From Romeriopsis navalis LEGE 11480 (GTDB taxonomy: Bacteria; Cyanobacteriota; Cyanobacteriia; Leptolyngbyales; Leptolyngbyaceae): a stretch of 64,000 nt of DNA. The stretch covers positions 1-64,000 of the forward strand of contig NZ_JADEXQ010000020.1 of assembly GCF_015207035.1 (NCBI RefSeq). Reading direction: 5' to 3'. The notes under the pieces were generated by a model. The model saw only the letters and a list, made by a program, of their open reading frames with translations. It was not told the origin of the DNA and searched no databases. The translations under genes were made by a program, and so were the position numbers. This document shows, one piece after another, positions 1 to 64,000 of this stretch. Numbering within the stretch: position 1 is the stretch's first letter; each line of letters starts with the position of its first letter.

Positions 1-3000
1 ACATCCCCCTGCCCCGTACTACAAGCACTCAGCACCACCAAATCCGCCTGCATCTGCATCTGGGCAATCTCCCCCGCACTCAGCAAACTCGACTGAATCG
101 TCTGCTCCTGAGCCGTCTTACCCCCCGCTAGCACGATCGCCCCCGGCACATCCCCGCCAAACGAATCCAACAACCCATGCGTCGCCAAATGCACGATGCG
201 CGATCGCTGCATCTGCTGCATCACCCGTGCCTTCGTCGCCGCACCTCCCAACAGGGGTGACACCTTCAATAGCTGCCCCACCGCCTTTGCCTCCTGCTCC
301 GACCCCGGCAACTGCGACAACTGCAAATCCTCAAACTGCGGCATCGTCGGATTTCCCACGATCAACGTCGCACCCGACTGCGGCAACTGCCGCTTCAACT
401 GCGCCGTCAACCCCAACGCCTGAATCGAAGGCGCAACAGCAATCGTATGCTTTTCCAGCAACACCTTCCCCGCCGCATCCTCCAACGCCGCAAACGGCAC
501 ATAAAACAACACACCCTGGGGCATAAACACCACCGACTGATTCGGGTTAGACGGCAACTGCGCTGCAATCGGCTCAATCAAAATCTTATGCAGCACCCGA
601 AAACCATCCTGGGCAATCGGCGTATGGGGTGCCGCCCCAGCACGCTCTGACGGCACCCGACTCAGATTCACCGTCGTGATCGACGCCCGACTCCGTACCC
701 CAATACTCGATCGGGTCTGGGCCACCACCTGCTGAATCGACGCCACCTGCTGATCGATTTTTTGCGACTTAAACGTCACCGTCCCATCCGGTTGAATCAC
801 CCAAATATACAATTCGCGATCCGATACCAAGGCGTATTCCACTAGCGTTGCATTTTGCTGCAACGCTAGTGCTTTCATTTGCGCTAACTTCGGACTCTCC
901 AGCACCACCTTTTCCCGCCCCATCCGCGACGCAAACAGCTCCACAAAAGCTCTCGCCCGGCCCCGCTCAGCAACCTCCAGCGCCATCTCCGGCTTGCCCT
1001 GCGCCACCAAACTTTTTTGTAATAGCCGATAAGTCTGCGCCTGCGTATCAAACAGCGACACCTTATCCCCATCCTTCAAGCCCGGTCGCAATCCTTCCCA
1101 AATTTCCACCGCCTGAGTCAATGCCACCTGGGCGCGATCGGCCTGCCCCAAAGCCAACTGCGACGCCCCCACGATCGTCGCCAACTTCCCCTGCATCACC
1201 CGCGAACTCACCTGCTTAGCGATCGGCTGCGCCTGCTGCGCCGTAGCGATCGCCGTGGCATAACGCCCCGCATCCAGCTCCACCTGCGCCCGATTCCGCA
1301 ACAGCAACCCCTGCTCCATCACCAGATTCACATCCTGCGCAATCGCCAACGCTTGATTCAACGCCTGCAATGCCTGATCAATTTGGCCCTGCCGCGATCG
1401 CAGATTCCCCAGCCAACGCAGCGCATAAATCTCCGCCCGCTTCGCCCCTGTCTGACGGTGCAGGGCAATCGCTTGGGCGATCGATTCCTCCGCAGCCTCC
1501 AGCGTCCCCTGCTTCATCAGCACACTCCCCATCCCACTCAGGGCAAACCCCTGAATCCGCGGATTACCGATCGCCTTAGCCTGTTTTGCCACCTGCCGAT
1601 AAAGCGCGAGCGACCGGTCGTACTGCCCCAAAGAATTGTACATATCCGCCAGATTCACCTGCGTTCCCAGCTCCCAGCTCCGATCGCCCACCGCCTGATG
1701 AATCGCTAGCGCCTGCTGATAATGCTCAATCGCCTTGGCATACTGCGACACATCCGCATAGGCCCGGCCCAAATTCGACAGACTCGAACCCACCCGCGAT
1801 CGCTCCCCAATCTGCTGCGATAACTTAAATGCTTGTTGATAGAGATCGATCGCCAGCCACGGCTCCCCCCGCTGCCCCGCCAACAAAGCCAAATTATTCA
1901 GCGTCGTCGCCTCACCACTCGGATCGTTCAAGTCGCGGTAAATCGCTAACGCCTGATCAAGCACCCCCTTCGCCAACTCATACTCCGCCAAATTCAGATG
2001 CAATGTGCCGATATTATTCAGCGCCGTTGCTTCATCCTGCCGAATCCCGATCGACTGCACCGTTTTCAACGACGCCTGAGACAGCTTCAGCGCCTGCCGA
2101 AACTTCCCCTGGGCTTGATACACCTGCGCCAAGTTACTGGAAGACCGCGCCGCTAGATCCCTTACCCCCGCTGCCTGGGAAATTTCCAGACTTTTGCGAT
2201 AGGCCGCTTCGGCTTGGCTGTACTGTCCAAGTGAGAGATAAACATTACCGGCATTATTCCAAGCCGGGCCCGCGATCGCGGGCGTTTCTGCGACACCAGG
2301 AAGCCTGAGTGCATTCTGATGAAAGCCCAATGCCTTTTTATAGTCGCCGAGTTCCTTATGCGAAACGCCTAAATTATTTAGCAGATTCGCTTCTAGCTTC
2401 ACCCGCCCCACAGTAAACACTTGACGGAACTGATTCAGTCGCTTAATTTGCGTTTTCTGATACCGCTTAAGTGCCTGGGCTGATTGCGTCCCCGCCAACG
2501 GTGAACAGTAGGTTGTAAAAGTTTTTTGATCGCGCTGGTCCGCCTCGCAGATCCGCTGGTAATTATCCACCGTCACAGTTTCCGCATATTGCGCCTGCCC
2601 TTTGCGCGTGATCGGCAACGCTTGATTAAATAACGCGATCGAGCGCTTATATTCGCCCTGATTTTGATAGAGCACCCCAATATTATTCAGCGTTGAAGCA
2701 ATCTCACTTTGATCATTATTTTTCTGCGCTTGATCGAGCAGTTGGTTATATAGCTTCAGTGCCTGCGGATAATTCGACAAATCATCATAGGTCCGCGCCA
2801 GCATAAACAGCGGCGTATTCCGCGCCTGTGGTTTCGCCTGCGCAAACAAATCCGAGGCTTTTTTCAACGGTTCCAACGCTTCCCGATAAAACTGCTGCTG
2901 TCGCTGAATTTGCGCAATCTGCATCAAACTCGTCACTTGACCTTGCACATTCTTGACGCGTTTCGCCACCTGCAGCGCCGATCGGTATTGCGCCATCGCC

Positions 3001-3464
3001 TGCGGATAATTCCGGCGATCGAGGTCACGCTTACCCAATGCCCAATAGCCCAACAACTGCGCGGCTTGAATCGCTTGCACCAGCTCCGTCGCTTTCGCCG
3101 TCTGCGCATATTGCTGCGCCGTGATCAAGGCCTTGAGACTCGCCTCCGGTCGATCGAGACGGTAATAAAACGACCCAATAAAATACTTTGCCACTGCGGC
3201 TCGCTGCGGATTCTGCTGCTGCATCCACAGCGCCGCCACCCGCTCATACAGCCGAATCGCTTCGGGATAACGCGCCGCATCACCCGCTTCCCGCGCCTGC
3301 TGCATCAACTGGGGCAACTGGACTAACGCCGGGTCAACGGCTGACGGCTGGGACTGCACCGATTGCGACGATGATTGCTTGGGCGGCTGTGCCACGACCG
3401 AAGCCGCCGCCCCACTCAAAACACCCGCCGCCACCGCCGCCCGCCAGAAAAAGTGCGATCGCAT
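1..3464 (-). CDS. TPR-repeat protein with C-terminal CHAT protease-like domain (3' end outside window)
   Basis: One uninterrupted minus-strand frame starts at the ATG at 3464 and runs off the left edge, giving about 1,154 visible codons. The start MRSHFFWRAAVAAGVLSGAAA, with VVAQ soon after, is a signal peptide. A long stretch of TPR-like helices follows, with repeated Y-x-x-A and L-x-x-A-x-x-x-x patterns. At the end lies a CHAT domain, whose caspase-like His/Cys dyad is visible: H in LATHGLLDSFGG near 165-180 and C in VVLSACSTGQGD near 10-40. CHAT is a clan CD cysteine peptidase fold, and cyanobacteria carry many secreted TPR-CHAT proteins of unknown substrate. Export to the periplasm is inferred from the signal peptide. 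The frame is the same at both ends, so I see no frameshift. The true C-terminus, probably 50-100 residues further on, is not in the window. Confidence 0.9.
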   Translation of the reverse strand, partial: MRSHFFWRAAVAAGVLSGAAASVVAQPPKQSSSQSVQSQPSAVDPALVQLPQLMQQAREAGDAARYPEAIRLYERVAALWMQQQNPQRAAVAKYFIGSFYYRLDRPEASLKALITAQQYAQTAKATELVQAIQAAQLLGYWALGKRDLDRRNYPQAMAQYRSALQVAKRVKNVQGQVTSLMQIAQIQRQQQFYREALEPLKKASDLFAQAKPQARNTPLFMLARTYDDLSNYPQALKLYNQLLDQAQKNNDQSEIASTLNNIGVLYQNQGEYKRSIALFNQALPITRKGQAQYAETVTVDNYQRICEADQRDQKTFTTYCSPLAGTQSAQALKRYQKTQIKRLNQFRQVFTVGRVKLEANLLNNLGVSHKELGDYKKALGFHQNALRLPGVAETPAIAGPAWNNAGNVYLSLGQYSQAEAAYRKSLEISQAAGVRDLAARSSSNLAQVYQAQGKFRQALKLSQASLKTVQSIGIRQDEATALNNIGTLHLNLAEYELAKGVLDQALAIYRDLNDPSGEATTLNNLALLAGQRGEPWLAIDLYQQAFKLSQQIGERSRVGSSLSNLGRAYADVSQYAKAIEHYQQALAIHQAVGDRSWELGTQVNLADMYNSLGQYDRSLALYRQVAKQAKAIGNPRIQGFALSGMGSVLMKQGTLEAAEESIAQAIALHRQTGAKRAEIYALRWLGNLRSRQGQIDQALQALNQALAIAQDVNLVMEQGLLLRNRAQVELDAGRYATAIATAQQAQPIAKQVSSRVMQGKLATIVGASQLALGQADRAQVALTQAVEIWEGLRPGLKDGDKVSLFDTQAQTYRLLQKSLVAQGKPEMALEVAERGRARAFVELFASRMGREKVVLESPKLAQMKALALQQNATLVEYALVSDRELYIWVIQPDGTVTFKSQKIDQQVASIQQVVAQTRSSIGVRSRASITTVNLSRVPSERAGAAPHTPIAQDGFRVLHKILIEPIAAQLPSNPNQSVVFMPQGVLFYVPFAALEDAAGKVLLEKHTIAVAPSIQALGLTAQLKRQLPQSGATLIVGNPTMPQFEDLQLSQLPGSEQEAKAVGQLLKVSPLLGGAATKARVMQQMQRSRIVHLATHGLLDSFGGDVPGAIVLAGGKTAQEQTIQSSLLSAGEIAQMQMQADLVVLSACSTGQGD

Positions 3465-3675
3465 AAACTTCGCTCCCAGAGGGAACTCACTCAAGGGCAA
3501 TTCCAATCTAGCGAGCGGTCAAATCAAGCGTCGAGGGTATTCGTAAAAACTTGATAAACCGACTGCACTAACTTGGTAAACACCCTTAACTCTAGGTGAG
3601 TCCTAACCTATGCAAATCTATCGATCGACCAAATTCCCAGCCATGCTGACTGCCAAACGGCCTGACACCGAACCG

Positions 3676-4281
3676 CTACCAAGTCGTAAACGGCCGTTTC
3701 GCCAACTGGGAATTGAAATACCGCGCATCATCCGACACTTCCGTTCCAATCCAATCCGGTAATTCAACCGCCTGGTCCGCCGTGGTCAACTCCACCTCCG
3801 CCATCACCAGTCCCGCATTCTCCGCCAAAAATTCATCCACTTCCCATACCAACCCCGCATGGGGAATCTTGTAGCGATACTTCTGAATCTGCGGCTTCGC
3901 ACAGACCAGATCCAACAGCGCCATTGCATGATTCTGCGGAATCTCATATTCATACTCAACCCGCGAAATCCCCACCGTCTTCGTCTTCAGCGTCAAGAAA
4001 CCCATATCCCCCACCACCCGAATTCTCGGCGTACAAGTCTCGGGGTCAAGTCGTCCAGCCGCATCCGGGTTGAAATGCCCCCGCATGGCCGCGACATCCG
4101 CTTCCGGCACATCAAAACCAATTTCCAAATCAAGCTGCCGCACAATCAGTTGCCGATCGGTCAACACCACCGCCGTATCAGCATCCGCATCGATATAGCC
4201 CTGGCGATAGTATTTGCCCTCAGCCAAGGCTTTCCAACTGGTATCCCGCGTCAAAAACTTCCGCTCAATCTCCTGAGGCAT
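3676..4281 (-). CDS. CYTH-domain protein with an inserted segment
   Basis: This 201-residue protein begins MPQEIERKFL. It carries the family's signature ExExK as E4-I-E-R-K8, the metal/triphosphate tunnel motif of CYTH (triphosphate tunnel) enzymes. Later tunnel strands are recognisable: RIRVVGDMGFLTLKTKTVG, EYEYEIP, KYRYKIPHAG, WEVDEF and AEVEL. Bacterial members usually hydrolyse inorganic triphosphate or similar substrates; some relatives are adenylate cyclases. Most single-domain cyanobacterial members are about 155 residues. Here roughly 45 extra residues (about 34-80) separate the first strand from the RIRV strand. The gene sits 46 bp downstream of the DinB-like gene on the same strand and may be cotranscribed with it. 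Substrate unknown. Confidence 0.85.
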   Translation of the reverse strand: MPQEIERKFLTRDTSWKALAEGKYYRQGYIDADADTAVVLTDRQLIVRQLDLEIGFDVPEADVAAMRGHFNPDAAGRLDPETCTPRIRVVGDMGFLTLKTKTVGISRVEYEYEIPQNHAMALLDLVCAKPQIQKYRYKIPHAGLVWEVDEFLAENAGLVMAEVELTTADQAVELPDWIGTEVSDDARYFNSQLAKRPFTTW

Positions 4282-4327
4282 CGTGACATATCACCCGAAC
4301 AGCCTCGCCATTATCTCAGCTACCCCT

Positions 4328-4867
4328 TCACTCGGCTACCTGGGGCGTAATATTCAACAAATCCGTCCCCCCAACATCCAAACCAAACTGTGACAACAAC
4401 GTCGTCACCTGCCCCCGATGGTGCGTCTGGTGGTTAAAAAAGTGACAGAGCAAACGGCCCAACTGTCGCCGCGCCGGAACTGCCCGCATATTCTGATAAT
4501 CCAGCACCAGATCCAGATCGCCCTCCGTCAAATCATTCACCCAATCCCGCACAATTTGATCCAGCTGCTCTCGCTGTTGCCGCAGCTCCCCAAAATCCTC
4601 ATACAGCATTTGATCGATCGATCGAGGCTGTTCCATCCCCCGCAACGGCTCCAACGCCAGGAACTTGACCGGATGGGCCGCAAACCGCTTCAGCCAGACA
4701 ATATCCCCCACCATCAGATGATTTAGCGTCCCCAGCACCGAACCAAAAAAGGCTTGACAATCGCACTGCAACTGCTCAGCCGACAGCGCCGCCGCCGTTG
4801 CATAAATCTTCTGGTTCATCCATTGGTTGTATTCCGCCATCAGTTGAATATGCGTCAGCAAATTCAT
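4328..4867 (-). CDS. DinB/YfiT-fold family protein
   Basis: About 179 residues from the start MNLLTHIQLMAEYNQWMN; an in-frame start at 4891 would add eight residues. The four-helix DinB fold is recognisable from AEYNQWMNQKIY, LNHLMVGDIVWLKRF and CHFFNHQTHHRGQVTTLL. The His in NHLMVGD and the two His in the HHRGQ region match the usual three-His metal site. DinB-fold proteins include metal-dependent thiol (bacillithiol, mycothiol, glutathione) transferases, but most are uncharacterised. The reaction here cannot be deduced. It is divergent from the ABC permease genes at 5010. Confidence 0.8.
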   Translation of the reverse strand: MNLLTHIQLMAEYNQWMNQKIYATAAALSAEQLQCDCQAFFGSVLGTLNHLMVGDIVWLKRFAAHPVKFLALEPLRGMEQPRSIDQMLYEDFGELRQQREQLDQIVRDWVNDLTEGDLDLVLDYQNMRAVPARRQLGRLLCHFFNHQTHHRGQVTTLLSQFGLDVGGTDLLNITPQVAE

Positions 4868-5009
4868 CGGTCCATCTCCAGCATTAACCATCCGACCTAG
4901 CGATCGTACTGCGACCCACCAAAACTTGCCGAAAGGCCAGCGATCGCCCCATTATTCGATAAACTTTTGTGAATCGCTTCCGTTACACTCGTCCGTGGCA
5001 TCGCCCTCA

Positions 5010-5798
5010 ATGAATCACACATTCCACCTGGCCAAAACGCTCCTTACGACCTACTACGCCTACATGGTGGAATATCGGGCCGAACTCGTACTGTGGGTCT
5101 TATCCGGTTCCCTACCGATCATTCTTATGGGCGCTTGGATACAAGCCGCCGAATCCGGCAACTTCACCCTCAGCACCATTCAAGTCGCCCAGTATTTCTT
5201 CACCGTCGCCATCACGCGCCAGTTCACTGTCGTCTGGGTAATCTGGGACTTCGAAAAAGCGATCGTCGAAGGCAAGCTCTCCATGAAACTGTTGCAACCG
5301 CTTGATCCAGGCTGGCATCATGTCGCCGATCATCTGGGCGAGCGCTTGGCTCGCTTCCCAATCATCATTGGGTTTGTCCTCTTATTTTTCTTGCTCTATC
5401 CCGCCGCCTTTTGGATTCCAAGCGTCGGCCAATGTCTGACTTACACCTTTGTCGTCGCTTCGGCCTTTATGCTGCAATTTCTGCTGCAATACACCTTAGC
5501 GATGTTTGCCTTTTGGACGGAGAAAGCCAGCTCCCTCCAAGAGCTATCGTTTCTGATGTATATCTTTCTCTCCGGTGTGGTGGCCCCGATCGCCGTATTT
5601 CCCGAAAACGTCAAACAATTCGTCCAATGGTTGCCCTATCCCTATGTGATCGACTTTCCCGCCAATATCCTCACAGGCTTACCAGTTGATCTCCCCCGTG
5701 GCATTCTGATGATTTATGGTTGGTCGGCCCTGCTCTGGGTGATCAATCGCTGGCTCTGGAAACGCGGACTCCGCCAATATTCCGGAATGGGGGCTTAA
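5010..5798 (+). CDS. ABC-2 type transporter permease (DUF990-like), first of pair
   Basis: The ATG at 5010 (MNHTFHLAKTLLTTYYAYM) is preferred over an in-frame upstream start at 4926, because the earlier 28 residues look non-coding. The 262-residue product has about six hydrophobic segments, e.g. LVLWVLSGSLPIILMGAW, FPIIIGFVLLFFLLYPAAF, and a C-terminal helix near ILMIYGWSALLW. It matches the ABC-2 permease family found as adjacent pairs in cyanobacteria. It is followed after 4 bp by a second permease and is probably half of a heterodimeric exporter membrane domain. No ATPase gene is contiguous; the nearest is at 6812, about 190 bp after the second permease. Substrate unknown. Confidence 0.85.
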   Translation: MNHTFHLAKTLLTTYYAYMVEYRAELVLWVLSGSLPIILMGAWIQAAESGNFTLSTIQVAQYFFTVAITRQFTVVWVIWDFEKAIVEGKLSMKLLQPLDPGWHHVADHLGERLARFPIIIGFVLLFFLLYPAAFWIPSVGQCLTYTFVVASAFMLQFLLQYTLAMFAFWTEKASSLQELSFLMYIFLSGVVAPIAVFPENVKQFVQWLPYPYVIDFPANILTGLPVDLPRGILMIYGWSALLWVINRWLWKRGLRQYSGMGA

Positions 5799-5802
5799 AC
5801 CA

Positions 5803-6621
5803 ATGCAGCGAAATTTACAGCGCTATTTCAAACTGATCCACCTGTTCTGGAGTACCTCGATCGCCGCCGAGATGGAGTATCGGCTAAACTTTGTGATTGC
5901 CACAATTACTAGCCTGGGCTATCAGATCGGTAGCCTGTTTACGCTGTCATTGTTTTATCAATCCGATACCGGCTTTCCCGGCTGGACGATCTACGAATCA
6001 ATGGTAGTGCTGGGCACCTTCACGATTTTGCAAGGCTTTTCCGCCACATTTTTAGCCCCGAACCTGAATCAAATTGTCAAACAAGTCGAGCAGGGCACGC
6101 TCGATTTTGTGCTGCTGAAGCCTGTCAGCTCGCAGTTTTGGCTATCGACCCATCGCTTTTCCCCTTGGGGGATTCCCGATTTTCTGTTTGGCGGCGGGAT
6201 TATTGCCTACGCCAGCTATAAAGTGACCCAAGAACTCGGCACGGATGCGAGTCGTTTACCGCTTTCCTATCTTCAGAGTCTTGTCCCCCTGGGATTTGGA
6301 TTTATCATTCTCTACAGCCTCTGGTTCATTCTCGGCGCCACCAGCATCTGGTTTACCAAAATCTACAATGTCACAGAAGTGTTACGCGGACTTTTGCAGG
6401 CGGGTCGTAACCCGATCGCCGCTTACCCGCCCGCCTATCGCTTCTTCTTCCAATTTGTCGTTCCTGTCATATTCCTCACGACCACACCGGCAGAAACCTT
6501 ATTAAATCGGGCCAGTAGTGGCTGGTTATTAGGGAGCGGACTCTTAGCAATTGGGCTTTTAGCCTTCTCTAACTGGTTTTGGCGGTTTGCGCTGCGATCG
6601 TATACAAGTGCGTCAAGTTAA
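5803..6621 (+). CDS. ABC-2 type transporter permease (DUF990-like), second of pair
   Basis: 272 residues starting MQRNLQRYFKLIHLFWSTS, four bases after the preceding permease stop, so very likely translated from the same mRNA. About six transmembrane stretches are present, including LVPLGFGFIILYSLWFILGA and a terminal LLGSGLLAIGLLAFSNWFW. The motif QVEQGTLDFVLLKPVSSQFW resembles the loop EGKLSMKLLQPLDPGWHH of its partner, which marks the two as distant paralogues. Probable partner subunit in an export complex. The intergenic gap to the following ATPase gene suggests either a separate transcript or a second transport system. Confidence 0.85.
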   Translation: MQRNLQRYFKLIHLFWSTSIAAEMEYRLNFVIATITSLGYQIGSLFTLSLFYQSDTGFPGWTIYESMVVLGTFTILQGFSATFLAPNLNQIVKQVEQGTLDFVLLKPVSSQFWLSTHRFSPWGIPDFLFGGGIIAYASYKVTQELGTDASRLPLSYLQSLVPLGFGFIILYSLWFILGATSIWFTKIYNVTEVLRGLLQAGRNPIAAYPPAYRFFFQFVVPVIFLTTTPAETLLNRASSGWLLGSGLLAIGLLAFSNWFWRFALRSYTSASS

Positions 6622-6811
6622 TGACACGGGAACGCCACATCACTTCCCTAAAGTGAATTTAACCTTGAATAAAGACAACTAACTTTCACACGAAACCATT
6701 GGCAGCTGTAGATAACGGGCATTCCGCTATCCAACAGGTGTCAATTTTTTGTTATGCTGCGGTCTGCATCCAAACATTGGCAAAACCAAGACTGTCAAGA
6801 CTTAGGCGGAC

Positions 6812-7867
6812 ATGATTGAAGTTGAACATCTGAGCAAAATTTACGGTAATACAACGGCGATCGAGGATGTCACTTTCTCGGTTAAGTCTGGCGAAATCCT
6901 GGGATTTCTCGGCCCCAATGGTGCTGGAAAAACGACGACGATGCGGATTTTGTCTGGCTACTTACCGGCAACAAATGGCACGGCTAAGATTGCCGGAGTT
7001 GAAGTCCACGAAGACTCAATGGCCGTCCGTAAACAAATCGGTTATCTACCAGAAACCCCACCTCTTTATCCAGATATGTCAGTTGAGGGATTTCTAAAAT
7101 TTGTCGCTGAAATTAAAGGTGTTAACCGATCAGAACGATCAAAAAAGGTGAACCAAGCCTTAGAGCGATGTAATCTAACTGACCGACGCAAATCATTAAT
7201 CCGTAAATTATCGAAGGGCTATCGACAACGGGTTGGTATTGCCCAAGCAATTGTCCATGATCCACCTGTGATTATATTAGATGAACCTACGATAGGACTG
7301 GATCCCAAACAAATCATTGATGTACGTAATCTGATTAAAAGTTTAGCGGGTGACCATACGGTTATTCTTTCAACTCATATTCTGTCTGAAGTGAGTATGA
7401 CTTGCGACCGCGTTGCAATTATCAATCAAGGTAAAGTCGTCAAAACTGGATCGCCAGAAATTTTAGCGAAGCAAGTCCTGCAACAAACCGTCTATGACAT
7501 TAAAACCTCTGGAGCTTCTGAGCAAATTGCGTTAGCGCTAAATGGAATTCCAGGCATTACCGATATTGAATTTGGTAATACGGATGTCGAACAGCCAGAA
7601 CAGATTAATCTGCGGGTTTCATCAAATATCGCAACGGATATTGGGCGCGATCTAACCACAGCATTAGTTACTCAGGGACTTGGTGTATATGAAATTCGAC
7701 GAAATCAAACAAGTCTAGAGGATGTATTTTTGGAAGTAACGGCAACATCTGCAAGCACTGATCAATCACCAAAGCAGCCTGATGCGATGGTTGAAACTAA
7801 TCCAGCAGTGCTCGATGGTGACAAGGCATCGGAATCCTCACAATCAACTCAAGGGGAAATGAAATGA
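6812..7867 (+). CDS. ABC transporter ATP-binding protein (GldA-like)
   Basis: 351 residues. Walker A is GPNGAGKTTT (about residues 35-44), the signature is LSKGYRQRVGIAQAI (about 134), Walker B is VIILDEPTIGLDP (about 154) and the H-loop is STHILSE. A C-terminal accessory region after residue 230 ends in an acidic, Ser-rich tail (about 315-351). The closest recognisable family is the ATPase of the gliding-motility-type (GldA/GldF/GldG) exporters, which are widespread in non-gliding bacteria too. The stop codon overlaps the next ATG (ATGA at 7864-7867), so it is translationally coupled to the permease. Base composition in the middle of the gene is more A/T-rich than that of its neighbours. Confidence 0.92.
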   Translation: MIEVEHLSKIYGNTTAIEDVTFSVKSGEILGFLGPNGAGKTTTMRILSGYLPATNGTAKIAGVEVHEDSMAVRKQIGYLPETPPLYPDMSVEGFLKFVAEIKGVNRSERSKKVNQALERCNLTDRRKSLIRKLSKGYRQRVGIAQAIVHDPPVIILDEPTIGLDPKQIIDVRNLIKSLAGDHTVILSTHILSEVSMTCDRVAIINQGKVVKTGSPEILAKQVLQQTVYDIKTSGASEQIALALNGIPGITDIEFGNTDVEQPEQINLRVSSNIATDIGRDLTTALVTQGLGVYEIRRNQTSLEDVFLEVTATSASTDQSPKQPDAMVETNPAVLDGDKASESSQSTQGEMK

Positions 7868-8670
7868 AAGTGATGCTTGTTAACCTCTTGGCAATTTATA
7901 AGCGCGAATTACGCAATTATTTTGTCTTGCCTTGGGCCTACGTGATTGCGGCTGTTTTTTGGTTTATTAATGGATTCTTGTTCTTCAGCATTGTGTTTGG
8001 CGATGATGGCGTGATTCGCAATGCCCAATTTAATGACTTACAAGCTAGCTCCGGGATTGTGGCTGGTCAATATGATGCGGCATATCAGGTCGTTACAGTG
8101 TTTCTCGCAACGGTGGGTTCCTTGGCCTTGTTTATTCTGCCGATTTTGTCGATGGGCCTTTACAGCGAAGAGCGTAAACGTGGCACTTTAGAGCTATTAG
8201 CGACGTCACCGATTACAAACTGGGTCGTGGCGGTGGGTAAGTTGCTTGCTGTTGTTACCTTTTTCATTGGTTTAACCCTGCCGCTGATGGTTTATATCGT
8301 GGTGGCACTGAGTGCGGCGACGCCACCAGTTTCGACCCAGTTGATCTTCGTCGGTTATGGTGCATTAATTCTGATGGCCGCTTCCGTGTTGTCCTTGGGC
8401 ATGTTTATTTCGTCGTTGACAGATAGCACGATCGTGGCGGCGATCGCCACCTTTGGTCTGGTTTTATTACTCTCGTTAATCGATTTGATTGCCAAAAGTC
8501 CCACGATGATTGGCCAGGCAATTAATCAAATTGCTTTGATCAAGCAATATCAGGAAATGATTCAAGGTCAGGTGACTTCCAGTGGATTGGTGATGTTTGC
8601 GAGTTACATCGTCTTAGGGGTTTTTCTGACTGCGCAATCAATCGAGGCATTTCGCTTCCAACGATCGTAA
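7864..8670 (+). CDS. ABC-2 type permease (GldF-like)
   Basis: 268 residues with six predicted transmembrane helices: VLPWAYVIAAVFWFINGFLF, VTVFLATVGSLALFILPILS, LLAVVTFFIGLTLPLMVYIV, LIFVGYGALILMAASVLSL, IVAAIATFGLVLLLSLIDL, and the last near the C-terminus. The cytoplasmic motif YSEERKRGTLELLATSPITN is diagnostic of ABC-2 permeases of the GldF/NosY type, which contact the ATPase. It overlaps the ATPase gene by 4 bp and is followed by the GldG-like gene after about 55 bp. This supports a three-component exporter. Substrate unknown. Confidence 0.9.
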   Translation: MKVMLVNLLAIYKRELRNYFVLPWAYVIAAVFWFINGFLFFSIVFGDDGVIRNAQFNDLQASSGIVAGQYDAAYQVVTVFLATVGSLALFILPILSMGLYSEERKRGTLELLATSPITNWVVAVGKLLAVVTFFIGLTLPLMVYIVVALSAATPPVSTQLIFVGYGALILMAASVLSLGMFISSLTDSTIVAAIATFGLVLLLSLIDLIAKSPTMIGQAINQIALIKQYQEMIQGQVTSSGLVMFASYIVLGVFLTAQSIEAFRFQRS

Positions 8671-8725
8671 ATATCGCGGTTGGTCAGCGCTTGAGTTTTA
8701 ACGACGGATGGGTGAGTTCTCGGTC

Positions 8726-10378
8726 ATGAAAGCAGCAATTAAATTCTGTCTGAAATATGCGGTGTTTCTTGGCGTCGGACTCGCCAGCGCGGGTCTGATT
8801 GCCGGATTAGTCTCGGGCAATTGGGATATTGTGGCAACCGGTTTGATCATTGCTGGGATCGTGCTGATGGGCGTGTGGTTGCTGTTTATTGGGCGACTCG
8901 GAGCGCCAAACCAACCGAATTTTTGGCAGCGGCGATCGACCCAAGTCGGCACAAATGCCTTAGTTTCGACCCTATCTGTCTTGGCCATTCTTGGGTTAAT
9001 TAATTTTGTCGCCGTGCGGAATGTCTATCGAGCTGACATTACTGAGACACAGCAATTTTCCCTCGCACCGGAGACAAAGCAGGTTTTAAAAGGTCTGAAG
9101 TCCCCGGTGAAGATGTACCTTTTTACCCGTGACGCTGATCCCAACGATCGAATTTTGCTCGATCGGCTGACTGGGCAAACTAAGCAATTCAGCTTTGAAT
9201 ATGTTGATCCCCAGACGAATCCAACGCTGGCTCAACGTTTTAAGCTCAAGAATGACTTAGTCAATAAAGATGTGTTCTTGGAGCGATTCTCCCATTTTGA
9301 GAATCGCCCGATCACCCAGCTTGTGCAGTCGATTAATCCGGAAGTGCGGCTGTCTGAGTCCAAAATTGTCAATTCACTGATTCGCGTCACCAGCGATCGG
9401 CGGCCGAAAATTTATTTTCTCCAGGGGCATGGCGAAAAGAGCCTCAAGCCTGGTAAGCAAAGTATCTCGGCGGCGGTTAAAGGCTTAACTGATCGCAACT
9501 TTCAGGTTGAGCCCTTGAGTCTCGCCCAAACTGGTGAAGTGCCGACTGATGCGGCGGTGATTGTGGTTGCCGGTCCCCAGCAGCCATTGTTCGAACCAGA
9601 AATTAAGCTGCTGACAGAATACCAGCGCCAGGGCGGCAATTTATTAGTGTTGCTCGACCCCCGGACGGAAACCGGCATTGATCCCTTGCTGAAGCAATGG
9701 GGCATCGTGTTAGATAATCGGCTTGCGATCGACGCCTCTGGGATTGGGAAGCAGCTAAATCTGGGACCAGCGGCACCGATTGTCCAGACCTATAGCGACC
9801 ATCCGATTACGCGTAGTTTCAGCAACAGCATTTCCTTTTATCCCTATGCACGGCCGCTCGAAATCCTCGAAGTGCCGAATGTTCGGCCCAACCCGATTGT
9901 GATTACGAATGACAAAAGCTGGGCGGACGCCGATCCCGATGCCAAGCCAGTTCGATTTGGTGAAGGCGATCGAATGGGCCCATTACCGATCGGTGTCGCC
10001 CTCAGCCGGGTTGTACTGCCGACTGCTACTCCGAGCCCGACGACTGCCAATGCTCAACCGAGTCCGAGTCCGAGTCCGAGTCCAAGCCCGACGCCAGTGT
10101 CGCCCAGTCAAGAAGCCCGCATGGTGGTATTTGGCAATACGGGCTTTGCGATGGATGGCTATTTCAATCAGGCAATTAATGGCGATGTCTTGCTCAATTC
10201 CATTAGTTGGCTCAGCCAGGATGATGCCCAACCGCTATCGGTCCGGCCACGTAGCGTGAAGAACCGGCGGATTATCCCGTCCCAGGAATTGGTGTTGGGG
10301 CTATTTATTAGTGCCGTCATCATGGTGCCGTTGCTCGGTTTAATCACGGCGATCGGTTTATGGTGGCGGCGGCGTTAA
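8726..10378 (+). CDS. GldG-family ABC transporter auxiliary protein
   Basis: About 550 residues from the ATG at 8726, which has GGTGAG seven bases upstream; an in-frame ATG at 8708 adds six residues. Three hydrophobic N-terminal segments (AVFLGVGLASAGLIAGLV, VATGLIIAGIVLMGVWLLF, LVSTLSVLAILGLINFVAV) precede a large extracytoplasmic region of the GldG/ABC-auxiliary type, with IYFLQGHGEKSL and GGNLLVLLDPRTETGIDPLL. A Ser/Pro linker (PSPSPSPSPSPTP) follows, then a last membrane helix ending WWRRR. In the gliding-type exporters this subunit accompanies the GldF permease and is thought to act outside the membrane. It completes the operon begun at 6812. Confidence 0.85.
   Translation: MKAAIKFCLKYAVFLGVGLASAGLIAGLVSGNWDIVATGLIIAGIVLMGVWLLFIGRLGAPNQPNFWQRRSTQVGTNALVSTLSVLAILGLINFVAVRNVYRADITETQQFSLAPETKQVLKGLKSPVKMYLFTRDADPNDRILLDRLTGQTKQFSFEYVDPQTNPTLAQRFKLKNDLVNKDVFLERFSHFENRPITQLVQSINPEVRLSESKIVNSLIRVTSDRRPKIYFLQGHGEKSLKPGKQSISAAVKGLTDRNFQVEPLSLAQTGEVPTDAAVIVVAGPQQPLFEPEIKLLTEYQRQGGNLLVLLDPRTETGIDPLLKQWGIVLDNRLAIDASGIGKQLNLGPAAPIVQTYSDHPITRSFSNSISFYPYARPLEILEVPNVRPNPIVITNDKSWADADPDAKPVRFGEGDRMGPLPIGVALSRVVLPTATPSPTTANAQPSPSPSPSPSPTPVSPSQEARMVVFGNTGFAMDGYFNQAINGDVLLNSISWLSQDDAQPLSVRPRSVKNRRIIPSQELVLGLFISAVIMVPLLGLITAIGLWWRRR
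10058..10081 (+). repeat. Tandem hexanucleotide repeat inside gldG-like gene
   Basis: Four perfect tandem copies of CCGAGT, followed by degenerate copies, encode the Pro-Ser repeats of the linker between the soluble domain and the last helix. Such a tract can change linker length by slippage in steps of two residues without breaking the frame. Confidence 0.8.
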
Positions 10379-10507
10379 AGGTCGTGGTGCAGGCCTTGGC
10401 GATCGCTGGCGCCATTCAGCTATGACATAATACTTAACGCCATTTTTCATAATTTCCCGGCAGAATGGGCCTAACACGGGGTGCGAATCACCCCCATAGG
10501 ATTCCTC

Positions 10508-11128
10508 ATGCCTTTGTCTCATCGACCAACTTCAGCGGATGTTGAAACAAAAACGCGGATTATGAAATCGGCGATGCGGCTGTTTGCCAAGCGCGGGTTT
10601 GATTCGACGACGACAAAGGATTTGGCGGAAGATGCGGGCGTCGCTGAAGGCACATTGTTTCGGCACTTTACCAATAAAAAAGCCATTCTGATTGAAGTTG
10701 CGACGCAAGGATGGATTGACCTGCTGACGGATTTGCTGACGGAATTTAGCGAAATGGGCAGCTATAAAGCGGTGGCGCAAGTCATGCGGAATCGCATGAT
10801 GCACATGCGCGAGAATGTTGATTTATTGCGGGTTTGCTTTATTGAAGTGCAGTTCCATGAGGACTTGCGGGAGCGGATTCAGTCGGAAGTGATTGAAAAG
10901 ATGACGGATGTGGCCGAAGCCTTTTTCCAGACGGCGATGGATCAAGGGATCTATCGTCAGCAAGATCCCCGCCTCGTCGCCCGGGTCTTTCTCGGAATGT
11001 TTACGATCGCCAGTTTTAGTCAGAATACGATCGCTGATCCGAATGCCTCGCCCGAAGAGCTTAAGGAAATGGCCGAAGGGCTATCGGATATTTTCCTGAA
11101 TGGTGTCTTAGCGAAAGCTGGGGCTTAA
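10508..11128 (+). CDS. TetR/AcrR family transcriptional regulator
   Basis: 206 residues from ATG MPLSHRPTSAD; a GTG at 10481 in frame is less likely. The N-terminal helix-turn-helix reads TRIMKSAMRLFAKRGFDST then TTKDLAEDAGVAEGTLFRH followed by FTNKKAI, the classic TetR DNA-binding pattern (about residues 18-65). The remaining part is the helical ligand-binding domain, whose ligand cannot be read. It stands between the GldG-like gene and the M24 peptidase, with about 130 bp upstream, and might control either. A local regulator of the exporter operon is a reasonable guess but not shown. Confidence 0.9.
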   Translation: MPLSHRPTSADVETKTRIMKSAMRLFAKRGFDSTTTKDLAEDAGVAEGTLFRHFTNKKAILIEVATQGWIDLLTDLLTEFSEMGSYKAVAQVMRNRMMHMRENVDLLRVCFIEVQFHEDLRERIQSEVIEKMTDVAEAFFQTAMDQGIYRQQDPRLVARVFLGMFTIASFSQNTIADPNASPEELKEMAEGLSDIFLNGVLAKAGA

Positions 11129-11195
11129 ACCCGCTTGCCAGCATGTTTTTTTTGCAGTGATAATAGAATAATTGTTGCGCTTTGGAATAGAGTTC

Positions 11196-12608
11196 ATGCC
11201 CTCTCTTGCGGATACCCTACGTCAACGTCGTGAGTGGCTTGCGGCATTAATTGATTTTCCGGTGTTGCTTTGGTCCGGGGTGCGTCCGGCCCGGAACTTT
11301 CCGGCGAATCAATATCCCTTTCGCGCCAGTAGCCATTTTTTGTATTTTGCGGGTTTGCCGTTAGAGCGGTCCGCAATTCAGCTACAAAATGGCCGTATGA
11401 CGCTGTTTCTGGATGACCCCAGTCCAGCAGCGGCCCTCTGGCACGGAACCGCTCCGACCCGCGATCAAATTGCGGCCCAAATTGGTGCGGATGCGGCTTA
11501 CCCCTACGCCGAGCTAATGCCCACGGAAGATCCGCGCGATCCATCACTGCTGGAAGTCAGTAAATGGGCGATGGAAGCGGCGACGATCGGTCTCCCCAGT
11601 CCCGTTCGGGATGCCCAATCGGATATGCTCGATCGTACCGTCGAAGCTCCGAATATCCCTAATGTGGTGGATGTTCAGCTGGCCCGCGCGATCGTCTCAC
11701 TGCGCATGCAACATGATTCCACAGCTGTGGAATCGATCAAAGCGGCGGTGCAGGCAACGCTTGAGGCGCATCGGGTTGGTATGCAGGTGACGACCACCGT
11801 CACGACAGAAGCCGGCGTCCGCGCGGCCATGGAGCAGGTCTTGATGACCCATAATATGACCACAGCGTATAACAGCATTGTCACCATCCAAGGCGAGGTG
11901 CTGCATAACGAGCACTATCATCATCCTTTAACGGCAGGTGATTTACTGTTGGTCGATGTGGGTGCGGAGACAGCGACGGGCTGGGCGGCTGATGTAACCC
12001 GCACTTGGCCAGTCTCAGGGCAATTTTCGCCAACTCAGCGGGCAGTCTATGACGTTGTGTTAGCGGCCCATGATGCCGCAATCGCGGCCATGGCCCCTGG
12101 AGTGGAATATCGTGACATCCATTTACTCGCTTGTCGCCACCTTGCAGCGGGTTTGGTTGAGCTCGGAATTTTGCAGGGGCAACCCGATGGTTTGGTAGAA
12201 CAAGATGCCCATGCGCTCTTTTTTCCCCATGGGATTGGGCATCTGCTAGGCCTTGATGTACATGACATGGAAGATTTGGGCGATTTGGCCGGATATGCCG
12301 AGGGACGTCAACGCAGCAATCGGTTTGGCCTAGGCTATCTGCGGCTCGATCGGCCCTTGCAGCCACAGATGATTGTGACGATTGAGCCGGGTTTTTACCA
12401 GGTCCCAGCCTTGCTCAATGACCCTCAGCGGCGGCATCAGTATCGTGATGTTGTGAATTGGGAGCGCCTAGAGCAGTTTGCGGATGTGCGGGGCATTCGG
12501 ATTGAAGATGATGTGCTGCTGACGGAATCGGGGGTGGAGATTCTGACGCAGGATTTGCCCACCCAAGCGGTGGCGATCGAACAGTTAGTCCAATCGGGAC
12601 GGATCTAA
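11196..12608 (+). CDS. pepP: M24 family metallopeptidase (Xaa-Pro aminopeptidase type)
   Basis: 470 residues starting MPSLADTLRQRREWL at the ATG 11196; a TTG at 11172 in the same frame is rejected. An N-terminal aminopeptidase-P domain is followed by a pita-bread catalytic domain. All five expected metal ligands can be placed: Asp in LLLVDVGAE, Asp in WAADVTRTW, His in HGIGHLLGLDVHD, Glu in VTIEPGFY and Glu in RGIRIEDDVLLTESG. The family removes N-terminal residues preceding proline using two Mn/Co/Zn ions in the cytoplasm. Length fits cyanobacterial PepP. The gene converges on cyAbrB and shares the hairpin between them. Confidence 0.9.
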   Translation: MPSLADTLRQRREWLAALIDFPVLLWSGVRPARNFPANQYPFRASSHFLYFAGLPLERSAIQLQNGRMTLFLDDPSPAAALWHGTAPTRDQIAAQIGADAAYPYAELMPTEDPRDPSLLEVSKWAMEAATIGLPSPVRDAQSDMLDRTVEAPNIPNVVDVQLARAIVSLRMQHDSTAVESIKAAVQATLEAHRVGMQVTTTVTTEAGVRAAMEQVLMTHNMTTAYNSIVTIQGEVLHNEHYHHPLTAGDLLLVDVGAETATGWAADVTRTWPVSGQFSPTQRAVYDVVLAAHDAAIAAMAPGVEYRDIHLLACRHLAAGLVELGILQGQPDGLVEQDAHALFFPHGIGHLLGLDVHDMEDLGDLAGYAEGRQRSNRFGLGYLRLDRPLQPQMIVTIEPGFYQVPALLNDPQRRHQYRDVVNWERLEQFADVRGIRIEDDVLLTESGVEILTQDLPTQAVAIEQLVQSGRI

Positions 12609-12623
12609 CGGGCTAATTTACCA

Positions 12624-12657
12624 AAAATCCCCGGTGCTTATGGATGAAGCACCGGGG
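12624..12657 (-). terminator. Rho-independent terminator of the cyAbrB gene
   Basis: Arms at 12629-12639 and 12647-12657 form an 11-bp perfect stem with a 7-nt loop. Read on the minus strand it is followed by a TTTTT run (12624-12628), so it terminates the cyAbrB transcript. There is no T-run on the plus-strand side for the peptidase gene. Confidence 0.85.
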
Positions 12658-12690
12658 GTAGATTCTGGCAAGTTCAGGGCAGCCGAGAAT

Positions 12691-13080
12691 TTACTCCTCT
12701 TCTTCCTCTTCTCCAACCTGCTTGAGCTTGATATGTTTGCGGCCCAAGGTGATGATAAATTCATCGCCGGGTTCTAAATCCATCTGCTTCGTATAAGCCG
12801 CACCAATCAATAGATTGCCATTTGATTGCACGCTAATCCGATAGCTTGGTGTGCGTCCACCGCGACCGCTACCATCGCCTTTCCCATCAAGTTCCATGCC
12901 CATTGCATCAAGCAATGCGTTCTGAAACTTCATGATATTTACCCGCGACTGACCCGTTTTAGTTGTGGTCAAGTAGCCGCAGGCACGTGCTTTTTCTTCT
13001 TTGCTCAAGTCTTCTAATTCTTTAACTTGCTTGAGCAATGCCTCACCAGTAAGAGGCTCATTTTTCTTCTTTCTAGACAT
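12691..13080 (-). CDS. cyAbrB-family transcriptional regulator
   Basis: 129 residues: MSRKKKNEPLTGEALLKQ, then KELEDLSKEEKARACGY, a central linker rich in Gly/Asp, and a C-terminal AbrB-like swapped-hairpin region (SYRISVQSNGNLLIGAAYTK through DEFIITLGRKHIKLKQV). It ends in a run of glutamates. This layout, with the AbrB domain at the C-terminus, is specific to cyanobacteria. These proteins are nucleoid-associated regulators of carbon/nitrogen balance and hydrogenase genes. Two paralogues usually exist and I cannot say which this is. The gene is convergent with the M24 peptidase and has its own terminator. Confidence 0.92.
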   Translation of the reverse strand: MSRKKKNEPLTGEALLKQVKELEDLSKEEKARACGYLTTTKTGQSRVNIMKFQNALLDAMGMELDGKGDGSGRGGRTPSYRISVQSNGNLLIGAAYTKQMDLEPGDEFIITLGRKHIKLKQVGEEEEEE

Positions 13081-13366
13081 TCAGTTAGGTTAAGTTTTTC
13101 CACATTTGGTCAATTAAAACGATGGCTTGGAAACCCTTCCTACCAGCGTTTAACGCGGTTTTCACGATACGTATACGGTGAACTTTCACGTTTACAGCTT
13201 AATCATCTTACATGAATTGATCATTTACTCCAACTGATAGAAACAATTGCTTGACCAAACTAATAGTTTCGTCTCTATCGGAAGGCAGAGATGGATAATT
13301 CTGTTGCGGCATTTGGCCTGGATATGTGAGTAATACCGCCTAATATTTTTTCGCTCTGGGAGTCAG

Positions 13367-13408
13367 CCTCAAAAATAAAAAGGACAAGCAGAACATTGGT
13401 CTGCTTGC
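13367..13408 (-). terminator. Orphan rho-independent terminator-like hairpin
   Basis: Arms CAAGCAGA (13385-13392) and TCTGCTTG (13400-13407) pair perfectly around a 7-nt loop. On the minus strand the hairpin is followed by TCCTTTTTATTTTT, a good U-tract. It cannot serve the plus strand, where no T-run follows. No protein gene ends just before it, so it may terminate an unannotated small RNA transcribed leftward. Confidence 0.5.
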
Positions 13409-13748
13409 CTCTACCATTCATTCACCTGTATTCATAAAGTAAGCGGCGGATTTGTCAGCCTTATGTTATTCATGTGAACGTTATGTCACAGGTTGTCCGC
13501 GATCGCTGAAACTGCTTTTCTGCAACAGTTTTGCGGATTGAATTCGATCTTGCGGAATGGCTGATGTGCCGACAAATCGCGCCGCCTGTGACGGCATGTG
13601 TCGGGTTTCACTGCCCCGATCATCGGAACCCAGGCTAAAATTGGAATCTGGGAGCAAAATTTGATCATCTGGCGTCTACTTACGTAGTTGTCGTCCGACT
13701 TTTGTTTAATTGAGTGATACGTGATGATTGTGTGATTGCAATGTCAGC

Positions 13749-13782
13749 GTGACCAGCTTGTGACTCGAATGTCACATGTGAC
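13749..13782 (+). promoter_or_regulatory. Phased GTGAC/GTCAC half-site array upstream of Deg protease
   Basis: Four half-sites occur in 34 bp: GTGAC at 13749 and 13760, GTCAC at 13771 and GTGAC at 13778. The first three are spaced exactly 11 bp apart, one helical turn. The last two form the perfect palindrome GTCACATGTGAC. A possible -10 (TATATT) lies at 13786-13791. The layout looks like a multi-subunit regulator site. It is not a CRP site, because the spacer is 8 rather than 6. Confidence 0.45.
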
Positions 13783-13955
13783 TTCTATATTGTTATTTAT
13801 ATTGAAGGTGCTGACGATTTGTCACGAGACAATTTCCAGTTAAGGTGATGCCCTCTGGCTGTGACATTGATATCGTTCACTCCCCAGATCACTGTTTTCA
13901 ATTCGGGCATTGACCCAATCACTACTTTGTCCTTTTCTAGGAGTTTGAAAGGTTC

Positions 13956-15236
13956 ATGAATCCGCAGGCTGAACATTCCCAGGACCCAGGTACCCAAGGT
14001 TTGAAGCAAAAAAAAATGAAGCGACTCGGTCAACGCTTAGTTACTTATACGGTGCTCCCGATCGCGGGTGCTGGTTTAGCGATCGCCGCGTTTCAAGGGA
14101 CTGCTTCCCGTCCTTCGATTGCCCAATCAGCTGTGCCCGCTGCCGGTACGACGTTATTGGCCCAAGGTCGGACAGGGGCGCTTGCGGCTTCTGGTGGGGC
14201 AAATTTTATCGCTGATGCCGTTGAGCGGGTGGGTCCCGCGGTTGTCCGGATTGATGCGGCCCGTACGATTAAAGCGCGGCGATCGCCGGTCTTTGACGAT
14301 CCGTTCTTCCGGCAATTTTTTGGTGATTCCTTTGGGCCGGGGAGTCAACCCCGTCAACGGGAAGAACGTGGCACCGGTTCAGGCTTCATCATTAGCGCCG
14401 ATGGTTTAGTCGTGACGAATGCCCATGTGATCGATCGTGCCGATAATGTGACTGTGACCCTGCGTGACGGGCGAGAATTTAAGGGTAAAGTGCTCGGCAC
14501 GGATTCTTTAACTGATTTGGCGGTGATTCGGATTGAAGCGAAGCAATTGCCGACCGCGCCCTTAGGCAACTCTGACCAATTGCGTCCCGGTGAGTGGGCG
14601 ATCGCCATTGGTAATCCATTGGGCTTGGATAATACCGTAACCGCGGGCATTATCAGCGCGACGGGTCGTACCAGCGCCGATGTCGGGATTCCCGACAAGC
14701 GGGTCGGCTTTATTCAGACCGATGCCGCGATTAACCCTGGTAACTCCGGTGGTCCGTTGCTGAATCAGCGCGGTGAGGTGATTGGCGTGAATACGGCGAT
14801 TCGCCGCCAGGCTCAGGGGTTAGGATTTGCCATTCCCGTTAATACAGCCAGGCGGATTGCGGAGGAATTAGTGGATAAAGGGAAGGTTTCTCATCCTTAC
14901 TTGGGGATTCAGATGCGGACGCTCTCCGATAATCTGAAAAAGCAGCTGAATGACGATCCCAATCGACCCGCGACAATCAGTGTCAACCAAGGCGTTGTGA
15001 TCTTTGGTGTGGCCCGCAATTCCCCAGCCGCGAAGTCGGGAATTCGCCGTGGCGATGTGATTACTAAAATCAATGGTCAGGATATTCAGTCGGCGGAAGA
15101 TGTTCAGGCTGCCGTGGCGCAAACGACGGTGGGTCAAGCATTAAAAGTCGAATTGAATCGCAGTGGGAAGAAAGTCAATCTTTCTGTGCGTCCCGGGGAG
15201 TTTCCCACGCAGCAGTTACGCCGCCGCCGTCGCTAG
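13956..15236 (+). CDS. Deg/HtrA-family serine protease
   Basis: 426 residues. An N-terminal membrane/signal segment (VTYTVLPIAGAGLAIAAF, about 29-46) is followed by a trypsin-like domain with the full triad: H157 in TNAHVIDRADN, D187 in LTDLAVIRI and S264 in GNSGGPLLN. One PDZ domain follows, with FGVARNSPAAKSGIRRGDV near 350-370, and the tail is RRRRR. It matches the cyanobacterial HhoA/HhoB/HtrA group, which degrades or refolds damaged periplasmic and thylakoid-lumen proteins. I cannot assign which of the three. Start supported by AGGAG 12 bases upstream. The unusual GTGAC array lies upstream. Confidence 0.93.
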   Translation: MNPQAEHSQDPGTQGLKQKKMKRLGQRLVTYTVLPIAGAGLAIAAFQGTASRPSIAQSAVPAAGTTLLAQGRTGALAASGGANFIADAVERVGPAVVRIDAARTIKARRSPVFDDPFFRQFFGDSFGPGSQPRQREERGTGSGFIISADGLVVTNAHVIDRADNVTVTLRDGREFKGKVLGTDSLTDLAVIRIEAKQLPTAPLGNSDQLRPGEWAIAIGNPLGLDNTVTAGIISATGRTSADVGIPDKRVGFIQTDAAINPGNSGGPLLNQRGEVIGVNTAIRRQAQGLGFAIPVNTARRIAEELVDKGKVSHPYLGIQMRTLSDNLKKQLNDDPNRPATISVNQGVVIFGVARNSPAAKSGIRRGDVITKINGQDIQSAEDVQAAVAQTTVGQALKVELNRSGKKVNLSVRPGEFPTQQLRRRRR

Positions 15237-15370
15237 TTCGTTGAGCGGTGCTGGAACTTGTGAATTATTGACCGCGCGACGATTGGCCTTGGGCTGATCG
15301 TCGCGGTTTTGGCTTGGATGCTAAAGTAACGATCGTCGGCTTGATCGGACGGGAATACGATAAACGAACG

Positions 15371-15937
15371 ATGACTGAACCGATGTGCGATGCGCCACTA
15401 GAAATCATTACCCTCGGACATCCGGTTCTGCGCCAGATGGCGCAACCCGTGGAGCATATCCATGCTCCGGAGATTCAACAGTTAATCGATCAGCTAATTG
15501 CCTTGGCCGATCACTCGAATGGTGTCGGCATTGCCGCCTCACAGGTAGGGATCCCGCTCCAGATCATGATTATTGCATCCCACCCAACGCCCCGTTATCC
15601 TGCGGCACCGTCGATGCCGCCAACGGCCTTAATTAACCCCCAGATAGTGGCTTGTTCAGACGCGATCGATGTCGACTGGGAAGGCTGTCTGAGTGTACCG
15701 AACTGTCGTGCCCAAGTGCCGCGTCATCGTGATGTGACGGTGGTTTACCGAGATCGGACTGGAGCGGAGCGGACGATCGAATTTACCGGCTTCATTGCCC
15801 GCATTTTTCAACATGAATACGATCATTTTCAAGGCATTGTATTTCCCGATCGAATTCAGACTCCGGAATCAATGGTATCGGAAGCGGTCTATCAGCAAAT
15901 ATTGGCGAATGCCGCGCCGTCAACTCCAAATTCCTGA
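15371..15937 (+). CDS. def: Peptide deformylase
   Basis: 188 residues from the ATG at 15371 (MTEPMCDAPLEIITLGHP); a TTG at 15314 in frame is less likely. All three conserved motifs are present: GVGIAASQVG (51-60), EGCLSVP (104-110, with metal ligand Cys106) and QHEYDH (147-152, with two His ligands and the catalytic Glu149). The enzyme removes the formyl group from the N-terminal methionine of nascent proteins. The gene lies 134 bp after the protease gene in the same direction and may be read separately. Confidence 0.95.
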   Translation: MTEPMCDAPLEIITLGHPVLRQMAQPVEHIHAPEIQQLIDQLIALADHSNGVGIAASQVGIPLQIMIIASHPTPRYPAAPSMPPTALINPQIVACSDAIDVDWEGCLSVPNCRAQVPRHRDVTVVYRDRTGAERTIEFTGFIARIFQHEYDHFQGIVFPDRIQTPESMVSEAVYQQILANAAPSTPNS

Positions 15938-16126
15938 CTTAATCAGCTCCAAAATACCTCTCTCTGGGGATGTATTTGGTGATTGAGACCGCTAGAATAT
16001 TGCGCAATTCAGGGTGAATTGAAGTCCTTGGTGAATTTTGCTATATCTACATTTAGATATGCTGTGATTGCAGTTGTTTGCCTTGAATTAATGATGTGTC
16101 GTAATGTTTTAAGTTGGTTGTAACCT

Positions 16127-17182
16127 ATGGCTCCAGAATTACGTGGATGTGGTTTAGGCTTGATGGCGGTTGTGCTGTTGGCGACCCCCGCTATGGCCCA
16201 ACGCTCACGCGACTATACGCCGAGTCAGTTTGTGTCAGCCCTCAATGGGTTGGGCTATCCGGTCAAGTTGACTGATACGGTCGAAACGCCGATTGTGCGC
16301 CAAGCGATCCGGGATTTTCAACGGCGATACAACTTACCCGTGACTGGGACCATGACGCCTGCGAGTCAGGATCAAGCAGCGGCTCTCGTGAAAGCGCTAC
16401 AGCAAAATCTGAATCAAGTGCTCAAACCCTCGCCGGCTCTACCTCAAAACCAATATTACGGCGCTCAGACAGAATCGTTTATCAAGGTGTTCCAATCGCG
16501 TAATCGTCTCCCGGTAACGGGAATTGCCACCTTAGAAATTCGCAGTCGGTTGGCTCAAGCCTTACTCAATAGTGGGCCGCCACAGGCTGTACCGGCAGTG
16601 AGTCAGTCCAATGCGCGTCCTCTGGCGACGAATGCTTCTTCGGTGATTCCGCCGATTCCCCCTGCCCCCGAACCGCCAACGGCAGCGGCTCCAGTTGCCG
16701 CACCACCGTTACCAGCGGTTGTCGCGCCACTGCCGGTAGCGCCACGACGGCCTGTGATGGTCGCCCCCGTTCAAACCTTTGCGACACCGCGTCCAAATGT
16801 TAAATTTGGTCGGCTTTACACCGAACTTGAGTTTCGTCGCGTGCTGCAAGGGCTGGGTTATGATATTAATCCCACGAAGTTTCTCTCTGATACTTCCGCT
16901 GTGGTGGCGATTCAAGATTTCCAAGCCCGCTATGGTTTAGCGTTAACTGGGGCAGCGGATCAGCCGACTCAAGCAATGGTGCGTAAAATTTTGCGCGTGC
17001 TGCAATATAACCTCCAGTTGGTGAGCGATCGGCCAGTCGCGATTACGGAGTTCTATGACGATGCCACGTCCGCATCAGTGCGGGCCTTCCAGCAACGGAA
17101 TAAACTCCGAGTCGATGGCTTGGCCACGGTTTCTGTCCGACGGGCGATCGATAATCAAGCAAAGCGCCGCCTCATCAAATAG
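16127..17182 (+). CDS. Secreted protein with multiple peptidoglycan-binding domains
   Basis: 351 residues. The signal peptide (GLGLMAVVLLATPAMA, cleavage likely after AMA at about residue 24) precedes two pairs of peptidoglycan-binding_1 helical repeats. Typical motifs are VRQAIRDFQRRYNLPVTGTM, FIKVFQSRNRLPVTGIAT, VVAIQDFQARYGLALTGAAD and SVRAFQQRNKLRVDGLAT. A Pro/Ala-rich linker lies in the middle (about 170-215). No catalytic domain is seen, so it is probably a cell-wall-associated binding protein. There is about 190 bp of A/T-rich upstream sequence. Confidence 0.88.
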   Translation: MAPELRGCGLGLMAVVLLATPAMAQRSRDYTPSQFVSALNGLGYPVKLTDTVETPIVRQAIRDFQRRYNLPVTGTMTPASQDQAAALVKALQQNLNQVLKPSPALPQNQYYGAQTESFIKVFQSRNRLPVTGIATLEIRSRLAQALLNSGPPQAVPAVSQSNARPLATNASSVIPPIPPAPEPPTAAAPVAAPPLPAVVAPLPVAPRRPVMVAPVQTFATPRPNVKFGRLYTELEFRRVLQGLGYDINPTKFLSDTSAVVAIQDFQARYGLALTGAADQPTQAMVRKILRVLQYNLQLVSDRPVAITEFYDDATSASVRAFQQRNKLRVDGLATVSVRRAIDNQAKRRLIK

Positions 17183-17224
17183 TGACTTGTAGCGAGTTGG
17201 TTGGGCGCTAAGGGTTTATCTATA

Positions 17225-17665
17225 TTAGTCCTGATTAACCGTTAGGTATGGGTGAAAGAGGGACTGTAAATCCGGGGTGAGCGCCTTGGGAAGATGGCTG
17301 TTGCAATCGGTAAAAATCCAGCTTTGGGTGGCTTCGGCGACAGTGCCATCTTCCGCGTTATAAAAGCAAATCTTCAAATCAAGATTGGCATCTTCCAACC
17401 GCGTGATCCAAAGTTCGACCCGTACCCGATCGCCTAAGGATAAAGGGCGCCAGTATTGAATCGATGTTTGGGTTAAGACGGGCAAGAGATCGTAGCTAGC
17501 CAATTGATTGCGCGGTAGGGCAATCCCCTCGAGGAGCTTCAGCCAAGCAATTTCAATCCACTGGATATAGACAATATGGCTAACAAAGCCGGAGAAATCA
17601 ATCTGGTAGCTATAGGCTTCCAGATCAAAGGTAATGGTATTCACTGTGGGTAAAGTCAGACTCAT
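17225..17665 (-). CDS. Hotdog-fold acyl-CoA thioesterase
   Basis: 146 residues. The start TFDLEAYSYQIDFSGFVSH matches the 4-hydroxybenzoyl-CoA thioesterase-type hotdog domain, with the catalytic Asp in the Y-x-x-x-D-x-x-G pattern and the following helix VYIQWIEIAWLKLLE. Cyanobacterial relatives include the DHNA-CoA thioesterase of phylloquinone synthesis as well as uncharacterised acyl-CoA thioesterases; I cannot decide. It faces the peptidoglycan-binding protein gene tail to tail with a 42-bp gap. Confidence 0.82.
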   Translation of the reverse strand: MSLTLPTVNTITFDLEAYSYQIDFSGFVSHIVYIQWIEIAWLKLLEGIALPRNQLASYDLLPVLTQTSIQYWRPLSLGDRVRVELWITRLEDANLDLKICFYNAEDGTVAEATQSWIFTDCNSHLPKALTPDLQSLFHPYLTVNQD

Positions 17666-17967
17666 AGTTGTGTGTATTTTGAGGATTGAAAATAGTCACG
17701 GAGTCATATTGTGGTCATTTTAGAGCGGTGCTTAGGGCCTCGCTGAATTATTTATGCGGTCGTGGATATCGTCCACCAGAATTGCAAGCATTGAGTCAAT
17801 CTCACCAGAACCGTATTTTACCTGTAACTTCAAGTAAGATTTGGGCAACTCTGGCAGGCTGGGACAAAAAAGAATGTTTGAACTAGCAAAAGCGTTTTAC
17901 TGTATCCTCTGTTGATAATAGTCACTGCGTGGTGACAAATCAGGGAAGATTAATTATATTCTTTACT
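17666..17967. other. 302-bp intergenic region between thioesterase and TetR genes
   Basis: This region must hold the divergent promoters of the thioesterase gene and the TetR gene at 17968. A 66-codon plus frame (17686-17886) has no recognisable features and I do not call it. No terminator or palindromic operator stood out. Confidence 0.4.
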
Positions 17968-18567
17968 ATGGCAAGAGATCGGGAAGAAACAAAAGCAAAA
18001 ATTCTCCAAGCGGTCGGAAAAGTCCTTGGCACATCTGGATTCCAAGGTCTGGGTGTAAACGCGATCGCCCGTGAAGCGGGGGTTGATAAGGTTTTAATCT
18101 ATCGCTACTTCAAAGATGTGCCCACGCTGCTGAAGACCTTTGCGCAGTCGGGTGATTATGTTGGCTCCCTTGATCGATTATTGACGCAGGCAAGCCCCGA
18201 GCAACTGGCGGACTGGCGGAGTGCGTTGGTCTTGTTAGTGATGGGATATGCCAAAACGCTACAACACAATCCCTTGTCCCAAGAGATTTTTCGTTGGGAG
18301 CTGACGGAGAAAAATGAGCTAACGGAGTCGCTGGCATTAACCCGAGAAAAGATGATTCAAGCGGGATTGGATTGGATGCGTCAGCAGTACCCGGAAGTTG
18401 CGGATTATGATTTAGAGGCAATCACCGCAATTTTGCTATCCAGTGTGACTTATTTGGTATTGCGATCGCGCACCCGCCAAACATTTCTAGATATTGATTT
18501 TTCACAATCCACCGGCTTGATTCAAGTCGAAACTACGATCCGTAAATTCCTAGAATCAATTGAATAG
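17968..18567 (+). CDS. TetR family regulator upstream of the oxygenase operon
   Basis: 199 residues from ATG MARDREETKAKILQ; a GTG at 17929 is possible but unlikely. The DNA-binding part is clear: KILQAVGKVLGTSGFQGL, VNAIAREAGVDKVLIYRYF, KDVPTLLKTFA. The C-terminal domain contains SLALTREKMIQAGLDWMRQQ. It lies 260 bp before the eight-gene oxygenase operon and points the same way, which makes it the best candidate regulator of that operon. No matching palindrome could be identified by eye. The ligand is unknown. Confidence 0.88.
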   Translation: MARDREETKAKILQAVGKVLGTSGFQGLGVNAIAREAGVDKVLIYRYFKDVPTLLKTFAQSGDYVGSLDRLLTQASPEQLADWRSALVLLVMGYAKTLQHNPLSQEIFRWELTEKNELTESLALTREKMIQAGLDWMRQQYPEVADYDLEAITAILLSSVTYLVLRSRTRQTFLDIDFSQSTGLIQVETTIRKFLESIE

Positions 18568-18827
18568 TTGAATGCGATATATATTGGCTGGAAATGTTGG
18601 TTTTGAATTGTCAATTTTAATTACATAATATTCGCTAATTTTTCTTTACTGATGTTGCTGTATGGCATGGTAGGCAGGTGATTAAACTGTCACAAATGCT
18701 TGCCAACCAAGTCCATATTTTCAATTACACTCATAACTGTTGAGCCTTTACTAGTGCCGTGCCGATTGGTTTTTCTGGGTGTTGATATGGAAAGTTCGTG
18801 TTGCTGATTGTTTGAAAATGTTGCGAT

Positions 18828-19550
18828 ATGAAAATACGGTTTTTGCCGATTGACGACTTGAGTTCGACTGATGTTGACGCAATGTATGCATTGTTAAACA
18901 CTTATTTTTCTGGCGTTTGTGCGGATGTGTTTCAGGCCGACTTGGCGCAGAAGAATTGGGTGTTGCTGTTGCATGATTCTGAAACTAATCAGTTGCAAGG
19001 ATTTACCAGCTTGCTGATTCGCCAGCTTGTATTTGCGGATGAAAAAATTAATGTGGTGTATTCCGGCGACACGATCGTTGATCCAGCCGCTTGGGGGAGT
19101 GCGTCATTACCCAAGGCGTGGGTTTGTGCGATTAATCAACTGCGGCAATGCTATAACCAAGGTCGTTTCTACTGGTTATTAATTTGTTCCGGTTACCGGA
19201 CCTATCGCTTTTTGCCTGTATTCGCTAGAACGTTTTATCCATATTATGGCCAAGCCACCCCCCAGCCGGTGGCGGAACTGATGCATTTTCTCGCGCAGGC
19301 GCAATATCAGGATGCCTATGTTGCGTCCACCGGGATCATCCGACTGGCACATCCGCAACGATTACGCCCTGGGTTCGACGGAATTCCCCAGGGGCGGCTC
19401 AGTGATCCCCATATTCAATTTTTTCGGCAGGTTAATCCAGGGCATGATGCCGGTGATGAATTGGTCTGCTTGGCGGAGATTTGTGAGGATAATCTGACGG
19501 CCGCCGGTCGCCGGATTTGGTCATCAAGTGCTGTATTGACGGGAGTTTAA
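18828..19550 (+). CDS. GNAT-like protein, first gene of the oxygenase operon
   Basis: 240 residues, unrecognised apart from a weak N-acetyltransferase look: an N-terminal strand MKIRFLPIDDLS, then QLQGFTSLLIRQL, VVYSGDTIVDPAAWGSASLP and KAWVCAINQL, followed by FYWLLICSGYRTYRFLPVF. The order fits GNAT strands beta2-beta5, but the acetyl-CoA P-loop is not obvious. It ends 3 bp before the first Rieske gene, so it is cotranscribed with the oxygenases and may acylate their substrate or product. The gene start has no strong ribosome-binding site. Confidence 0.6.
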   Translation: MKIRFLPIDDLSSTDVDAMYALLNTYFSGVCADVFQADLAQKNWVLLLHDSETNQLQGFTSLLIRQLVFADEKINVVYSGDTIVDPAAWGSASLPKAWVCAINQLRQCYNQGRFYWLLICSGYRTYRFLPVFARTFYPYYGQATPQPVAELMHFLAQAQYQDAYVASTGIIRLAHPQRLRPGFDGIPQGRLSDPHIQFFRQVNPGHDAGDELVCLAEICEDNLTAAGRRIWSSSAVLTGV

Positions 19551-19553
19551 TCG

Positions 19554-20624
19554 ATGAATCTTGCCCAGTCGCAACCGGCCCAGCCACAACAAAATCAGCT
19601 GCAGCATCCTGCCAATCCGGCCGAGCCTCAAGCGTCAACCTTTAACCATCCCGATCGCTTTATTCAAGGTTGGTATTGGGTTATGCCATCGCGACCGCTT
19701 AAGTGCGGACAAGTGCAGCCGGTTACGATTCTGGGCCGCGACTTAGCGGTTTATCGGACAGCGGCAGGACAAGTGGCGATCGTCGATGCCTACTGCCCGC
19801 ATATGGGTGCCCATTTAGCTGAGGGATGTGTGGATGATGAGGGATTGCGCTGTTTTTTCCACAACTGGCGCTTTGACTCGCAGGGTGTCTGCACGGATAT
19901 TCCTTATCTTGGTCATGCCTTACCCATTCGGATTACTACTTGGCCAGTTGTTGAACACTATGGTTTGATTTGGGTTTGGACCGGCGATGCGCCGCCGCCA
20001 CCGCCACCGTTTGTGCCGGAACTAGAGAATGTGGTATGGGATGTGGCGTTGGGTAAACCCTTTGTGCATAACTGCCATCCAAATGTGTTGATGGTAAATG
20101 CGATCGATGCCCACCATTTCAATACGGTGCATAATTTCCCGATCGAGATTGTATTTAAGAACGAAGTAGTGAATGAAAGCGCCATTATGTTTAGTAATAC
20201 TACGCGGGGGGGCGATGAATCCTGGCTGGTGCGGTTAATTCAGCCGTTTTACCAACATGAAGGCACTTATAGTATGTGCTATTCCTACGGCAGTACGGGA
20301 ACGGTAACTCTGGGGCCAGATTTTCTGCATTTTTATATTGTGTTTGCTCTGCGGTTAGGCCCTGACGGCACGACTGAGGGACAGCCGATTTTTGTGACCC
20401 AACGACGATCCGGCGTAAGTGGCTGGTTATTCAATCGGGTTGTCCTTTGGCTGACTCAGCAGGTGGGGAACTACTTTGCTAAGGGGGATACGAAAATCTT
20501 CCAGACAATCAAATTTGATCTAAAAACGCCGCTTAAGGCGGATCAGTCAATTTTGCAGTTTATGCATCACGTCGAAGGGCAGCAGGCTTTGCAGTATGGC
20601 AGTTGGGAGGCCGTGACAGCATGA
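19554..20624 (+). CDS. Rieske non-heme iron oxygenase A
   Basis: 356 residues. The Rieske [2Fe-2S] site is C81-P-H83 with C100-F-F-H103 (YCPHMGAHLAEG and LRCFFHNWRFD). The mononuclear iron site is D185-A-H-H188-x4-H193 (AIDAHHFNTVHNF). A Pro-rich insertion (about 146-154) lies just before it. The spacing and the CPHMGAHLAEG wording are like KshA/DAF-36-type oxygenases that act on sterols and other lipids, as well as PrnD-type N-oxygenases. The substrate cannot be told. The gene starts 3 bp after the GNAT-like gene and overlaps the next gene by 4 bp (ATGA). Electron supply is probably from the ferredoxin at 23787. Confidence 0.9.
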   Translation: MNLAQSQPAQPQQNQLQHPANPAEPQASTFNHPDRFIQGWYWVMPSRPLKCGQVQPVTILGRDLAVYRTAAGQVAIVDAYCPHMGAHLAEGCVDDEGLRCFFHNWRFDSQGVCTDIPYLGHALPIRITTWPVVEHYGLIWVWTGDAPPPPPPFVPELENVVWDVALGKPFVHNCHPNVLMVNAIDAHHFNTVHNFPIEIVFKNEVVNESAIMFSNTTRGGDESWLVRLIQPFYQHEGTYSMCYSYGSTGTVTLGPDFLHFYIVFALRLGPDGTTEGQPIFVTQRRSGVSGWLFNRVVLWLTQQVGNYFAKGDTKIFQTIKFDLKTPLKADQSILQFMHHVEGQQALQYGSWEAVTA

Positions 20625-21532
20625 ATCAGACTGGAAAACAGCGGTCGGTGGCAGGTTTAGATCTACCGTTTTCGCCGAATGAGAAGTTACAGCGAATTCT
20701 CCGCAGTGCCTTGGGTACTCCGCATTCAACATGCGATACGGCTGGCTTGCCCTGGACTGCGTCGTATTTTGATCTCGATCGCGTCGATTTGTTTACGCAA
20801 GCGACAGACCCCCAACAGCAGCAAATCCTCCAAATCGTGAATCGAAATTTGCTGGAAGAGGCCTACTTCGTGGAGAAGGCTGGGATGGGCTATATGGCAA
20901 ACATGGTGCAAGTTGCCGAAACCCTAGAGGAGCGGATGCTGTACTCCCTGTTTTGCGCCGATGAGTCACGGCATCTATCGCAAATTCGTGGGTTCTTGAT
21001 GGATGAACCAGAAAAGACTCAAGATCCGTTTTTCCAGCTTTTGGCCGAATTGGCGGAATCTGGCGATCGGAGTGTTTTGCTATTTGTGATTCAAGTGGTT
21101 CTGGAGGGTTGGGGGCTCAGTCACTATCGGCGCTTGGCGAAGCATTGTGCTGTACCAGAACTAGCGTCACTGTTGTTGGGATTTTTGCAAGAAGAATCCC
21201 GTCATCATGCGACTGGTGTCACGCTTTTTCAGGAGATGACCGTGAGTCCTGTGGCAATGGACGCAGTGACGGAAATCCTGACGCGGTTTTTGCAAATGGT
21301 GCAAGTTGGTCCACAGGCTGTTGTGGCGGCGATCGCGCAAACCTTGGGACATTTATCGATGTCACAGAAGGTCACAGTGTTTGAACAACTTGACACCCAA
21401 GTCCATAGTGCTGGTCGTCTGGCCGTATTGCAAAATCTGATGCAGACCGGCGGCGGCGGCGCGATCATCGCCAGGCTGCATGAAAAAGGTGCTTTTGAAC
21501 CGCTACCGGCAACTATCTGTGCCGCTATCTAA
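20621..21532 (+). CDS. Ferritin-like diiron protein
   Basis: 303 residues from the ATG at 20621, whose TGA overlap with the preceding gene fixes the start. It shows the ferritin-like diiron ligand pattern twice: E80/E85 in LLEEAYFVEKAG and E115-S-R-H118 in CADESRHLSQ, then E161 in VVLEGWGLSHY and E191-S-R-H194 in LQEESRHHATG. The E, ExxH, E, ExxH set supports a carboxylate-bridged diiron site. Such proteins act as oxygenases, oxidases or aldehyde deformylating enzymes. No closer relative is recognised. Its place between two oxygenase genes suggests a catalytic rather than storage role. Confidence 0.8.
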   Translation: MNQTGKQRSVAGLDLPFSPNEKLQRILRSALGTPHSTCDTAGLPWTASYFDLDRVDLFTQATDPQQQQILQIVNRNLLEEAYFVEKAGMGYMANMVQVAETLEERMLYSLFCADESRHLSQIRGFLMDEPEKTQDPFFQLLAELAESGDRSVLLFVIQVVLEGWGLSHYRRLAKHCAVPELASLLLGFLQEESRHHATGVTLFQEMTVSPVAMDAVTEILTRFLQMVQVGPQAVVAAIAQTLGHLSMSQKVTVFEQLDTQVHSAGRLAVLQNLMQTGGGGAIIARLHEKGAFEPLPATICAAI

Positions 21533-21541
21533 ACTCAACCT

Positions 21542-22747
21542 ATGGTTACATCACTTTTAGAACATCCGAAAACCCAGAAAAAGCTCCAAATCAACTACCG
21601 TCGTAACCAGGACCAAGATCAAACAGCGGCGATCGATACGGCAACGCGTCAGTTTGATTATGAAGACTGTCGTCACGAATATTGGAATCCAGAGGAATTC
21701 TCGCTGCTTTATGGCACGCCGTTGTGGGAGCAGGCAAGTGCAAGTCAGCGATTGGTGTTGAACCACCTGTATTGGGTGGCTTATTACGCTCAAATTATTT
21801 CCGCAGAAATCGCGACGATCTATTTTAATCAAACCAGTGCAGCGGGGCTATATGCGCTGCCAGATTTCCGCTTGGTTTGCGATACGCTGGATTTAGAGTC
21901 GGCCCAGGAACGCTCACATATCAATGCATTTCAGGTGATTGGCGCGCAGACAGAGCAGGCATTGTTTGGCGATCGACTCTTTAGTTATCCGATGCGTGGA
22001 CCATTTACTGAAACGATGCTGTTTCCAAACTCGAATTGGCTGCAAACGCATTGGAAGAAACTTCAACTTCAGTATTTTGGATTGATTTCAGCGAATAATG
22101 CCTTCTTGGCTTGCCAATATTTTACTGTGCGGGGCTTGCGCACACTGAATGGCAAGCTGGTGCAGCATCAGCTGAGTCAGTACTACCAAAAACATGCTGA
22201 ACCGGATAATGCGCCAATTCCCTCGAAAATTTCCTACTATCACTTCTTGGATGAGAGTTTTCATTTCAATAGCTCAACGGTGATTTCCCAAGATGTGATT
22301 CATTGTTTGAATAAACCCACGAAGTTAGAGGCCTTTGTGGCAAATTTGGGGATTCGGGGTTGTCAGCAAGATCATTATCATTTCTCGGCGGCGATCAATG
22401 GGATCTTTTGGTATGACCCAGCGCTTTATGAGACGGTTTATCGCTTGCTGCGATCGTCCATATTCAACATGGATGATGTCGCCGCAAAAAATATGATGCA
22501 GCAGTGCTTTACGACAGAATCTGATGGATTGCATCGCAGTTTCCAAACTCATCAGGAGGCGATGGCTTCCTACAGGGCGTATATCGCGAAGCTCGACTAT
22601 GTGTGGCCCAGTAACCATGAGATGACTGTGATGTCGGGCAATTCGATCAAGCAATATTTGCAACGACAACAGCGGTCATGGGCGAAGTTCTCACAGCGAT
22701 TGCCATCAGAACTAAAATCAAATTATCAGCCTGTGCTGCAAGGATAG
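21542..22747 (+). CDS. AurF-like diiron oxygenase candidate
   Basis: 401 residues. Possible diiron ligands follow the AurF (p-aminobenzoate N-oxygenase) spacing: E89 in ISAEIATIYF, E123-R-S-H126 in QERSHINAF, and H234-x3-E238-x2-H241 in YYHFLDESFHFN. The last has exactly AurF's H-x3-E-x2-H spacing. However, residues 161-219 contain no glutamate, so the ligand corresponding to AurF Glu196 appears to be missing. The N-terminal 60 residues and the C-terminal 130 residues match nothing I recognise. It lies 9 bp after the ferritin-like gene and 8 bp before the second Rieske gene. N-oxygenation or desaturation is possible; the reaction is not proven. Confidence 0.65.
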   Translation: MVTSLLEHPKTQKKLQINYRRNQDQDQTAAIDTATRQFDYEDCRHEYWNPEEFSLLYGTPLWEQASASQRLVLNHLYWVAYYAQIISAEIATIYFNQTSAAGLYALPDFRLVCDTLDLESAQERSHINAFQVIGAQTEQALFGDRLFSYPMRGPFTETMLFPNSNWLQTHWKKLQLQYFGLISANNAFLACQYFTVRGLRTLNGKLVQHQLSQYYQKHAEPDNAPIPSKISYYHFLDESFHFNSSTVISQDVIHCLNKPTKLEAFVANLGIRGCQQDHYHFSAAINGIFWYDPALYETVYRLLRSSIFNMDDVAAKNMMQQCFTTESDGLHRSFQTHQEAMASYRAYIAKLDYVWPSNHEMTVMSGNSIKQYLQRQQRSWAKFSQRLPSELKSNYQPVLQG

Positions 22748-22755
22748 GTGAAACC

Positions 22756-23790
22756 ATGAATACAACAGTCGATCCCAAGCTCACTCAACCGATTTTCAAT
22801 CAGGCGAACGTCGTCACTAAAGGTTGGTACGTGGGATGCCGGAGTGCGGAACTGCCAATTGGTAAAGCCAAATCGCTGGATCTTTGTGGCCAGCGTATTG
22901 TGTTATATCGCGGTGCTGATGCGGTGGTGCGAGCTTTAGATGCTTACTGTCCGCACCTGGGGACTGACCTGGGCTTGGGCCGCGTCGATGGTAATCACAT
23001 CCGCTGTTTTTTTCATCATTGGGCTTTTGATCCATCGGGTGAGTGCCAGGATATTCCCTGTGGGGCAAAGATTCCCAGCAATGCTAACGTTCGTGCTTAT
23101 GCAACGGATGAAAAGTATGGCTTGATTTGGATTTATCCCGATCGCACCGCGCCAACGGGTGTAGCGGAGTTTGACGAACTGCGCGATCGCGAATTAGTCA
23201 TGCATTACGATACACCACTGGAGCGGGGTTGCCACCATCATATCTGCATGATGAATGGGATTGATGCCCAGCATTTGCAGACGGTGCATGGGTTGTCGAT
23301 CGATATGCAGTTGGATTTGCAGGCCGATCCGTCAGCGGGATTAATCGACTTCACAATGTCTGGTGCGGTGCCGGACACGACGGCGAAAGAGCGATTGATT
23401 AAATGGTTTCTTGGTGAACAGTATTGTTATTCCATGCGTTATGCCTACGGGTGTTTGGGCTTACTCACGATGATGAAAGGGGTGAAGTGGGTGCCGCCGC
23501 TGCATATGCTCTATGCCTATATGCCGATCGCGGGTGGTCAGCGGACGCGAATTCTACCGATTTATGTCACGGCGAAACGCACTGGAATCTTTGGCTGGCT
23601 CACTGCGCAATTCTTGCTAGTGCTGACTCGTCTGGCTTACTACTTCCTCCGCGATGAAGATGGCCAGGTGTACGACAATATTCGCTTTGCGCCGAATGCT
23701 TTGCTGGCGATCGATGCACCGCTGGTGCGCTATATGCAATATGTGAATCAACTAGAGCCGTCTTGTTGGTCGCAGGGAGAGGCATTATGA
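22756..23790 (+). CDS. Rieske non-heme iron oxygenase B
   Basis: 344 residues from the ATG at 22756 (MNTTVDPKLTQPIF); the open frame extends further upstream into the preceding gene but is not used. Rieske ligands are C65-P-H67 and C84-F-F-H87 (YCPHLGTDLGLG, IRCFFHHWAFD). Mononuclear iron ligands are D170-A-Q-H173-x4-H178 (NGIDAQHLQTVHGL). It is related to oxygenase A in this operon (shared CFFH and D-A-x-H patterns), but the two are clearly diverged. Its end overlaps the ferredoxin gene by 4 bp, so the two are translationally coupled. This makes the ferredoxin its likeliest electron donor. Confidence 0.9.
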   Translation: MNTTVDPKLTQPIFNQANVVTKGWYVGCRSAELPIGKAKSLDLCGQRIVLYRGADAVVRALDAYCPHLGTDLGLGRVDGNHIRCFFHHWAFDPSGECQDIPCGAKIPSNANVRAYATDEKYGLIWIYPDRTAPTGVAEFDELRDRELVMHYDTPLERGCHHHICMMNGIDAQHLQTVHGLSIDMQLDLQADPSAGLIDFTMSGAVPDTTAKERLIKWFLGEQYCYSMRYAYGCLGLLTMMKGVKWVPPLHMLYAYMPIAGGQRTRILPIYVTAKRTGIFGWLTAQFLLVLTRLAYYFLRDEDGQVYDNIRFAPNALLAIDAPLVRYMQYVNQLEPSCWSQGEAL

Positions 23791-24080
23791 CCCTGTGCCG
23801 CATTCACTTTCCTGGGACGCAATTTGACGATATGGAATTGCCTCCACATCAACCCTTAGCCGAAGCACTCACGGTGCAAAATTCGCCGGTGTTATTTGGC
23901 TGTCGGACGGGTTTGTGTGGAACTTGTGTGGTGCGAGCCGAAGGTTGTGTGACACCACCGACAGCGGATGAACAGGAGATTTTGGAACTGTATGCGCCGG
24001 ATGAGGCAACGGCCCGATTGGCTTGTCAGTTGGATGTGACTGGTGATCTCGCGCTCTGTAAGTTTGAGGTGGGCGCGTGA
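23787..24080 (+). CDS. [2Fe-2S] ferredoxin
   Basis: 97 residues from the ATG at 23787; the open frame before it is read-through from the preceding gene. The plant-type cluster motif is C39-x4-C44-x2-C47 (GCRTGLCGTC) with the distal C80 in RLACQLDV. It is coupled to a Rieske gene on each side (ATGA at 23787, GTGA at 24077), which indicates stoichiometric production. It probably passes electrons to the three Rieske enzymes and perhaps to the diiron proteins. No reductase gene is present in the operon, so a general reductase such as FNR would be needed. Confidence 0.92.
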   Translation: MTLCRIHFPGTQFDDMELPPHQPLAEALTVQNSPVLFGCRTGLCGTCVVRAEGCVTPPTADEQEILELYAPDEATARLACQLDVTGDLALCKFEVGA

Positions 24081-25111
24081 AGCTGGAGGACTTTTGGTAT
24101 GTTGTGGCCTTAAGCAAACGGCTCAAACCGCATCAGGTGATTGCACGATCGGTGTTGGGTGAATGGCTAGCGATCTTTCGGGGGCCGGATGGTCAGGCTG
24201 TGGCACTGCCCGATCGGTGTATGCATCGCAATAGTCGTTTATCCACTGGGGCTGTCCGACAAGGGCAACTACATTGTCCCTATCATGGCTGGGTGTATGA
24301 TGCGCAGGGCCAAGTGGTGGATGTGCCATCGGAGGGTGAGTTTTTTCAGCGTTATCTCAAACAGCAACAGACCCGCTGTGTGAAACGCTATGACGTTCGT
24401 GAGCACGATGGTTATGTTTATGTGCGATTAAATTCTATGCCGACGGAATCTGTAGCGCCTTTTGTCATGCCGCACTACGGTGAGGCTGGTTGGGAGACGG
24501 TAAGAGTAATCAATCGGTTTGCGAATACCGTAACAAACTGCGCCGAGAATTTTATTGATATTCCCCATACGGTGTCGGTGCATCCGGGGGTATTTCGATC
24601 GCCCCGGCGGCAGCAATTGGAGATGCAGGTCGATCGGGTGAATGGCTCCGTCGTCGCGACCTATGCCCAGGAAACCGATAATCTTGGCTGGTATCGAGCT
24701 TTCTTGAATCCTGATGGTAAAGAGATTCGACATATCGATCGTTACTTTATGCCGAATGTAACTTCGGTGGAATATGACTTGGGGCACCATCGGCAATGCT
24801 TCATTACCAGTCAGTCGGTTCCTGAGACGGAGAATTCGACTTTGGTGTATACCGATGTGACTTATAACTACGGCCTTTGGAATAAGCTGGCACGACCGTT
24901 TGTATGGTGGACAGCGCAGCATATTATTGGCCAAGATGTGGCGATTCTAAAGGTGCAGGGAGAGACGATCACCAAATACGGTGAGCAGTTCTCGAATACG
25001 CCAGCGGATACGATTCATGTGTTTGTTGAGTCGATTTGGCGGGCATTAGAGCGGGGTGAAGATCCGCGTTTGTTGCCGGAGAAGTCTGTGCATATCAAGT
25101 TTTGGGTTTAG
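24077..25111 (+). CDS. Rieske non-heme iron oxygenase C (VanA-like)
   Basis: 344 residues with a GTG start at 24077 overlapping the ferredoxin stop. Rieske ligands are C48-M-H50 and C67-P-Y-H70 (DRCMHRNSRLSTG, LHCPYHGWVYD). The iron site is D-I-P-H-x4-H in ENFIDIPHTVSVHPG. The CPYHGW wording and the short N-terminus resemble vanillate O-demethylase/phenoxybenzoate-type oxygenases, so it is of a different subgroup from A and B. A demethylation or hydroxylation step is plausible. It is followed after 9 bp by the membrane hydroxylase gene. Confidence 0.9.
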   Translation: MKLEDFWYVVALSKRLKPHQVIARSVLGEWLAIFRGPDGQAVALPDRCMHRNSRLSTGAVRQGQLHCPYHGWVYDAQGQVVDVPSEGEFFQRYLKQQQTRCVKRYDVREHDGYVYVRLNSMPTESVAPFVMPHYGEAGWETVRVINRFANTVTNCAENFIDIPHTVSVHPGVFRSPRRQQLEMQVDRVNGSVVATYAQETDNLGWYRAFLNPDGKEIRHIDRYFMPNVTSVEYDLGHHRQCFITSQSVPETENSTLVYTDVTYNYGLWNKLARPFVWWTAQHIIGQDVAILKVQGETITKYGEQFSNTPADTIHVFVESIWRALERGEDPRLLPEKSVHIKFWV

Positions 25112-25120
25112 GAGTGCAGG

Positions 25121-25864
25121 ATGTTGCTTGTATTTCCAGTGTTTGCGGTTCTGATCATTGCGACGTTTTGGGGCGATCGGGGTTTGACGCAGCTGCGCCA
25201 GAAAAGTTTTGAGGCGTGGGTGCTTGATTTATTGGGATTAGTTGTACAGGGGGTGTTAATTCCGATTCTGCAAGTATTAGTGGTGGCGCGTTTGTATGAA
25301 TGGTTTGTGCCAGAGTTGCGTGGGATTTGGCATTTGCCGGGGTATTTAGCGTTTGGGTTAAACTTCGTCGCAGTCGATTATCTCTACTATTGGAATCACC
25401 GTTTGCTCCATACTGTAGGGCTTTGGCCGATGCATCAGGTGCATCATTCGGTGACGGCGATGGATGTGTTGGGGACTTCGCGTAATACGTTGTGGAGTAG
25501 TTTGCTGATTGTGTATCTCTGGGTGAATGGCTTGTTGGTTTATTTACTCGATGATCCGCAGTGGTATTTGGTGGGGATGAGTCTGACTTCGGGGTTGGAT
25601 TTGTGGCGACATAGTCGGTTTGTGGTGACTGGAAGGTGGGGGTTATGGTGTTTGTCGCCGTGGTTGAATTTGCCGCAGGATCACCATTGGCATCATGGTG
25701 GGGGGATTGATAATTGTAATTTTGGGGCGAATTTTAAACTCTGGGATCAGCTGCATGGGACGTATCGTGATGGTGCAGATTTACCACAGCTCTTGGGTGT
25801 AGCGGTGGATTTATCGTTGGTTCAGCAGTTGCTCATGCCGTTTCGATTTAATTTTAAGGATTGA
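25121..25864 (+). CDS. Membrane fatty-acid hydroxylase / sterol-desaturase family protein
   Basis: 247 residues with four or so membrane helices and the family's histidine boxes: H93-R-L-L-H97, H105-Q-V-H-H109 and H188-H-W-H-H192, with further His at 164 and 212 and Asp86 in NFVAVDYLYYWNH. These residues bind a diiron centre at the membrane surface in hydroxylases and desaturases of lipids, sterols and carotenoids. It is the last gene of the operon. It suggests the pathway's substrate or product is lipophilic, or is anchored in the membrane. Confidence 0.9.
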   Translation: MLLVFPVFAVLIIATFWGDRGLTQLRQKSFEAWVLDLLGLVVQGVLIPILQVLVVARLYEWFVPELRGIWHLPGYLAFGLNFVAVDYLYYWNHRLLHTVGLWPMHQVHHSVTAMDVLGTSRNTLWSSLLIVYLWVNGLLVYLLDDPQWYLVGMSLTSGLDLWRHSRFVVTGRWGLWCLSPWLNLPQDHHWHHGGGIDNCNFGANFKLWDQLHGTYRDGADLPQLLGVAVDLSLVQQLLMPFRFNFKD

Positions 25865-25954
25865 GGCGTGATTTCAGGACGATGCTAGTCCCGTGGACCT
25901 AAGTGCTCAGGCAGACTCGAGAATTTATTTTGTAGTTTTCACAAATCCATGCTA

Positions 25955-25972
25955 ATCTACATACATGTAGAT
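25955..25972 (+). promoter_or_regulatory. Operator 1 (before tetR)
   Basis: ATCTACATACATGTAGAT is an inverted repeat of 8-bp arms (ATCTACAT / ATGTAGAT) around a central AC. It ends 17 bases before the GTG start of the TetR gene. It is the most symmetric of six related sites in this island and probably mediates autoregulation. A -35-like TTGTAG (25930) and a -10-like TAATCT (25953) overlap or flank it. Confidence 0.8.
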
Positions 25973-25989
25973 AGATTCCTGAAAAAAAC

Positions 25990-26523
25990 GTGGGTGATAC
26001 AAAGTCAAAAATATTGGATGTCGCGGAGCAATTAATCCAAACCAAAGGATTTAATGGCTTTAGCTATCTTGATTTAGCCGATGCCATTGGCATCAAAAAC
26101 TCAAGTATCCATTACCACTTCAAAGCTAAAGCTGACCTTGCTTTAGCCCTAGTGGAACGCCTTCACGAGAGACATCTCGTTGTCTTTGAAGCGTTGGACC
26201 AAGATCTCGATTCTCCACCCCAGCGTTTGCAAGCCTTAGCCGATCACTTTCAAACCTATATTCAGGGCGAAAAGTTCTGTATGTGTGGAATGATGGCGGC
26301 GGAATTGCAATCCGTTAGTCCAGCTGTAAGAAGTCGCTTGATTGCCTATTTCAAGGATCTTCGAGCCTGGCTAACGAAACAGTTTGTGGCCATGGGAGAG
26401 GAGGATGCTGAGGAGCGGGCACTCCGCTTTGTCAGTACTGCAGAAGGCTCTTTGTTGCTTGCAAGACTTGAGGGTGATCCTCAAATTTTTGCCCAGGCAT
26501 TAAAAGCATTCATCCCAGACTGA
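25990..26523 (+). CDS. TetR family repressor of the detoxification island
   Basis: 177 residues, GTG start (MGDTKSKILDVAEQL). The helix-turn-helix is clear: FSYLDLADAIGIKNSSIHYHF, with KAKADLALALVERLHE after it. The C-terminal TetR_C domain holds a Cys pair (KFCMCGMMAAELQ, about residues 97-101) that could sense electrophiles or oxidants, as in NemR-type regulators. It ends with LRFVSTAEGSLLLARLEGDP. Five copies of its presumed operator lie in the next 5 kb before enzyme genes and one before itself. It is therefore the likely master regulator of those genes. Confidence 0.9.
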   Translation: MGDTKSKILDVAEQLIQTKGFNGFSYLDLADAIGIKNSSIHYHFKAKADLALALVERLHERHLVVFEALDQDLDSPPQRLQALADHFQTYIQGEKFCMCGMMAAELQSVSPAVRSRLIAYFKDLRAWLTKQFVAMGEEDAEERALRFVSTAEGSLLLARLEGDPQIFAQALKAFIPD

Positions 26524-26530
26524 TATTTTT

Positions 26531-26560
26531 TTGGCTTGATAATCTACATACATGTAGGTC
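26531..26560 (+). promoter_or_regulatory. Operator 2 with conserved promoter
   Basis: TTGGCT (26531-26536, preceded by a T-tract) and TAGGTC (26555-26560) are separated by 18 bp. The palindrome CTACATACATGTAG (26544-26557) fills the spacer and overlaps the presumed -10. Binding of the repressor here would block RNA polymerase. The site is 19 bp after the tetR stop and serves the alcohol dehydrogenase gene. Confidence 0.75.
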
Positions 26561-26610
26561 AATTTTAGAAATGCTTCGTTAAGTATGGAGTTTCATCTCT
26601 AAACAAATCC

Positions 26611-26648
26611 CAAAGGAGACTAAAGCAATGCCAATTCCTGACTCGTAG
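26611..26648 (+). pseudogene. Leader and start of a lost gene (six-codon remnant)
   Basis: CAAAGGAGACTAAAGCAATG at 26611-26630 is almost the same ribosome-binding site and start as that of the first SnoaL-like gene (28746-28767). Here, though, the frame reads only MPIPDS and then TAG. This looks like the 5' end of a gene whose body was lost, with the dehydrogenase gene now following. It could also be a short leader peptide. Confidence 0.5.
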
Positions 26649-26716
26649 CTCGTTGATTCACTGGCGAGATAACGCATTTCACTTGAAAACAACATCACTT
26701 AATTCAACGTTAAATT

Positions 26717-27802
26717 ATGCTAGCCACTTACTATCACGATCGCTCAGAGATTCGCGTCGGCAACGTGCCAGAACCGACAATACTCAGCGATACAGACGCC
26801 ATCGTTCGCGTCACCCTCGCCGGGATTTGTGGTGCCGACTTCGACTTTATTAACAACGGTCCTGAAATGGGTGTGCCCCAGGGCATGCGTATGGGACATG
26901 AGTTTGTGGGTATCGTTGAAGCTGTCGGGAAAGCGGTTCATTCCGTTAAAGTTGGCGATCGTGTCGTTGCCTCAGCGATGTTTGTTGACGGTGTATGTCA
27001 CCATTGCAAACGCGATCTCCCCTCAGCTTGCGAACATGGCGGTCTGTTTGGCTCTCCCCTTTTCGTAGAGCACGGCGGCAGTGATATTCAAGGGGGCCAA
27101 TCTGAATTTGTGCGCGTGCCCTTTGCCAACGGGTCCCTCTTCAAACTACCTGACAGCTTTACGTCGGGTTCAGAAGACCACAGAGCGCTACCGCTAGCCG
27201 ATAATTTTGCCACGGGATATCATGGCGCGTTGAACTCAAATATTCTCCCTGGCGAAACCGTTGTCGTGATCGGTGACGGCGCGGTGGGACAGAGCGCTGT
27301 GATGGCAGCAGCAAAGCTCTTTGATCCTGAGCAGGTTATCCATGTGGGCCGACACGATAGCCGACTGGCATTTTCTAAGCAAAAAAGTGGCGCGACCCAC
27401 ACTGTAAATGGCAAGACCCAAGACCCAGTCGAGTATGTGAAGAGCCTGACGAAGGGTTACGGCGCGATGTCGATTATTGACACCGTTGGCAATAATGAAT
27501 CCACTGGGCAAGCCTTGGCCATGGCCCATGCGGGTGGCAAGTTGAGCGTGCTTGGGTTTGGGCATCTTTATGCCCCTGTAGATCAACCCTACTCTCAGGC
27601 TCTCTTTAGAAACCTGACCATTCATACAGGCGTGGTGAATGTGGCTAGCTATATGAAGATGCTGCTTCCGCTGGTCGAAAGCGGGCGTATTGATCCAAGT
27701 GTGATCTTTACGGATACTTTGCCGTTGGCAGAGGCTAAGCGTGGCTATGACTTAATGATGAGTCGGTCTGCGGGGACAGTCAAAGTTGCGCTTAAGCCCT
27801 AA
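26717..27802 (+). CDS. Zinc-dependent alcohol dehydrogenase (MDR superfamily)
   Basis: 361 residues. Catalytic zinc ligands are placed at Cys in LAGICGADFD and His-Glu in RMGHEFVG. The structural zinc lobe has the Cys cluster of GVCHHCKRDLPSACEHG. The Rossmann motif is VVVIGDGAVGQSAV (about 178-191). The family oxidises alcohols or reduces aldehydes/quinones with NAD(P)H. It is controlled by operator 2. The start has little ribosome-binding site; an intact leader with a good one lies 90 bp upstream but leads to a six-codon ORF. Confidence 0.9.
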   Translation: MLATYYHDRSEIRVGNVPEPTILSDTDAIVRVTLAGICGADFDFINNGPEMGVPQGMRMGHEFVGIVEAVGKAVHSVKVGDRVVASAMFVDGVCHHCKRDLPSACEHGGLFGSPLFVEHGGSDIQGGQSEFVRVPFANGSLFKLPDSFTSGSEDHRALPLADNFATGYHGALNSNILPGETVVVIGDGAVGQSAVMAAAKLFDPEQVIHVGRHDSRLAFSKQKSGATHTVNGKTQDPVEYVKSLTKGYGAMSIIDTVGNNESTGQALAMAHAGGKLSVLGFGHLYAPVDQPYSQALFRNLTIHTGVVNVASYMKMLLPLVESGRIDPSVIFTDTLPLAEAKRGYDLMMSRSAGTVKVALKP

Positions 27803-27840
27803 GTCGCAACCAGCAGGTTGTCGAAAGCTGACATGTTTTT

Positions 27841-27871
27841 TTGACCCAGCCATTTACATACATGTAGGTCA
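27841..27871 (+). promoter_or_regulatory. Operator 3 with conserved promoter
   Basis: TTGACC (27841-27846) after a run of T, an 18-bp spacer and TAGGTC (27865-27870). The spacer carries TACATACATGTA (27855-27866). Same geometry as operators 2, 4 and 6. It lies about 115 bp before the azoreductase gene. Confidence 0.78.
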
Positions 27872-27987
27872 TTTGAAACGACCTCTGAAAGGTCAGCTCA
27901 CAGTTTTTATCACCACTTTTCTGCAAGAGAGCAGAAACCAGAAAGAAATCGGATTCGCACCTATTTACTTAGATTTGAGGTTACATC

Positions 27988-28617
27988 ATGAAGAAACTGC
28001 TTTATATCAAGTGTTCACCGCGAGGCGCTGGTTCCAAGACAACCCAAATTGCTGAGGCATTTTTACCAGCTTACAAAGAGAAGTATCCCGATGCAGAGAT
28101 TGAGGAACTCGACCTTTTTAAGCTCAAACTACCTGAATTTGACGGCGATGCTGCTGCTGCAAAGATGTCTTTCTTCGGTGGACCTGATATGGACAGCAAG
28201 CAGCAGACTCTCTACGATGAATTGGTTCGGCTCTTCAACCAGTTCAACTCCGCTGACGATTATTTGTTCAGCATTCCAATGTGGAACTTCGGTGTGCCCT
28301 GGAAGCTGAAGCTCTACATCGATCTGTTGAGCATGCCCGGCACCCTTTTCGGCTTCGATCCAGCAGTTGGCTATAACGGGCTGCTTCAGAATAAGCGTGC
28401 GACCGCAGTGTATTCGGCAGCCATTTACAGTTCTGGTGCATCAAAGCAATTTGGGACTGACCACGTATCAACCCATTTCACCGACTGGTTAAACTTCGCT
28501 GGTATCGATGATGTTGCGACGGTATGGTACCAACGCTACAAGATGGTCAGTGACGACGAGGCGAGTGCAGCCTTGGATAAGGCGCGGGAAGAGACTAGGG
28601 TAGCGGCACGGCGATAA
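27988..28617 (+). CDS. azoR: FMN-dependent NADH-azoreductase / quinone reductase
   Basis: 209 residues with a flavodoxin-like fold. The N-terminal MKKLLYIKCSPRGAGSKTTQIA forms the FMN phosphate loop, and SIPMWNFGVPWKLKLYID (about 93-110) matches the diagnostic P-M-[YW]-N-F-x-[IV]-P motif. These enzymes make two-electron reductions of azo dyes and quinones, which avoids radical formation. Under operator 3, consistent with defence against quinones and electrophiles. Length is normal (about 200). Confidence 0.9.
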   Translation: MKKLLYIKCSPRGAGSKTTQIAEAFLPAYKEKYPDAEIEELDLFKLKLPEFDGDAAAAKMSFFGGPDMDSKQQTLYDELVRLFNQFNSADDYLFSIPMWNFGVPWKLKLYIDLLSMPGTLFGFDPAVGYNGLLQNKRATAVYSAAIYSSGASKQFGTDHVSTHFTDWLNFAGIDDVATVWYQRYKMVSDDEASAALDKAREETRVAARR

Positions 28618-28666
28618 GTACAGCATTCACTGGAAGCAATTAACCAGAGTCGGAAACCATATTTTT

Positions 28667-28697
28667 TTGACCCATTTACTTACATACATGTAGGTCA
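28667..28697 (+). promoter_or_regulatory. Operator 4 with conserved promoter
   Basis: TTGACC (28667-28672) after seven T, 18-bp spacer, TAGGTC (28691-28696), with TACATACATGTA (28681-28692) in between. It precedes the first SnoaL-like gene by about 70 bp. Confidence 0.78.
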
Positions 28698-28764
28698 ATC
28701 TTGATCCTTCTTCTGTTAAGCGTTGAACTCAAAATCTAATCCACCCCCAAAGGAGACTAAAACA

Positions 28765-29184
28765 ATGTCAACTACAACAACACTAAACGTAACCCCTAAA
28801 ACAGCCGCTGATGAAGCACAGAGCTTTGCAGAATACAAAGCTGTTGAAGTTGCCTTGCAGCCTTATATCGAGTCAGCTAAAACAGGTGACGGTGCGCTTT
28901 GCCGGACGGCCTTTTATGACCATGCTCATATTGTTGGCTCAGTCAACGGCACTTTCTATGACTTGGATGCTGATACGTTTCAAGGGGCAGTGAGTGAAAC
29001 AGGCGCATCCCCAGACGTTCAGTCCCACATTGCCTGGATTGATATTTCTGGACCTGCCGCCGCCGCAAAGGTTGAATTTATCAATTGGGCTGGTTTTCGC
29101 TACACCGATTTCTTTGTCCTCTATAAGCAGGATGGACAGTGGAAAATCAGCGGCAAGGTCTACGACTCTCACGCCCAAAACTAA
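28765..29184 (+). CDS. SnoaL/NTF2-like (lumazine-binding 2 type) protein, copy 1
   Basis: 139 residues from the ATG at 28765, chosen for the AGGAG 10 bases upstream. The cone-shaped NTF2-like fold is suggested by ALQPYIESAKTGDGALCRTA and FYDHAHIVGSVNGTFYDLD through KVEFINWAGFRYTDFFVLY to GQWKISGKVYD. The family is often annotated as putative lumazine-binding or NTF2-like; its function is unknown. It is followed 35 bp later by the AhpD-like gene, presumably in one transcript. A near-identical copy lies at 30045. Confidence 0.85.
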   Translation: MSTTTTLNVTPKTAADEAQSFAEYKAVEVALQPYIESAKTGDGALCRTAFYDHAHIVGSVNGTFYDLDADTFQGAVSETGASPDVQSHIAWIDISGPAAAAKVEFINWAGFRYTDFFVLYKQDGQWKISGKVYDSHAQN

Positions 29185-29219
29185 GCTTCAACCCCAATAC
29201 TTAAATAAGGAGAAACACG

Positions 29220-29786
29220 ATGACGAATTTTACTTTGCACACTGAAGAAACAGCTCCCGTAAAAAGCACAACGATCCTGCAAGGCGCTAAGAAAGCCTAC
29301 GGCTTTGTGCCGAACCTGATGGCTGCTTTGGCAGAATCCCCGGCGGCACTCGAAGCTTATGTTACGCTTTCTGGCATCTTTGACAAGAGTGACTTTACCC
29401 CGGCAGAGCGTCAAATTGTTTTGATGACCAACAACCGTCTAAACGGTTGCACATACTGCATGGCTGCACATTCAACCATTTCCAAAATGCAGAAAATTCC
29501 AGCTGATGTCATTGAGACATTGCGTAACGGCACATCATTTACCGATCCAAAGCTTGAAGCGCTGCGCGTATTCTCAACTCAAGTCAATCAGAATCGTGGT
29601 GTTCTCAGTGATGCTGATATAGATGCGTTCATTGCGGCAGGTTACAGCCAGGCTAACGTCCTCGAAGTTATTTTGGGAACGGGCTTAAAGGTTCTATCTA
29701 ATTATTCGAACCACGTTGTTAATACACCTGTTGATGACGCATTCCAATCAGATAAGTGGTCTGCAGATATACCTGTGGCTGCATAG
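29220..29786 (+). CDS. AhpD-like / carboxymuconolactone decarboxylase family protein
   Basis: 188 residues. The redox motif C-T-Y-C-M-A-A-H in RLNGCTYCMAAHSTISK (about 75-90), with Glu in AERQIVL before it, matches the AhpD active site (E...CxxC...H). Related proteins reduce peroxidases or remove peroxides through the Cys pair. Ribosome-binding site AGGAG 10 bases upstream. Probably cotranscribed with SnoaL copy 1 from operator 4. Confidence 0.9.
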   Translation: MTNFTLHTEETAPVKSTTILQGAKKAYGFVPNLMAALAESPAALEAYVTLSGIFDKSDFTPAERQIVLMTNNRLNGCTYCMAAHSTISKMQKIPADVIETLRNGTSFTDPKLEALRVFSTQVNQNRGVLSDADIDAFIAAGYSQANVLEVILGTGLKVLSNYSNHVVNTPVDDAFQSDKWSADIPVAA

Positions 29787-29833
29787 CAAGTCAGAGCTTA
29801 AACAATCCCATGCCTTCTACCTCAGGAACTTGG

Positions 29834-29935
29834 GACAGAGCAGTCAGCTTTATTAGCCCATCAGAAGGCTCATTGTTGCTGGCAAAAATTGAGAATAGTC
29901 CTAAATTTTTCGGCCAGACTCTGAATAATTTATCC
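29834..29935 (+). pseudogene. Decayed 3' end of a second tetR gene
   Basis: Translation in the frame containing DRAVSFISPSEGSLLLAKIE and then NSPKFFGQTLNNLSTKD matches the last 34 residues of the intact repressor at 25990 (LRFVSTAEGSLLLARLEGDP...), with about half the positions identical. There is no helix-turn-helix upstream. As with the intact gene, an operator copy follows closely (26 bp here, 19 bp there). It is therefore a remnant of a duplicated tetR-operator unit. Confidence 0.75.
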
Positions 29936-29961
29936 ACAAAAGATGTTTTGCTTCTAGAACA

Positions 29962-29980
29962 TTTACATACATGTAGGTCA
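29962..29980 (+). promoter_or_regulatory. Operator 5
   Basis: TTTACATACATGTAGGTCA contains TACATACATGTA (29964-29975) and TAGGTC. The -35 is weaker (TTGCTT at 29948, 20-bp spacing) than in the other copies. It precedes SnoaL copy 2 by about 65 bp. Confidence 0.75.
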
Positions 29981-30044
29981 GCTTTAGTGTGTGCTGTGTT
30001 GAAAGGTCATCTCAACCTTACCTAAACCCAAGGAAACTAAGATA

Positions 30045-30464
30045 ATGTCAACTAAAACGAAACTAGACGTAACCGTTAGAACTGCTGCTGATGAAGCCTA
30101 TAGCTTTTCAGAATATAAGTCTGTAGAGGCGGCATTACAGCCTTACATTGAGTCAGCTAAGACAGGCGATGGTGCGCTTTGCCGGACGGCCTTTTATGAC
30201 CACGCTCATATTGTTGGCTCAGTCAACGGCACTTTTTATGATTTGGATGCTGATACGTTTCAAGGGGTGGTGAGTGAAACAGGCGCATCCCCAGATGTTC
30301 AGTCTCACATTGCCTGGATTGATATTTCTGGACCTGCTGCCGCCGCAAAGGTTGAATTTATCAATTGGGCTGGGTTCCGCTACACCGATTTCTTTGTGCT
30401 CTACAAGCAAGATGGTCAGTGGAAAATCAGCGGCAAGGTCTACGACTCTCACGCCCAGAACTAA
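30045..30464 (+). CDS. SnoaL/NTF2-like protein, copy 2
   Basis: 139 residues, identical to the copy at 28765 at 129 positions. Nine of the ten differences lie within the first 29 residues and one at residue 75. The last 64 residues are the same. Such a sharp boundary points to gene conversion or a very recent duplication with selection on the N-terminus. It stands alone after operator 5 and before operator 6, without an AhpD-like partner. Ribosome-binding site AAGGAA upstream. Confidence 0.85.
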   Translation: MSTKTKLDVTVRTAADEAYSFSEYKSVEAALQPYIESAKTGDGALCRTAFYDHAHIVGSVNGTFYDLDADTFQGVVSETGASPDVQSHIAWIDISGPAAAAKVEFINWAGFRYTDFFVLYKQDGQWKISGKVYDSHAQN

Positions 30465-30505
30465 TGATGTCTGCACAGATAATAGTCAGTACCTAACTGA
30501 CTTTT

Positions 30506-30536
30506 TTGGCTCAATCATCAACATACATGTAGGTCA
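30506..30536 (+). promoter_or_regulatory. Operator 6 with conserved promoter
   Basis: TTGGCT (30506-30511) after a T-tract, 18-bp spacer, TAGGTC (30530-30535), with the somewhat shorter palindrome ACATACATGT (30521-30530). It precedes the peroxiredoxin-like gene by about 110 bp. Confidence 0.75.
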
Positions 30537-30643
30537 GTTAAATACTTGTGCCTTGCTGAAAACTGACCTCAAGCCAACCCTATCTCGAAGCTGATTCTTG
30601 GTCAGCGCCTAACAACACCTTTGATTGATTTGGAGAAATCACC

Positions 30644-31192
30644 ATGACTGCAATTGCAACTGCAACAACTTCGGCGATTCGCCTGGTGCCTGGTAACGTT
30701 GTCCCCGCCCTAACGGTTGATACGCTGTCGGGAAATGCTTGGAGTCTTGCTGAGCAAACGCCTCGCAACTACACGATGGTGGTTTTTTATCGCGGTTTAC
30801 ACTGCCCCCTTTGTGCTGATTATTTACAGCAGCTAACCAGTAAGCTAAGTCAGTTCAACGAGCTCGGTATTGAAGTCATTGCCATCAGTGGTGATAGTCG
30901 TGAAAAGGCTGCTACCTCAGCTGAAACCTGGGGTGTTAATGACTTGACGCTGGGCTATGGCCTCACCCGTGAAGCAATGCAGCAGTGGGGGCTTTACGTT
31001 TCTAAGGGGGCGTTTGACAATGAGCCCAACTATTTCAATGAACCTGGACTCTTTTTGATTGGCCCCGATGGCCTGCTCTCTTTCGCCAGCGTCAATAACG
31101 CTCCGTATGGTCGCACTGACCTAGATACATTGCTCCGAGGATTGGACTTTGTTTTGAACCACAACTACCCCGTGCGTGGAACTGAAGTCTAA
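30644..31192 (+). CDS. Peroxiredoxin-like (AhpC/TSA superfamily) protein
   Basis: 182 residues with a thioredoxin fold. After VVFYRGLHCPLCADYLQQL comes the C-x-x-C active site (CPLC, about residues 55-58), then GIEVIAISGDSREKA, typical of the AhpC/TSA fold. Members are annotated as peroxiredoxin-like; the peroxidatic Cys is likely the first of the pair. It is under operator 6. Together with the AhpD-like protein it could form a peroxide-reducing pair. Confidence 0.87.
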   Translation: MTAIATATTSAIRLVPGNVVPALTVDTLSGNAWSLAEQTPRNYTMVVFYRGLHCPLCADYLQQLTSKLSQFNELGIEVIAISGDSREKAATSAETWGVNDLTLGYGLTREAMQQWGLYVSKGAFDNEPNYFNEPGLFLIGPDGLLSFASVNNAPYGRTDLDTLLRGLDFVLNHNYPVRGTEV

Positions 31193-31319
31193 AAGTATGG
31201 GGTCGCAGTGCTGCTCCACGTTATTCAGTCTGAAATCAGGAGATCTGCGAGGGGCTGATTAAAGCTTCGCTATGGCCTCGCGCTATGTCCCCATTAACCC
31301 TAGTAAACCAGGAAATATC

Positions 31320-31964
31320 ATGATTGACTTTTACACCGCTGGTACACCCAATGGTTACAAGCCTGCCATCATGCTCGAAGAGATCGGGTTGCCCTATTCG
31401 ATTCATAAAATTGATATTGGCAAAGGAGAGCAATTCTCGCCTGAGTATGTGGAGATTAACCCCAACAGCAAAATTCCAGCCATCATCGATCGCGAAACAG
31501 GTATCTCCATATTTGAATCCGGTGCGGTGCTGATTTACCTAGCTGAAAAGACGGGTAAGCTTCTGCCAACTGAGCCCGCTGAACGAGCCCGGGTGATGGG
31601 TTGGCTGATGTTTCAAATGGCCAGTGTCGGTCCTATGTTTGGCCAGTTTGGACATTTTCGCAACGCAGCGCCCGAGAAGCTCCCCTACGCAATTGAGCGC
31701 TATCAAAAAGAAGCAACGCGGCTCTTAAAAGTTTTGGAGCATCAGCTAGCCAAGACAACTTATATGGCTGGAGACTACTCTATCGCTGATATTGCGACTT
31801 ATCCTTGGGTCTTTGGAGCAACCGGTCCCTATTTGGAGGTCTCGTTAGATGACTGTCCTAACGTTCAACGCTGGATGGAGGTGATGCAGGCTCGCCCAGC
31901 AGTTAAGACTGGCATGTCACTTTTCTCGCCTGAGTTTGATAGCAAATTAGGCGCGATCGCATAG
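31320..31964 (+). CDS. Glutathione S-transferase family protein
   Basis: 214 residues from ATG 31320 (MIDFYTAGTPNGYKPAIMLE); an upstream in-frame ATG at 31272 is less likely. N-terminal thioredoxin-like domain with NPNSKIPAIID and ESGAVLIYLAEKTGKLLP (the cis-Pro and glutathione-binding E-S pair). The C-terminal helical domain holds MAGDYSIADIATYPWV. It resembles the YfcG/YghU/Ure2-type GSTs, which have disulfide-bond reductase activity. No operator copy lies directly ahead, so it is probably read from the upstream transcript or a separate promoter. Confidence 0.88.
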   Translation: MIDFYTAGTPNGYKPAIMLEEIGLPYSIHKIDIGKGEQFSPEYVEINPNSKIPAIIDRETGISIFESGAVLIYLAEKTGKLLPTEPAERARVMGWLMFQMASVGPMFGQFGHFRNAAPEKLPYAIERYQKEATRLLKVLEHQLAKTTYMAGDYSIADIATYPWVFGATGPYLEVSLDDCPNVQRWMEVMQARPAVKTGMSLFSPEFDSKLGAIA

Positions 31965-32128
31965 TGTGAAAAGCGTTTCTGCTCTTAAGGAGAGGAAACA
32001 CCTAAAAGGACTGAAAACAACAAAGATTTTGACCATTAAGTGATGCTTTGAACAGGCAAGAAGACTTGCCGCAGGCATCTCGCCTCAGATATTGAGCCCC
32101 CGTTAGAAAACCAAACCAGAGAATTACA

Positions 32129-32872
32129 ATGAGCCAGAACATTGAAAGCAAAGTCGTGGTGATTACCGGAGCCAGCAGCGGCATTGGAGAATCAACCGCT
32201 CGTCATTTAGCCTCGCTGGGCGCGAAGGTTGTGTTGGGAGCCAGGCGCACGGAGAAATTGGAACGTATCACCCAAGAGATTCGCGACGGTGGGGGACAGG
32301 CTGAGTTTTTAACCACGGACGTGACGGTTGCTAGTGATTTAAAGGCATTGGTTGAGAAAGCGATCGCCACTTTTGGCCAAGTAGATGTCATTATCAACAA
32401 CGCTGGACTGATGGCGATCGCGCCCATGTCAGAGACGAAAACTGACGAATGGGATCGCATGATTGATATCAACATCAAGGGCTTTTTATACGGGATTGCA
32501 GCAGCCTTACCCATCTTTGAGAAACAGGGCAGTGGCCACTTTGTCAACATCTCCTCTGTCGCTGGCGTGAAGGTCTTTAGTCCCGGTGGGACGGTCTACA
32601 GTGGCACTAAATTTGCGGTAAGAGCCATTTCGGAAGGATTAAGACATGAAGTGAGCGGCAAAATTAGAACAACCACTATCGAGCCAGGCGCTGTAGATTC
32701 TGAACTAAAACACGGTAGTTCACATCAAGACAGCTCAGACTTTGTCAAAGATTTCTATCAGATTGCAATTCCCTCTGACTCGGTTGCCCGTGCGATCGCC
32801 TACGCCATTGAACAACCTGCTGATGTCGATATAAACGAGATTGTCTTACGCCCAACCGTCCAGGACTTCTAA
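32129..32872 (+). CDS. SDR family oxidoreductase
   Basis: 247 residues. NAD(P)-binding motif T13-G-A-S-S-G-I-G20, acid/amide motif NNAG (about 88-91) and the catalytic Y-x-x-x-K within VYSGTKFAVRAIS are present, with Ser in NISSVAG. The Arg pair in GARRTEKL suggests NADP preference. Substrate unknown. It follows the GST gene after about 160 bp and precedes the glyoxalase-like gene by 4 bp, so the last two are one unit. Confidence 0.9.
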   Translation: MSQNIESKVVVITGASSGIGESTARHLASLGAKVVLGARRTEKLERITQEIRDGGGQAEFLTTDVTVASDLKALVEKAIATFGQVDVIINNAGLMAIAPMSETKTDEWDRMIDINIKGFLYGIAAALPIFEKQGSGHFVNISSVAGVKVFSPGGTVYSGTKFAVRAISEGLRHEVSGKIRTTTIEPGAVDSELKHGSSHQDSSDFVKDFYQIAIPSDSVARAIAYAIEQPADVDINEIVLRPTVQDF

Positions 32873-32876
32873 GATT

Positions 32877-33311
32877 ATGACCACTCCAATTCCTGCAACT
32901 GTTCTACCCAAAAGAATTCTCTACACGATGATCCGTGTGAGCAATCTTGAAGACTCGATCGCCTTTTACCAAGAGATGTTGGGCATCTCCGAACTGGGAC
33001 GTGAAACCTTCCCAGAGGCTAAATTTACAGCAGTCTTTATGGGCTATGGCGATCGCACAACCCACCCCGTTATAGAGCTGACCTACAACTGGGGCGACAA
33101 CAGCTATGAACATGGCACTCGCTATGGCAATCTCTCCCTCGCTGTTAATGATGTCTATGCACTGGAAGCCCATCTCAAAGAGAGGGGCGTTGAAATTTTG
33201 CGTCCAGCCGGGGTTTTACCCATTGCCTCAACCGAAACAGGCACAAAGCATACACTCGCTTTTATCGCTGATCCGGACGGTTACCGGGTTGAACTGATGC
33301 AATCTATTTGA
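32877..33311 (+). CDS. Glyoxalase I-like (VOC) protein lacking two metal-ligand histidines
   Basis: 144 residues from ATG 32877 (MTTPIPATVLPK). It closely follows the glyoxalase I pattern: TMIRVSNLEDSIAFYQEMLG, FMGYGDR, VIELTYNWG, HGTRYGNLSLAVND and DPDGYRVELMQ. Against E. coli GloA, the first metal ligand His (LLHTML) is Tyr here (ILYTMI) and the second (YGHIAL) is Asn (YGNLSL). The two Glu ligands (VIELTYN and VELMQ) remain. It is therefore unlikely to be an ordinary Ni/Zn glyoxalase I. Tightly linked to the SDR gene (4 bp). Confidence 0.85.
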   Translation: MTTPIPATVLPKRILYTMIRVSNLEDSIAFYQEMLGISELGRETFPEAKFTAVFMGYGDRTTHPVIELTYNWGDNSYEHGTRYGNLSLAVNDVYALEAHLKERGVEILRPAGVLPIASTETGTKHTLAFIADPDGYRVELMQSI

Positions 33312-33548
33312 GATCGATCGGGAATGCCGATTTATTTTTTTGAGGATGTTGTTGTGGGCGATTAGATGAACGATAAACCGCTTTCCCTGCAACAATTCCT
33401 CATCAATTGCTGCCAGATTGTGCACACCATACTTTTCGCTCCCTTTCTCCGCAATTATCAAAAGCCCTGCAAATGTTTGGTTGTCCAAGCTCCCCCACCC
33501 GAAATCTTCCAGCTACCATAGGAGGCATGCCTCAAATCCAGTCCCACC

Positions 33549-34187
33549 ATGACCCCTCTCAGCCTTATCCTCTCGCTTTTTCCCAGCATTGTCCTGCTAG
33601 TGACGATCTCGGCCACGATCTCCCTCGTTTTAGCCAATGCCTTACTCCAAGCCATCGCCTCTTTATCCCTACTGCTCTTTGCCCTTTATGGCCTTCCCTT
33701 GCTCACCTATCGCCTCCACCAAATCCTTTACCCGATTCAACCTGGCATCACCTACCTGACCGGCCAAGCCTACAGCCCTTGGTGGGGTAGCCACCAAATT
33801 CAAGTCATTTATATTATCCTGCCGGTTTTAGAAAGAATCCTTCAAGCGATTCCCGGAATATTTTCCTTATGGTTGCGATTGTGGGGGGCAGAAGTCGGCA
33901 GCAATGTTTACTGGACACCCCAAATCGAAATCGCCGATCGTGGCCTCGTGCATATTGGTAATAACGTCGTCTTTGGTTACCAAGTCCGCCTCTTTTCCCA
34001 CGTTGTCAAACCGCGCAAAGACAATCTCATGCTGTATGTGAAACCAATCTCGATCGGTGATAATGCCTTTATTGGCGCAGGCTGTAACCTTGGCCCTGGA
34101 GCAACTGTCGCGACAGACACGATGCTGCCAACCAAAACCGATTTATTCCCAAATCAAACAGTGACAGCCGATGCGACTACTGATTAA
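33549..34187 (+). CDS. Membrane-anchored hexapeptide-repeat acyltransferase-like protein
   Basis: 212 residues. Two N-terminal hydrophobic segments (LILSLFPSIVLLVTISATIS, ALLQAIASLSLLLFALYGLP) are followed by a left-handed beta-helix with hexapeptide repeats: WTPQIEIADRGLVHIGNNVV and then VKPISIGDNAFIGAGCNLGP, GATVATDTML. It looks like a transferase of the CysE/LacA/NRPS-associated membrane type. The last 17 bp overlap the GH3-type gene in another frame, so the two are translationally coupled and probably act in one pathway. An AGGAGG lies 22 bases ahead of the ATG. Confidence 0.8.
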   Translation: MTPLSLILSLFPSIVLLVTISATISLVLANALLQAIASLSLLLFALYGLPLLTYRLHQILYPIQPGITYLTGQAYSPWWGSHQIQVIYIILPVLERILQAIPGIFSLWLRLWGAEVGSNVYWTPQIEIADRGLVHIGNNVVFGYQVRLFSHVVKPRKDNLMLYVKPISIGDNAFIGAGCNLGPGATVATDTMLPTKTDLFPNQTVTADATTD

Positions 34188-35805
34188 AGCATTTGCTTTA
34201 TTGCTAATCCCGATTGCCCATCGCTTTGAACGATCGCTTCAGCAGCCCCAGGTAGTCCAAGCCAAAATGCAGCAGGAGTTAGTCGATCGGCTGATTCAGA
34301 CCGACTACGGTGAGCATTGGAAAATTCAATCGATCGATGATTGGGATAAGCTACCGATAGTGACTTACGATGATCTGCAAAATTGGATTAATTATCCGGA
34401 TACGCATTCCAATCTTGCGCCAGAACCGATAATTTTCTATGAGAAAACCTCCGGCAGTCGAGGTGCATCCAAGCAGATTCCCTATACAAAATCATTGCGT
34501 CGATCGTTCAGCCAGATGTTCTGCGTTTGGGCCTACGATTTGATTCAAAATGTCGCCTTCACCACCGGGAAAGTATATTTTTGTGTCTCACCAAAATTGC
34601 TCCCAGCGGATGGTTTGATCGGTGATAGCAACGGTGCTGATCCCCCTAAATCCCCCTTAGAAAGGGGGACTTTGAAACGTCTAATCCCCCCCTTTTTAAG
34701 GGGGGCTAGGGGGGATCAGAACTCCGCATCCCAACCCTTAACCGCTCAAGAACTCACCCTCCAAACTGACGCTGATTACCTCGATCCCTGGCTCGCCAAA
34801 ATCCTATCCCCCTTCCTCATCACCCTCCCCGATATCCATCGACTCCAAACCCCCGAAGAATTCAAACAGAAGTTAGCCATTCGCCTCATCCAAGCATCCA
34901 ACCTTGAAATCATCTCCATCTGGAATCCTAGCTTCCTCACCATCCTCCTCGACTACATCACCCAGAACCGATCGCAACTCAAATCCCAACTCCAAGACCA
35001 AATCATCCCCCAACGTCTTGCCCTGCTGGATGGCCCAAATATCCCTTGGACAAGACTCTGGCCCCAGCTCAAGCTGATCTCCTGTTGGGATAGCGCGAAT
35101 GCTGCTGATACCGCCTCAGAACTACGATCGCGCTTCCCCTCCGTTTGTATCCAAGGCAAAGGGCTACTCGCCACCGAAGCCCCCATGACTGTGCCATTAT
35201 CGCGGGCACAAGGTTGTGTACCCGTCTTGACGGAGGTGTTCTTTGAATTCGTCTCAGAGTCCGGTGAAATTTTCTTGCTGCATCAGTTGGCACAGGGCGA
35301 AACCTACAGCCTGATTATTTCTCAGAAAGGTGGGCTATATCGTTATCGCATCGGCGATCGTGTTCGAGTCACCCACTTTTATCACCAAACGCCTTGTCTC
35401 GAATTTGTGGGTCGTGAAGGTGGGGTGAGTGATTTGGTTGGTGAGAAGCTGAATCCTGATTTTGTGCAAACAGTTTTGCAAGAATTAGCATTGCCAGAAG
35501 CGTTGTTGAAAACATTGGTGCCGGTTAATCAACCGCTGCATTATGTTCTGTTGCTCGATCAAACCGATGCGCCATTGGAGTCGATTGCTGCAAAACTCGA
35601 TAATTACTTATGCCAGACGCACCACTATGCCCAGGCGCGGGCGTTGGGACAGCTTGAACGGCCAAAGGTCTTGATCAAACCAGATATGGCCGATCGTTGG
35701 ATACAGTTCCGCACCCAAAATGGTTCACGCTGGGGCGACGTGAAAAACGAGTTCTTGTTTAACCAGCCCTTGAGTCAAGCGGATTTGGATTGGTTTCGGC
35801 TTTAA
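34171..35805 (+). CDS. GH3-family acyl-amido synthetase-like protein
   Basis: 544 residues. Typical GH3 features: YEKTSGSRGASKQIPYTKSL (the ATP-binding Ser/Thr-rich loop), then FEFVSESGEIFLLHQLAQGE and LIISQKGGLYRYRIGDRVRV (the YRY-x-GD motif), LEFVGREGGVSDLVGEKLN. GH3 enzymes adenylate carboxylic acids and join them to amino acids; in plants they conjugate hormones. In bacteria they are scattered and mostly uncharacterised. A palindromic 81-bp repeat is inserted in frame within the N-terminal half (about residues 157-183). The 5' end overlaps the acyltransferase gene. Confidence 0.85.
   Translation: MRLLIKAFALLLIPIAHRFERSLQQPQVVQAKMQQELVDRLIQTDYGEHWKIQSIDDWDKLPIVTYDDLQNWINYPDTHSNLAPEPIIFYEKTSGSRGASKQIPYTKSLRRSFSQMFCVWAYDLIQNVAFTTGKVYFCVSPKLLPADGLIGDSNGADPPKSPLERGTLKRLIPPFLRGARGDQNSASQPLTAQELTLQTDADYLDPWLAKILSPFLITLPDIHRLQTPEEFKQKLAIRLIQASNLEIISIWNPSFLTILLDYITQNRSQLKSQLQDQIIPQRLALLDGPNIPWTRLWPQLKLISCWDSANAADTASELRSRFPSVCIQGKGLLATEAPMTVPLSRAQGCVPVLTEVFFEFVSESGEIFLLHQLAQGETYSLIISQKGGLYRYRIGDRVRVTHFYHQTPCLEFVGREGGVSDLVGEKLNPDFVQTVLQELALPEALLKTLVPVNQPLHYVLLLDQTDAPLESIAAKLDNYLCQTHHYAQARALGQLERPKVLIKPDMADRWIQFRTQNGSRWGDVKNEFLFNQPLSQADLDWFRL
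34638..34718 (+). repeat. Palindromic repeat element inserted in frame in the GH3-type gene
   Basis: Outer inverted ends TGATCCCCCTAAATCCCCC and GGGGGGCTAGGGGGGATCA enclose two smaller G/C-rich hairpins. The unit is 81 bp, exactly 27 codons, and adds PPKSPLERGT and IPPFLRGARGD to the protein without breaking the frame. Repeats of this CCCCCTAA...CCCCCTT type are dispersed in many cyanobacterial genomes. It is the only copy found in the window. Confidence 0.85.
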
Positions 35806-35820
35806 GCCTTTTCGTCCAAG

Positions 35821-37074
35821 CTAATTCTTTTCATCTAATAGCCCCACGACATGGTCATACAAATCCTCCTCAGTTTCACCTTTGAGATTCATATCCTTCA
35901 GTTCGATTAAGCCTTGGGCCAACTGTGCGGCACGTTTCTTGTAGCTGTTGTGTGCCGTCAGCAAATCGGTGAAAACCTCTGATTCAATTTGACTACGATT
36001 GGCATCCTCGATCAGGGGGGCCTGATATTCTGTTGCTTCAACGTTATAGCGGAAGAGGAAAATCAATGCCCCACTGGCTTCCTTCAGTTCTTGCTGAAGT
36101 TTGCGGGTGTCGAGATCTAGCCGATCGAAGCCCACTTTCCCCTCAATCCGTAACTCGACGATCGGCTCATCTTCCGGCTTCAGCTTCTGCTTTTTGATCG
36201 CCTTTTGAATCACGCCCAGTGCGGCTTGTTCTAAATCCTCTAGGCTTTCCTGACCATTGGTGTTGTGGCGTAAACGGACAATCGATCGTTGATAATAATC
36301 GCGCTTTAGTTCGGCCTTGATGCCTTCGGCGCTAATTTCGACGAGATACGCACCCCGTTCAAAATCTGCCTCTTGTATGTTATTCGCTTCCAGGGAACCC
36401 GGATTAAAGATCCAACCTTCCACCTCATAGTTCTTATGGATATGGCCCAGACCGAGATAATCGACTCCGACCTCTTTTAACGGCAGTAAGTCGTCGTAGC
36501 GCAATGCGCCCTGATAGCGGGCAATTTGTCCCTCAAGCCCATGATGAAACAGCATCACCGTTTGCCCCTCGTGGGCTGGCACCCGTTCGATCGCCGCTGC
36601 CAAAGACTCGATCGCCCTCGGCGCGGATGAGCCATACCAAGCTGAGCCATACACGCGCACCCCACAATCGAGATCGATGTAGCCCCCATGCATCCCATCC
36701 CAAGGGTCGAACACCACGCCTTCATCCCCTACCGAAGGCTCCAGCAGCGTCATCAATCCATCATCCGCTAAATACCGTAGCCAGTTCGTGCGGGTGCCGT
36801 AGGGCCGATTGTCGTGGTTGCCCTCGATCGCGATGACTGGAATCCCCGCATCTTTGACCATCTCAAAACAATCCTTCGCCTGACCCAGAATCGCTGGTTG
36901 AATCATCCGATGTTCAAACAGATCCCCCGCTACGACGACGAAATCCACCTTTGCGGCGATCGCGTGTTTCTCCAACACATCCTTCAGCGCCAGGTAAAAA
37001 TCCTTCGTCCGAGTCCGACTGTCGTAGTGGTCAAACCCCAAATGCACATCCGCAATATGTAGAAACCGTGCCAT
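35821..37074 (-). CDS. SbcD-like metallophosphoesterase (DNA repair exonuclease)
   Basis: 417 residues from ATG 37074 (MARFLHIADVHLGFDHYDS), chosen for the AAGGGG just upstream on the minus strand; the ORF extends 18 codons further. Metallophosphoesterase motifs in order are DVHLG, AGDLF, EGNHDNR, FHHGLEG and GLGHIHKNY. The C-terminal third is mixed helix and strand. It is related to the nuclease subunit of SbcCD-type complexes, though no SbcC ATPase is adjacent. It cuts DNA ends or hairpins in the characterised relatives. Convergent with the GH3-type gene, with only 15 bp between the stops. Confidence 0.88.
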   Translation of the reverse strand: MARFLHIADVHLGFDHYDSRTRTKDFYLALKDVLEKHAIAAKVDFVVVAGDLFEHRMIQPAILGQAKDCFEMVKDAGIPVIAIEGNHDNRPYGTRTNWLRYLADDGLMTLLEPSVGDEGVVFDPWDGMHGGYIDLDCGVRVYGSAWYGSSAPRAIESLAAAIERVPAHEGQTVMLFHHGLEGQIARYQGALRYDDLLPLKEVGVDYLGLGHIHKNYEVEGWIFNPGSLEANNIQEADFERGAYLVEISAEGIKAELKRDYYQRSIVRLRHNTNGQESLEDLEQAALGVIQKAIKKQKLKPEDEPIVELRIEGKVGFDRLDLDTRKLQQELKEASGALIFLFRYNVEATEYQAPLIEDANRSQIESEVFTDLLTAHNSYKKRAAQLAQGLIELKDMNLKGETEEDLYDHVVGLLDEKN

Positions 37075-37187
37075 CCCCTTATCCCCAATGTGTATGTCGG
37101 GTCCGTTGCTCGCGATACGATGACGCACCGCTAATCAACCAAGCCAAAGACAATCCAGTTCAAAAATACCAATCAAATCTTATCAGA

Positions 37188-37216
37188 TTGGATCAAAAGT
37201 CCGAAGATTGTAGAAT
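37188..37216 (+). promoter_or_regulatory. Sigma70-type promoter of the 38-codon ORF
   Basis: TTGGAT (37188-37193), a 17-bp spacer and TAGAAT (37211-37216), located 55 bp before a small ORF. The only genes downstream on this strand are the 38-codon frame at 37271 and ychF at 37489. Confidence 0.6.
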
Positions 37217-37270
37217 GCAAACGCCAAAATAAAACAATTTCTTCCACCGATCGCCCTGAGGTTTCCCCCC

Positions 37271-37387
37271 ATGACTGAACACACTGGATTTCTCGAAAAT
37301 TGGCAAGATGCGGTTTTTCTTGGCAGCTTCGTGGCCCTCACGCTATTTGTTTTCTGGCGAATTATGGTTAGCGAACCCCGCCAGTGA
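37271..37387 (+). CDS. Small single-span membrane protein candidate
   Basis: A 38-codon frame, too short for most gene finders, reads MTEHTGFLENWQDAVFLG, then SFVALTLFVFWRIM and VSEPRQ. It has one clear transmembrane helix with charged flanks, typical of the tiny subunits of photosynthetic and NDH-1 complexes. I could not match it to a named subunit. Supporting coding status are the good promoter at 37188-37216 and the hydrophobic pattern. There is no strong ribosome-binding site; only a GAG lies about 10 bases upstream. Confidence 0.55.
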   Translation: MTEHTGFLENWQDAVFLGSFVALTLFVFWRIMVSEPRQ

Positions 37388-37488
37388 GCCATCGCCGTTC
37401 TCGACCGTTTGCGCCCCGGTCAGCAAGTGTAATACCATAGTACGCTGGTCTTTTCACCCACTTTTACCTTTCTTCCTACTACAACGTC

Positions 37489-38580
37489 ATGCTTAGAGCC
37501 GGAATTGTTGGTCTTCCCAACGTTGGAAAATCCACGCTATTTAATGCGATCGTCGGTAACGCCAAAGCTCAAGCGGCAAACTTTCCCTTTTGCACGATCG
37601 AGCCGAATGTGGGGATTGTGGCAGTCCCGGACGATCGGCTGAAAGTATTGGCGGAAATTTCAAGTTCAAAAGAAATTCTCCCGGCGCGTGTCGAATTTGT
37701 TGATATTGCCGGGTTAGTCGAAGGGGCAAGCAAAGGTGAAGGCTTAGGCAACCAGTTCCTCGCCAATATCCGTGAAGTGGATGCGATCGTCCATGTCGTC
37801 CGTTGTTTTGAAGACGACGATATTATCCATGTTTCTGGTTCGATCGACCCAATGCGGGATGCGGAAATTATCAACCTAGAACTTTCGCTCTCCGACTTAG
37901 CTCAAGTCGAGAAGCGTTTGGAACGGGCTAAAAAAGACCTCCGTACAAAAAAGGCGACGCAGGCCGAAGTCGATGCCCTTGAAAAGTTGTTTCCTGTCTT
38001 AAATGATGGCAAAACGGCTCGAACTGTTGAGTTGTCCGAAGAAGAAGAATTGGCGATTAAACCGTTGGGACTGCTGACCCGTAAGCCTGTAATTTACGCC
38101 ACAAACGTCTCGGATGAAGAATTGGCTTCAGGTAATGAATTTGTTGAGAAAGTCCGGAAAGTCGCGGCAGATGAAGGCGCGGAAGTTGTCGTGATTTCGG
38201 CCCAGGTTGAATCGGAATTAGTGGAGTTGCCCGATGAAGAGCGGCTGGAATTTCTAGAATCCTTAGGCGTAACAGAAGGCGGTTTGCAGTCACTGATCCG
38301 CGCAACTTATGATCTATTAGGCTTGCAAACCTACTTTACAACTGGCCCCAAAGAAACCCGTGCTTGGACAATTCATCAAGGGATGATGGCACCCCAGGCA
38401 GCGGGTGTGATTCATTCCGACTTCGAGCGCTGTTTTATTCGGGCAGAAACAGTTGCCTATAAAGACCTGGTTGAGCATGGTTCAATGAACGCGGCCAAGG
38501 GCAAGGGGTTAGTGCGGAGTGAAGGTAAGGAATATGTGGTCGCGGAAGGCGATGTGATGGTCTTTTTGACCAGCGCGTAG
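37489..38580 (+). CDS. ychF: Redox-regulated ATPase YchF
   Basis: 363 residues. G-domain motifs: [15 protein letters not shown] (G1), [20 protein letters not shown] (G3), and YATNVSDEE in place of the usual NKxD, the change that gives this Obg-like family ATP rather than GTP preference. A coiled-coil of charged helices (about 130-180) and a C-terminal TGS domain ([19 protein letters not shown] to [11 protein letters not shown]) complete it. It binds ribosomes and modulates oxidative stress responses in E. coli. Followed by its own terminator. Confidence 0.96.
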
Positions 38581-38603
38581 CGAAGACGATATGGCGTTGG
38601 AAT

Positions 38604-38646
38604 ATCGGGATGGATTGCGACGATGTGCAATCCATCCCGATTTTTT
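38604..38646 (+). terminator. Rho-independent terminator of ychF
   Basis: A perfect 15-bp stem (38604-38618 with 38627-38641) around an 8-nt loop, followed by TTTTT. It lies 24 bp after the ychF stop. Confidence 0.9.
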
Positions 38647-38651
38647 GTGCG

Positions 38652-38876
38652 TTATTCGCCGAAAAATATATACCGTAGCCAAGGCTTCCAACCTTGATAG
38701 AGCGCAAACGCTGGCACCATCAACATCATCAGCCCCAAAAAACCAAAAACGCCTAAATACGAGCCGAGCCGCAGTGCGATAAAGCAACCCAAAATCGACA
38801 TCACCCAACCGCCAACAATGCGTTTGCCGATTTGTTGGATATAGTCTTTACCGTTATCTGCCAGATTCATTTTCAT
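38652..38876 (-). CDS. Small membrane protein related to the C-terminal tail of its neighbour
   Basis: 74 residues from ATG 38876 (MNLADNGKDYIQQIGKRIVG is the start of the visible module, just after MK); an upstream in-frame start at 38945 is possible. Two hydrophobic segments: GGWVMSILGCFIALRLGSYL and VFGFLGLMMLMVPAFALYQG. Its tail, G-x-F-G through Y-x-x-W-x-P and a final G-x, follows the same pattern as the C-terminus of the repeat protein encoded next door (GLFGWFALLFAIAPIVRFYK, then FWQP). The two genes are 74 bp apart on the same strand, so they probably make parts of one membrane assembly. Function unknown. Confidence 0.65.
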   Translation of the reverse strand: MKMNLADNGKDYIQQIGKRIVGGWVMSILGCFIALRLGSYLGVFGFLGLMMLMVPAFALYQGWKPWLRYIFFGE

Positions 38877-38950
38877 TGATAATGCCCCTAATGGTGGGAT
38901 TAGTATTCCCGTTCTTGGGTTTAACTCCACATCTGGGGCGATCAATCAGC

Positions 38951-40558
38951 TTATTTGCCAGTCAGTACCAAGTTGATCATCGGTTGCCAGAATTTATAGA
39001 ACCTGACGATCGGTGCGATCGCGAATAGCAGGGCAAACCATCCAAATAAGCCGAATCGCCGCATAAATCGTGGCAGTAACCATAAGATCCCAACGCTAAA
39101 AGCAATCAGAATAATGATCGCTGCGATCACTCGGGCTGGATCTACTTTTGGCTTTTCCGATGAATTGGCCTCGGCTTGGGGGGCAGCTTCACGATAGCCG
39201 CTGGCCATGGCAGAACTTTGGCCATTGGGCCGGAGTTGCGTTGCCGCTGGCTCTGGGGCTGGCTGGTTTGGTTGTTCGGTGCTGCGGGGTTCGGGCTGAC
39301 TGGCTGCGGGGCTGGAGCCGTGCCAAATTGTCGCCTGTTTCATCATAAAGGCCATGCCCTTATCGCTTTTCCGCTTATGAAACTCAACCGCAGTGATGTT
39401 TTCCGAGGCGATGGCTTCTAATTTTTCACCCAGGTGTCCACAAAAAGCCGGGCCATCTAAAAACTGCTTGGTCTGAATGATGATCTTCAGCGTCGTTTCG
39501 TTGAGCTCAACAAAAATTTCCAGATTTTCCCAATCGCTCAGTGCCTGTTTAACAAAGGTTTCGATCGCCCCTAAATTTCCAGTTTTAGCAAGTTCAGTCA
39601 GCGCCTCTATATTGGGACTGTCAGTATTGCGGTTACTTTCAATTGCGGCCTGTTCGCCCATGGGTTGAGGCGTTGAGGCTGTACTTGGTGCAGCAGCATT
39701 GGCGATCGGTCGTGCTTGCGATACTGCCTCTGGGTCAGTATTGTTTGATGCTTGAGTGGGGCGGGCTTCAGGCTGACTCGTCCCTGGGCTGGCGCCGTGC
39801 CAAATTGTCGCCTGTTTCATCATAAAGGCCATACCCTTATCGCTTTTCCGCTTATGAAACTCAACCGCAGTGATGTTTTCCGAGGCGATGGCTTCTAATT
39901 TTTCACCTAGGTGTCCACAAAAAGCCGGGCCATCTAAAAATTGCTTGGTTTGAATGATAATCTTCAGCGTCGTTTCGTTGAGCTCAACAAAAATTTCTAG
40001 ATTTTCCCAATCGCTCAGTACCTGTTTAACAAAGGTTTCGATCGCCCCTAAATTTCCTGCTTTAGCAAGTTCAGTCAGCGCCTCTGGATCGCAATTTTCA
40101 GTATTGTGATCCGGTTCAACAATGGCTTGTTCACTTATCGCTTGAGGTGTCGGTGTGTTGCCTGATGTAGCGGCATCGGATGCTTCTGCTGGTGTGCTTG
40201 GCTGGTGTGCCGTGGCCTCAGGTCCGGTGGCTGCGTTGTCGGGAGCGTTGGGCGTAATTGCGGTAAACCCGGAAGGGCCGGCCTGAAATACTTGAATCCA
40301 GGCACAACTTGATTCACTGCTGCATTTGCCGTACAGTTCTAGACGATCGTCAATGATCCCAATTTGCTGTAATCCTTGGGTGACATACCGACTCAAACTC
40401 GACTGGTCTGGTGTTTGACGACCTTCGAGTAAGATTTTGAGTGTTTTATCTTGTCGGACGGGTTTAACTTTGATGCCTTTTGCATTCAGACTGCGATTAA
40501 GCAGTGTCGCGATCGCTTGAAGATCACCTTTTTTCGCAAGTTCAAGAACCTCAGACAT
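38951..40558 (-). CDS. Repeat-domain protein with three copies of an uncharacterised alpha/beta domain and a membrane tail
   Basis: 535 residues from ATG 40558 (MSEVLELAKKGDLQAI). Three domains of about 95 residues share the pattern: helix E-L-A-K-x-G-[DN]-L-x-A-I, strands T-L-K-I-[IL], and a helix L-D-G-P-A-F-C-G-H-L before a terminal strand with ITAVEFHKRKSDKG. Domains 2 and 3 are almost identical. They are joined by Ala/Ser/Pro-rich linkers. Near the C-terminus are two membrane spans (VIAAIIILIAFSVGILWLLP and FGWFALLFAIAPIVRF). I do not recognise a named family. A soluble paralogue lies at 40668. Confidence 0.8.
   Translation of the reverse strand: MSEVLELAKKGDLQAIATLLNRSLNAKGIKVKPVRQDKTLKILLEGRQTPDQSSLSRYVTQGLQQIGIIDDRLELYGKCSSESSCAWIQVFQAGPSGFTAITPNAPDNAATGPEATAHQPSTPAEASDAATSGNTPTPQAISEQAIVEPDHNTENCDPEALTELAKAGNLGAIETFVKQVLSDWENLEIFVELNETTLKIIIQTKQFLDGPAFCGHLGEKLEAIASENITAVEFHKRKSDKGMAFMMKQATIWHGASPGTSQPEARPTQASNNTDPEAVSQARPIANAAAPSTASTPQPMGEQAAIESNRNTDSPNIEALTELAKTGNLGAIETFVKQALSDWENLEIFVELNETTLKIIIQTKQFLDGPAFCGHLGEKLEAIASENITAVEFHKRKSDKGMAFMMKQATIWHGSSPAASQPEPRSTEQPNQPAPEPAATQLRPNGQSSAMASGYREAAPQAEANSSEKPKVDPARVIAAIIILIAFSVGILWLLPRFMRRFGLFGWFALLFAIAPIVRFYKFWQPMINLVLTGK
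39318..39608 (-). repeat. Direct repeat, copy 1 (291 bp)
   Basis: Nearly identical to 39795-40085, offset 477 bp (159 codons, so in frame). It encodes domain 3 of the repeat protein. Confidence 0.85.
39795..40085 (-). repeat. Direct repeat, copy 2 (291 bp)
   Basis: Partner of 39318-39608, encoding domain 2. Only a handful of mostly silent differences, so the duplication is recent or kept uniform by recombination. Confidence 0.85.
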
Positions 40559-40667
40559 AAGCAAAAAGCATCCACAGAGTTAAAACTGAGCACGGGTAAA
40601 CAGCGGTGATCGTTCACGCGCAATAAACGATAATTACCTTTGCTCAAAGTCGGCAAAGGTAATCGGC

Positions 40668-41345
40668 TTAACGCTGTGGAACGAGGGTCATTTGTTTAAT
40701 TAGAAACGGTTGAGCCGTTGGTGTTTTGCGCTTGTAGAGTGCGACTTCGACAATTCGCGGCGAGGCGATCGTATTCAAGCGACTCCCTAAATCAGCGGCG
40801 AAGGATGGCCCATCCAGAAACTGCTGTGTTTCAATTGTCACCGTCAACAGGCCGGCCTCGTCTAGGTCCACGAAGGCGGCGACGCCAGTGGGTTTTTCCT
40901 CATCAATGTCGGCCCGGTCAATTTGACTAATTAAGTCTTCAACGGCGGCACTGGTAAATCGGCCAATGGCATCGATATCACCTTGCTGACAGAGCAAGGT
41001 GATATTGCCTTCCCCGAAAATCGTTGCGGGGTCGGGATCGGTGGTTTCCCAGCTGCCCGTGGCATTGGAGAAGGCGGAAACCCAATCAATCTCGTCTTGT
41101 CCCGTGCGTTTGCCAAAAATCTCTAAAACGGCAATCTCTGGAATCGCCAGATTGCCAATACCTTTGCTGACGAACCCACTCATTTGTGCTTGGTTTGGTA
41201 CATCAATTCCATCCAAAAGCACCTGCAAAGTTTGCTTATGGGTGGCCACTTTGACCGCAATTCCCTGCGGTGTCAAATGTTTACTCATCAATGCTGCAAC
41301 GGCTTTTGGGTCGCCTTGTTTGGCTAATTCAAGTGCTTGCGTCAT
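40668..41345 (-). CDS. Soluble two-domain paralogue of the repeat protein
   Basis: 225 residues. Domain 1 (MTQALELAKQGDPKAVAALM to VLEIFGKRTGQDEIDWVSAF) and domain 2 (LCQQGDIDAIGRFTSAAVED to FLDGPSFAADLGSRLNTI and VALYKRKT) match the domains of the neighbouring 535-residue protein. It has no membrane segment. The two domains correspond to two different types of repeat in its neighbour, so the pair arose by duplication of a two-domain ancestor. Located 109 bp upstream of the neighbour on the same strand. Function unknown. Confidence 0.75.
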   Translation of the reverse strand: MTQALELAKQGDPKAVAALMSKHLTPQGIAVKVATHKQTLQVLLDGIDVPNQAQMSGFVSKGIGNLAIPEIAVLEIFGKRTGQDEIDWVSAFSNATGSWETTDPDPATIFGEGNITLLCQQGDIDAIGRFTSAAVEDLISQIDRADIDEEKPTGVAAFVDLDEAGLLTVTIETQQFLDGPSFAADLGSRLNTIASPRIVEVALYKRKTPTAQPFLIKQMTLVPQR

Positions 41346-41571
41346 TTACTATCCACCCAAGAATCAATTTCAGTAACTGTAATAATTAACTGGCACATCA
41401 CTCAATCAACCGATTGCTTCAGCGGTGATCGATCGAGCGTGATTCCAGCTTATGAAGCGAACCTGAGCCCTTCCAGAGAAATGCTACGGTAAACGATTAA
41501 AAAAATGGTCAGATTTTGCCAATCGATTCCGCATATATTCCCTTGTCGATCGCGGGTTTACAGTAGCATTA

Positions 41572-42480
41572 TCAGTTTTTTGCAGCAGCGCTAACGGCTT
41601 TCCGTAAATCCCCTTGGTGCGCGGCGAGGATGTTTGCGGCTTCGGTGCGATCGACGCCACTCCAATGCATCATCAGCGCTAACTTAACCGATTTGCCACT
41701 GCGTTCTAAAAGATTGGCGGTGGCGTCGCGATCGAGCTGGGTCAAATCCCCCACAATCCGCAGGGCACGGTCTTCCAATTTGTGATTCGTGACTGCGACA
41801 TCGACCATGCGATTGCCATAGACTTTTCCCAAGCGCACCATCGTGCCGGTTGACAGGATATTCAAAGCGAGTTTAGTTACGGTGCCAGCTTTCAGACGCG
41901 TTGAGCCAGCTAAAACTTCTGGTCCAACCAGTAAACGGACATTAATATCGACATCGAGTTCCACCTGAGATTTGGGCACGCAAGTCATAAAGATGGTAGT
42001 AGCGCCCCGTTTGCGCCCCTCAGCGAGTGCGCCATGGACGTAGGGTGTTGTGCCACCGGCGGCAATCCCGACGATCACGTCATGCTCACCAATTCCCCGA
42101 TCAGCAATGGCTTGTTCGCCATCACTATAGATATCCTCTAGCCCTTCCGAGCTCCGCACGAGGGCGGCCTCACCTCCCGCTAAAATGCCCTGAACCATTT
42201 CTGGTGGCGTGCAAAAAGTGGGGGGACATTCGGCCGCATCCAGCACACCTAAGCGTCCCGAGGTTCCCGCTCCGATGTAGAAGAGGCGTCCCCCTTGACG
42301 TAGTGAGGTGGCACTGCGCTCGATCGCCTCAGCCAGATCGGCTTTGGCTTCCGCGATCGCGCTAATGGTTTTCGCATCTTCTTGATTAAATACTTCGACA
42401 ATTTCCAACGCCGAAAGTTGATCAAGATTGGCACTGTTGGGATTGACTTGCTCGGTTAAGAGATGTCCGCGCGTTTCCAT
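41572..42480 (-). CDS. murQ: N-acetylmuramic acid 6-phosphate etherase
   Basis: 302 residues from ATG 42480 (METRGHLLTEQVNPNSANLD); a TTG at 42528 in frame is not preferred. The SIS domain carries FYIGAGTSGRLGVLDAAECP and PTFCTPPEMVQGILAGGEAA, and Glu in SEGLEDIYSDG fits the catalytic position. C-terminal part: NHKLEDRALRI and the UBA-like tail VDRTEAANILAAHQGDLR. It cleaves the lactyl ether of MurNAc-6-P to GlcNAc-6-P and lactate in cell-wall recycling. Faces the DUF3110 gene in the same direction. Confidence 0.95.
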   Translation of the reverse strand: METRGHLLTEQVNPNSANLDQLSALEIVEVFNQEDAKTISAIAEAKADLAEAIERSATSLRQGGRLFYIGAGTSGRLGVLDAAECPPTFCTPPEMVQGILAGGEAALVRSSEGLEDIYSDGEQAIADRGIGEHDVIVGIAAGGTTPYVHGALAEGRKRGATTIFMTCVPKSQVELDVDINVRLLVGPEVLAGSTRLKAGTVTKLALNILSTGTMVRLGKVYGNRMVDVAVTNHKLEDRALRIVGDLTQLDRDATANLLERSGKSVKLALMMHWSGVDRTEAANILAAHQGDLRKAVSAAAKN

Positions 42481-42598
42481 ACTGTTTGAACCGTGATTAC
42501 TGTCTGTAACCACCAGAATCTCAGACAATTGCCCGATCGCCTATGGTTGAACCGCGCTGAATTAGTTGGATCCAATTAATCACTGAGCAAGGCTTCGC

Positions 42599-43018
42599 TC
42601 AGAGCAAGCCTTCCAATCGATTGCGAATGCTATCGAGTTCATCGTTGGACATCTCCCCGGCTTCTGCTTCGTCCTGGCTCGTTGTCGTTTCTGAGCCATC
42701 AATTTCCCAGTCGGGATTTTCGCGGTTGCGCTCGGGCGGGACTAGAAGCATTCGTTCAAAGTCATTAGACGGTCGGAAATCCTTGGCAATAAAGTAATAG
42801 CTGTAACCAGCACTCTCACAAAAATCCTCGATCTCCTGCTGTTCAATTCCTTCAACCGAAATCTCAGCCGGAAAATCCTGTGCTTCCAAGAGCAAGGCGT
42901 AACGTAACGCGTCATCTTCTTCTTCAAACATCAAAATGATGTCGCGTTCGCCGATATTGATGGAATGAATGCCCTCGTTGGCAGTGTTGGCATTAACAAG
43001 TAGCACAAAAATCTGCAT
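42599..43018 (-). CDS. DUF3110 domain-containing protein
   Basis: 139 residues from ATG 43018 (MQIFVLLVNANTANEGIHSI); a GTG at 43024 adds two. The N-terminal 80 residues match DUF3110, with FEEEDDALRYALLLEAQDFP and then GIEQQEIEDFCESAGY. The acidic C-terminus contains Glu/Asp/Ser. Such proteins occur throughout cyanobacteria and in plastids, without a known function. 118 bp upstream of murQ on the same strand. Confidence 0.88.
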   Translation of the reverse strand: MQIFVLLVNANTANEGIHSINIGERDIILMFEEEDDALRYALLLEAQDFPAEISVEGIEQQEIEDFCESAGYSYYFIAKDFRPSNDFERMLLVPPERNRENPDWEIDGSETTTSQDEAEAGEMSNDELDSIRNRLEGLL

Positions 43019-43024
43019 AGCCAC

Positions 43025-43342
43025 TGAGAAAGATGATTCACCTCATCTTTTAGGGTACTTCAAACAGGTGCGATGGGAAGATGAGATACCAGTGATTCCT
43101 CCGGATTGCGTGGGGTAAGTCCTGATCACCAGTTGATTTTGGCGAATCTTGAATTGCTGTAAGCCTTGCCCGTTGGCGATTTAATCAAAATCAGATCGGA
43201 TATCCGTCCGGAAAACTAGAGCGGAGCTCTTCCAAGGGTTGGAACCATCGCTTAGAATAAATAGTTAGAAGCTGTAAAATTTCTTAACTTTAGCCAGTCC
43301 GCTGGTCAGCGACCTTTAATACATCGCGGTTTCAGCCATATT
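43025..43342. other. 318-bp divergent intergenic region
   Basis: It must contain the promoters for the DUF3110 gene (minus) and the prenyl diphosphate synthase (plus). A -10-like TAGAAT at 43253 has no clear -35. Nothing else visible. Confidence 0.35.
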
Positions 43343-44317
43343 ATGACCTCTGTTATGTCCCTTTTCGCGCCCGTTGAACAGGATATTGCCATTTTGAGCG
43401 ATAACCTGAAGCAGCTTGTCGGCGCTAAGCATCCGATTCTTGGTTTAGCGGCAGAGCGCCTATTTGGGGCTGGCGGTAAGCGTATTCGGCCGGCCATTGT
43501 GTTTTTGGTCGGTCATGCGACGATGCGCGGCGCCGAACTGACCGTACGGCACCGTCGCTTGGCTGAGATTACGGAAATGATTCATACGGCCAGCTTGGTC
43601 CATGATGATGTGGTGGACGAGGCCGAAACACGTCGTGGAATTGAGACCGTACATAGTGTTTTTGGCAATCGGATTGCGGTCCTAGCGGGTGATTTTCTGT
43701 TTGCGCAGTCGTCTTGGTATCTGGCCAATCTCGATAATCTCGAAGTTGTTAAGCTTTTGTCTGAGGTCATTAAAGACTTTGCTGAAGGTGAAATTCAGCA
43801 AGGTTTGAATCGATTTGATACTGAGCTGACCATTGATGCCTATCTCCAAAAGAGTTACTACAAGACCGCTTCCCTGATTGCCAATAGCTGTAAAGCGGCC
43901 GCAATTCTGAGTGATCCGCATGATGCCAGCACCGCGCATCAGATGTATACCTATGGCAACCACTTGGGGATAGCATTTCAAGTCGTGGATGATATTTTTG
44001 ATTTCACTGCATCGGCGGATGTGCTGGGAAAACCGACTGGATCCGATTTAAGTAGTGGCCATCTGACTGCGCCGACGTTGTTTGCGATGGAAGAAAAGCC
44101 TTATCTGCGGCAGCTGATTGATCGGGAATTTGCCCAGGAAAATGATTTGGCGGAAGCGTTAGCGTTAGTAAACGACAGCCAGGGTATTGCTCGATCGAAA
44201 GAATTGGCTTCCTATCATAGTCAACAGGCCGTTGCCAGCCTGCGGGAATTGCCGTCGTCTGAAGCGAAGGACTCCTTATTAGCCTTGACCGACTATGTTT
44301 TGAGCCGCATGTACTAG
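43343..44317 (+). CDS. sds: All-trans polyprenyl (solanesyl-type) diphosphate synthase
   Basis: 324 residues. First Asp-rich motif DDVVDEAETRRG (the DDxxD-type, about 95-106), second DDIFDFTASADVLGKPTGSD (about 218-237), plus GKRIRPAI and QGLNRFDTELTIDAYLQKSYYKTA. It extends the isoprenoid chain of plastoquinone in the membrane-associated step. Length is usual for the family (about 323). The N-terminus MTSVMSLFAPVEQDI has an alternative Met5. Confidence 0.93.
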   Translation: MTSVMSLFAPVEQDIAILSDNLKQLVGAKHPILGLAAERLFGAGGKRIRPAIVFLVGHATMRGAELTVRHRRLAEITEMIHTASLVHDDVVDEAETRRGIETVHSVFGNRIAVLAGDFLFAQSSWYLANLDNLEVVKLLSEVIKDFAEGEIQQGLNRFDTELTIDAYLQKSYYKTASLIANSCKAAAILSDPHDASTAHQMYTYGNHLGIAFQVVDDIFDFTASADVLGKPTGSDLSSGHLTAPTLFAMEEKPYLRQLIDREFAQENDLAEALALVNDSQGIARSKELASYHSQQAVASLRELPSSEAKDSLLALTDYVLSRMY

Positions 44318-44392
44318 GTTTACTAATTGTATGGTCGCTAAATTTTGCTGCGATGCAGTTTCGCGATGATGCATATTTGTTGGCTTTGGGCT

Positions 44393-45316
44393 TTATTCTG
44401 AGGTTGTTTTGGCGGCACTGAGACTGGCGATCGTGATGCCGCTGAGAATCATCCCGCTGCCCTGTAGGGTTTGTGTTGTGGGTATTTCCTGAAAAATTAA
44501 ATAGCCGAGCCAGCTGGCACCGATCGGTTCCGCCAGAATGGTGAGTGTGACGAGACTGGGTGATACATGGCGGATCGCCCAGTTGAAGCTAGTGTGGCCG
44601 ATTAGCTGTGGCACGATTGCCAGTAGGATGAACCAACCATATGTCATTGGGGCATAACCGAAGTAACTGACCCCATTGAGTAATGGCAAGGGCAAAAGCA
44701 CAATTGCGGCAGTGCTATAGGCTAACAAGCTATAGTGACTTGTGGCGAGCCCATTCTGTTGGGCGCAGCGACCCAGTAATAAATAGGCAGTGGCCATCAC
44801 GGCGCCAATTAAAGCGAGGCTATTCCCCAGCATTGGATCTGCTGCGCTGGCTGTTTGCATGTGATCGGTCGCAATGCGCAAACTGCCCGAACAGGCGATC
44901 GCCAGGCCCAGGATTGACCAATTGCTCATCGCTTCTTTGAAATATACGCGGCAGGTCAATGTTGTCCAAATTGGCGTCGTCGTGACTAAAACTGTAGAGG
45001 CGGCGATCGAGGTATAACTTAGCGATGTCACCCAAGCTGCAAAGTGAATTGCCAAAGTAATTCCGGCACCTACGGCATAGGCGATTGCCCGGTGATTGTG
45101 CCAAGGGATGGATGATTGATTGAGCCAAAACTGTGGGGTCAGTAATAGTGCGGCGAGGCTCATCCGACTCGCCGCAATCACCAAGCTAAAGCTGGGATGA
45201 CTGACGCCGGCTGTGTTGACCGCGCAACGGATGAAAATCGCCGCGGTGGCGATCGCCATCATCCCGACGGTCAAGATGCTGCTAATTTGCCAGGTGGGTG
45301 GTTTCGTTGTGGCCAC
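44393..45316 (-). CDS. DMT superfamily (EamA) transporter
   Basis: 307 residues with ten hydrophobic segments, in two EamA halves, e.g. ILTVGMMAIATAAIFIRCAV, AVGAGITLAIHFAAWVTSLS and WFILLAIVPQLIGHTSFNWA. The second half has LAEPIGASWLGYLIFQE, diagnostic of the family. These are metabolite or drug exporters; the substrate cannot be read. Convergent with the prenyl synthase gene. Confidence 0.9.
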   Translation of the reverse strand: MATTKPPTWQISSILTVGMMAIATAAIFIRCAVNTAGVSHPSFSLVIAASRMSLAALLLTPQFWLNQSSIPWHNHRAIAYAVGAGITLAIHFAAWVTSLSYTSIAASTVLVTTTPIWTTLTCRVYFKEAMSNWSILGLAIACSGSLRIATDHMQTASAADPMLGNSLALIGAVMATAYLLLGRCAQQNGLATSHYSLLAYSTAAIVLLPLPLLNGVSYFGYAPMTYGWFILLAIVPQLIGHTSFNWAIRHVSPSLVTLTILAEPIGASWLGYLIFQEIPTTQTLQGSGMILSGITIASLSAAKTTSE

Positions 45317-45370
45317 AGGTGGATTGCTCAGTTGAGTGCCTGTAGATTAACGGCTTTGCCCATCCATGGC

Positions 45371-46477
45371 TTAAGACCCTGCCAAAAATTTCCGCAATTT
45401 TTGTTTAAATAACAATGCGAAGAAGGGCATATCTTCAATCAGATAGCGTTTCCACAGCCGTTGAGGTTCGCTCAGTAAACGATGCATCCATTCGATGCCG
45501 AGATGGCTCATCCATTCCGGCGATCGGGGCTTATTCCCGGCCTCGAAATCGATCGCAGCCCCAACCGCGAGGAAAATGTCGATATTCGGCAGCATATGCC
45601 GATGCTTGGTAATCCAGATTTCTTGCTTCGGGGCACCGACCCCAACGACTAAGACGTTGGCGGAGGATTGACGAATTAGTTGCACAATTTCCAGACATTC
45701 CTTCGGATTTTTCTCAAAGCCGAAAGACGGGGATAGGTCGGCGACAATAATTTCCCGCCCAATACGTCGATTCAAGCGGCTTCTAGCTTGTGCTGCAATA
45801 CCTTCTGCACCGCCCATAAGAAAGATTTTGATCGCTTCATTCTGGGCATGATATTCACAGAATTTCGGAAATAAATCCGACCCAGAAATTTTGGCTTTAA
45901 TCGGATCGCCCAGGAATTTTGCTGCATAAAGTAAGACCTGGCTGTCACAGACACGATAGTCGGCCTGCTGATAGGCCGCGACAAAAGCCTTGTCGTGCTG
46001 TAGCTTCATAAGGTGATCGACATTGGGCGTGAAGACGACGCCTTGTTCGAGTTGCCCGAGAAACTCTTGCATTGATAAGTTATCAATCTCGACATTCAAA
46101 ATATTGACTGCCTGACTAATCGAGGCCGCCTGCTGTTCGCGGAGAACGTTTGCCGATGACGTTAAAACGGCTTGCCGAAACGCGCGATAAACGGCTTTGG
46201 TATTGGGTTGCCCGGTTTTGGGGTCGGCGATCGGCGGTAGTTCTGGGGCTTCAAGGCGCGAAACTGTGCCCAATCCGGAGATAAAAGCGGCGCCTCGAAG
46301 TTGACGTTGGAGCTGCTGAATTTCCTCATGCATCAAGAGCTTAACGGCAGCATCCAGCTCTTGGCGCGGAAACTTGGTCAAATAGCTCGCCGTTGAGACA
46401 AGCGTGACCCGCTGAAACCGCTCGTATAATAGACGAACTTCGGCTTGGGAAATAGTTTGAGGTGCTGGTTGAGGCAT
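45371..46477 (-). CDS. WecG/TagA/CpsF-family glycosyltransferase with N-terminal extension
   Basis: 368 residues from ATG 46477 (MPQPAPQTISQAEV); the open frame reaches 46684 but the extra 69 residues look non-coding. The TagA-type domain (about 130-355) shows FTPNVDHLMKLQHD, YRVCDSQVLLYAAKFLG, FLMGGAEGIAAQA and VVGVGAPKQEIWI. The family transfers ManNAc or related sugars to a lipid-linked acceptor for surface polysaccharide. The first 125 residues are extra compared with the usual 240-250-residue enzymes and are helical and Gln/Arg-rich. Downstream in the same direction as uvrA but 530 bp away. Confidence 0.85.
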   Translation of the reverse strand: MPQPAPQTISQAEVRLLYERFQRVTLVSTASYLTKFPRQELDAAVKLLMHEEIQQLQRQLRGAAFISGLGTVSRLEAPELPPIADPKTGQPNTKAVYRAFRQAVLTSSANVLREQQAASISQAVNILNVEIDNLSMQEFLGQLEQGVVFTPNVDHLMKLQHDKAFVAAYQQADYRVCDSQVLLYAAKFLGDPIKAKISGSDLFPKFCEYHAQNEAIKIFLMGGAEGIAAQARSRLNRRIGREIIVADLSPSFGFEKNPKECLEIVQLIRQSSANVLVVGVGAPKQEIWITKHRHMLPNIDIFLAVGAAIDFEAGNKPRSPEWMSHLGIEWMHRLLSEPQRLWKRYLIEDMPFFALLFKQKLRKFLAGS

Positions 46478-47009
46478 GGCACGAGTAAGCGATCGGGCGG
46501 TCAAAATAAAGCCGACAAATCCCTCAGTTCCACCGCGTAAACATGCCACATATTGGCGATGCAAAAAAATGCACAGCCCAAACGCTGAATGCGACGCAAT
46601 CGCATTCAGCTCCCCTGGTTCGCTCATGGGAAAGAGCCCAATCAGGGGTAGATCAACATTATGGGTGAAATTCTGAAGCCTCAAATTCCCGACTTAACAG
46701 TCAGTTTTGTGGCTATTTGGACTGGATGTTGGATGCTGAATGTAGCCGCATAACCCTGGAATGGCGTGCTAATCCCGTGACTGGTAAATAATGCTGATAA
46801 ATGTGGCACCACGCAGATTTTAAGCCGTGAGGTTGTTTCAATCACAACTTCGGTTTAAATAACTGAGCGATCTGGGCAGTGCGCCATGACAAGATTCTCC
46901 ACTATCCTCTACTACCATGGCTGGCGATGCCCTCGTGGAATTCTAGGAGATCAAATATGAAGTTAGGCGCCACAGACTTGTATTTCTACGGTCGCCGCAC
47001 CACTGTCGA
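46478..47009. other. 532-bp intergenic region between uvrA and the glycosyltransferase gene
   Basis: Contains the glycosyltransferase promoter (minus strand). On the plus strand there is a strong ribosome-binding site (TAGGAGATCAAAT) followed by an ATG at 46957. No hairpin with a T-run was found after uvrA. Confidence 0.4.
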
Positions 47010-47058
47010 TTACGATTGGGCAGTGCCATATTGTTCGAGCACATGCTTGAGATATTGA
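46957..47058 (+). CDS. Possible 33-residue small protein overlapping the uvrA 3' end
   Basis: ATG 46957, seven bases after AGGAG, opens a 33-codon frame (MKLGATDLYFYGRRTTVDYD, then WAVPYCSSTCLRY). Half of it overlaps the antisense strand of the uvrA stop region. No homology is recognised. It could be a chance match or the 5' stub of a lost gene. Confidence 0.2.
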   Translation: MKLGATDLYFYGRRTTVDYDWAVPYCSSTCLRY

Positions 47059-50000
47059 CCGGTATAAGACCCGGGGACTGCGGCAACCGTTTCGGGTGTG
47101 CCGAAGGCAATGACTTCACCGCCACGATCGCCCCCTTCCGGCCCCAGATCAATCACCCAATCGGAACAACGAATCACATCGAGATTATGCTCAATCATCA
47201 GGACAGAGTTGCCTTTGTCAACTAGCCGCTGTACCACATCGAGCAGTTTATGCACGTCGTAGAACGACAGCCCCGTTGTGGGTTCATCGATCAGATATAG
47301 CGTTTTCCCTGTTGCCCGGCGTGAGAGTTCTGAGGCAAGCTTCACCCGCTGCGCTTCTCCCCCTGAGAGGGTGGGTGCGGGCTGACCGATTTTCATATAG
47401 CCTAGACCGACATCAAATAGTGTTTTGAGCTTGTTGTGTGCCTGCGGAATGTTCTCGAAAAATTCCGTTGCTGTCTCAACTGTCATATCTAAGACATCGG
47501 CGATCGTTTTATCCTTAAACTTCACCTGTAGTGTTTCGCGATTGTATCGCTTGCCCTTGCAGACTTCGCATTGGACATAGACATCGGGCAGGAAATTCAT
47601 TTCAATTACATTTACACCTTGGCCACTACAGGATTCACAGCGTCCACCTTTGACGTTAAAGGAAAACTGTCCGGCTTTGTAGCCACGAGCCTTGGCTTCG
47701 ATCGTGTTGGAAAATACGTCGCGCACGATGTCAAATACACCGGTATAGGTGGCTGGATTCGATCGTGGGGTACGGCCGATCGGCGATTGGTCAATCACAA
47801 TTGCCTTATCGAGAATATCGAGGCCCGCAATGCTATCGACATCATGGGGGAAGGGAATTTTGCGCCCAAAGTGATTTTGGATTGCCGGGTAAAGAATCTC
47901 ATTGACTAAAGTTGATTTACCCGAGCCGGAAACCCCTGTGATACAGGCGAGTTTACCCAACGGAATTTCAACTTCAATATTTTGCAGATTATTGCGCCGG
48001 GCGTTTTTAATGATCAGCGATCGGCCATTGCCCTCACGCCGTTCCGTCGGGGTGTCAATCTTGCGGCGGCCAGCGAGGTAAGCTCCTGTGAGGGACTCCT
48101 CCGCATTGAGTAAATTATCGAGGCTACCGGTGGACACGATGTTGCCCCCATGGACGCCGGCCCCCGGTCCGATATCGACAATGTAGTCAGCTGCGCGAAT
48201 CGTTTCTTCATCGTGTTCGACAACAACTAACGTATTACCTAAGTCCCGCAGTTTTGTCAGGGTCCCGAGTAAGCGCGAATTGTCCCGTTGATGCAACCCG
48301 ATACTCGGTTCATCCAAAACGTACAATACGCCGGTTAGTCCTGAACCAATCTGGGTGGCCAGTCGAATCCGCTGGGCTTCCCCACCGGAGAGGGTCATGG
48401 CGGCACGATCGAGGGTCAAATAATTTAAACCCACATCCAGCAAAAACTGGAGTCTGGCCCGAATTTCCTTCAACACCAAATCTGCAATTTTGGCTTGTTT
48501 GGGCGTCAGGTGCATTTCATTCACGTTCTTGAGGCAGTCGCGAATCGAAACTCCGGTGAGATCGTGAATATGAAACTGGCCAATCTTGACCGCTAAGGAT
48601 TCCGGTTTGAGTCGATAACCATTGCAAACCTCGCAGTCTTGATCAATCAGGTATTGCTCGAGCTTTTGCTTGTAGGTATCGGCAGTCGTTTCACGATACT
48701 GTCGTTCGAGAATATTTAAGGCACCTTCATAGCGGCGATAGTAGCCTTTGTCCTGACGGTAGCGGGAATCGGTTTCAATCCAAATCTGATCTTTCGAACC
48801 ATGCAACATGATGTGTTGCTGTTCCGGTGTCAGCTTTTTCCAAGGGGTCTGAATATCAAATTCATAGGCTTCGGCGACGCTACAGATCAACGACAAATAG
48901 TAGGTGTTGTCTTTGTCTGACCAAGGTGCAACTGCGGCATACACCGGCAAGTCGGGATTGGGAATGACTAAGTCGGGGCTAAAGCGTTTTAAGCTCCCGA
49001 GGCCGTGGCAATCCGGACAAGCCCCATGAGGTGAGTTAAAGGAGAATAGCCGGGGAGAGAGTTCTTCCATCACAGCGCCATGCTCGGGGCAGGCGAAGTT
49101 TTCGGAGAAAATTAGATCATGCAGCTTGGCCGGTTCCGGTTCCGCCCCTTTGGGTTTGTCGGCGGATTGCTCGGCTGCGGCCGTTTTGTCCGACTTCTTT
49201 TTCGGCACAATGTTGATGACCGCAATTCCGTCGGAATGCTTTAAGCAAGTTGTCAGGGAGTCAACTAGGCGCTCTTGAATATCATCTTTTTTGACCAGAC
49301 GATCGACCACAATATCGATGTCATGGGATTTGGTTTTGGGGAGTTCAATGTTGTCGCTCAGTTCACGGACTTCACCGTTGATCCGGACGCGAACAAACCC
49401 TTCTGCCGCTAAACTCGATAACGTTTTCTTGTGTGTGCCTTTTTTCCCCCGCACAACGGGGGCGAGAATTTGGAACTTGGTTCGATCGGGCAATTCCATA
49501 ATCCGATCGACCATCTGGTCAATTGCCTGGGGGGCGATCGGTTTGTCACATTCAGGACAGTGAGGTTCGCCGGCTCGGCCAAACAATAGCCGTAGGTAGT
49601 CGTAGATTTCCGTGACGGTGCCAACAGTCGATCGCGGATTGTGGGAGGTGGATTTTTGGTCGATCGAAATTGCTGGACTTAAGCCCTCGATCGCATCAAC
49701 ATCCGGTTTATCTACCTGGCCGAGAAATTGCCGGGCATAGGCACTCAATGATTCAACGTAGCGCCGCTGCCCCTCGGCAAAGATCGTATCGAATGCCATT
49801 GATGATTTACCCGAGCCAGATACCCCGGTAAACACAATCATCTGATCCCGTGGCAGCTCCAAATCCACATTTTTCAGGTTGTGTTGCCGTGCCCCTCGGA
49901 TCCGAATCATATTCGAGAGGCTAACCGGATTGAGGGGGTTCGTTTGAGCACCTGACTTAGACTTGGCTGCGGTTTGACGACTTGCAGTTTTCGTTGAAGT

Positions 50001-50063
50001 TTTCTTCGTCGCGGGCTTCTTCTCAGAAGGGGTCGCGGTAGATTTAGGAGTGCGCTTGGCCAT
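47010..50063 (-). CDS. uvrA: Excinuclease ABC subunit A
   Basis: 1,017 residues from ATG 50063 (MAKRTPKSTATPSEKK); the upstream frame is not used. A Lys/Ala/Thr-rich N-terminal tail of about 50 residues (PATKKTSTKTASRQTAAKSK) precedes the usual body. Two ATPase sites: GVSGSGKSSMAFDTIFAEGQ and GVSGSGKSTLVNEILY, with signature LSGGEAQRIRLATQIGSGL and LSGGEAQRVKLASEL. Three zinc fingers: CPECDKP..., CPEHG...CPDC and CESCSGQG...CEVCKGK. Recognises DNA damage in nucleotide excision repair with UvrB/UvrC. The basic tail may bind DNA. 190 bp lie between it and lysS. Confidence 0.97.
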   Translation of the reverse strand: MAKRTPKSTATPSEKKPATKKTSTKTASRQTAAKSKSGAQTNPLNPVSLSNMIRIRGARQHNLKNVDLELPRDQMIVFTGVSGSGKSSMAFDTIFAEGQRRYVESLSAYARQFLGQVDKPDVDAIEGLSPAISIDQKSTSHNPRSTVGTVTEIYDYLRLLFGRAGEPHCPECDKPIAPQAIDQMVDRIMELPDRTKFQILAPVVRGKKGTHKKTLSSLAAEGFVRVRINGEVRELSDNIELPKTKSHDIDIVVDRLVKKDDIQERLVDSLTTCLKHSDGIAVINIVPKKKSDKTAAAEQSADKPKGAEPEPAKLHDLIFSENFACPEHGAVMEELSPRLFSFNSPHGACPDCHGLGSLKRFSPDLVIPNPDLPVYAAVAPWSDKDNTYYLSLICSVAEAYEFDIQTPWKKLTPEQQHIMLHGSKDQIWIETDSRYRQDKGYYRRYEGALNILERQYRETTADTYKQKLEQYLIDQDCEVCNGYRLKPESLAVKIGQFHIHDLTGVSIRDCLKNVNEMHLTPKQAKIADLVLKEIRARLQFLLDVGLNYLTLDRAAMTLSGGEAQRIRLATQIGSGLTGVLYVLDEPSIGLHQRDNSRLLGTLTKLRDLGNTLVVVEHDEETIRAADYIVDIGPGAGVHGGNIVSTGSLDNLLNAEESLTGAYLAGRRKIDTPTERREGNGRSLIIKNARRNNLQNIEVEIPLGKLACITGVSGSGKSTLVNEILYPAIQNHFGRKIPFPHDVDSIAGLDILDKAIVIDQSPIGRTPRSNPATYTGVFDIVRDVFSNTIEAKARGYKAGQFSFNVKGGRCESCSGQGVNVIEMNFLPDVYVQCEVCKGKRYNRETLQVKFKDKTIADVLDMTVETATEFFENIPQAHNKLKTLFDVGLGYMKIGQPAPTLSGGEAQRVKLASELSRRATGKTLYLIDEPTTGLSFYDVHKLLDVVQRLVDKGNSVLMIEHNLDVIRCSDWVIDLGPEGGDRGGEVIAFGTPETVAAVPGSYTGQYLKHVLEQYGTAQS

Positions 50064-50185
50064 CGTCAGGAAACCGGAAGGGGTGAGCGGGGGATTTACG
50101 GATCTTAACGATTCTACCGCTGTCTTTGGGGTGATGGGATCGCAAATTAGCATTTTTGTATCGGTTTGATTGCTTCAAGCCAACG

Positions 50186-50225
50186 AAAAAACCCCTCAAA
50201 AGCGCTCGAGCAGCGTTATGAGGGG
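50186..50225 (-). terminator. Rho-independent terminator of lysS
   Basis: CCCCTCA (50192-50198) pairs with TGAGGGG (50219-50225), with further pairing inside. On the minus strand TTTTTT follows (50186-50191). It lies 28 bp after the lysS stop and separates it from uvrA. Confidence 0.85.
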
Positions 50226-50252
50226 CGGTGAAAAAATGCGTTATGGGATGAT

Positions 50253-51779
50253 TTAGGCTTCTTCGGTTTCGTTCGCTTCACTTTTCTCGGGTTTGAGTAG
50301 CGGGAAAGCGATCACGTCGCGAATACTCGGGGAATTCGTCAGTAGCATGACTAATCGATCGATGCCAATGCCTAACCCCCCGGTCGGTGGCATCCCATGT
50401 TCCAGGGCACAGAGGAAGTCTTCATCGACGTCCTGAGCTTCCAAGTCACCAGCAGCTTTCTTGGCGGCCTGGGCTTCTAAGCGGCGGCGTTGATCCAGTG
50501 GGTCAGTTAACTCTGAGAAGCTATTGCCGGTTTCGCGGCCCACCATAAATAGTTCAAATCGTTCTACCATCCCCGGTTTGGAGCGGTGTGGTTTGGCCAG
50601 CGGGGAAATTTCTACGGGATAATCCACGATAAAGGTTGGTTGAATCAACGTTGTCTCAACTTTTTGTTCAAATGCTTCGTTGAGCAAGTTGCCGATTGAC
50701 GGGCAATCATCTACATCGTGGAGCCCGGCGGCTTTGGCCGCCGCTTTGGCCGCCGTTAAATCAGTGAACTCCGCAAAGTCGACCCCGATCGCGGCTTTGA
50801 CGGCATCATGCATGGTGATCCGCTTCCAGGGGCCAGCGAGGTTAATCTCGGTGCCTTGGTAATCGATCGTGAGGCTGCCGATGGCGTCTTGAGCCGCCGT
50901 GATAATGATGTTCTCGGTTAAGTCCATCATGTCGTTGTAGTCGGCATAGGCTTGGTAAATCTCGATTGATGTAAACTCTGGGTTATGTCGCGTCGAGATC
51001 CCTTCATTGCGGAAAATCCGCCCCATTTCAAACACTTTTTCAAAGCCACCGACGACCAATCGCTTCAGATGAAGTTCTGTGGCGATCCGCAGGTACAAAT
51101 CCATCTCCAATGTGTTGTGATAGGTGCAGAAAGGCCGCGCATCGGCCCCCCCCGCTTCACTCATTAACACTGGCGTTTCAATTTCGATAAATCCCTGTTG
51201 ATCGAGATAGCGGCGAATGGATGCGGTGACTAATGCGCGTTTCCGAAACGTGTCGCGCACTTCCGGATTGACGATCAGATCCACATAGCGCTGTCGGTAG
51301 CGCTTCGAAATATCCGTCAGGCCATGATGTTTGTCGGGCAGTGGTTGCAACGACTTGGTCAGCATCGTATATTCCTTGACATAGACCGACAGCTCACCTT
51401 TGTCAGTGCGTTTGATGGTGCCTTTCACCCCGAAGATATCGCCAATATCAGTTAGTTGCTTCAAATGCTCAAACGCCTTTTCATCCTGCTCACCCATGAT
51501 TTCTTGGATGCGCTTTTTTTCTAGATAAAGCTGAATCGTGCCAGTTTCATCTTGAAGTGTAAAGAAGGCTAATTTGCCAAAGACCCGCCGGGCCATGATC
51601 CGACCCGCAACGGCGACATCATCCGCCTGTTCTTCACCCTGCGGTAGATCAATATATTTCGCTTGCAAGGCGGCCATCGTGTGGCTTGATTCCCATTTGT
51701 ACGCAAACGGATTGAGGCCCAATTGCTTTAGCTGCTCAACTTTTTCAATGCGAGTGGCGCGCAGGTCTTCGGATGCCAT
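50253..51779 (-). CDS. lysS: Lysyl-tRNA synthetase (class II)
   Basis: 508 residues from ATG 51779 ([20 protein letters not shown]); a longer frame to 51956 has unlikely sequence. OB-fold anticodon-binding domain ([19 protein letters not shown] and [14 protein letters not shown]) and class II core: motif 2 [20 protein letters not shown], motif 3 [13 protein letters not shown]. It charges tRNA-Lys. C-terminus ends in an acidic/Glu-rich stretch. It has its own terminator downstream. Confidence 0.97.
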
Positions 51780-52630
51780 GTTGTCAAAGGGGGATGAAGT
51801 CGGTATACAGAATGGAAAAATTACTCTTGTCCACAGCGCTACGGTGCTGTTGCAGTGGCTAGAGGCTGTGAAATAACGGAGCAAAGTTTCGCAGTCCCCA
51901 ATTATATCGGCAAGCGCCCCGCATTCAGCATGGAGTGTGGCCGAATTCGGCTTCAAGATTCAGCCCTGCCAATGGAGAGAGTTGTGGCCGTGCCAATACC
52001 CAGCCCATTTCCAGATTGTTGCAAGATACGGAACGGTTTGATACAGCATCCACATAAAGCATTGCTAAGAATTCGCTGAATGTAATTACGAATACTTTTT
52101 ATTGACTCACCATAACTTTAAATATTTTGTATCTGAACTTTACGGAAGCAACATAATTTGAGGTATATTTAACCGTGAGTAACTAAATGTCATTGCTTAC
52201 TAAATCTTCTATGCACTGGGTTTGAGTCGTCTCAAGCCTTGCCAATTTCGCTCTAACGCGGTGATTCCCGGAGCAAATTAAGTTTATAAGCAATATCTAT
52301 GTTGCTAAGTATTGGTTTCCCTGTTTCTTGAACGCTGTTTTTGTTTTTTCTAGGTTCCCGGCTGACGTGATTGCGCTTTCGCGATTTATTTCAGTTCCTA
52401 GTGCTCTATTTCTGGACAAGTTGTTGGTTTTAATCATGCCGGATCGACAGTAGATGTGAGTTCTGCTGTCGATGGTTTTGCCTGGTTTTGTTGCAAGAAG
52501 CCCGCCGATCGCTGCTGCATGGTAACAACGCTTGGATTAATTCAATCAATTGGTTCATTTGTCGTTGAAGTCGAATGGACTGTTTGATGTTTTTAGCTTC
52601 TCAATTGCTTTGAATGGATGGCTTACAGTT
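51780..52630. other. 851-bp intergenic region upstream of lysS and of a hypothetical gene
   Basis: The lysS promoter lies here (minus strand). About 52081-52200 is A/T-rich with a TTGACT (52102) that could be a -35. In-frame extensions of both neighbouring genes reach into the region but look non-coding. No tRNA, repeat or terminator is seen. Confidence 0.4.
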
Positions 52631-53668
52631 ATGCAAAGCGTCGCTCGTAGTTCTGATTTGGATACCTCCGCACTGCTCAATGTGCCACTAAAGCCGGCCA
52701 AGTCAAATCTCTATTCCCTTGCCTCTGTGTGGGCCCGTCGATATGTTGCGGCGGTGTCTAAAGATCCGGCATTTCAGCCCGCATCGGTGGTCGACCATTC
52801 TCGATCGAAAGATCATTTGCGTCAGGCTGAAGCGAAATTGCAGCGAGTGATCCGCCATGCCAGTGCGAAGGCTTGGGGAAAAACTGAAGGATTACTCAAA
52901 GATGAGTTGCATCGTCATGGAATTGCCGCGGAACTGATTAATCCCTGGGAAATTGCGGGTGATTCTCATCGGGTCTTTGAATCGGCAATTCAAGCCTATG
53001 GTGACGGGATGTCGGCCCAGAAGATGTCGCTACTCGTGGGCTATGAATGTGGCCAGCTGCGCTCGAAATATACGCGAGTCGATCCGCGGTTGATTGGTTT
53101 TGTGAGTATGCAATGCCACTATACCGGGCAAATGTTGTTGGCCCATCTCACCCTGGCGGAGCAGCGATTGTTTGCGCCTTACCTGAAGGTGATTGACGAC
53201 TATTTATATATGCCGTTGCGTGATGCCTATCAGGCGGCGGCCCAGTATGACACTGATTCCGAAACCCTGCGCGCAGTGCAGCGTTTGTTATCCGTCAGTA
53301 CCCGGATTGCGCGCAAAGTCTATAAGCGGGTGAGGTGCCAGAATCCCGGATATCACAGCTATAGCGGTCGCTTATCGTCGGATGTGGTGAAAGTTTCGAG
53401 TATTCGCGATATCGAGATGTTTCAAATTTATCTCTGTCTGTGTCTGCTGGAAGGCAATGTGCGATCGGTCCAGGAGCAACTGTTTCCATTATGTGTGATG
53501 CTTTATCCGCGTCTCAATGTGAGTTGGGAATTGGTCCAAGAGATGCTGGAAGCGATGGGCTGGGAGATGCACAAGCGTTTGTTACCTGGTGACATGATGC
53601 AGTTCTTGCCATACCTCCGGACATTGAGTCATATGTTCTCGAAGGAAGTGTTTGAGGCTGCAACCTAG
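52631..53668 (+). CDS. Uncharacterised 345-residue protein
   Basis: Start chosen at ATG 52631 (MQSVARSSDLDTSALLNVPL), since the 27 upstream codons to a TTG look non-coding. Mostly helical: QAEAKLQRVIRHASAKAWGK, LIGFVSMQCHYTGQMLLAHL and LAEQRLFAPYLKVIDDYLYM. Many conserved-looking Tyr, Gln and Arg residues; a motif of MSLLVGYECGQLRSKYTRVD. No signal peptide, membrane helix or known motif. Possibly a cyanobacteria-specific family, but I cannot confirm this. 165 bp before the NYN-domain gene, same direction. Confidence 0.75.
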   Translation: MQSVARSSDLDTSALLNVPLKPAKSNLYSLASVWARRYVAAVSKDPAFQPASVVDHSRSKDHLRQAEAKLQRVIRHASAKAWGKTEGLLKDELHRHGIAAELINPWEIAGDSHRVFESAIQAYGDGMSAQKMSLLVGYECGQLRSKYTRVDPRLIGFVSMQCHYTGQMLLAHLTLAEQRLFAPYLKVIDDYLYMPLRDAYQAAAQYDTDSETLRAVQRLLSVSTRIARKVYKRVRCQNPGYHSYSGRLSSDVVKVSSIRDIEMFQIYLCLCLLEGNVRSVQEQLFPLCVMLYPRLNVSWELVQEMLEAMGWEMHKRLLPGDMMQFLPYLRTLSHMFSKEVFEAAT

Positions 53669-53833
53669 TCTCGTGATACTGGGCTGTTGGCGAACAATGG
53701 TCGCTTTTGTCAGCGCTATCTGATAATTGGGGGAATGACGATCGCCATTCTGGTAGCAAAAGTGGCAGGCTTTAGGCGAGAATGTCACGATAGCCCCGTG
53801 CGACTGTTAATTCCTGCATTGAATCTGTAGTTC

Positions 53834-54388
53834 ATGAAGCGTCGATCGACTACGACTCCCGAAGCGATATTTCTAGTCGATGGATACAACATCGTCGGTG
53901 CCTGGCGCGAGCTCAAAAAGGCCCGCGACAAGTTAGGTTTGGAGGAGGCGCGGCGGAAGCTGGTGGAGATGTTGATGGGGTTTGCTTCCTATCATGGGTA
54001 TAACCTCCAGATCGTATTTGATGCGCAGTACCAAGACACACCTGGCAGTCGCGAGGTAATTACCAAGTTTGTCTCGGTTTACTACACGAATGCAGGGCAG
54101 ACAGCGGATACCTATATTGAGAAGACTTGTGCCGATTTTCGGCAAGATTTACGCAAGTTTGATCATCGGTTGATTGTGGCAACGAATGATACGGCACAGA
54201 AATTGACCGTGATTGGCTATGGGGCGGAATGGCTGTCGGCGGAGCGGTTGGCCAATGAAGTGGAACTGGCGGCAATGAGTACTCGGAGTAAACAAAAACT
54301 AGTGCCGAAGAAACCTAGTGGTCGTTTGATGAATTCCCTTGATCCAGAGTCTCAGGCGAAGCTCGATCGGTTGCGCTATGGCAAGTGA
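53834..54388 (+). CDS. NYN-domain RNase (YacP/Rae1-like)
   Basis: 184 residues. The PIN-like NYN fold is recognised by FLVDGYNIVGAWRELKKARD (first acidic residue in LVDGYN), LQIVFDAQYQ, SVYYTNAGQTADTYIEKTCA and LIVATNDTAQKL, which supply the metal-binding Asp residues. The Bacillus homologue Rae1 cuts mRNA at the ribosome. Basic C-terminal tail. Alone in its region; the tRNA-Asn gene follows at 54728. Confidence 0.87.
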   Translation: MKRRSTTTPEAIFLVDGYNIVGAWRELKKARDKLGLEEARRKLVEMLMGFASYHGYNLQIVFDAQYQDTPGSREVITKFVSVYYTNAGQTADTYIEKTCADFRQDLRKFDHRLIVATNDTAQKLTVIGYGAEWLSAERLANEVELAAMSTRSKQKLVPKKPSGRLMNSLDPESQAKLDRLRYGK

Positions 54389-54679
54389 AGGTCACGTTGC
54401 TCGGAGTCAGTTTTGATCGTTGCCCGATTGAGTCTCTGTTCGGTAAATGCTGGTGTATTTACCCATCGGTAAATACTTGACTGGCCAATGCCGGTTTATT
54501 GATTGCCGCAGTCGCTTCAGTCAGATTCTTGGCGGATGGCTGATTGGTTTGGATTCCAGACTGATGATTTGTTGGTCTTTGATACATGCTGCAGTTTGTA
54601 TCGCGCCTATTTCCCCGGTCTTGATTAAAGTTCGGATCAGTGATGCACACCCTAACCGAAAAATATTTCGACAAAAGGG
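54389..54679. other. Intergenic stretch before the tRNA gene
   Basis: No supported gene. An 87-codon frame (54447-54710) runs into the tRNA promoter and has no recognisable features. Confidence 0.35.
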
Positions 54680-54708
54680 TTGTAAAATTCCGCTGACCTG
54701 GGTACTAT
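54680..54708 (+). promoter_or_regulatory. Promoter of tRNA-Asn
   Basis: TTGTAA (54680-54685), 17-bp spacer, TACTAT (54703-54708), ending 19 bp before the mature tRNA. Confidence 0.7.
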
Positions 54709-54727
54709 GACTAAGGTTAAAGGGCGT

Positions 54728-54799
54728 TCCTCAGTAGCTCAGTGGTAGAGCGGTCGACTGTTAATCGATTGGTCGCAAGTTCGAATCTTGCCTGGGGAG
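54728..54799 (+). tRNA. tRNA-Asn (anticodon GUU)
   Basis: A 72-nt cloverleaf without encoded CCA. The acceptor stem TCCTCAG pairs with CTGGGGA (one G-U). The D arm GCTCAGTGGTAGAGC, the anticodon loop CTGTTAA (GTT at 54760-54762) and the T arm GCAAGTTCGAATCTTGC are all in place. The terminator follows 4 bp later. Confidence 0.95.
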
Positions 54800-54802
54800 T
54801 TA

Positions 54803-54837
54803 ATAAAAGCCGCATCCATAGTGGATGCGGCTTTTAT
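54803..54837 (+). terminator. Terminator after tRNA-Asn
   Basis: A perfect 16-bp stem (54803-54818 with 54822-54837) with a 3-nt loop; the arms supply an A-run and a T-run, so it works in both directions. Confidence 0.85.
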
Positions 54838-54946
54838 CGTTTAAACTTCAGCCTGATCTGACGCTGTATCGGTTCACTTAAGGTTCCAGCGACGCGCTAT
54901 ATTTTGATGGCATTCTGATACTGCTAAAGCGATACTTCTGAGGCTT

Positions 54947-55714
54947 ATGTTGGCAAAACGCATTCTTCCCTGTCTTGATGTCAAAGCCGGTCGTGTCGTG
55001 AAAGGCGTGAATTTCGTTGAATTGCGTGATGCTGGTGATCCGGTCGAGTTGGCCCAGGCTTACAACGAAGCTGGCGCGGACGAATTAGTGTTTCTCGACA
55101 TCACGGCGACCCATGAGCAGCGCGGCATTATTTTCGATATTGTGCAGCGTACGGCGGAGCAAGTATTTATTCCGCTGACTGTGGGGGGTGGGGTAAACGA
55201 CGTCGATATTATTAAGCGACTCCTGCGTGCCGGAGCTGACAAAGTCAGCATTAACTCCGCCGCAGTGCGGGATCCAGATTTTGTCAGCCAAGCGGCAAAA
55301 CGCTTTGGCGATCAGTGCATTGTGGTGGCGATTGATGCTCGCCGCCGAGTGGATCCGAATAATCCAGGTTGGGATGTATACGTTCGGGGTGGGCGCGAGA
55401 ATACCGGAATTGACGCGGTGCAATGGGCCAAGAATGTGGTCGATCGCGGGGCCGGTGAACTGCTTGTGACAAGTATGGATGCGGATGGAACCAAGGCAGG
55501 TTATGACGTAGAACTAACTCGTACGTTGGCTGATCTTGTCTCCGTGCCAGTCATTGCCTCTGGCGGCGCCGGCAATTGTGAACATATACATGACGCCTTA
55601 ACAGAGGGTGGTGCAGAAGCGGCGCTTCTTGCTTCTTTACTTCATTACGGAGAGTTAACCGTTTCTGAGATTAAGACATACTTAAGTGATCGTCAGGTTT
55701 TAGTCCGCCAGTAA
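54947..55714 (+). CDS. hisF: Imidazole glycerol phosphate synthase subunit HisF
   Basis: 255 residues of a TIM barrel. Start [20 protein letters not shown] is typical, with catalytic Asp11 in PCLDVKAG and the second catalytic Asp ([14 protein letters not shown]). Phosphate-binding motifs [12 protein letters not shown] and VGGGV are present. It makes IGP and AICAR from PRFAR with ammonia from HisH, in histidine synthesis. HisH is not in the window. Alone between the tRNA and a membrane protein gene. Confidence 0.97.
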
Positions 55715-55858
55715 CTGCTCAAACTTCTTTGGAGTCAGTCTCCTAGAGAACGTGACATTGCCTGGGGCAGTAGTTTATGATGATGAATATCGCTTAACAC
55801 TTTGCAATAGAGTGTTTTTTGATTAGAATATTTTTTTAAGAACTGTAAACTTGCCCTA

Positions 55859-56179
55859 ATGATTCCCGTCCTCTTCCTGTTATTTGTAATTGCCTTGGTG
55901 GCTTGGGCGCTCCATTTGATGGAGCAAGCCGTGGCGCGACAGGAATTCTCGCTCATGCTAGCCGGCACTTTGGTCGCTAGTGCTTCCGCGGCCCTAGTCG
56001 GTGTTTATTTTGTCATGGGTAACTATATGGGCTATGTGAATCAGCTCGACAAAACGCCAGCCGAGATGGAACAGGCTTACGAATCGATCCAGTTTTATAT
56101 TGATCAGGCAGAGCTGCAACAGTCACGAGCTGATTTTCTAGCTGATTCGCCCAATACTCCGACAATCGCCTCCAAGTAA
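55859..56179 (+). CDS. Small two-span membrane protein
   Basis: 106 residues. Two predicted membrane segments: IPVLFLLFVIALVAWALHLM and LAGTLVASASAALVGVYFVM. The rest (GNYMGYVNQLDKTPAEMEQA, then YESIQFYIDQAELQQSRADF) is soluble. No family recognised. It lies 161 bp before vipp1 in the same direction, so it could be linked to membrane maintenance, but that is only proximity. Confidence 0.7.
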   Translation: MIPVLFLLFVIALVAWALHLMEQAVARQEFSLMLAGTLVASASAALVGVYFVMGNYMGYVNQLDKTPAEMEQAYESIQFYIDQAELQQSRADFLADSPNTPTIASK

Positions 56180-56340
56180 TTCCGCCGAAATAAGCGAGTA
56201 CGGTTTTCGCCTCCGTTGATGTTCGGAAATTTCTGATAAAAATTTATTCAGATTCCTTGGTCATTCCGGGTTGGAGTCTTTAAACTAGAGAAGATGTATT
56301 TGTTAATCATCCTCTGTAGATAAGGAAACAATAAAGCGTT

Positions 56341-57123
56341 ATGTCTCTATTCGATCGCGTCAGCCGCCTTGTCCGTGCCAACGTAAATGACGCTGTCAGC
56401 AAGGCTGAGGATCCCCAAAAGATCCTGGAACAAGCGCTGATCGACATGCAAGACAATTTCATCAAAATGAAAGAAGCCGTTGCAAGCGCGATCGCGCAGC
56501 AGCGGCGGAGTCAGAAGCAGCTCGACAATAACAACCGGGAAGCCAAAGTTTGGCAAGAGCGGGCCCAGCTAGCCTTGCAGAAAGGGGATGAGGATCTTGC
56601 GCGGCAAGCCCTGATGCGCAAGAAAGGGTTAAGTGATGCGGCGACTGCGCTCCAAGCCCAACTCGATCAACAAAATGGTCAGGTTGCTTCGCTGAAGAAA
56701 AACCTGATGATGCTGGAGAGCAAGATCGCTGAAGCGAAGGCGAAGAAAGACATGCTCAAAGCTCGTGCCCAAGCGGCGAAAGCCAATGAGCAGTTGCAGT
56801 CTTCCATGAACAGCATGAGCAATAGCTCAGCGATGGCTGCCTTTGAGCGCATGGAAGATAAAGTGGTTCAGATGGAATCGCGATCGGAAGCGGCAGCAGA
56901 ACTGGCGGGCGCTGGTTTGGAAGCGCAGTTTATGGAACTTGAGACCGGCGATGTTGACTACGAGCTGGAAGCGATGAAGCAGCAAATGCTCGGTGGAACA
57001 GCGGCAACAGAAACCCAATCCTTGCCCCAGGGCACGACGCAGGCGGTCCCGCAGGATTCCACCACGGCTTCTGCGGCTGATCTCGAACTCGAAGCACTGA
57101 AGAAGCAGATTGAAAACCTCTAA
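56341..57123 (+). CDS. vipp1: Vipp1/IM30 (PspA family membrane-remodelling protein)
   Basis: 260 residues. Starts MSLFDRVSRLVRANVNDAVS (amphipathic helix that binds membrane), continues with long coiled-coil helices (ILEQALIDMQDNFIKMKEAV to AKANEQLQSSMNSM) and MAAFERMEDKVVQMESRSEA. It has the C-terminal extension (about 225-260, LELEALKKQIENL) that separates Vipp1 from bacterial PspA. In cyanobacteria it builds rings and is needed for thylakoid maintenance under stress. Ribosome-binding site AAGGAAAC 15 bases upstream. Confidence 0.94.
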   Translation: MSLFDRVSRLVRANVNDAVSKAEDPQKILEQALIDMQDNFIKMKEAVASAIAQQRRSQKQLDNNNREAKVWQERAQLALQKGDEDLARQALMRKKGLSDAATALQAQLDQQNGQVASLKKNLMMLESKIAEAKAKKDMLKARAQAAKANEQLQSSMNSMSNSSAMAAFERMEDKVVQMESRSEAAAELAGAGLEAQFMELETGDVDYELEAMKQQMLGGTAATETQSLPQGTTQAVPQDSTTASAADLELEALKKQIENL

Positions 57124-57159
57124 TCAATTGAGAACCTCTAATACTGTTCAATGATGCAT

Positions 57160-57200
57160 GGTTCCCCAGACTTCGGCCGAAGTCCGGAGAACCATTTTTT
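57160..57200 (+). terminator. Rho-independent terminator of vipp1
   Basis: An imperfect stem, GGTTCCCCAGACTTCGG with CCGAAGTCCGGAGAACC (57160-57193), followed by ATTTTTT. It lies 37 bp after the vipp1 stop. Confidence 0.88.
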
Positions 57201-57323
57201 CATCGGTGTTTAGGTCTCTTTGTTTGGGCCGACCCGTTTAATTCTCGCGAAGACTGGTGGGGATCACAAACGACGTTTTACAATAAGAAGCTAAATTCGT
57301 GTCCTATCCCGTTAGAGATCTGT

Positions 57324-57653
57324 ATGAGTAATCTACTGATAATCAGCGATTCCCAATTTGAAAGCGAAGTTCTACAGGCTGAATTGCCTGTGATGGTCTA
57401 CTTCTGGGCATCCTGGTGTGGGCCATGTCGGTTGATGTCGCCCTTGGTTGAGAAAATCTCAACTACCTATGCTGATCGTCTCAAGGTGGTCAAAATGGAA
57501 GTTGATCCAAATCCGGATAGTGTTGCTGCCTATAAGGTTGAAGGCGTGCCCGCCCTCCGCTTTTTCAAATCAGGTGAGGTGCAGACAATATCTGAAGGTG
57601 CTATTAGCTCGAAGAAACTTGAAGAGTTAGTGACAGATCATTTAGCGGCTTAA
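57324..57653 (+). CDS. Thioredoxin
   Basis: 109 residues: VMVYFWASWCGPCRLMSPLV with the W-C-G-P-C active site (about 31-35), the cis-Pro in KVEGVPALRFF, and the usual strand order. It reduces disulfides in target enzymes. Length is typical (about 105). Its type within the cyanobacterial thioredoxin set (m, x, y) cannot be settled here. A strong hairpin terminator follows about 85 bp after the stop. Confidence 0.92.
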   Translation: MSNLLIISDSQFESEVLQAELPVMVYFWASWCGPCRLMSPLVEKISTTYADRLKVVKMEVDPNPDSVAAYKVEGVPALRFFKSGEVQTISEGAISSKKLEELVTDHLAA

Positions 57654-57738
57654 ATGATGGTGTGCTGACCCAGAATTGCGACAGTCTGAAATCTTGCTAG
57701 CTGTTGGCGGAACTTAACTGCGGCGGCGGGCGTCATAG

Positions 57739-57781
57739 CTAAAAAGTGGGGAGATGCATCAGTGCATTGCCCACTTTTTAG
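57739..57781 (+). terminator. Hairpin terminator after thioredoxin gene
   Basis: CTAAAAAGTGGG (57739-57750) pairs with CCCACTTTTTAG (57770-57781), with an inner ATGCA/TGCAT stem. The right arm contains a T-run. It can act on both strands. Confidence 0.75.
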
Positions 57782-57952
57782 TTTAAATGGCGCGGCTCCG
57801 AGTAGGTGGACGAAATATTTACCGGATCGATACGGATATTCGGATCGATCACCAGAAGCTATAAATATTAGGCTCGGATTGCTTTGGGTTAGCGGCAATG
57901 TTTTGCCGCCGCCGCGAAAATGATGGCACTGTCACTCTTGGGGGTTAAGCGA

Positions 57953-58438
57953 ATGCGTCGATCGATCTGGTTACTTGGTGGTGTCGTTGTACTGGGTGCC
58001 GGCATGTTGGCGGTTCGTGAAGTGAGTGTCCGAGCAAGTCAGCCATTGACACCGGAATCCACCCTAGTGGCGATCGATACGTTGGAAAAAATGGATCAGA
58101 TGGATTCACCTGATTGTGCCCAACTGACGCGTCTGGCCCTACGGGCTGAAGTCAATGCTTTAAGTGTCAAAGTGGCACGGCAGTCCGAGCCCCAAGCCTT
58201 GACGAATAATGTAGCCGAATTACAGGAATCGGTTAATCAGCTGCGAGCATTTTCTTTTTCAAATCCCCAAGTTGACCAACTGCGAGCAAACTACACTGCG
58301 TTATTGCAAAAGCTGCTGGCTGCCGTGCAACATTCACCGACATCGCCTTCAACTGGCACCCAGCTCAAGCATCAAGTTGAGCAGGTTTCCGAGTTTAATC
58401 GTGAGCAAATTTTGTTTAATAGCTGTCAAGTTTCTTAA
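57953..58438 (+). CDS. Hypothetical exported or membrane-anchored protein
   Basis: 161 residues from ATG 57953, preceded by GGGGG; an in-frame ATG at 57920 is also possible. One N-terminal hydrophobic stretch (SIWLLGGVVVLGAGMLAV) is a signal anchor or signal peptide. The rest is helical with Leu/Gln heptads (LRAEVNALSVKVARQSEPQA, LQESVNQLRAF). No family recognised. Confidence 0.6.
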   Translation: MRRSIWLLGGVVVLGAGMLAVREVSVRASQPLTPESTLVAIDTLEKMDQMDSPDCAQLTRLALRAEVNALSVKVARQSEPQALTNNVAELQESVNQLRAFSFSNPQVDQLRANYTALLQKLLAAVQHSPTSPSTGTQLKHQVEQVSEFNREQILFNSCQVS

Positions 58439-58926
58439 ACCTAGTTGCCTAATTCGACATAATTGCGGTTTGACACAACGCTTTATGACGAAAATCGGAA
58501 AACTTCTGGAATCTCAGACATTTCCTGGGAAAAGCTCGTTATAACGAAGGTCTTCAGTTGCAGTAGCGCTGTTGTCTGATTGTTTTAACGGGTGCATTAA
58601 TTGAGGTTCGCCGGATTGAGTGAATTGCGATGAGGAATGTGTTCAAATCAACCGGTCTGACTTGATGTGAGTTAAGCCTGTCACTCCCGCTTCTTGGCAT
58701 GGCTTGAGTTTGGCGATTCTGTCCTGATCCACAATTTTAGGCGTGCGTATGTTAACGCTTCTCCGGCATACGGTTGCTTAATTGTGTTTCATAGTGCGGT
58801 CTTAACTCATCATCAATTTGTTTACTGATTTTTGAATTGAATTACACCAACTTTAAGGCTAGAATTCCCTCTTTAGCACTTGTTCCTCTGGTTGGTGAAT
58901 TGCCCCCCAATAAGAATGGTATCTCC
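58439..58926. other. 488-bp stretch with no supported gene
   Basis: Only weak short frames are present. Upstream in-frame extension of the next gene (to 58837) is possible but lacks a ribosome-binding site. The A/T-rich stretch near 58800-58850 could carry the promoter. Confidence 0.35.
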
Positions 58927-59256
58927 ATGACTATTCATAATTTTCCTGTAGTGCGTCCCCAAGCATTTGCCGTTGATTTGCAGCTGGCGAAATGGGAATT
59001 ACACCTGCAGGAAATTTCGATTGCGATTAGCCAGCTGTGTGAAATGACGCCTCAGACGATCGAGCTGCGATTATTGCATTCGCAATATACGACCAAAGCC
59101 CAAGAGCTGCTGGCGGCAGCCCGCTGTTGGTGGTGGACGGCTGATGTGACCCAGAAGCAAGCCGCTTATCGGTTAGTTCTGCAGAAATATACGATCGTCA
59201 GTCGTCTTTGGCAGCAAATTGCGGGTTTGGGTGAACGGCTTGGTCCCGCACTTTAG
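58927..59256 (+). CDS. Hypothetical small protein
   Basis: 109 residues from ATG 58927 (MTIHNFPVVRPQAFAVDLQL). Helical, rich in Gln/Ala/Leu: EISIAISQLCEMTPQTIELR, QYTTKAQELLAAARCWWWTA. No motif recognised. It stops 6 bp before the DUF4126 gene's stop, tail to tail. Confidence 0.5.
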   Translation: MTIHNFPVVRPQAFAVDLQLAKWELHLQEISIAISQLCEMTPQTIELRLLHSQYTTKAQELLAAARCWWWTADVTQKQAAYRLVLQKYTIVSRLWQQIAGLGERLGPAL

Positions 59257-59262
59257 TGCAAC

Positions 59263-59859
59263 TTAGGGCTCCGTGGGTACATCCTGACGTTGAAAGCGGC
59301 GAATTAGCTGATTGATTTTGTAGAAGGCAAAGCCGAAGATGCTGATCACGATCGCCCCCGCTACGACTGGCGTGGCGATCGCCAGTGTGGATAAGCCGAT
59401 GGCAATGACCAATTCGAACGCCGCAAAAATTGGATTGGCTAATCCGCCTGTGGCGGCCGTAGAACCACCCCGAAGCAAGTTCATCAGGGTTTTGGTTAAT
59501 CCGGCGGCGCCGCCGCCCGCGACTAAGGCTAGTGTCCATTGGACAAGCGGGTCCATCTCCGGTGCAAAGGATGCTGCTACGACGGTACCGGCGATAATTG
59601 CTGCTGGGGTGGCGAGTAGATCGAGTAGGTGATCAAACCACGGAATCGAATAGCCAATTACTTCGAGCATAGACGCCGCACCAAACAACGCCAATGCTTG
59701 GGGATTTTCAATCCAATCGAGGTTTGATGGCAGGTCAATATGCCCGAAGACGGCGGCGGCACTCAGGACCAGCAATGGCACAAACACACGAAAGCCGGCG
59801 GCGGCACTGAGGCTAATGGCCAGGAGTAATTCCAAAAGCGTATCTAAATTAATCGTCAT
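59263..59859 (-). CDS. DUF4126 domain-containing membrane protein
   Basis: 198 residues with five or six membrane segments: LLLAISLSAAAGFRVFVPLL, LFGAASMLEVIGYSIPW, LVQWTLALVAGGGAAGLTKT and FAAFELVIAIGLSTLAIATP. It matches DUF4126, widespread and uncharacterised. Glu/Asp in the ASMLEVIGYSIPWFDHLLD loop looks conserved. Function unknown. Confidence 0.87.
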   Translation of the reverse strand: MTINLDTLLELLLAISLSAAAGFRVFVPLLVLSAAAVFGHIDLPSNLDWIENPQALALFGAASMLEVIGYSIPWFDHLLDLLATPAAIIAGTVVAASFAPEMDPLVQWTLALVAGGGAAGLTKTLMNLLRGGSTAATGGLANPIFAAFELVIAIGLSTLAIATPVVAGAIVISIFGFAFYKINQLIRRFQRQDVPTEP

Positions 59860-60022
59860 GCAGGTCTTTGCCCAAGAATTCCCCTATCTAATCGCAATTG
59901 CTTGGAAATTACCAGTGTTACCCGTCGGCGTTCTAAATTCATAAATCTCACCCAAATCCCATCATCACTTGCGACAATGAATTAATATGCTTGGCGATCG
60001 ATGATTTAGTAGGTGTTTGATA

Positions 60023-61195
60023 GTGCGTTTTGCGAATCGATTAGCGACTTTGCAAGCTAATGTATTTGCCGATATGGATCGGGCAAAGCAGCAAGCGGTA
60101 GCTGCCGGGCAAGATCTTATTGATCTCTCTTTGGGGTCGTCGGATCTGCCAACACCGCCCCATGTGTTGCAAGCAATCAGTGAATCGTTAGCCGATCCCG
60201 CCAACCACGGATATCTGCTATTTCGGGGGACCCAGAAATTTCGCCAAGTCGCAGCAGCTTGGTATGAGCAGCGGTTTGGTTTGGCGATCGATCCAGAAAC
60301 AGAAGTCTTGCCACTGATCGGTTCCCAAGAAGGCACGGCGCATTTACCATTGGCGCTGCTCAATCCGGGAGACTATGCCTTACTGCTTGATCCAGGCTAT
60401 CCGTCCCATGCTGGAGGCGTCCATTTAGCCGGTGGGCAAATATATCCCATGCCGCTGCTGGCCGAAAATGATTTTTTGCCGGTGTTGCAAGATATTCCCA
60501 CAGCCGTTCTCGCCCAGGCCCGCATGATGGTGTTGAGCTATCCCCACAATCCGACTGCGGCTGTGGCCCCATTTGACTTTTTTCAGTCAGCGGTGCAGTT
60601 CTGCCAACAGCATAATCTTGTACTGGTCCATGACTTTCCCTACGTGGATTTGGTCTTTGATAATCAGTCGGTCCCGTCAATCTTGCAGGCCGATCCGACC
60701 AAGTCCGTCGCGATCGAATTTTTCACGCTTTCTAAGTCCTACAACATGGGCGGCTTCCGGGTAGGGTATGCGATCGGTAACGCGGAGTTGATCAAAGCCC
60801 TGCGTCAGATTAAGGCGATTGTTGACTTCAATCAGTACGTTGGCATATTAAATGGTGCTATTGCGGCATTAACAGGACCACAGGACAACGTGGCGCAAAT
60901 GGTTGAGACTTTCAGCCAGCGGCGTTGCGCTTTGGTTGAGGCATTGCAGTTAATCGGTTGGGATGTCGCGATGCCCCAAGCAGCAATGTATGTTTGGGCC
61001 AAATTGCCCTCGACTTGGGCGCTTGGTTCGTTCGAATTCTGTCAGCAATTGGTGCAAGCAACGGGAGTTGCTGTATCCCCTGGCGTGGGCTTTGGTAAAT
61101 CCGGTGAAGGGTATGTCCGGTTTGCGCTGGTTCAGGAACCGGCGGTTCTACGTGCAGCGGTCCAGCGGATACAGCGATTTATGCAATCAGTTTAG
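60023..61195 (+). CDS. Class I/II aminotransferase (LL-diaminopimelate aminotransferase-like)
   Basis: 390 residues from GTG 60023 (MRFANRLATLQANVFADMDR). PLP-enzyme motifs: LPLIGSQEGTAHLPLALLNP, MMVLSYPHNPTAAVAPF, HDFPYVDLVFDN and the PLP-Lys motif FTLSKSYNMGGFRVGYA (about 230-246). It resembles LL-diaminopimelate aminotransferase and related enzymes; the exact substrate is uncertain. Its 3' end overlaps the ssb gene by 4 bp, tail to tail. Confidence 0.85.
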   Translation: MRFANRLATLQANVFADMDRAKQQAVAAGQDLIDLSLGSSDLPTPPHVLQAISESLADPANHGYLLFRGTQKFRQVAAAWYEQRFGLAIDPETEVLPLIGSQEGTAHLPLALLNPGDYALLLDPGYPSHAGGVHLAGGQIYPMPLLAENDFLPVLQDIPTAVLAQARMMVLSYPHNPTAAVAPFDFFQSAVQFCQQHNLVLVHDFPYVDLVFDNQSVPSILQADPTKSVAIEFFTLSKSYNMGGFRVGYAIGNAELIKALRQIKAIVDFNQYVGILNGAIAALTGPQDNVAQMVETFSQRRCALVEALQLIGWDVAMPQAAMYVWAKLPSTWALGSFEFCQQLVQATGVAVSPGVGFGKSGEGYVRFALVQEPAVLRAAVQRIQRFMQSV

Positions 61196-61614
61196 AAAGG
61201 GATCTCATCGAAATCCTCTTCTGTTGCGGGCGCGGGCGCCGCGGCTTTGGCTTTGGGGGCCGCCGCTGTAGCGGCGGGCGCGGCAGCGGCAACAGGCATC
61301 CCCGCGCCCATGCTGCCCAGCTCAAAAATGCGGCTGATTGTCAGTTCGGCCCGCTTTTCCTTAAATCCTTCAGGCCGCTCGATCGTATTCATCCCCAGCC
61401 GCCCTTCGATAATCACTTGATCGCCGACTTGGTACTTATTCACAATGTCCTGGGCCGTATTGCCCCAGCCGATCGCTTTCACCTCTGCGGCTGGCTCTTC
61501 TGGGCGCAGCGCCGCAAACTGAACTTTCATTTCGGCGATCGCCAATTGATTGTCTTGGGTGTATCGCAGTTGGGGTGCTTCGGTGATTTGCACCATCATA
61601 ATGCAGCTGTTCAT
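61192..61614 (-). CDS. ssb: Single-stranded DNA-binding protein
   Basis: 140 residues: MNSCIMMVQITEAPQLRYTQ is the usual cyanobacterial SSB start. OB-fold with IGWGNTAQDIVNKYQVGDQV, LGMNTIERPEGFKEKRAELT. The linker is Ala/Pro/Lys-rich, and the acidic tail DFDEIPF (variant of DDDIPF) binds partner proteins. It coats ssDNA in replication and repair. Its last four bases overlap the aminotransferase gene end. Its promoter lies in the 660-bp region upstream. Confidence 0.93.
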   Translation of the reverse strand: MNSCIMMVQITEAPQLRYTQDNQLAIAEMKVQFAALRPEEPAAEVKAIGWGNTAQDIVNKYQVGDQVIIEGRLGMNTIERPEGFKEKRAELTISRIFELGSMGAGMPVAAAAPAATAAAPKAKAAAPAPATEEDFDEIPF

Positions 61615-62276
61615 GGGGTCGTCCTTAGAGATGAGCGATGGATTTGCTGACTAGTACTTATTTATTGATTTTAGTGCATCTGGTTGGGGAAATGCAGAAA
61701 CAGGATACCTGACGATTGGGCGAAGTGGGGCGCGGATTTTGAGTTTTTTGGCTGTTGTGCTGATGGCGGCTCTCAATGCTCAGTTCGATTGGGCTGGTGT
61801 TTCTGGTAGTGAGGAATAAGGATTATGCATTTTCCGGGCAATTCAAATGCAAATAATCAATGCTGCTGTGTGCTCCATTGAATTTCGTAACAAAAGATAC
61901 AAAGTGTGATTGTCTTCTTGAATATTCTGGCTTCATCTCGAATGTAATGATGCGTTCTAAATTGTAATTGACTTGATTCAAATCGTCGTTTGATTTGTGC
62001 GTTTGGTCGGCTGATTTAGTGATTGTTGGATTGAGGTAAAAGTCAGTGCTGAAATGATGAAATTAGCTTCCTAGAGGGCAATATGTTAAATCATTTATTG
62101 TTTTTCTAGATTGAAAATCAGGTCAAACTTGTTTTTTGTGCTGAAATTAATCGTTTTATTGTGTTGCTATGTAGGCGTGTTTTTGAGATGAATCAATTCC
62201 ATTCTTTGATTGGTTTGGCTTAGCGCAAGGGTGCCTACAAGAAATTTTCACGTACATGTTTAGGAGGCTAGCGTAG
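61615..62276. other. 662-bp intergenic region with NtcA-type promoter and long leader
   Basis: Divergent promoters for ssb (minus) and the nitrate transporter (plus). The NtcA-type promoter at 61887-61928 implies an untranslated leader of about 340 nt, A/T-rich, with no evident ORF. No clear riboswitch is recognised. Confidence 0.6.
61887..61928 (+). promoter_or_regulatory. NtcA-activated promoter of the nitrate transporter gene
   Basis: GTA-N8-TAC (GTAACAAAAGATAC, 61887-61900) matches the NtcA consensus. TATTCT (61923-61928), a TAN3T -10, follows exactly 22 bp later. That is the geometry of class II NtcA-activated promoters, which switch on nitrogen-assimilation genes under nitrogen limitation. 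No -35 is needed. Confidence 0.8.
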
Positions 62277-63884
62277 ATGCTTGTAGAGTTGTTTAGTAAG
62301 GCAACTCAGGGGAGATACAAGATACTTCACCTCACCTGGTTTGCATTTTTTCTATCATTTGTTGTTTGGTTCAACTTCCCGCCGTTCAAAACGACGATCG
62401 TCCAAGAATTTGGCTTGACACCAGGTCAAGCGGGCACGATCGGACTTTGTAACGTAGCTTTGACGGTTCCAGCGCGTATCCTCATCGGGATGCTGCTTGA
62501 TAAATATGGTCCGCGGGTAACTTATTCTCTCTTACTGATCTACGCAGCCGTTCCCTGTTTGATTTTTGCGACGGCAACGAGCTTCAATCAATTGGTTTTG
62601 GGTCGTCTGTTGATGGGTATTGTCGGTGCTGGTTTTGTGATCGGCATTCGCATGACCGCTGAGTGGTTTCCTCCGAAGGAAGTGGGTACAGCGGAAGGAA
62701 TTTATGGTGGTTGGGGTAACTTTGGTTCCGCCTTCTCTGCCTTCACAATGGTGCTTTTCGCCCTTGCATTGAGTTTCTTGCCTGGTGCGTTCCAATTCCC
62801 CGAAGCTCAGAACTTCAAGATTCTCTTCTTCCCAGCTTTCAGCACTGATGTGCTTAACTGGCGGGCAGCGATTGCGGGTACCGGTATTATTGCCGCACTT
62901 TACGGTTGTTTCTATTACTTCAACGTTTCCGATACACCCCCTGGTAAGGTTTATCAGCGTCCGAAGAGTGTACGCGGTTTGGAAGTTACGTCGGTTCGGG
63001 ATTTCTGGTTCTTGATGGCGATGAACATCCCCTTGACCGCAATTCTCATGGTCTTGGCTTGGCGTCTGCAGAAGGTGAAATTCTTGACGCCGGGCATGAT
63101 GGCAATTGCGATGGCCGCCTTGCTCGGTTTGTATGCCTTCCAGGCCTATAACTGTTGGGTAGTGAATAAAGACTTGCTAGCGGGTCGGAAACGTTATTCG
63201 GCTGAAGATCGCTATAAGTTTAAGCAAGTGGCTTTGCTGGAGTTGACTTACATTGTGAACTTTGGTTCCGAGCTAGCGGTTGTGACGATTCTGCCGTCTT
63301 TCTTTGAAGGTACTTTTAGCCTGGATAAAGCCGCGGCCGGAATTATTGCTTCAAGCTATGCATTCATGAACTTAATGTCCCGTCCGGGTGGTGGTCTGAT
63401 TTCCGATAAAGTCGGTAGCCGTAAGTGGACCATGGTCGTCCTGACTGCTGGTATGGGTATCGGTTACATGATGATGAGTACGGTGAATAAGGGTTGGTGG
63501 TTGCCATTAGCGGTGATCTTGACGATGACCTGTTCCTTCTTCGTCCAATCTTCTGAAGGTGCCACTTTTGCCATCGTACCGTTGGTTAAGCGGCGGGTCA
63601 CTGGTCAGGTCGCCGGTAACGTTGGTGCTTACGGTAACGTTGGTGCTGTGGCTTACTTGACAACTTTGTTGTTGGTTAAAGAGGCCTTGTTTGCTGGTGC
63701 GAAGCCAACGCCTGAACTGATGGCTCAAGCAAACAGCGTCTTCTTCCAAGTACTGGGTATGGGTGGCTTGATTGTGGCGTTCCTCTGCATGTTCTTCCTA
63801 GAAGAGCCGAAGGATTCCTTTGCGAGTGCCCATGAAGGTGAAACGGATACGTCGCCAATTTTGTCTGACCCAACTTACCAGTAG
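62277..63884 (+). CDS. narK: Nitrate/nitrite MFS transporter (NarK/NrtP type)
   Basis: 535 residues with about 12 membrane helices. Nitrate-porter signatures: GGWGNFGSAFSAFTMVLFAL (Gly-rich region), RPGGGLISDKVGSRKWTM and QVAGNVGAYGNVGAVAYLTT, plus conserved Arg in ARILIGMLLDKYG and IGIRMTAEWF. The central loop (about 170-200) and the C-terminus are longer than in E. coli NarK, as in cyanobacterial NrtP. It imports nitrate. Ribosome-binding site AGGAGG 11 bases before the ATG. Under an NtcA promoter. Confidence 0.92.
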   Translation: MLVELFSKATQGRYKILHLTWFAFFLSFVVWFNFPPFKTTIVQEFGLTPGQAGTIGLCNVALTVPARILIGMLLDKYGPRVTYSLLLIYAAVPCLIFATATSFNQLVLGRLLMGIVGAGFVIGIRMTAEWFPPKEVGTAEGIYGGWGNFGSAFSAFTMVLFALALSFLPGAFQFPEAQNFKILFFPAFSTDVLNWRAAIAGTGIIAALYGCFYYFNVSDTPPGKVYQRPKSVRGLEVTSVRDFWFLMAMNIPLTAILMVLAWRLQKVKFLTPGMMAIAMAALLGLYAFQAYNCWVVNKDLLAGRKRYSAEDRYKFKQVALLELTYIVNFGSELAVVTILPSFFEGTFSLDKAAAGIIASSYAFMNLMSRPGGGLISDKVGSRKWTMVVLTAGMGIGYMMMSTVNKGWWLPLAVILTMTCSFFVQSSEGATFAIVPLVKRRVTGQVAGNVGAYGNVGAVAYLTTLLLVKEALFAGAKPTPELMAQANSVFFQVLGMGGLIVAFLCMFFLEEPKDSFASAHEGETDTSPILSDPTYQ

Positions 63885-63964
63885 GGTCGATGCAGTGAAT
63901 CCGGTTCACTGTGATTGAGCTAGACAATTCCGGTCTTCTGGTCTGAGAAAGCTAACTAATTTAT

Positions 63965-64000
63965 CGGTTGTCATGCAAAAAGTATGGCAATCGATTTTTT
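63965..64000 (+). terminator. Rho-independent terminator at the right edge
   Basis: CGGTTGTCATGC (63965-63976) pairs with GTATGGCAATCG (63982-63993), with G-U pairs and a loop of A; then A and six T reach the window end. It ends the transporter transcript 80 bp after the stop. Confidence 0.85.

Follow-up and report, generated by a model that had tools for sequence, protein, structure and literature searches.

A ten-gene set of Rieske oxygenases, a CylC-type enzyme and acyl-transfer proteins in cyanobacteria, possibly directing the synthesis of an oxidized acyl amide or aminolipid

Do the closely packed genes for iron enzymes on contig NZ_JADEXQ010000020.1 of Romeriopsis navalis LEGE 11480 form one pathway, and what might that pathway make? 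The window, i.e., the whole stretch of 64,000 nucleotides that was analyzed, contains a run of eight genes (genes 1 to 8, positions 18828 to 25864; Table 1) which a preliminary description based on the DNA letters had recognized as compact and rich in iron enzymes; its tight packing and intact metal sites were borne out. The eight genes lie on the same strand with intergenic gaps of 3, -4, 9, 8, -4, -4, and 9 bp, and Pfam returned three Rieske proteins, a Ferritin_2-like and an AurF-like protein (both below cut-off), a Fer2 protein, and an FA_hydroxylase protein. In each of the metal-binding families (all three of the Rieske type, the ferredoxin, and the His-box, ferritin-like and AurF-like proteins), the cluster and iron ligands show at least 95% conservation; judged by this, the metal-site genes therefore encode working enzymes, and chance motifs are excluded. 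Promoter and terminator consensus scans gave no matches above chance level. As described below, the eight-gene boundary is too narrow: the full set comprises ten genes, two of which (genes 9 and 10) are displaced. Consequently, the earlier statement that scaffold-building genes are absent is true inside 18828-25864 and fails for the whole set, which includes genes 9 and 10 at 33549-35805.

Table 1. Features of the locus, with positions in the window
Feature	Assignment	Coordinates	Strand	Basis	Conserved residues
TetR gene before gene 1	TetR	17929..18567			
Gene 1	GNAT-fold protein, 240 aa	18828..19550	+	AlphaFold model, mean pLDDT 90.7; Foldseek to GNATs	
Gene 2	Rieske oxygenase 1 (KshA/SdmA-like)	19554..20624	+	Pfam Rieske 7e-21; conserved ligands; PDB KshA 6e-28	C81 H83 C100 H103; D185 H188 H193 D330
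Gene 3	Ferritin-like diiron protein	20621..21532	+	Conserved ligands; fold comparison	E80, E85, E115, H118, E162, E192, H195 (numbering from ATG 20621)
Gene 4	CylC/NocO-type dimetal halogenase homologue	21542..22747	+	Active-site residues; homologue alignment	E89; Q122 E123 H126; H234 D237 E238 H241; Q208 replaces NocO E252
Gene 5	Rieske oxygenase 2	22756..23790	+	Pfam; conserved ligands	C65 H67 C84 H87; D170 H173 H178 D320
Gene 6	Plant-type [2Fe-2S] ferredoxin	23787..24080	+	Pfam Fer2 3.6e-8	C39 C44 C47 C80
Gene 7	Rieske oxygenase 3 (VanA/NdmA-like)	24077..25111	+	Pfam; sequence comparison; conserved ligands	C48 H50 C67 H70; D161 H164 H169 D287
Gene 8	FA_hydroxylase-superfamily membrane His-box protein	25121..25864	+	Pfam FA_hydroxylase 8e-24; conserved ligands	HxxxH, HxxHH, HxxHH
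Interposed block	TetR, Zn-ADH, FMN reductase, two SnoaL-like, CMD, AhpC/TSA, GST, SDR, glyoxalase	25990..33311	+	Pfam	
Leading TetR gene of the block	TetR	25990..26523			
Gene 9 (c7)	Hexapeptide-repeat (left-handed beta-helix) acyltransferase, hydrophobic N-terminus	33549..34187	+	Comparison with relatives	
Gene 10 (c8)	GH3-type acyl-acid amido synthetase	34171..35805	+	Pfam domains; co-occurrence	

The comparison with other cyanobacterial genomes supports the proposal of one dedicated pathway. The gene order is conserved in about 80 loci. Of 51 loci for which 20 kb or more of sequence was available, 29 contain the full ten genes, arranged in one of two main orders, and 49 have all core genes on one strand; gene 9 directly follows gene 8 in relatives, about half of which have gene 5 ahead of gene 1. 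In a sample of 390 genomes, genes 1, 9, and 10 were present in 27/27 genomes with gene 4, and each of them in only 2 of the remaining 363, a near-perfect co-occurrence (Fisher values without phylogenetic correction). The association persists where the genes are scattered, with members megabases apart in genomes G334 and G237; in the latter, genes 1 to 4 adjoin a GGDEF/EAL protein gene, and genes 8, 9, and 10 are found elsewhere in the genome. Consistently, the pairwise divergences of genes 2 to 8 are correlated (Spearman 0.66 to 0.90). In some relatives the set is extended by an Mpo1-like 2-hydroxy fatty acid dioxygenase and by an amidohydrolase, and locus L098 has the two as a fusion; a search for the amidohydrolase (c10) in the source genome gave no match, an empty result that is weak evidence.

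Genes 8 and 9 of Romeriopsis are 7.7 kb apart, and the DNA between them begins with a detoxification cluster led by a TetR gene; co-transcription of genes 9 and 10 with genes 1 to 8 is therefore doubtful in this genome. In relatives, the detoxification block is not linked to the cluster, the TetR gene at its head having a match (33%) in one locus only; the block was accordingly rejected as a part of the pathway. With a TetR gene on both sides, the detoxification block downstream, and Rieske oxygenases being common in catabolism, the locus could be read as an operon for the degradation or detoxification of an environmental lipophilic compound, with the TetR proteins as sensors. However, neither these regulators nor the block are conserved with the cluster, and an ATP-consuming GH3 ligase in the company of two acyltransferases indicates synthesis, which makes a catabolic role quite improbable.

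The preliminary description knew of no cyanobacterial pathway with this set of genes, yet the cluster class has already been catalogued as an orphan: Eusebio et al. (2021) reported 36 CylC clusters of a "Rieske-containing" kind, none of them linked to a product. This class, which escaped the standard cluster-mining tool CORASON, was the CylC context that they met most often in cyanobacteria (PMC8406957). The present locus, from the same host class, shares with these clusters three Rieske genes (two to four in the class) next to a single CylC homologue, a sterol desaturase family protein (gene 8), and acyl transferases. It differs in that genes 9 and 10 are displaced by the interposed block, and the GH3 and hexapeptide proteins, identified here as core partners, are absent from the main text of that study. 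The "PriA-containing" CylC clusters of Synechocystis described in the same work resemble G237 in the placement of genes 1 to 4 by a GGDEF/EAL protein gene, the Synechocystis identity of this genome being inferred; in G237 the genes are dispersed rather than clustered. Papers tying the cluster to a product were not found in the open-licence literature.

Gene 4, present as a single copy in the genome, was assigned from its active-site residues. The QExxH and HxxDExxH motifs and the first Glu ligand, by which it resembles the CylC/NocO halogenases (PMC12101540), occur in 81/81 homologues, and of the nine active-site residues of NocO, eight do not vary within this family; the six ligands of the first sphere are all retained, as is the diagnostic Q122. 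The protein is about 65 residues shorter than the other CylC types compared, and PDB sequence searches with its profile gave no matches. An N-oxygenation step had been considered in the preliminary description; the similarity to AurF is, however, low (Pfam AurF 17.3 bits, E 0.003, cut-off 29.6), and AurF positions D135 and E196, the latter a ligand, are both occupied by Gln. The seven-ligand site of AurF N-oxygenases (3 His/4 carboxylates) is therefore absent, and on its residues gene 4 is a relative of the dimetal halogenases, which are also its nearest characterized relatives, and not of the N-oxygenases. The N-oxygenase reading was thus rejected, and a product with an N-oxide, oxime, or nitro group formed by gene 4 is highly improbable.

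At the ninth position, that of the second-sphere Glu252 of NocO, gene 4 and all of its 81 Rieske-type homologues have Gln (Q208), whereas the other CylC types have Glu in 5/5 proteins. In NocO, the E252A exchange leaves iron binding intact and abolishes chlorination (PMC12101540). The same pathway might consequently operate with gene 4 as a hydroxylase, desaturase, or other C-H oxidant by virtue of the clade-wide Glu-to-Gln exchange, the product never being halogenated. One genome (G190, L111) has genes 1, 3, and 9 without gene 4, which shows that halogenation is not always needed by the logic of the pathway. On the other hand, a small minority of CylC homologues reportedly has Gln here (PMC12101540), and the first-sphere ligands and Q122 are intact; we consider this alternative a serious one, if less likely than not.

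The three Rieske proteins carry complete ligand sets. Genes 2 and 5 obtained their best NCBIfam scores with the 4beta-methylsterol monooxygenase SdmA (NF052579; 82.9 and 64 bits), and gene 2 matched KshA structures. These matches would suit a cyclic terpenoid or steroid acid as the substrate, with rings oxidized by the KshA/SdmA-like Rieske enzymes and the sterol-desaturase-type protein. However, the scores stay far below the SdmA cut-off of 600, gene 2 reaches 18.9 bits against a gathering score of 23.3 for KshA_C (PF19298), so that membership in both families was rejected, and the recurrent neighbours include no terpene or sterol gene; a terpenoid or steroid substrate appears unlikely. Filing the cluster as saxitoxin-type on account of an SxtT/SxtDIOX-like gene 7 was likewise discarded, NdmA and DdmC matching similarly well or better and no further saxitoxin gene being seen. 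Gene 3 displays the E, ExxH, E, ExxH ligands of class I ferritin-like diiron oxidases in a four-helix bundle, with SSO1313, AurF, ADO, and R2 as the nearest folds in Foldseek (E 2e-3 or worse, prob 1.00). The nearest NCBIfam family of gene 8 is the ornithine lipid hydroxylase OlsE (NF052566), an identity rejected at 53 bits against a cut-off of 475.

Plant GH3 enzymes accept non-lipid acids as substrates. In gene 10, the Pfam domains GH3, GH3_M, and GH3_C all score above cut-off, placing it in the GH3 superfamily, and the sole NCBIfam match is the lyso-ornithine-lipid synthetase OlsH (NF052613; 28.3 bits, cut-off 620), an identity that was rejected. Since gene 10 and gene 8 fall so far below the OlsH and OlsE cut-offs, neither the amine nor the acid is fixed by these matches. 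Gene 10 resembles the planctomycete GH3-like OlsH of ornithine lipid synthesis, which converts free fatty acids to N-acyl ornithine (PMC12493201), in being a bacterial GH3 acyl-acid amido synthetase, and differs from it in its oxidative companions and in that no OlsI was recognized alongside. The probably lipophilic substrate of the preliminary description is thus best called plausible, an estimate drawn from the FA_hydroxylase-family protein and the GH3 enzyme with its OlsH match. The GNAT fold suggested earlier for gene 1 is borne out by its predicted structure, for which Foldseek found GNATs (E 9e-6, prob 1.00, TM about 0.4 to 0.5); 44 columns are invariant among 24 homologues, and the gene had no Pfam match and its profile no match in a PDB sequence search.

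Taken together, the gene content suggests that the ten-gene set probably oxidizes a fatty acid-like molecule, which may also be chlorinated, before coupling it to an amine. The substrate would be a free fatty acid or a similar lipophilic carboxylic acid not bound to a carrier protein; carrier-protein and fatty acyl-AMP ligase families were found at none of the recurrent neighbours examined, in agreement with PMC8406957 and in contrast to the CylC/NocO systems. Several positions would be oxidized by the Rieske trio together with the ferritin-like diiron enzyme and the His-box hydroxylase of the membrane, with electrons from the dedicated ferredoxin and a housekeeping reductase, and gene 4 would functionalize an unactivated C-H bond, either chlorinating it or carrying out a reaction that Gln208 has altered. 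The GH3 enzyme would activate the carboxylate with ATP and condense it with the amine, and the GNAT-fold and hexapeptide proteins would add acyl or acetyl groups. That this carrier-free "Rieske-containing CylC" pathway yields an oxidized, possibly or cryptically chlorinated acyl amide or aminolipid is a proposal to which we give roughly even weight. The nostochloroside ngl cluster of Nostoc punctiforme, discovered via halide depletion, likewise combines a CylC homologue with a lipid substrate, but is PKS-based with a carrier protein and has neither Rieske nor GH3 genes (PMC10849952).

Because the ten genes travel together so tightly, the missing product can now be hunted directly. With a GH3 amide synthetase and two proteins for acyl transfer as near-constant partners, the search can aim at a defined kind of compound, an acyl amide, and start from an enzyme that can be purified. 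The Gln shared by the whole clade, in a halogenase site that is intact in all other respects, allows a direct test of what decides between halogenation and other C-H oxidation. A dimetal halogenase acting without a carrier, if real, would be a useful biocatalyst. More tentatively, a Gln-variant dimetal halogenase working on a carrier-free lipid, with GH3 amide closure, might represent a new class of oxidized or halogenated aminolipids made without PKS, NRPS, or acyl carrier protein and widespread in cyanobacteria.

The eight genes at positions 18828 to 25864 lie on one strand, separated by 3 to 9 bp or overlapping by 4 bp, as expected from the compact run in the preliminary description. Pfam likewise agreed with the three Rieske proteins, the [2Fe-2S] ferredoxin, and the His-box membrane protein (gene 8) named there; the family closest to gene 8 was ornithine lipid hydroxylase OlsE, below the cut-off. 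Gene 1 had no Pfam match; its model, predicted with 24 homologues as input (mean pLDDT 90.7), matched GNAT acyltransferases (E value 9e-6, TM about 0.4 to 0.5), in line with the GNAT-like character ascribed to it. For gene 3, the proposed ferritin-like diiron nature is supported by a sub-threshold Ferritin_2 match, a helical-bundle model (pLDDT 88.5), and a complete E/ExxH/E/ExxH ligand set, the nearest folds being SSO1313, AurF, aldehyde-deformylating oxygenase, and ribonucleotide reductase R2 (E values of 0.002 or worse).

Features of the conserved gene set in the window
Feature	Position	Source
Rieske protein 1 (gene 2)	19554-20624	Pfam
Rieske protein 2 (gene 5)	22756-23790	Pfam
Fer2 ferredoxin (gene 6)	23787-24080	Pfam
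Rieske protein 3 (gene 7)	24077-25111	Pfam
FA_hydroxylase-superfamily protein (gene 8)	25121-25864	Pfam
Hexapeptide acyltransferase (c7, gene 9)	33549-34187	
GH3-family enzyme (c8, gene 10)	34171-35805	

Gene 4, with a sub-threshold AurF match, had been described as AurF-like, perhaps with a role in N-oxygenation. Dimetal halogenases possess nine active-site residues, seven of them within the motifs QExxH and HxxDExxH, and the Gln of QExxH stands in place of AurF D135 (PMC12101540). Both motifs (Q122-E-x-x-H126 and H234-x-x-D237-E238-x-x-H241) and the first Glu ligand, E89, are invariant in 81 of 81 gene 4 homologues. Judged by these CylC/NocO-type residues, gene 4 is a CylC-type protein, so that neither the AurF assignment nor the idea of N-oxygenation is supported. 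The ninth residue, second-sphere E252 in NocO, corresponds to Gln208, which is Gln in all 81 homologues; each of the five other CylC-type proteins aligned has Glu there. Chlorination and another reaction both stand as readings for this clade, since the NocO E252A variant is inactive, yet a small group of CylC homologues reportedly carries Gln here (PMC12101540).

Site conservation was computed for each family over 59 to 81 homologues. It reaches 95% or more for the cluster ligands, D-x2-H-x4-H motif, and distal Asp in all three Rieske oxygenases, for the ferredoxin's four Cys, for gene 8's three His boxes, and for the diiron ligands in genes 3 and 4. The active sites are under selection, and these proteins are working enzymes.

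A scan of named genomes yielded 151 gene 4 homologues; the best 80 of these 151 come mostly from cyanobacteria, with a planctomycete and a gammaproteobacterium represented by one MAG each. Among the 51 loci spanning 20 kb or more, the gene order proved conserved, the commonest arrangement being g5-g1-g2-g3-g4-g6-g7-g8-c7-c8 (16 loci), followed by g1-g2-g3-g4-g5-g6-g7-g8-c7-c8 (13 loci), with all core genes on one strand in 49 of the 51. The cluster extends beyond the eight genes: c7 and c8 of the window are the sole matches across the Romeriopsis navalis genome. With the GH3-family enzyme c8 as a conserved member, the set includes an acid-activating, bond-forming enzyme, and the statement that scaffold-building genes are missing is true only of the interval 18828 to 25864. 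The interval between gene 8 and c7 holds a TetR-led block with Zn-ADH, FMN reductase, SnoaL-like, CMD, AhpC/TSA, GST, SDR, and glyoxalase genes, which shows no linkage to the cluster in related loci. In the Romeriopsis navalis genome, genes 9 and 10, being detached, may form a transcription unit of their own. A palindrome, AATCTACATACA/TGTAGATAGATT, lies at 25954 to 25977, shortly before the TetR gene (25990), and is a likely operator for this detox block. Four Nostoc-type loci carry short additional Rieske 3 matches upstream of the full copy (L044, 13275-13442; L048, 13290-13421; L057, 11541-11726; L070, 13245-13412), which resemble gene remnants next to inserted genes.

In a set of 390 genomes of the class, one per species, gene 4 of this clade (scored present at E below 1e-130) occurs in 27. 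Gene 1, c7, and c8 are each found in 27 of these 27 and in 2 of the 363 others (Fisher about 1e-39 each, uncorrected for shared ancestry). The pattern persists even without linkage: in genome G334, genes 1 to 7 are separated by 3 Mb from genes 8-c7-c8, and in G237, genes 1 to 4 lie at 1.93 Mb, 8-c7 at 1.57 Mb, and c8 at 0.98 Mb. Pairwise divergences of genes 2 to 8 correlate at 0.66 to 0.90 (48 loci). Co-occurrence and correlated divergence are strong evidence for the single dedicated pathway proposed earlier, a reading held with much greater confidence than that of the product discussed below.

The cluster class of genes 1 to 8 is already known, contrary to the initial impression that no such cyanobacterial set had been described. 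Eusebio et al. (2021; PMC8406957) classified 36 'Rieske-containing' clusters, for which no product was found. These combine a single CylC homologue with two to four Rieske proteins and, in most cases, a member of the sterol desaturase family; GH3 and hexapeptide proteins are unmentioned in the main text. In the 'PriA-containing' variant of Synechocystis, the remaining functions are dispersed (PMC8406957), and a GGDEF/EAL protein adjoins gene 4 in G237 as it does in that variant.

Several loci depart from this plan. Locus L111 of genome G190 (8108-10509) has genes 9, 3, and 1 adjacent in a genome with neither gene 4 of this clade nor a GH3 match, and by its gene content is a halogenase-free variant. 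Locus L112 of G196 (7258-10735) is a mini-cluster of a gene 1 homologue, an FA_desaturase, and a GH3 enzyme; it lacks Rieske and halogenase genes and may represent the minimal logic of the pathway. A further CylC-like subfamily (412 aa, 35% identity to gene 4) occurs in G119 (L110, 8166-9401) and G147; the L110 gene has an adjacent Fer2-type match (34%) and no other pathway gene within the 17 kb read. CylC-type homologues with 28 to 34% identity are also present on four cyanobacterial plasmids (NC_014533.1, AP017376.1, NZ_LR882964.1, and NZ_CP117772.1).

As to the chemistry, OlsH, which uses free fatty acids to form N-acyl ornithine (PMC12493201), offers a model for carrier-free acyl-amide synthesis. 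It is the single NCBIfam match of c8, at 28 bits versus a cut-off of 620; c8 is thus rejected as an OlsH member. Some clusters also encode an amidohydrolase and an Mpo1-like member of the 2-hydroxy fatty acid dioxygenase family, the two being fused in the gammaproteobacterial locus L098 (17810-20133), where the fusion and a PAP2-family membrane protein adjoin gene 1. From the OlsH match of the GH3 enzyme, the OlsE match of gene 8, and these accessory proteins, we infer, with the balance even, that a lipophilic acid would be multiply oxidised, perhaps chlorinated, and then converted to an acyl amide or aminolipid.

Follow-up and report, generated by a model that had tools for sequence, protein, structure and literature searches.

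In the window analysed here (64,000 nucleotides at the start of contig NZ_JADEXQ010000020.1 of Romeriopsis navalis LEGE 11480), an autoregulated TetR protein with a pair of cysteines probably represses six promoters through copies of one palindrome, and an electrophile or oxidant would release them jointly. Sequence comparison supports the identity of the operators, their pairing with the TetR protein, the promoter layout and the target set, and from these we infer repression as against activation, the inducer, the cysteine mechanism and joint derepression. The TetR protein (25990-26523; this and all features below lie on the forward strand) would bind the near-palindrome (A/C)CTACAT-AC-ATGTAGGT and repress its own gene, and five target promoters would drive a zinc dehydrogenase, an azoreductase-type flavoprotein, two Lumazine_bd_2 proteins, an AhpD-like protein and a SelL-related protein. 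A reactive electrophile or oxidant acting at or near C97/C99 would then release all six promoters together. In a literature search no listed paper was described as dealing with this operator or regulon, which we take to be real and, apparently, undescribed so far. For a TetR subgroup of unknown role, the operator, the promoter layout and the targets can now be predicted.

Predicted operators, promoters and target genes

A pattern search of the window finds TACATACATGTA exactly at 25958, 26545, 27855, 28681 and 29964, and a sixth site at 30520 (AACATACATGTA) lies one mismatch away, so the six palindrome copies of the initial annotation are five exact copies and one near-exact copy, far above what shuffling gives. 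Allowing up to two mismatches, the window has 17 matches (several being a single site counted twice, once per strand), whereas 100 shuffles gave 2.5 on average and never more than 9. Across the 6.47-Mb genome the exact form occurs five times, always inside the window at 25958-29975, and four more places have one mismatch, site 6 among them; those on contigs C12, C34 and C163 are without the consensus flanks. With three mismatches the genome has 10 forward and 8 reverse matches, and the reversed control has 8 and 12. Counts no higher than the control give no basis for judging weak targets elsewhere in the genome, and we claim none.

Position 25955 is the first base of a longer palindrome, ATCTACAT-AC-ATGTAGAT, and putative operator 1 (25955-25972, tetR autoregulation) reads ATCTACATACATGTAGAT, with 8-bp arms around AC. 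The arrangement TTGRCY-18-TAGGTC, earlier claimed for four sites, is indeed present at four of the six: at putative operators 2 (26542-26559, ATCTACATACATGTAGGT; TTGGCT at 26531-26536, TAGGTC at 26555-26560), 3 (27852-27869; TTGACC at 27841-27846, TAGGTC at 27865-27870), 4 (28678-28695; TTGACC at 28667-28672, TAGGTC at 28691-28696) and 6 (30517-30534; TTGGCT at 30506-30511, TAGGTC at 30530-30535). Putative operator 5 (29961-29978) keeps TAGGTC, but has GCTTCT without a TTG where the -35 is expected. Site 1 has neither element; a possible tetR promoter there, read from the sequence, is TTGTAG (25930-25935), 17 bp and TAATCT (25953-25958), and the same layout is found in two tetR loci of other genomes, L090 (TTGACT-17-TAATCT) and L091 (TTGACA-17-TAGTCT). 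A terminator-like stem (30484-30502) has a T tail that reaches into the -35 element before operator 6. Neither such stems nor consensus promoters are more numerous in the region than in shuffles.

The spacing recurs in other genomes. From core matches with at most two mismatches we hand-picked 28 target sites and 15 tetR sites, excluding matches that lie within a gene or not at a promoter (L088 4913, L089 9434, L093 10811, L096 13445 and L101 13856); on this list L104 has no site and L100 only the tetR site. TTG stands exactly 14 bases 5′ of the core in 13 of the 28 target sites, compared to at most 3 at any other of 30 offsets, which supports the earlier claim that the palindrome overlaps the -10, as predicted from sequence. 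At the tetR promoter the operator would abut the -10, and at the target promoters it would fill the space between -35 and -10 and overlap the -10, so that bound TetR, we propose, shuts out RNA polymerase.

The genes behind the operators are a zinc-dependent dehydrogenase (26717-27802, 361 aa; ADH_N, ADH_zinc_N), an FMN-dependent azoreductase/quinone-reductase type protein (27988-28617, 209 aa; Flavodoxin_2), a Lumazine_bd_2 protein (28765-29184, 139 aa; Pfam) with a predicted NTF2-like fold, a CMD/AhpD-like "peroxidase-related" protein (29220-29786, 188 aa; Pfam, NCBIfam), a second Lumazine_bd_2 protein (30045-30464, 139 aa; Pfam) and an AhpC-TSA/SelL-related redox protein (30644-31192, 182 aa; Pfam, NCBIfam). 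Pfam and NCBIfam thus agree with the original calls for the regulator, the zinc dehydrogenase, the azoreductase-type flavodoxin fold, AhpD/CMD and AhpC-TSA. The label "SnoaL" given to two targets does not stand: there is no Pfam SnoaL match, the only match at E 0.001 is to Lumazine_bd_2, and the fold is NTF2-like. Further downstream lie genes for a glutathione S-transferase type protein (31320-31964; Pfam), an SDR dehydrogenase (32129-32872) and a glyoxalase-family protein (32877-33311; Pfam/NCBIfam). No operator of their own was found for these three, every match in a relaxed search of 31190-33320 having at least five mismatches, and they might be read from the last promoter.

Pairing of the palindrome with the TetR protein

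The initial annotation held that the 177-residue TetR acts on all six palindromes, and phylogenetic footprinting, coupled helix and operator changes and recurring target families together argue strongly for this at the level of sequence. Of the initial 20 loci, three were kept out of the ortholog set: L102 (44% identity), L103 (36%) and L105 (31%, a partial match); L084 and L086 (G461, G631), identical in contig and coordinates, were counted once. Of the resulting 17 ortholog loci (54-93% identity), 16 have CTACATACATGTAGGT matches beside tetR, 14 of the loci upstream and 15 downstream, and the 17th has a variant palindrome; L102 and L103 have no site within two mismatches. Of 35 matches, 32 fall in the 6.8 kb beside tetR, compared to 3 in 300 kb elsewhere. 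The motif is close to a palindrome, which makes the reversed consensus (3 near, 3 far) a poor control, so we used 12 permuted motifs, which gave no matches near tetR and 0-4 far from it. There is no conservation outside the promoter core in these loci, so the shared sites do not simply reflect descent of the DNA.

The target families found across loci include old yellow enzyme, glyoxalase, GST, azoreductase and CMD, with the Lumazine_bd_2 gene as the core, most constant partner. Relatives of the zinc dehydrogenase, 76% identical, occur in tetR loci L100 and L104, the SelL-related relative in L086 likewise lies behind an operator, and in L070 and L086 an operator stands immediately before the SDR relative. 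Two Tateyamaria sites, some 15 kb from tetR, precede genes for a tautomerase and a YHS protein, families that also occur in tetR loci L092 and L104. Scanning 386 genomes of the phylum with TACATACATGTAGGTC, one mismatch allowed, gave matches in 26 genomes, the exact form being confined to G000. The same scan returned TATATACATGTAGGTC and TAAATACATGTAGGTC matches in small genomes. A point against the pairing is G044, which has two sites, while no intact ortholog was found in its assembly (93% complete; best full TetR match 34%).

Residue 37, predicted to start the recognition helix, is Asn or His in most loci, and operator base 11 is changed in 4 of 5 sites of His37 orthologs compared to 1 of 35 for Asn37. 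The Fisher p-value of 2.7e-4 is only a guide, as the sites are related; the count left out L070, without a known regulator, and the two Thr37 loci (L100 and L104), in which tetR is followed at the corresponding position by a changed palindrome, CTAT[CT]GATATATAGATAG. Though few and related proteins lie behind it, this correlation supports the pairing of TetR and operator, and such natural variants are material for reading how TetR proteins choose DNA. Among distantly related bacteria, too, the DNA switch accompanies relatives of the repressor, and we consider the pairing, as judged from sequence, very reliable.

Cyanobacterial paralogs (contig C37 of the same genome, which is L071; L073-L078; L081) likewise have a palindrome at the same places, several with a T-tract and then the palindrome directly after tetR; they differ in being only 28-36% identical to this TetR and in their core, CTACCTACTAGTAGGT or related. 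It is very improbable that another regulator, such as the C37 paralog, acts on the palindromes here: the related CTACCTACTAGTAGGT follows that paralog's gene at the corresponding position, yet the CTACATACATGTAGGT form accompanies this group of orthologs, and the core is matched within one mismatch in none of 11 paralog loci.

Duplication within the locus

Sites 2, 4 and 5 are copies that share longer flanks, which rules out six independently evolved sites. A relic of the tetR 3′ end (29833-29917) is 73% identical to 26412-26496, its BLAST match spanning 29840-29987 and so running through operator 5; the adjoining operator and second Lumazine_bd_2 gene are 86% identical to 28680-29184. Behind operator 2, a leader (26578-26634) contains GGAG and an ATG whose frame ends at a stop after only six codons. 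It is 74% similar to the Lumazine_bd_2 leader and gene start, and is probably the remnant of a lost copy. The six promoters thus partly reflect duplication of a cassette of tetR tail, operator and Lumazine_bd_2 gene, followed by decay and gene replacement, and the locus can be read as a local regulon plus the remains of duplications that helped to build it.

These shared flanks, the relic and the truncated leader would also fit repeated promoters that are mainly a by-product of tandem duplication, with meaningful regulation of tetR and the Lumazine_bd_2 unit only. We think this unlikely, given that operators 3 and 6 retain the core although what they have in common with the others spans only about 40 bp, that L086 has preserved the site ahead of the SelL-type gene, and that Tateyamaria has unlinked sites.

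The cysteine pair and a possible inducer

The TetR protein (177 aa, GTG start) matches TetR_N (43 bits, cut-off 24) and TetR_C_13_2/TetR_C_13 (TetR_C_13_2 40.6 bits, Pfam cut-off 27), and its predicted model has nine helices with a mean pLDDT of 90.3. C97 and C99 are its only cysteines, and all 20 aligned proteins have both; together with the fitting gene set this makes sensing of electrophiles or oxidants through the pair plausible, as far as sequence can suggest. The chemical that triggers release is a guess; once it is known, the operators could become inducible promoters in cyanobacteria. Matches to the TetR and Lumazine_bd_2 proteins in a plasmid collection were all below 60% identity, and PADLOC gave nothing for the two proteins tried.

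Among the closest known systems is E. coli NemR (nemRA-gloA), also a TetR repressor adjoining detoxification enzymes (old yellow enzyme, glyoxalase). Taken across loci, the target families partly resemble its gene set: a glyoxalase family is in the window, and old yellow enzyme is identified by Pfam in L100 and, through clustering with that protein, in L093 and L104, though absent from the 10 window proteins scanned. Its redox-active Cys106 aligns with the invariant C97, and its structure (PDB ID: 4yze) is a fold match. PMC7464077 describes NemR as sensing electrophiles and HOCl. Identity is however only 19-22%, an invariant Arg159 stands here in place of Lys175, which is reported to form a sulfenamide with Cys106, a second cysteine lies at 99, and Cys21 and Cys116 have no counterparts. 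The operator probably also differs from the NemR box. We therefore rejected a NemR ortholog (22% identity in the profile alignment, Lys175 replaced by Arg); among NCBIfam hits there was no NemR-named family.

The same TetR and operators might instead respond to a non-covalent small molecule, for instance an aromatic compound on which the NTF2-fold and dehydrogenase proteins act, with a structural CxC; we regard this as less probable than a reactive inducer. CxC may be structural because it is present in 7 of 11 paralogous TetRs, most with other palindromes, and the first cysteine recurs still more widely in such proteins. The gene that most constantly accompanies tetR encodes an NTF2-fold protein, and proteins with this fold often bind small hydrophobic molecules or convert them. 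Targets vary by locus, yet they are mostly redox- or electrophile-handling families and form no single fixed pathway, which speaks for the electrophile or oxidant. Tentatively, the locus could represent a transmissible promoter-operator cassette: a Cys-pair TetR, carried between phyla, would recruit new detoxification genes through copies of its tail, operator and leader placed before them, with residue 37 (Asn, His, Thr) shifting specificity in step and CxC replacing the Cys-Lys switch of NemR.

LmrA/YxaF-type TetRs (TetR_C_13_2, PF21993) share the C-terminal domain above the Pfam cut-off, and YxaF (PDB ID: 1sgm) is a distant match (E 4e-9) whose operator and targets probably differ from those here. 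The closest solved structures by sequence and fold are structural-genomics TetRs, whose records name neither a function nor an operator, from Legionella (PDB ID: 3on4; TM-score 0.93 to the model in a fold comparison) and Agrobacterium (PDB ID: 2g7s), of which 2g7s keeps the CxC and 3on4 has the first cysteine only.

Operator sequence, pairing and promoter layout

The six palindromes claimed in the initial annotation around the 177-residue TetR gene (25990-26523, +) are present, five as exact copies of TACATACATGTA (window positions 25958, 26545, 27855, 28681 and 29964) and one, site 6, as the variant AACATACATGTA at 30520. A genome-wide search finds the exact 12-mer in the organism's own genome (6.47 Mb, 251 contigs) at those five places only, and allowing one mismatch adds four more, site 6 among them. 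The TTGRCY-18 bp-TAGGTC arrangement claimed for four sites was also confirmed in four of the six; site 5 has TAGGTC only, and site 1, before tetR, has neither element. No earlier description of this operator was found in a search of open-access literature.

A search of genome contigs with the TetR protein returned 20 loci, of which 17 carry nearly full-length orthologs at 54-93% identity. Within these 17, CTACATACATGTAGGT with up to three mismatches matches 35 times; 32 of these fall in the 250 bp before or the 150 bp after a tetR gene, which together make up 6.8 kb, and the other 300 kb holds three. By position, all three distant matches are promoters: those of a SelL-type and an SDR gene in ortholog locus L086, and that of a DUF3237 gene in L092. 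Sites occur upstream of tetR in 14 of the 17 loci, downstream in 15, and on at least one side in 16. In whole-genome scans of 22 genomes, 12 of them scanned again, most matches with 0-2 mismatches adjoin tetR, among the matches listed; exceptions away from tetR include one two-mismatch place each in genomes G461, G633 and G635. The usual palindrome is replaced by CTAT[CT]GATATATAGATAG in L104, the one locus of the 17 with no site beside tetR, and downstream of tetR in L100. The proteins of both loci have Thr at position 37, which opens the predicted recognition helix (H37-43), and the others Asn or His. Base 11 of the site is changed in 4 of 5 sites of His37 proteins versus 1 of 35 for Asn37, the proteins being few and related.

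Among 28 target sites, TTG lies exactly 14 bases 5′ of the core in 13, and no more than three times at each of 29 other offsets. A T-tract precedes the TTG, and GGTC with the following A is strongly conserved after the core, while bases farther out are not. The layout rests on this comparison, since scanning the region for consensus promoters gave no excess over shuffled sequences. At the sites of tetR itself a possible -10 (for example TAATCT) comes first, and a possible -35 lies 17 bp upstream of it (TTGTAG in the window, TTGACT in L090, TTGACA in L091). Judged from sequence, the predicted operator, its regulator and the promoter layout are well supported.

Target genes and origin of the sites

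The gene labels of the initial annotation stand, except that the two proteins called SnoaL match Lumazine_bd_2 and that name was rejected. In its predicted model the first adopts an NTF2-like fold; the best matches (3blz, 3duk) are both structures of unknown function. A Lumazine_bd_2 gene is next after tetR in 15 of the 17 ortholog loci; a small protein takes its place in L087 and L088, the L087 protein having no match in a Pfam scan. Relatives of the window's CMD, zinc dehydrogenase, SDR, GST and glyoxalase genes are found elsewhere in ortholog loci, together with old yellow enzyme (three loci), tautomerase, a YdcZ exporter, DUF3237 and YHS proteins. For action of the regulon in trans, the strongest evidence is a Tateyamaria genome (G640) in which two sites, some 15 kb away from tetR, precede a tautomerase and a YHS protein, 69% and 33% identical to their counterparts in L092 and L104, respectively.

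Directly upstream, 22678-25864 holds in order a Rieske protein, a 2Fe-2S ferredoxin, a second Rieske oxygenase (VanA_C-like) and a fatty-acid-hydroxylase-family gene; the window motif search found no TetR-type operator in front of this row.

In self-comparison, 26419-26568 (the tetR tail and operator 2) matches 29840-29987 at 71%, 26523-26634 matches 28659-28771 at 73%, and 28680-29184 matches 29963-30464 at 86%; operators 3 and 6 have only about 40 bp in common with the others. A tetR 3′ relic likewise precedes an operator and a Lumazine_bd_2 gene in genome G044. The self-matches and this relic indicate that the tetR tail, an operator and a Lumazine_bd_2 gene were copied together as a cassette that partly decayed, and that other genes ended up behind some copies; the order of these events we infer.

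TetR relatives, paralogs and predicted sensing

Among 58 genomes (own and relatives), no close TetR relative was found outside the own genome except a 61% fragment in G044. No intact ortholog was found in the G044 assembly, whose contig C244 (L070) carries operators at 469 and 1678 plus the tetR relic. The 17 ortholog loci span Cyanobacteriota, Pseudomonadota, a Myxococcota MAG and one unplaced MAG, a distribution that suggests transfer between phyla. The tree groups the four cyanobacterial proteins, including the window's (94/92), and leaves such transfer unproven because most deeper forks are open.

C97 and C99, the sole cysteines of the window's TetR, are invariant in all 20 aligned proteins. 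E. coli NemR is reported to sense electrophiles and HOCl through Cys residues, responding to HOCl by a Cys106-Lys175 bond (PMC7464077). C97 aligns opposite Cys106 and R159 opposite Lys175; the window's TetR group has no such Lys but carries a second Cys, and if this is a thiol switch, its chemistry should therefore differ from that of NemR. The two proteins are predicted to work alike, but tests of NemR membership came out negative. The window's TetR would repress its targets, sense electrophiles and derepress the targets jointly. That 7 of 11 paralogs share the CxC makes a special sensor less likely.

Cyanobacterial TetR paralogs have a similar promoter plan with a different core: L075 has TTGACA-18-GATAAT around the palindrome CTACCTACTAGTAGGTAG, and L071, on contig C37 of the own genome, has a T-tract and CTACCTACTAGTAGGT after tetR. 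A 16-bp perfect palindrome, TACCTACTAGTAGGTA, follows the L071 tetR, before another reading frame, and with similar palindromes at tetR paralogs of several cyanobacteria makes up a putative second operator family. In L080 the palindrome TATCTAACGTTAGATA lies upstream of a TetR paralog having CLGC instead of CxCG, and a related CTAACG repeat is present in L072. In one family (f43; L044-L065), many small genomes of about 2 Mb contain a single TATATACATGTAGGTC or TAAATACATGTAGGTC, which may be an unrelated site or fall inside a conserved gene.
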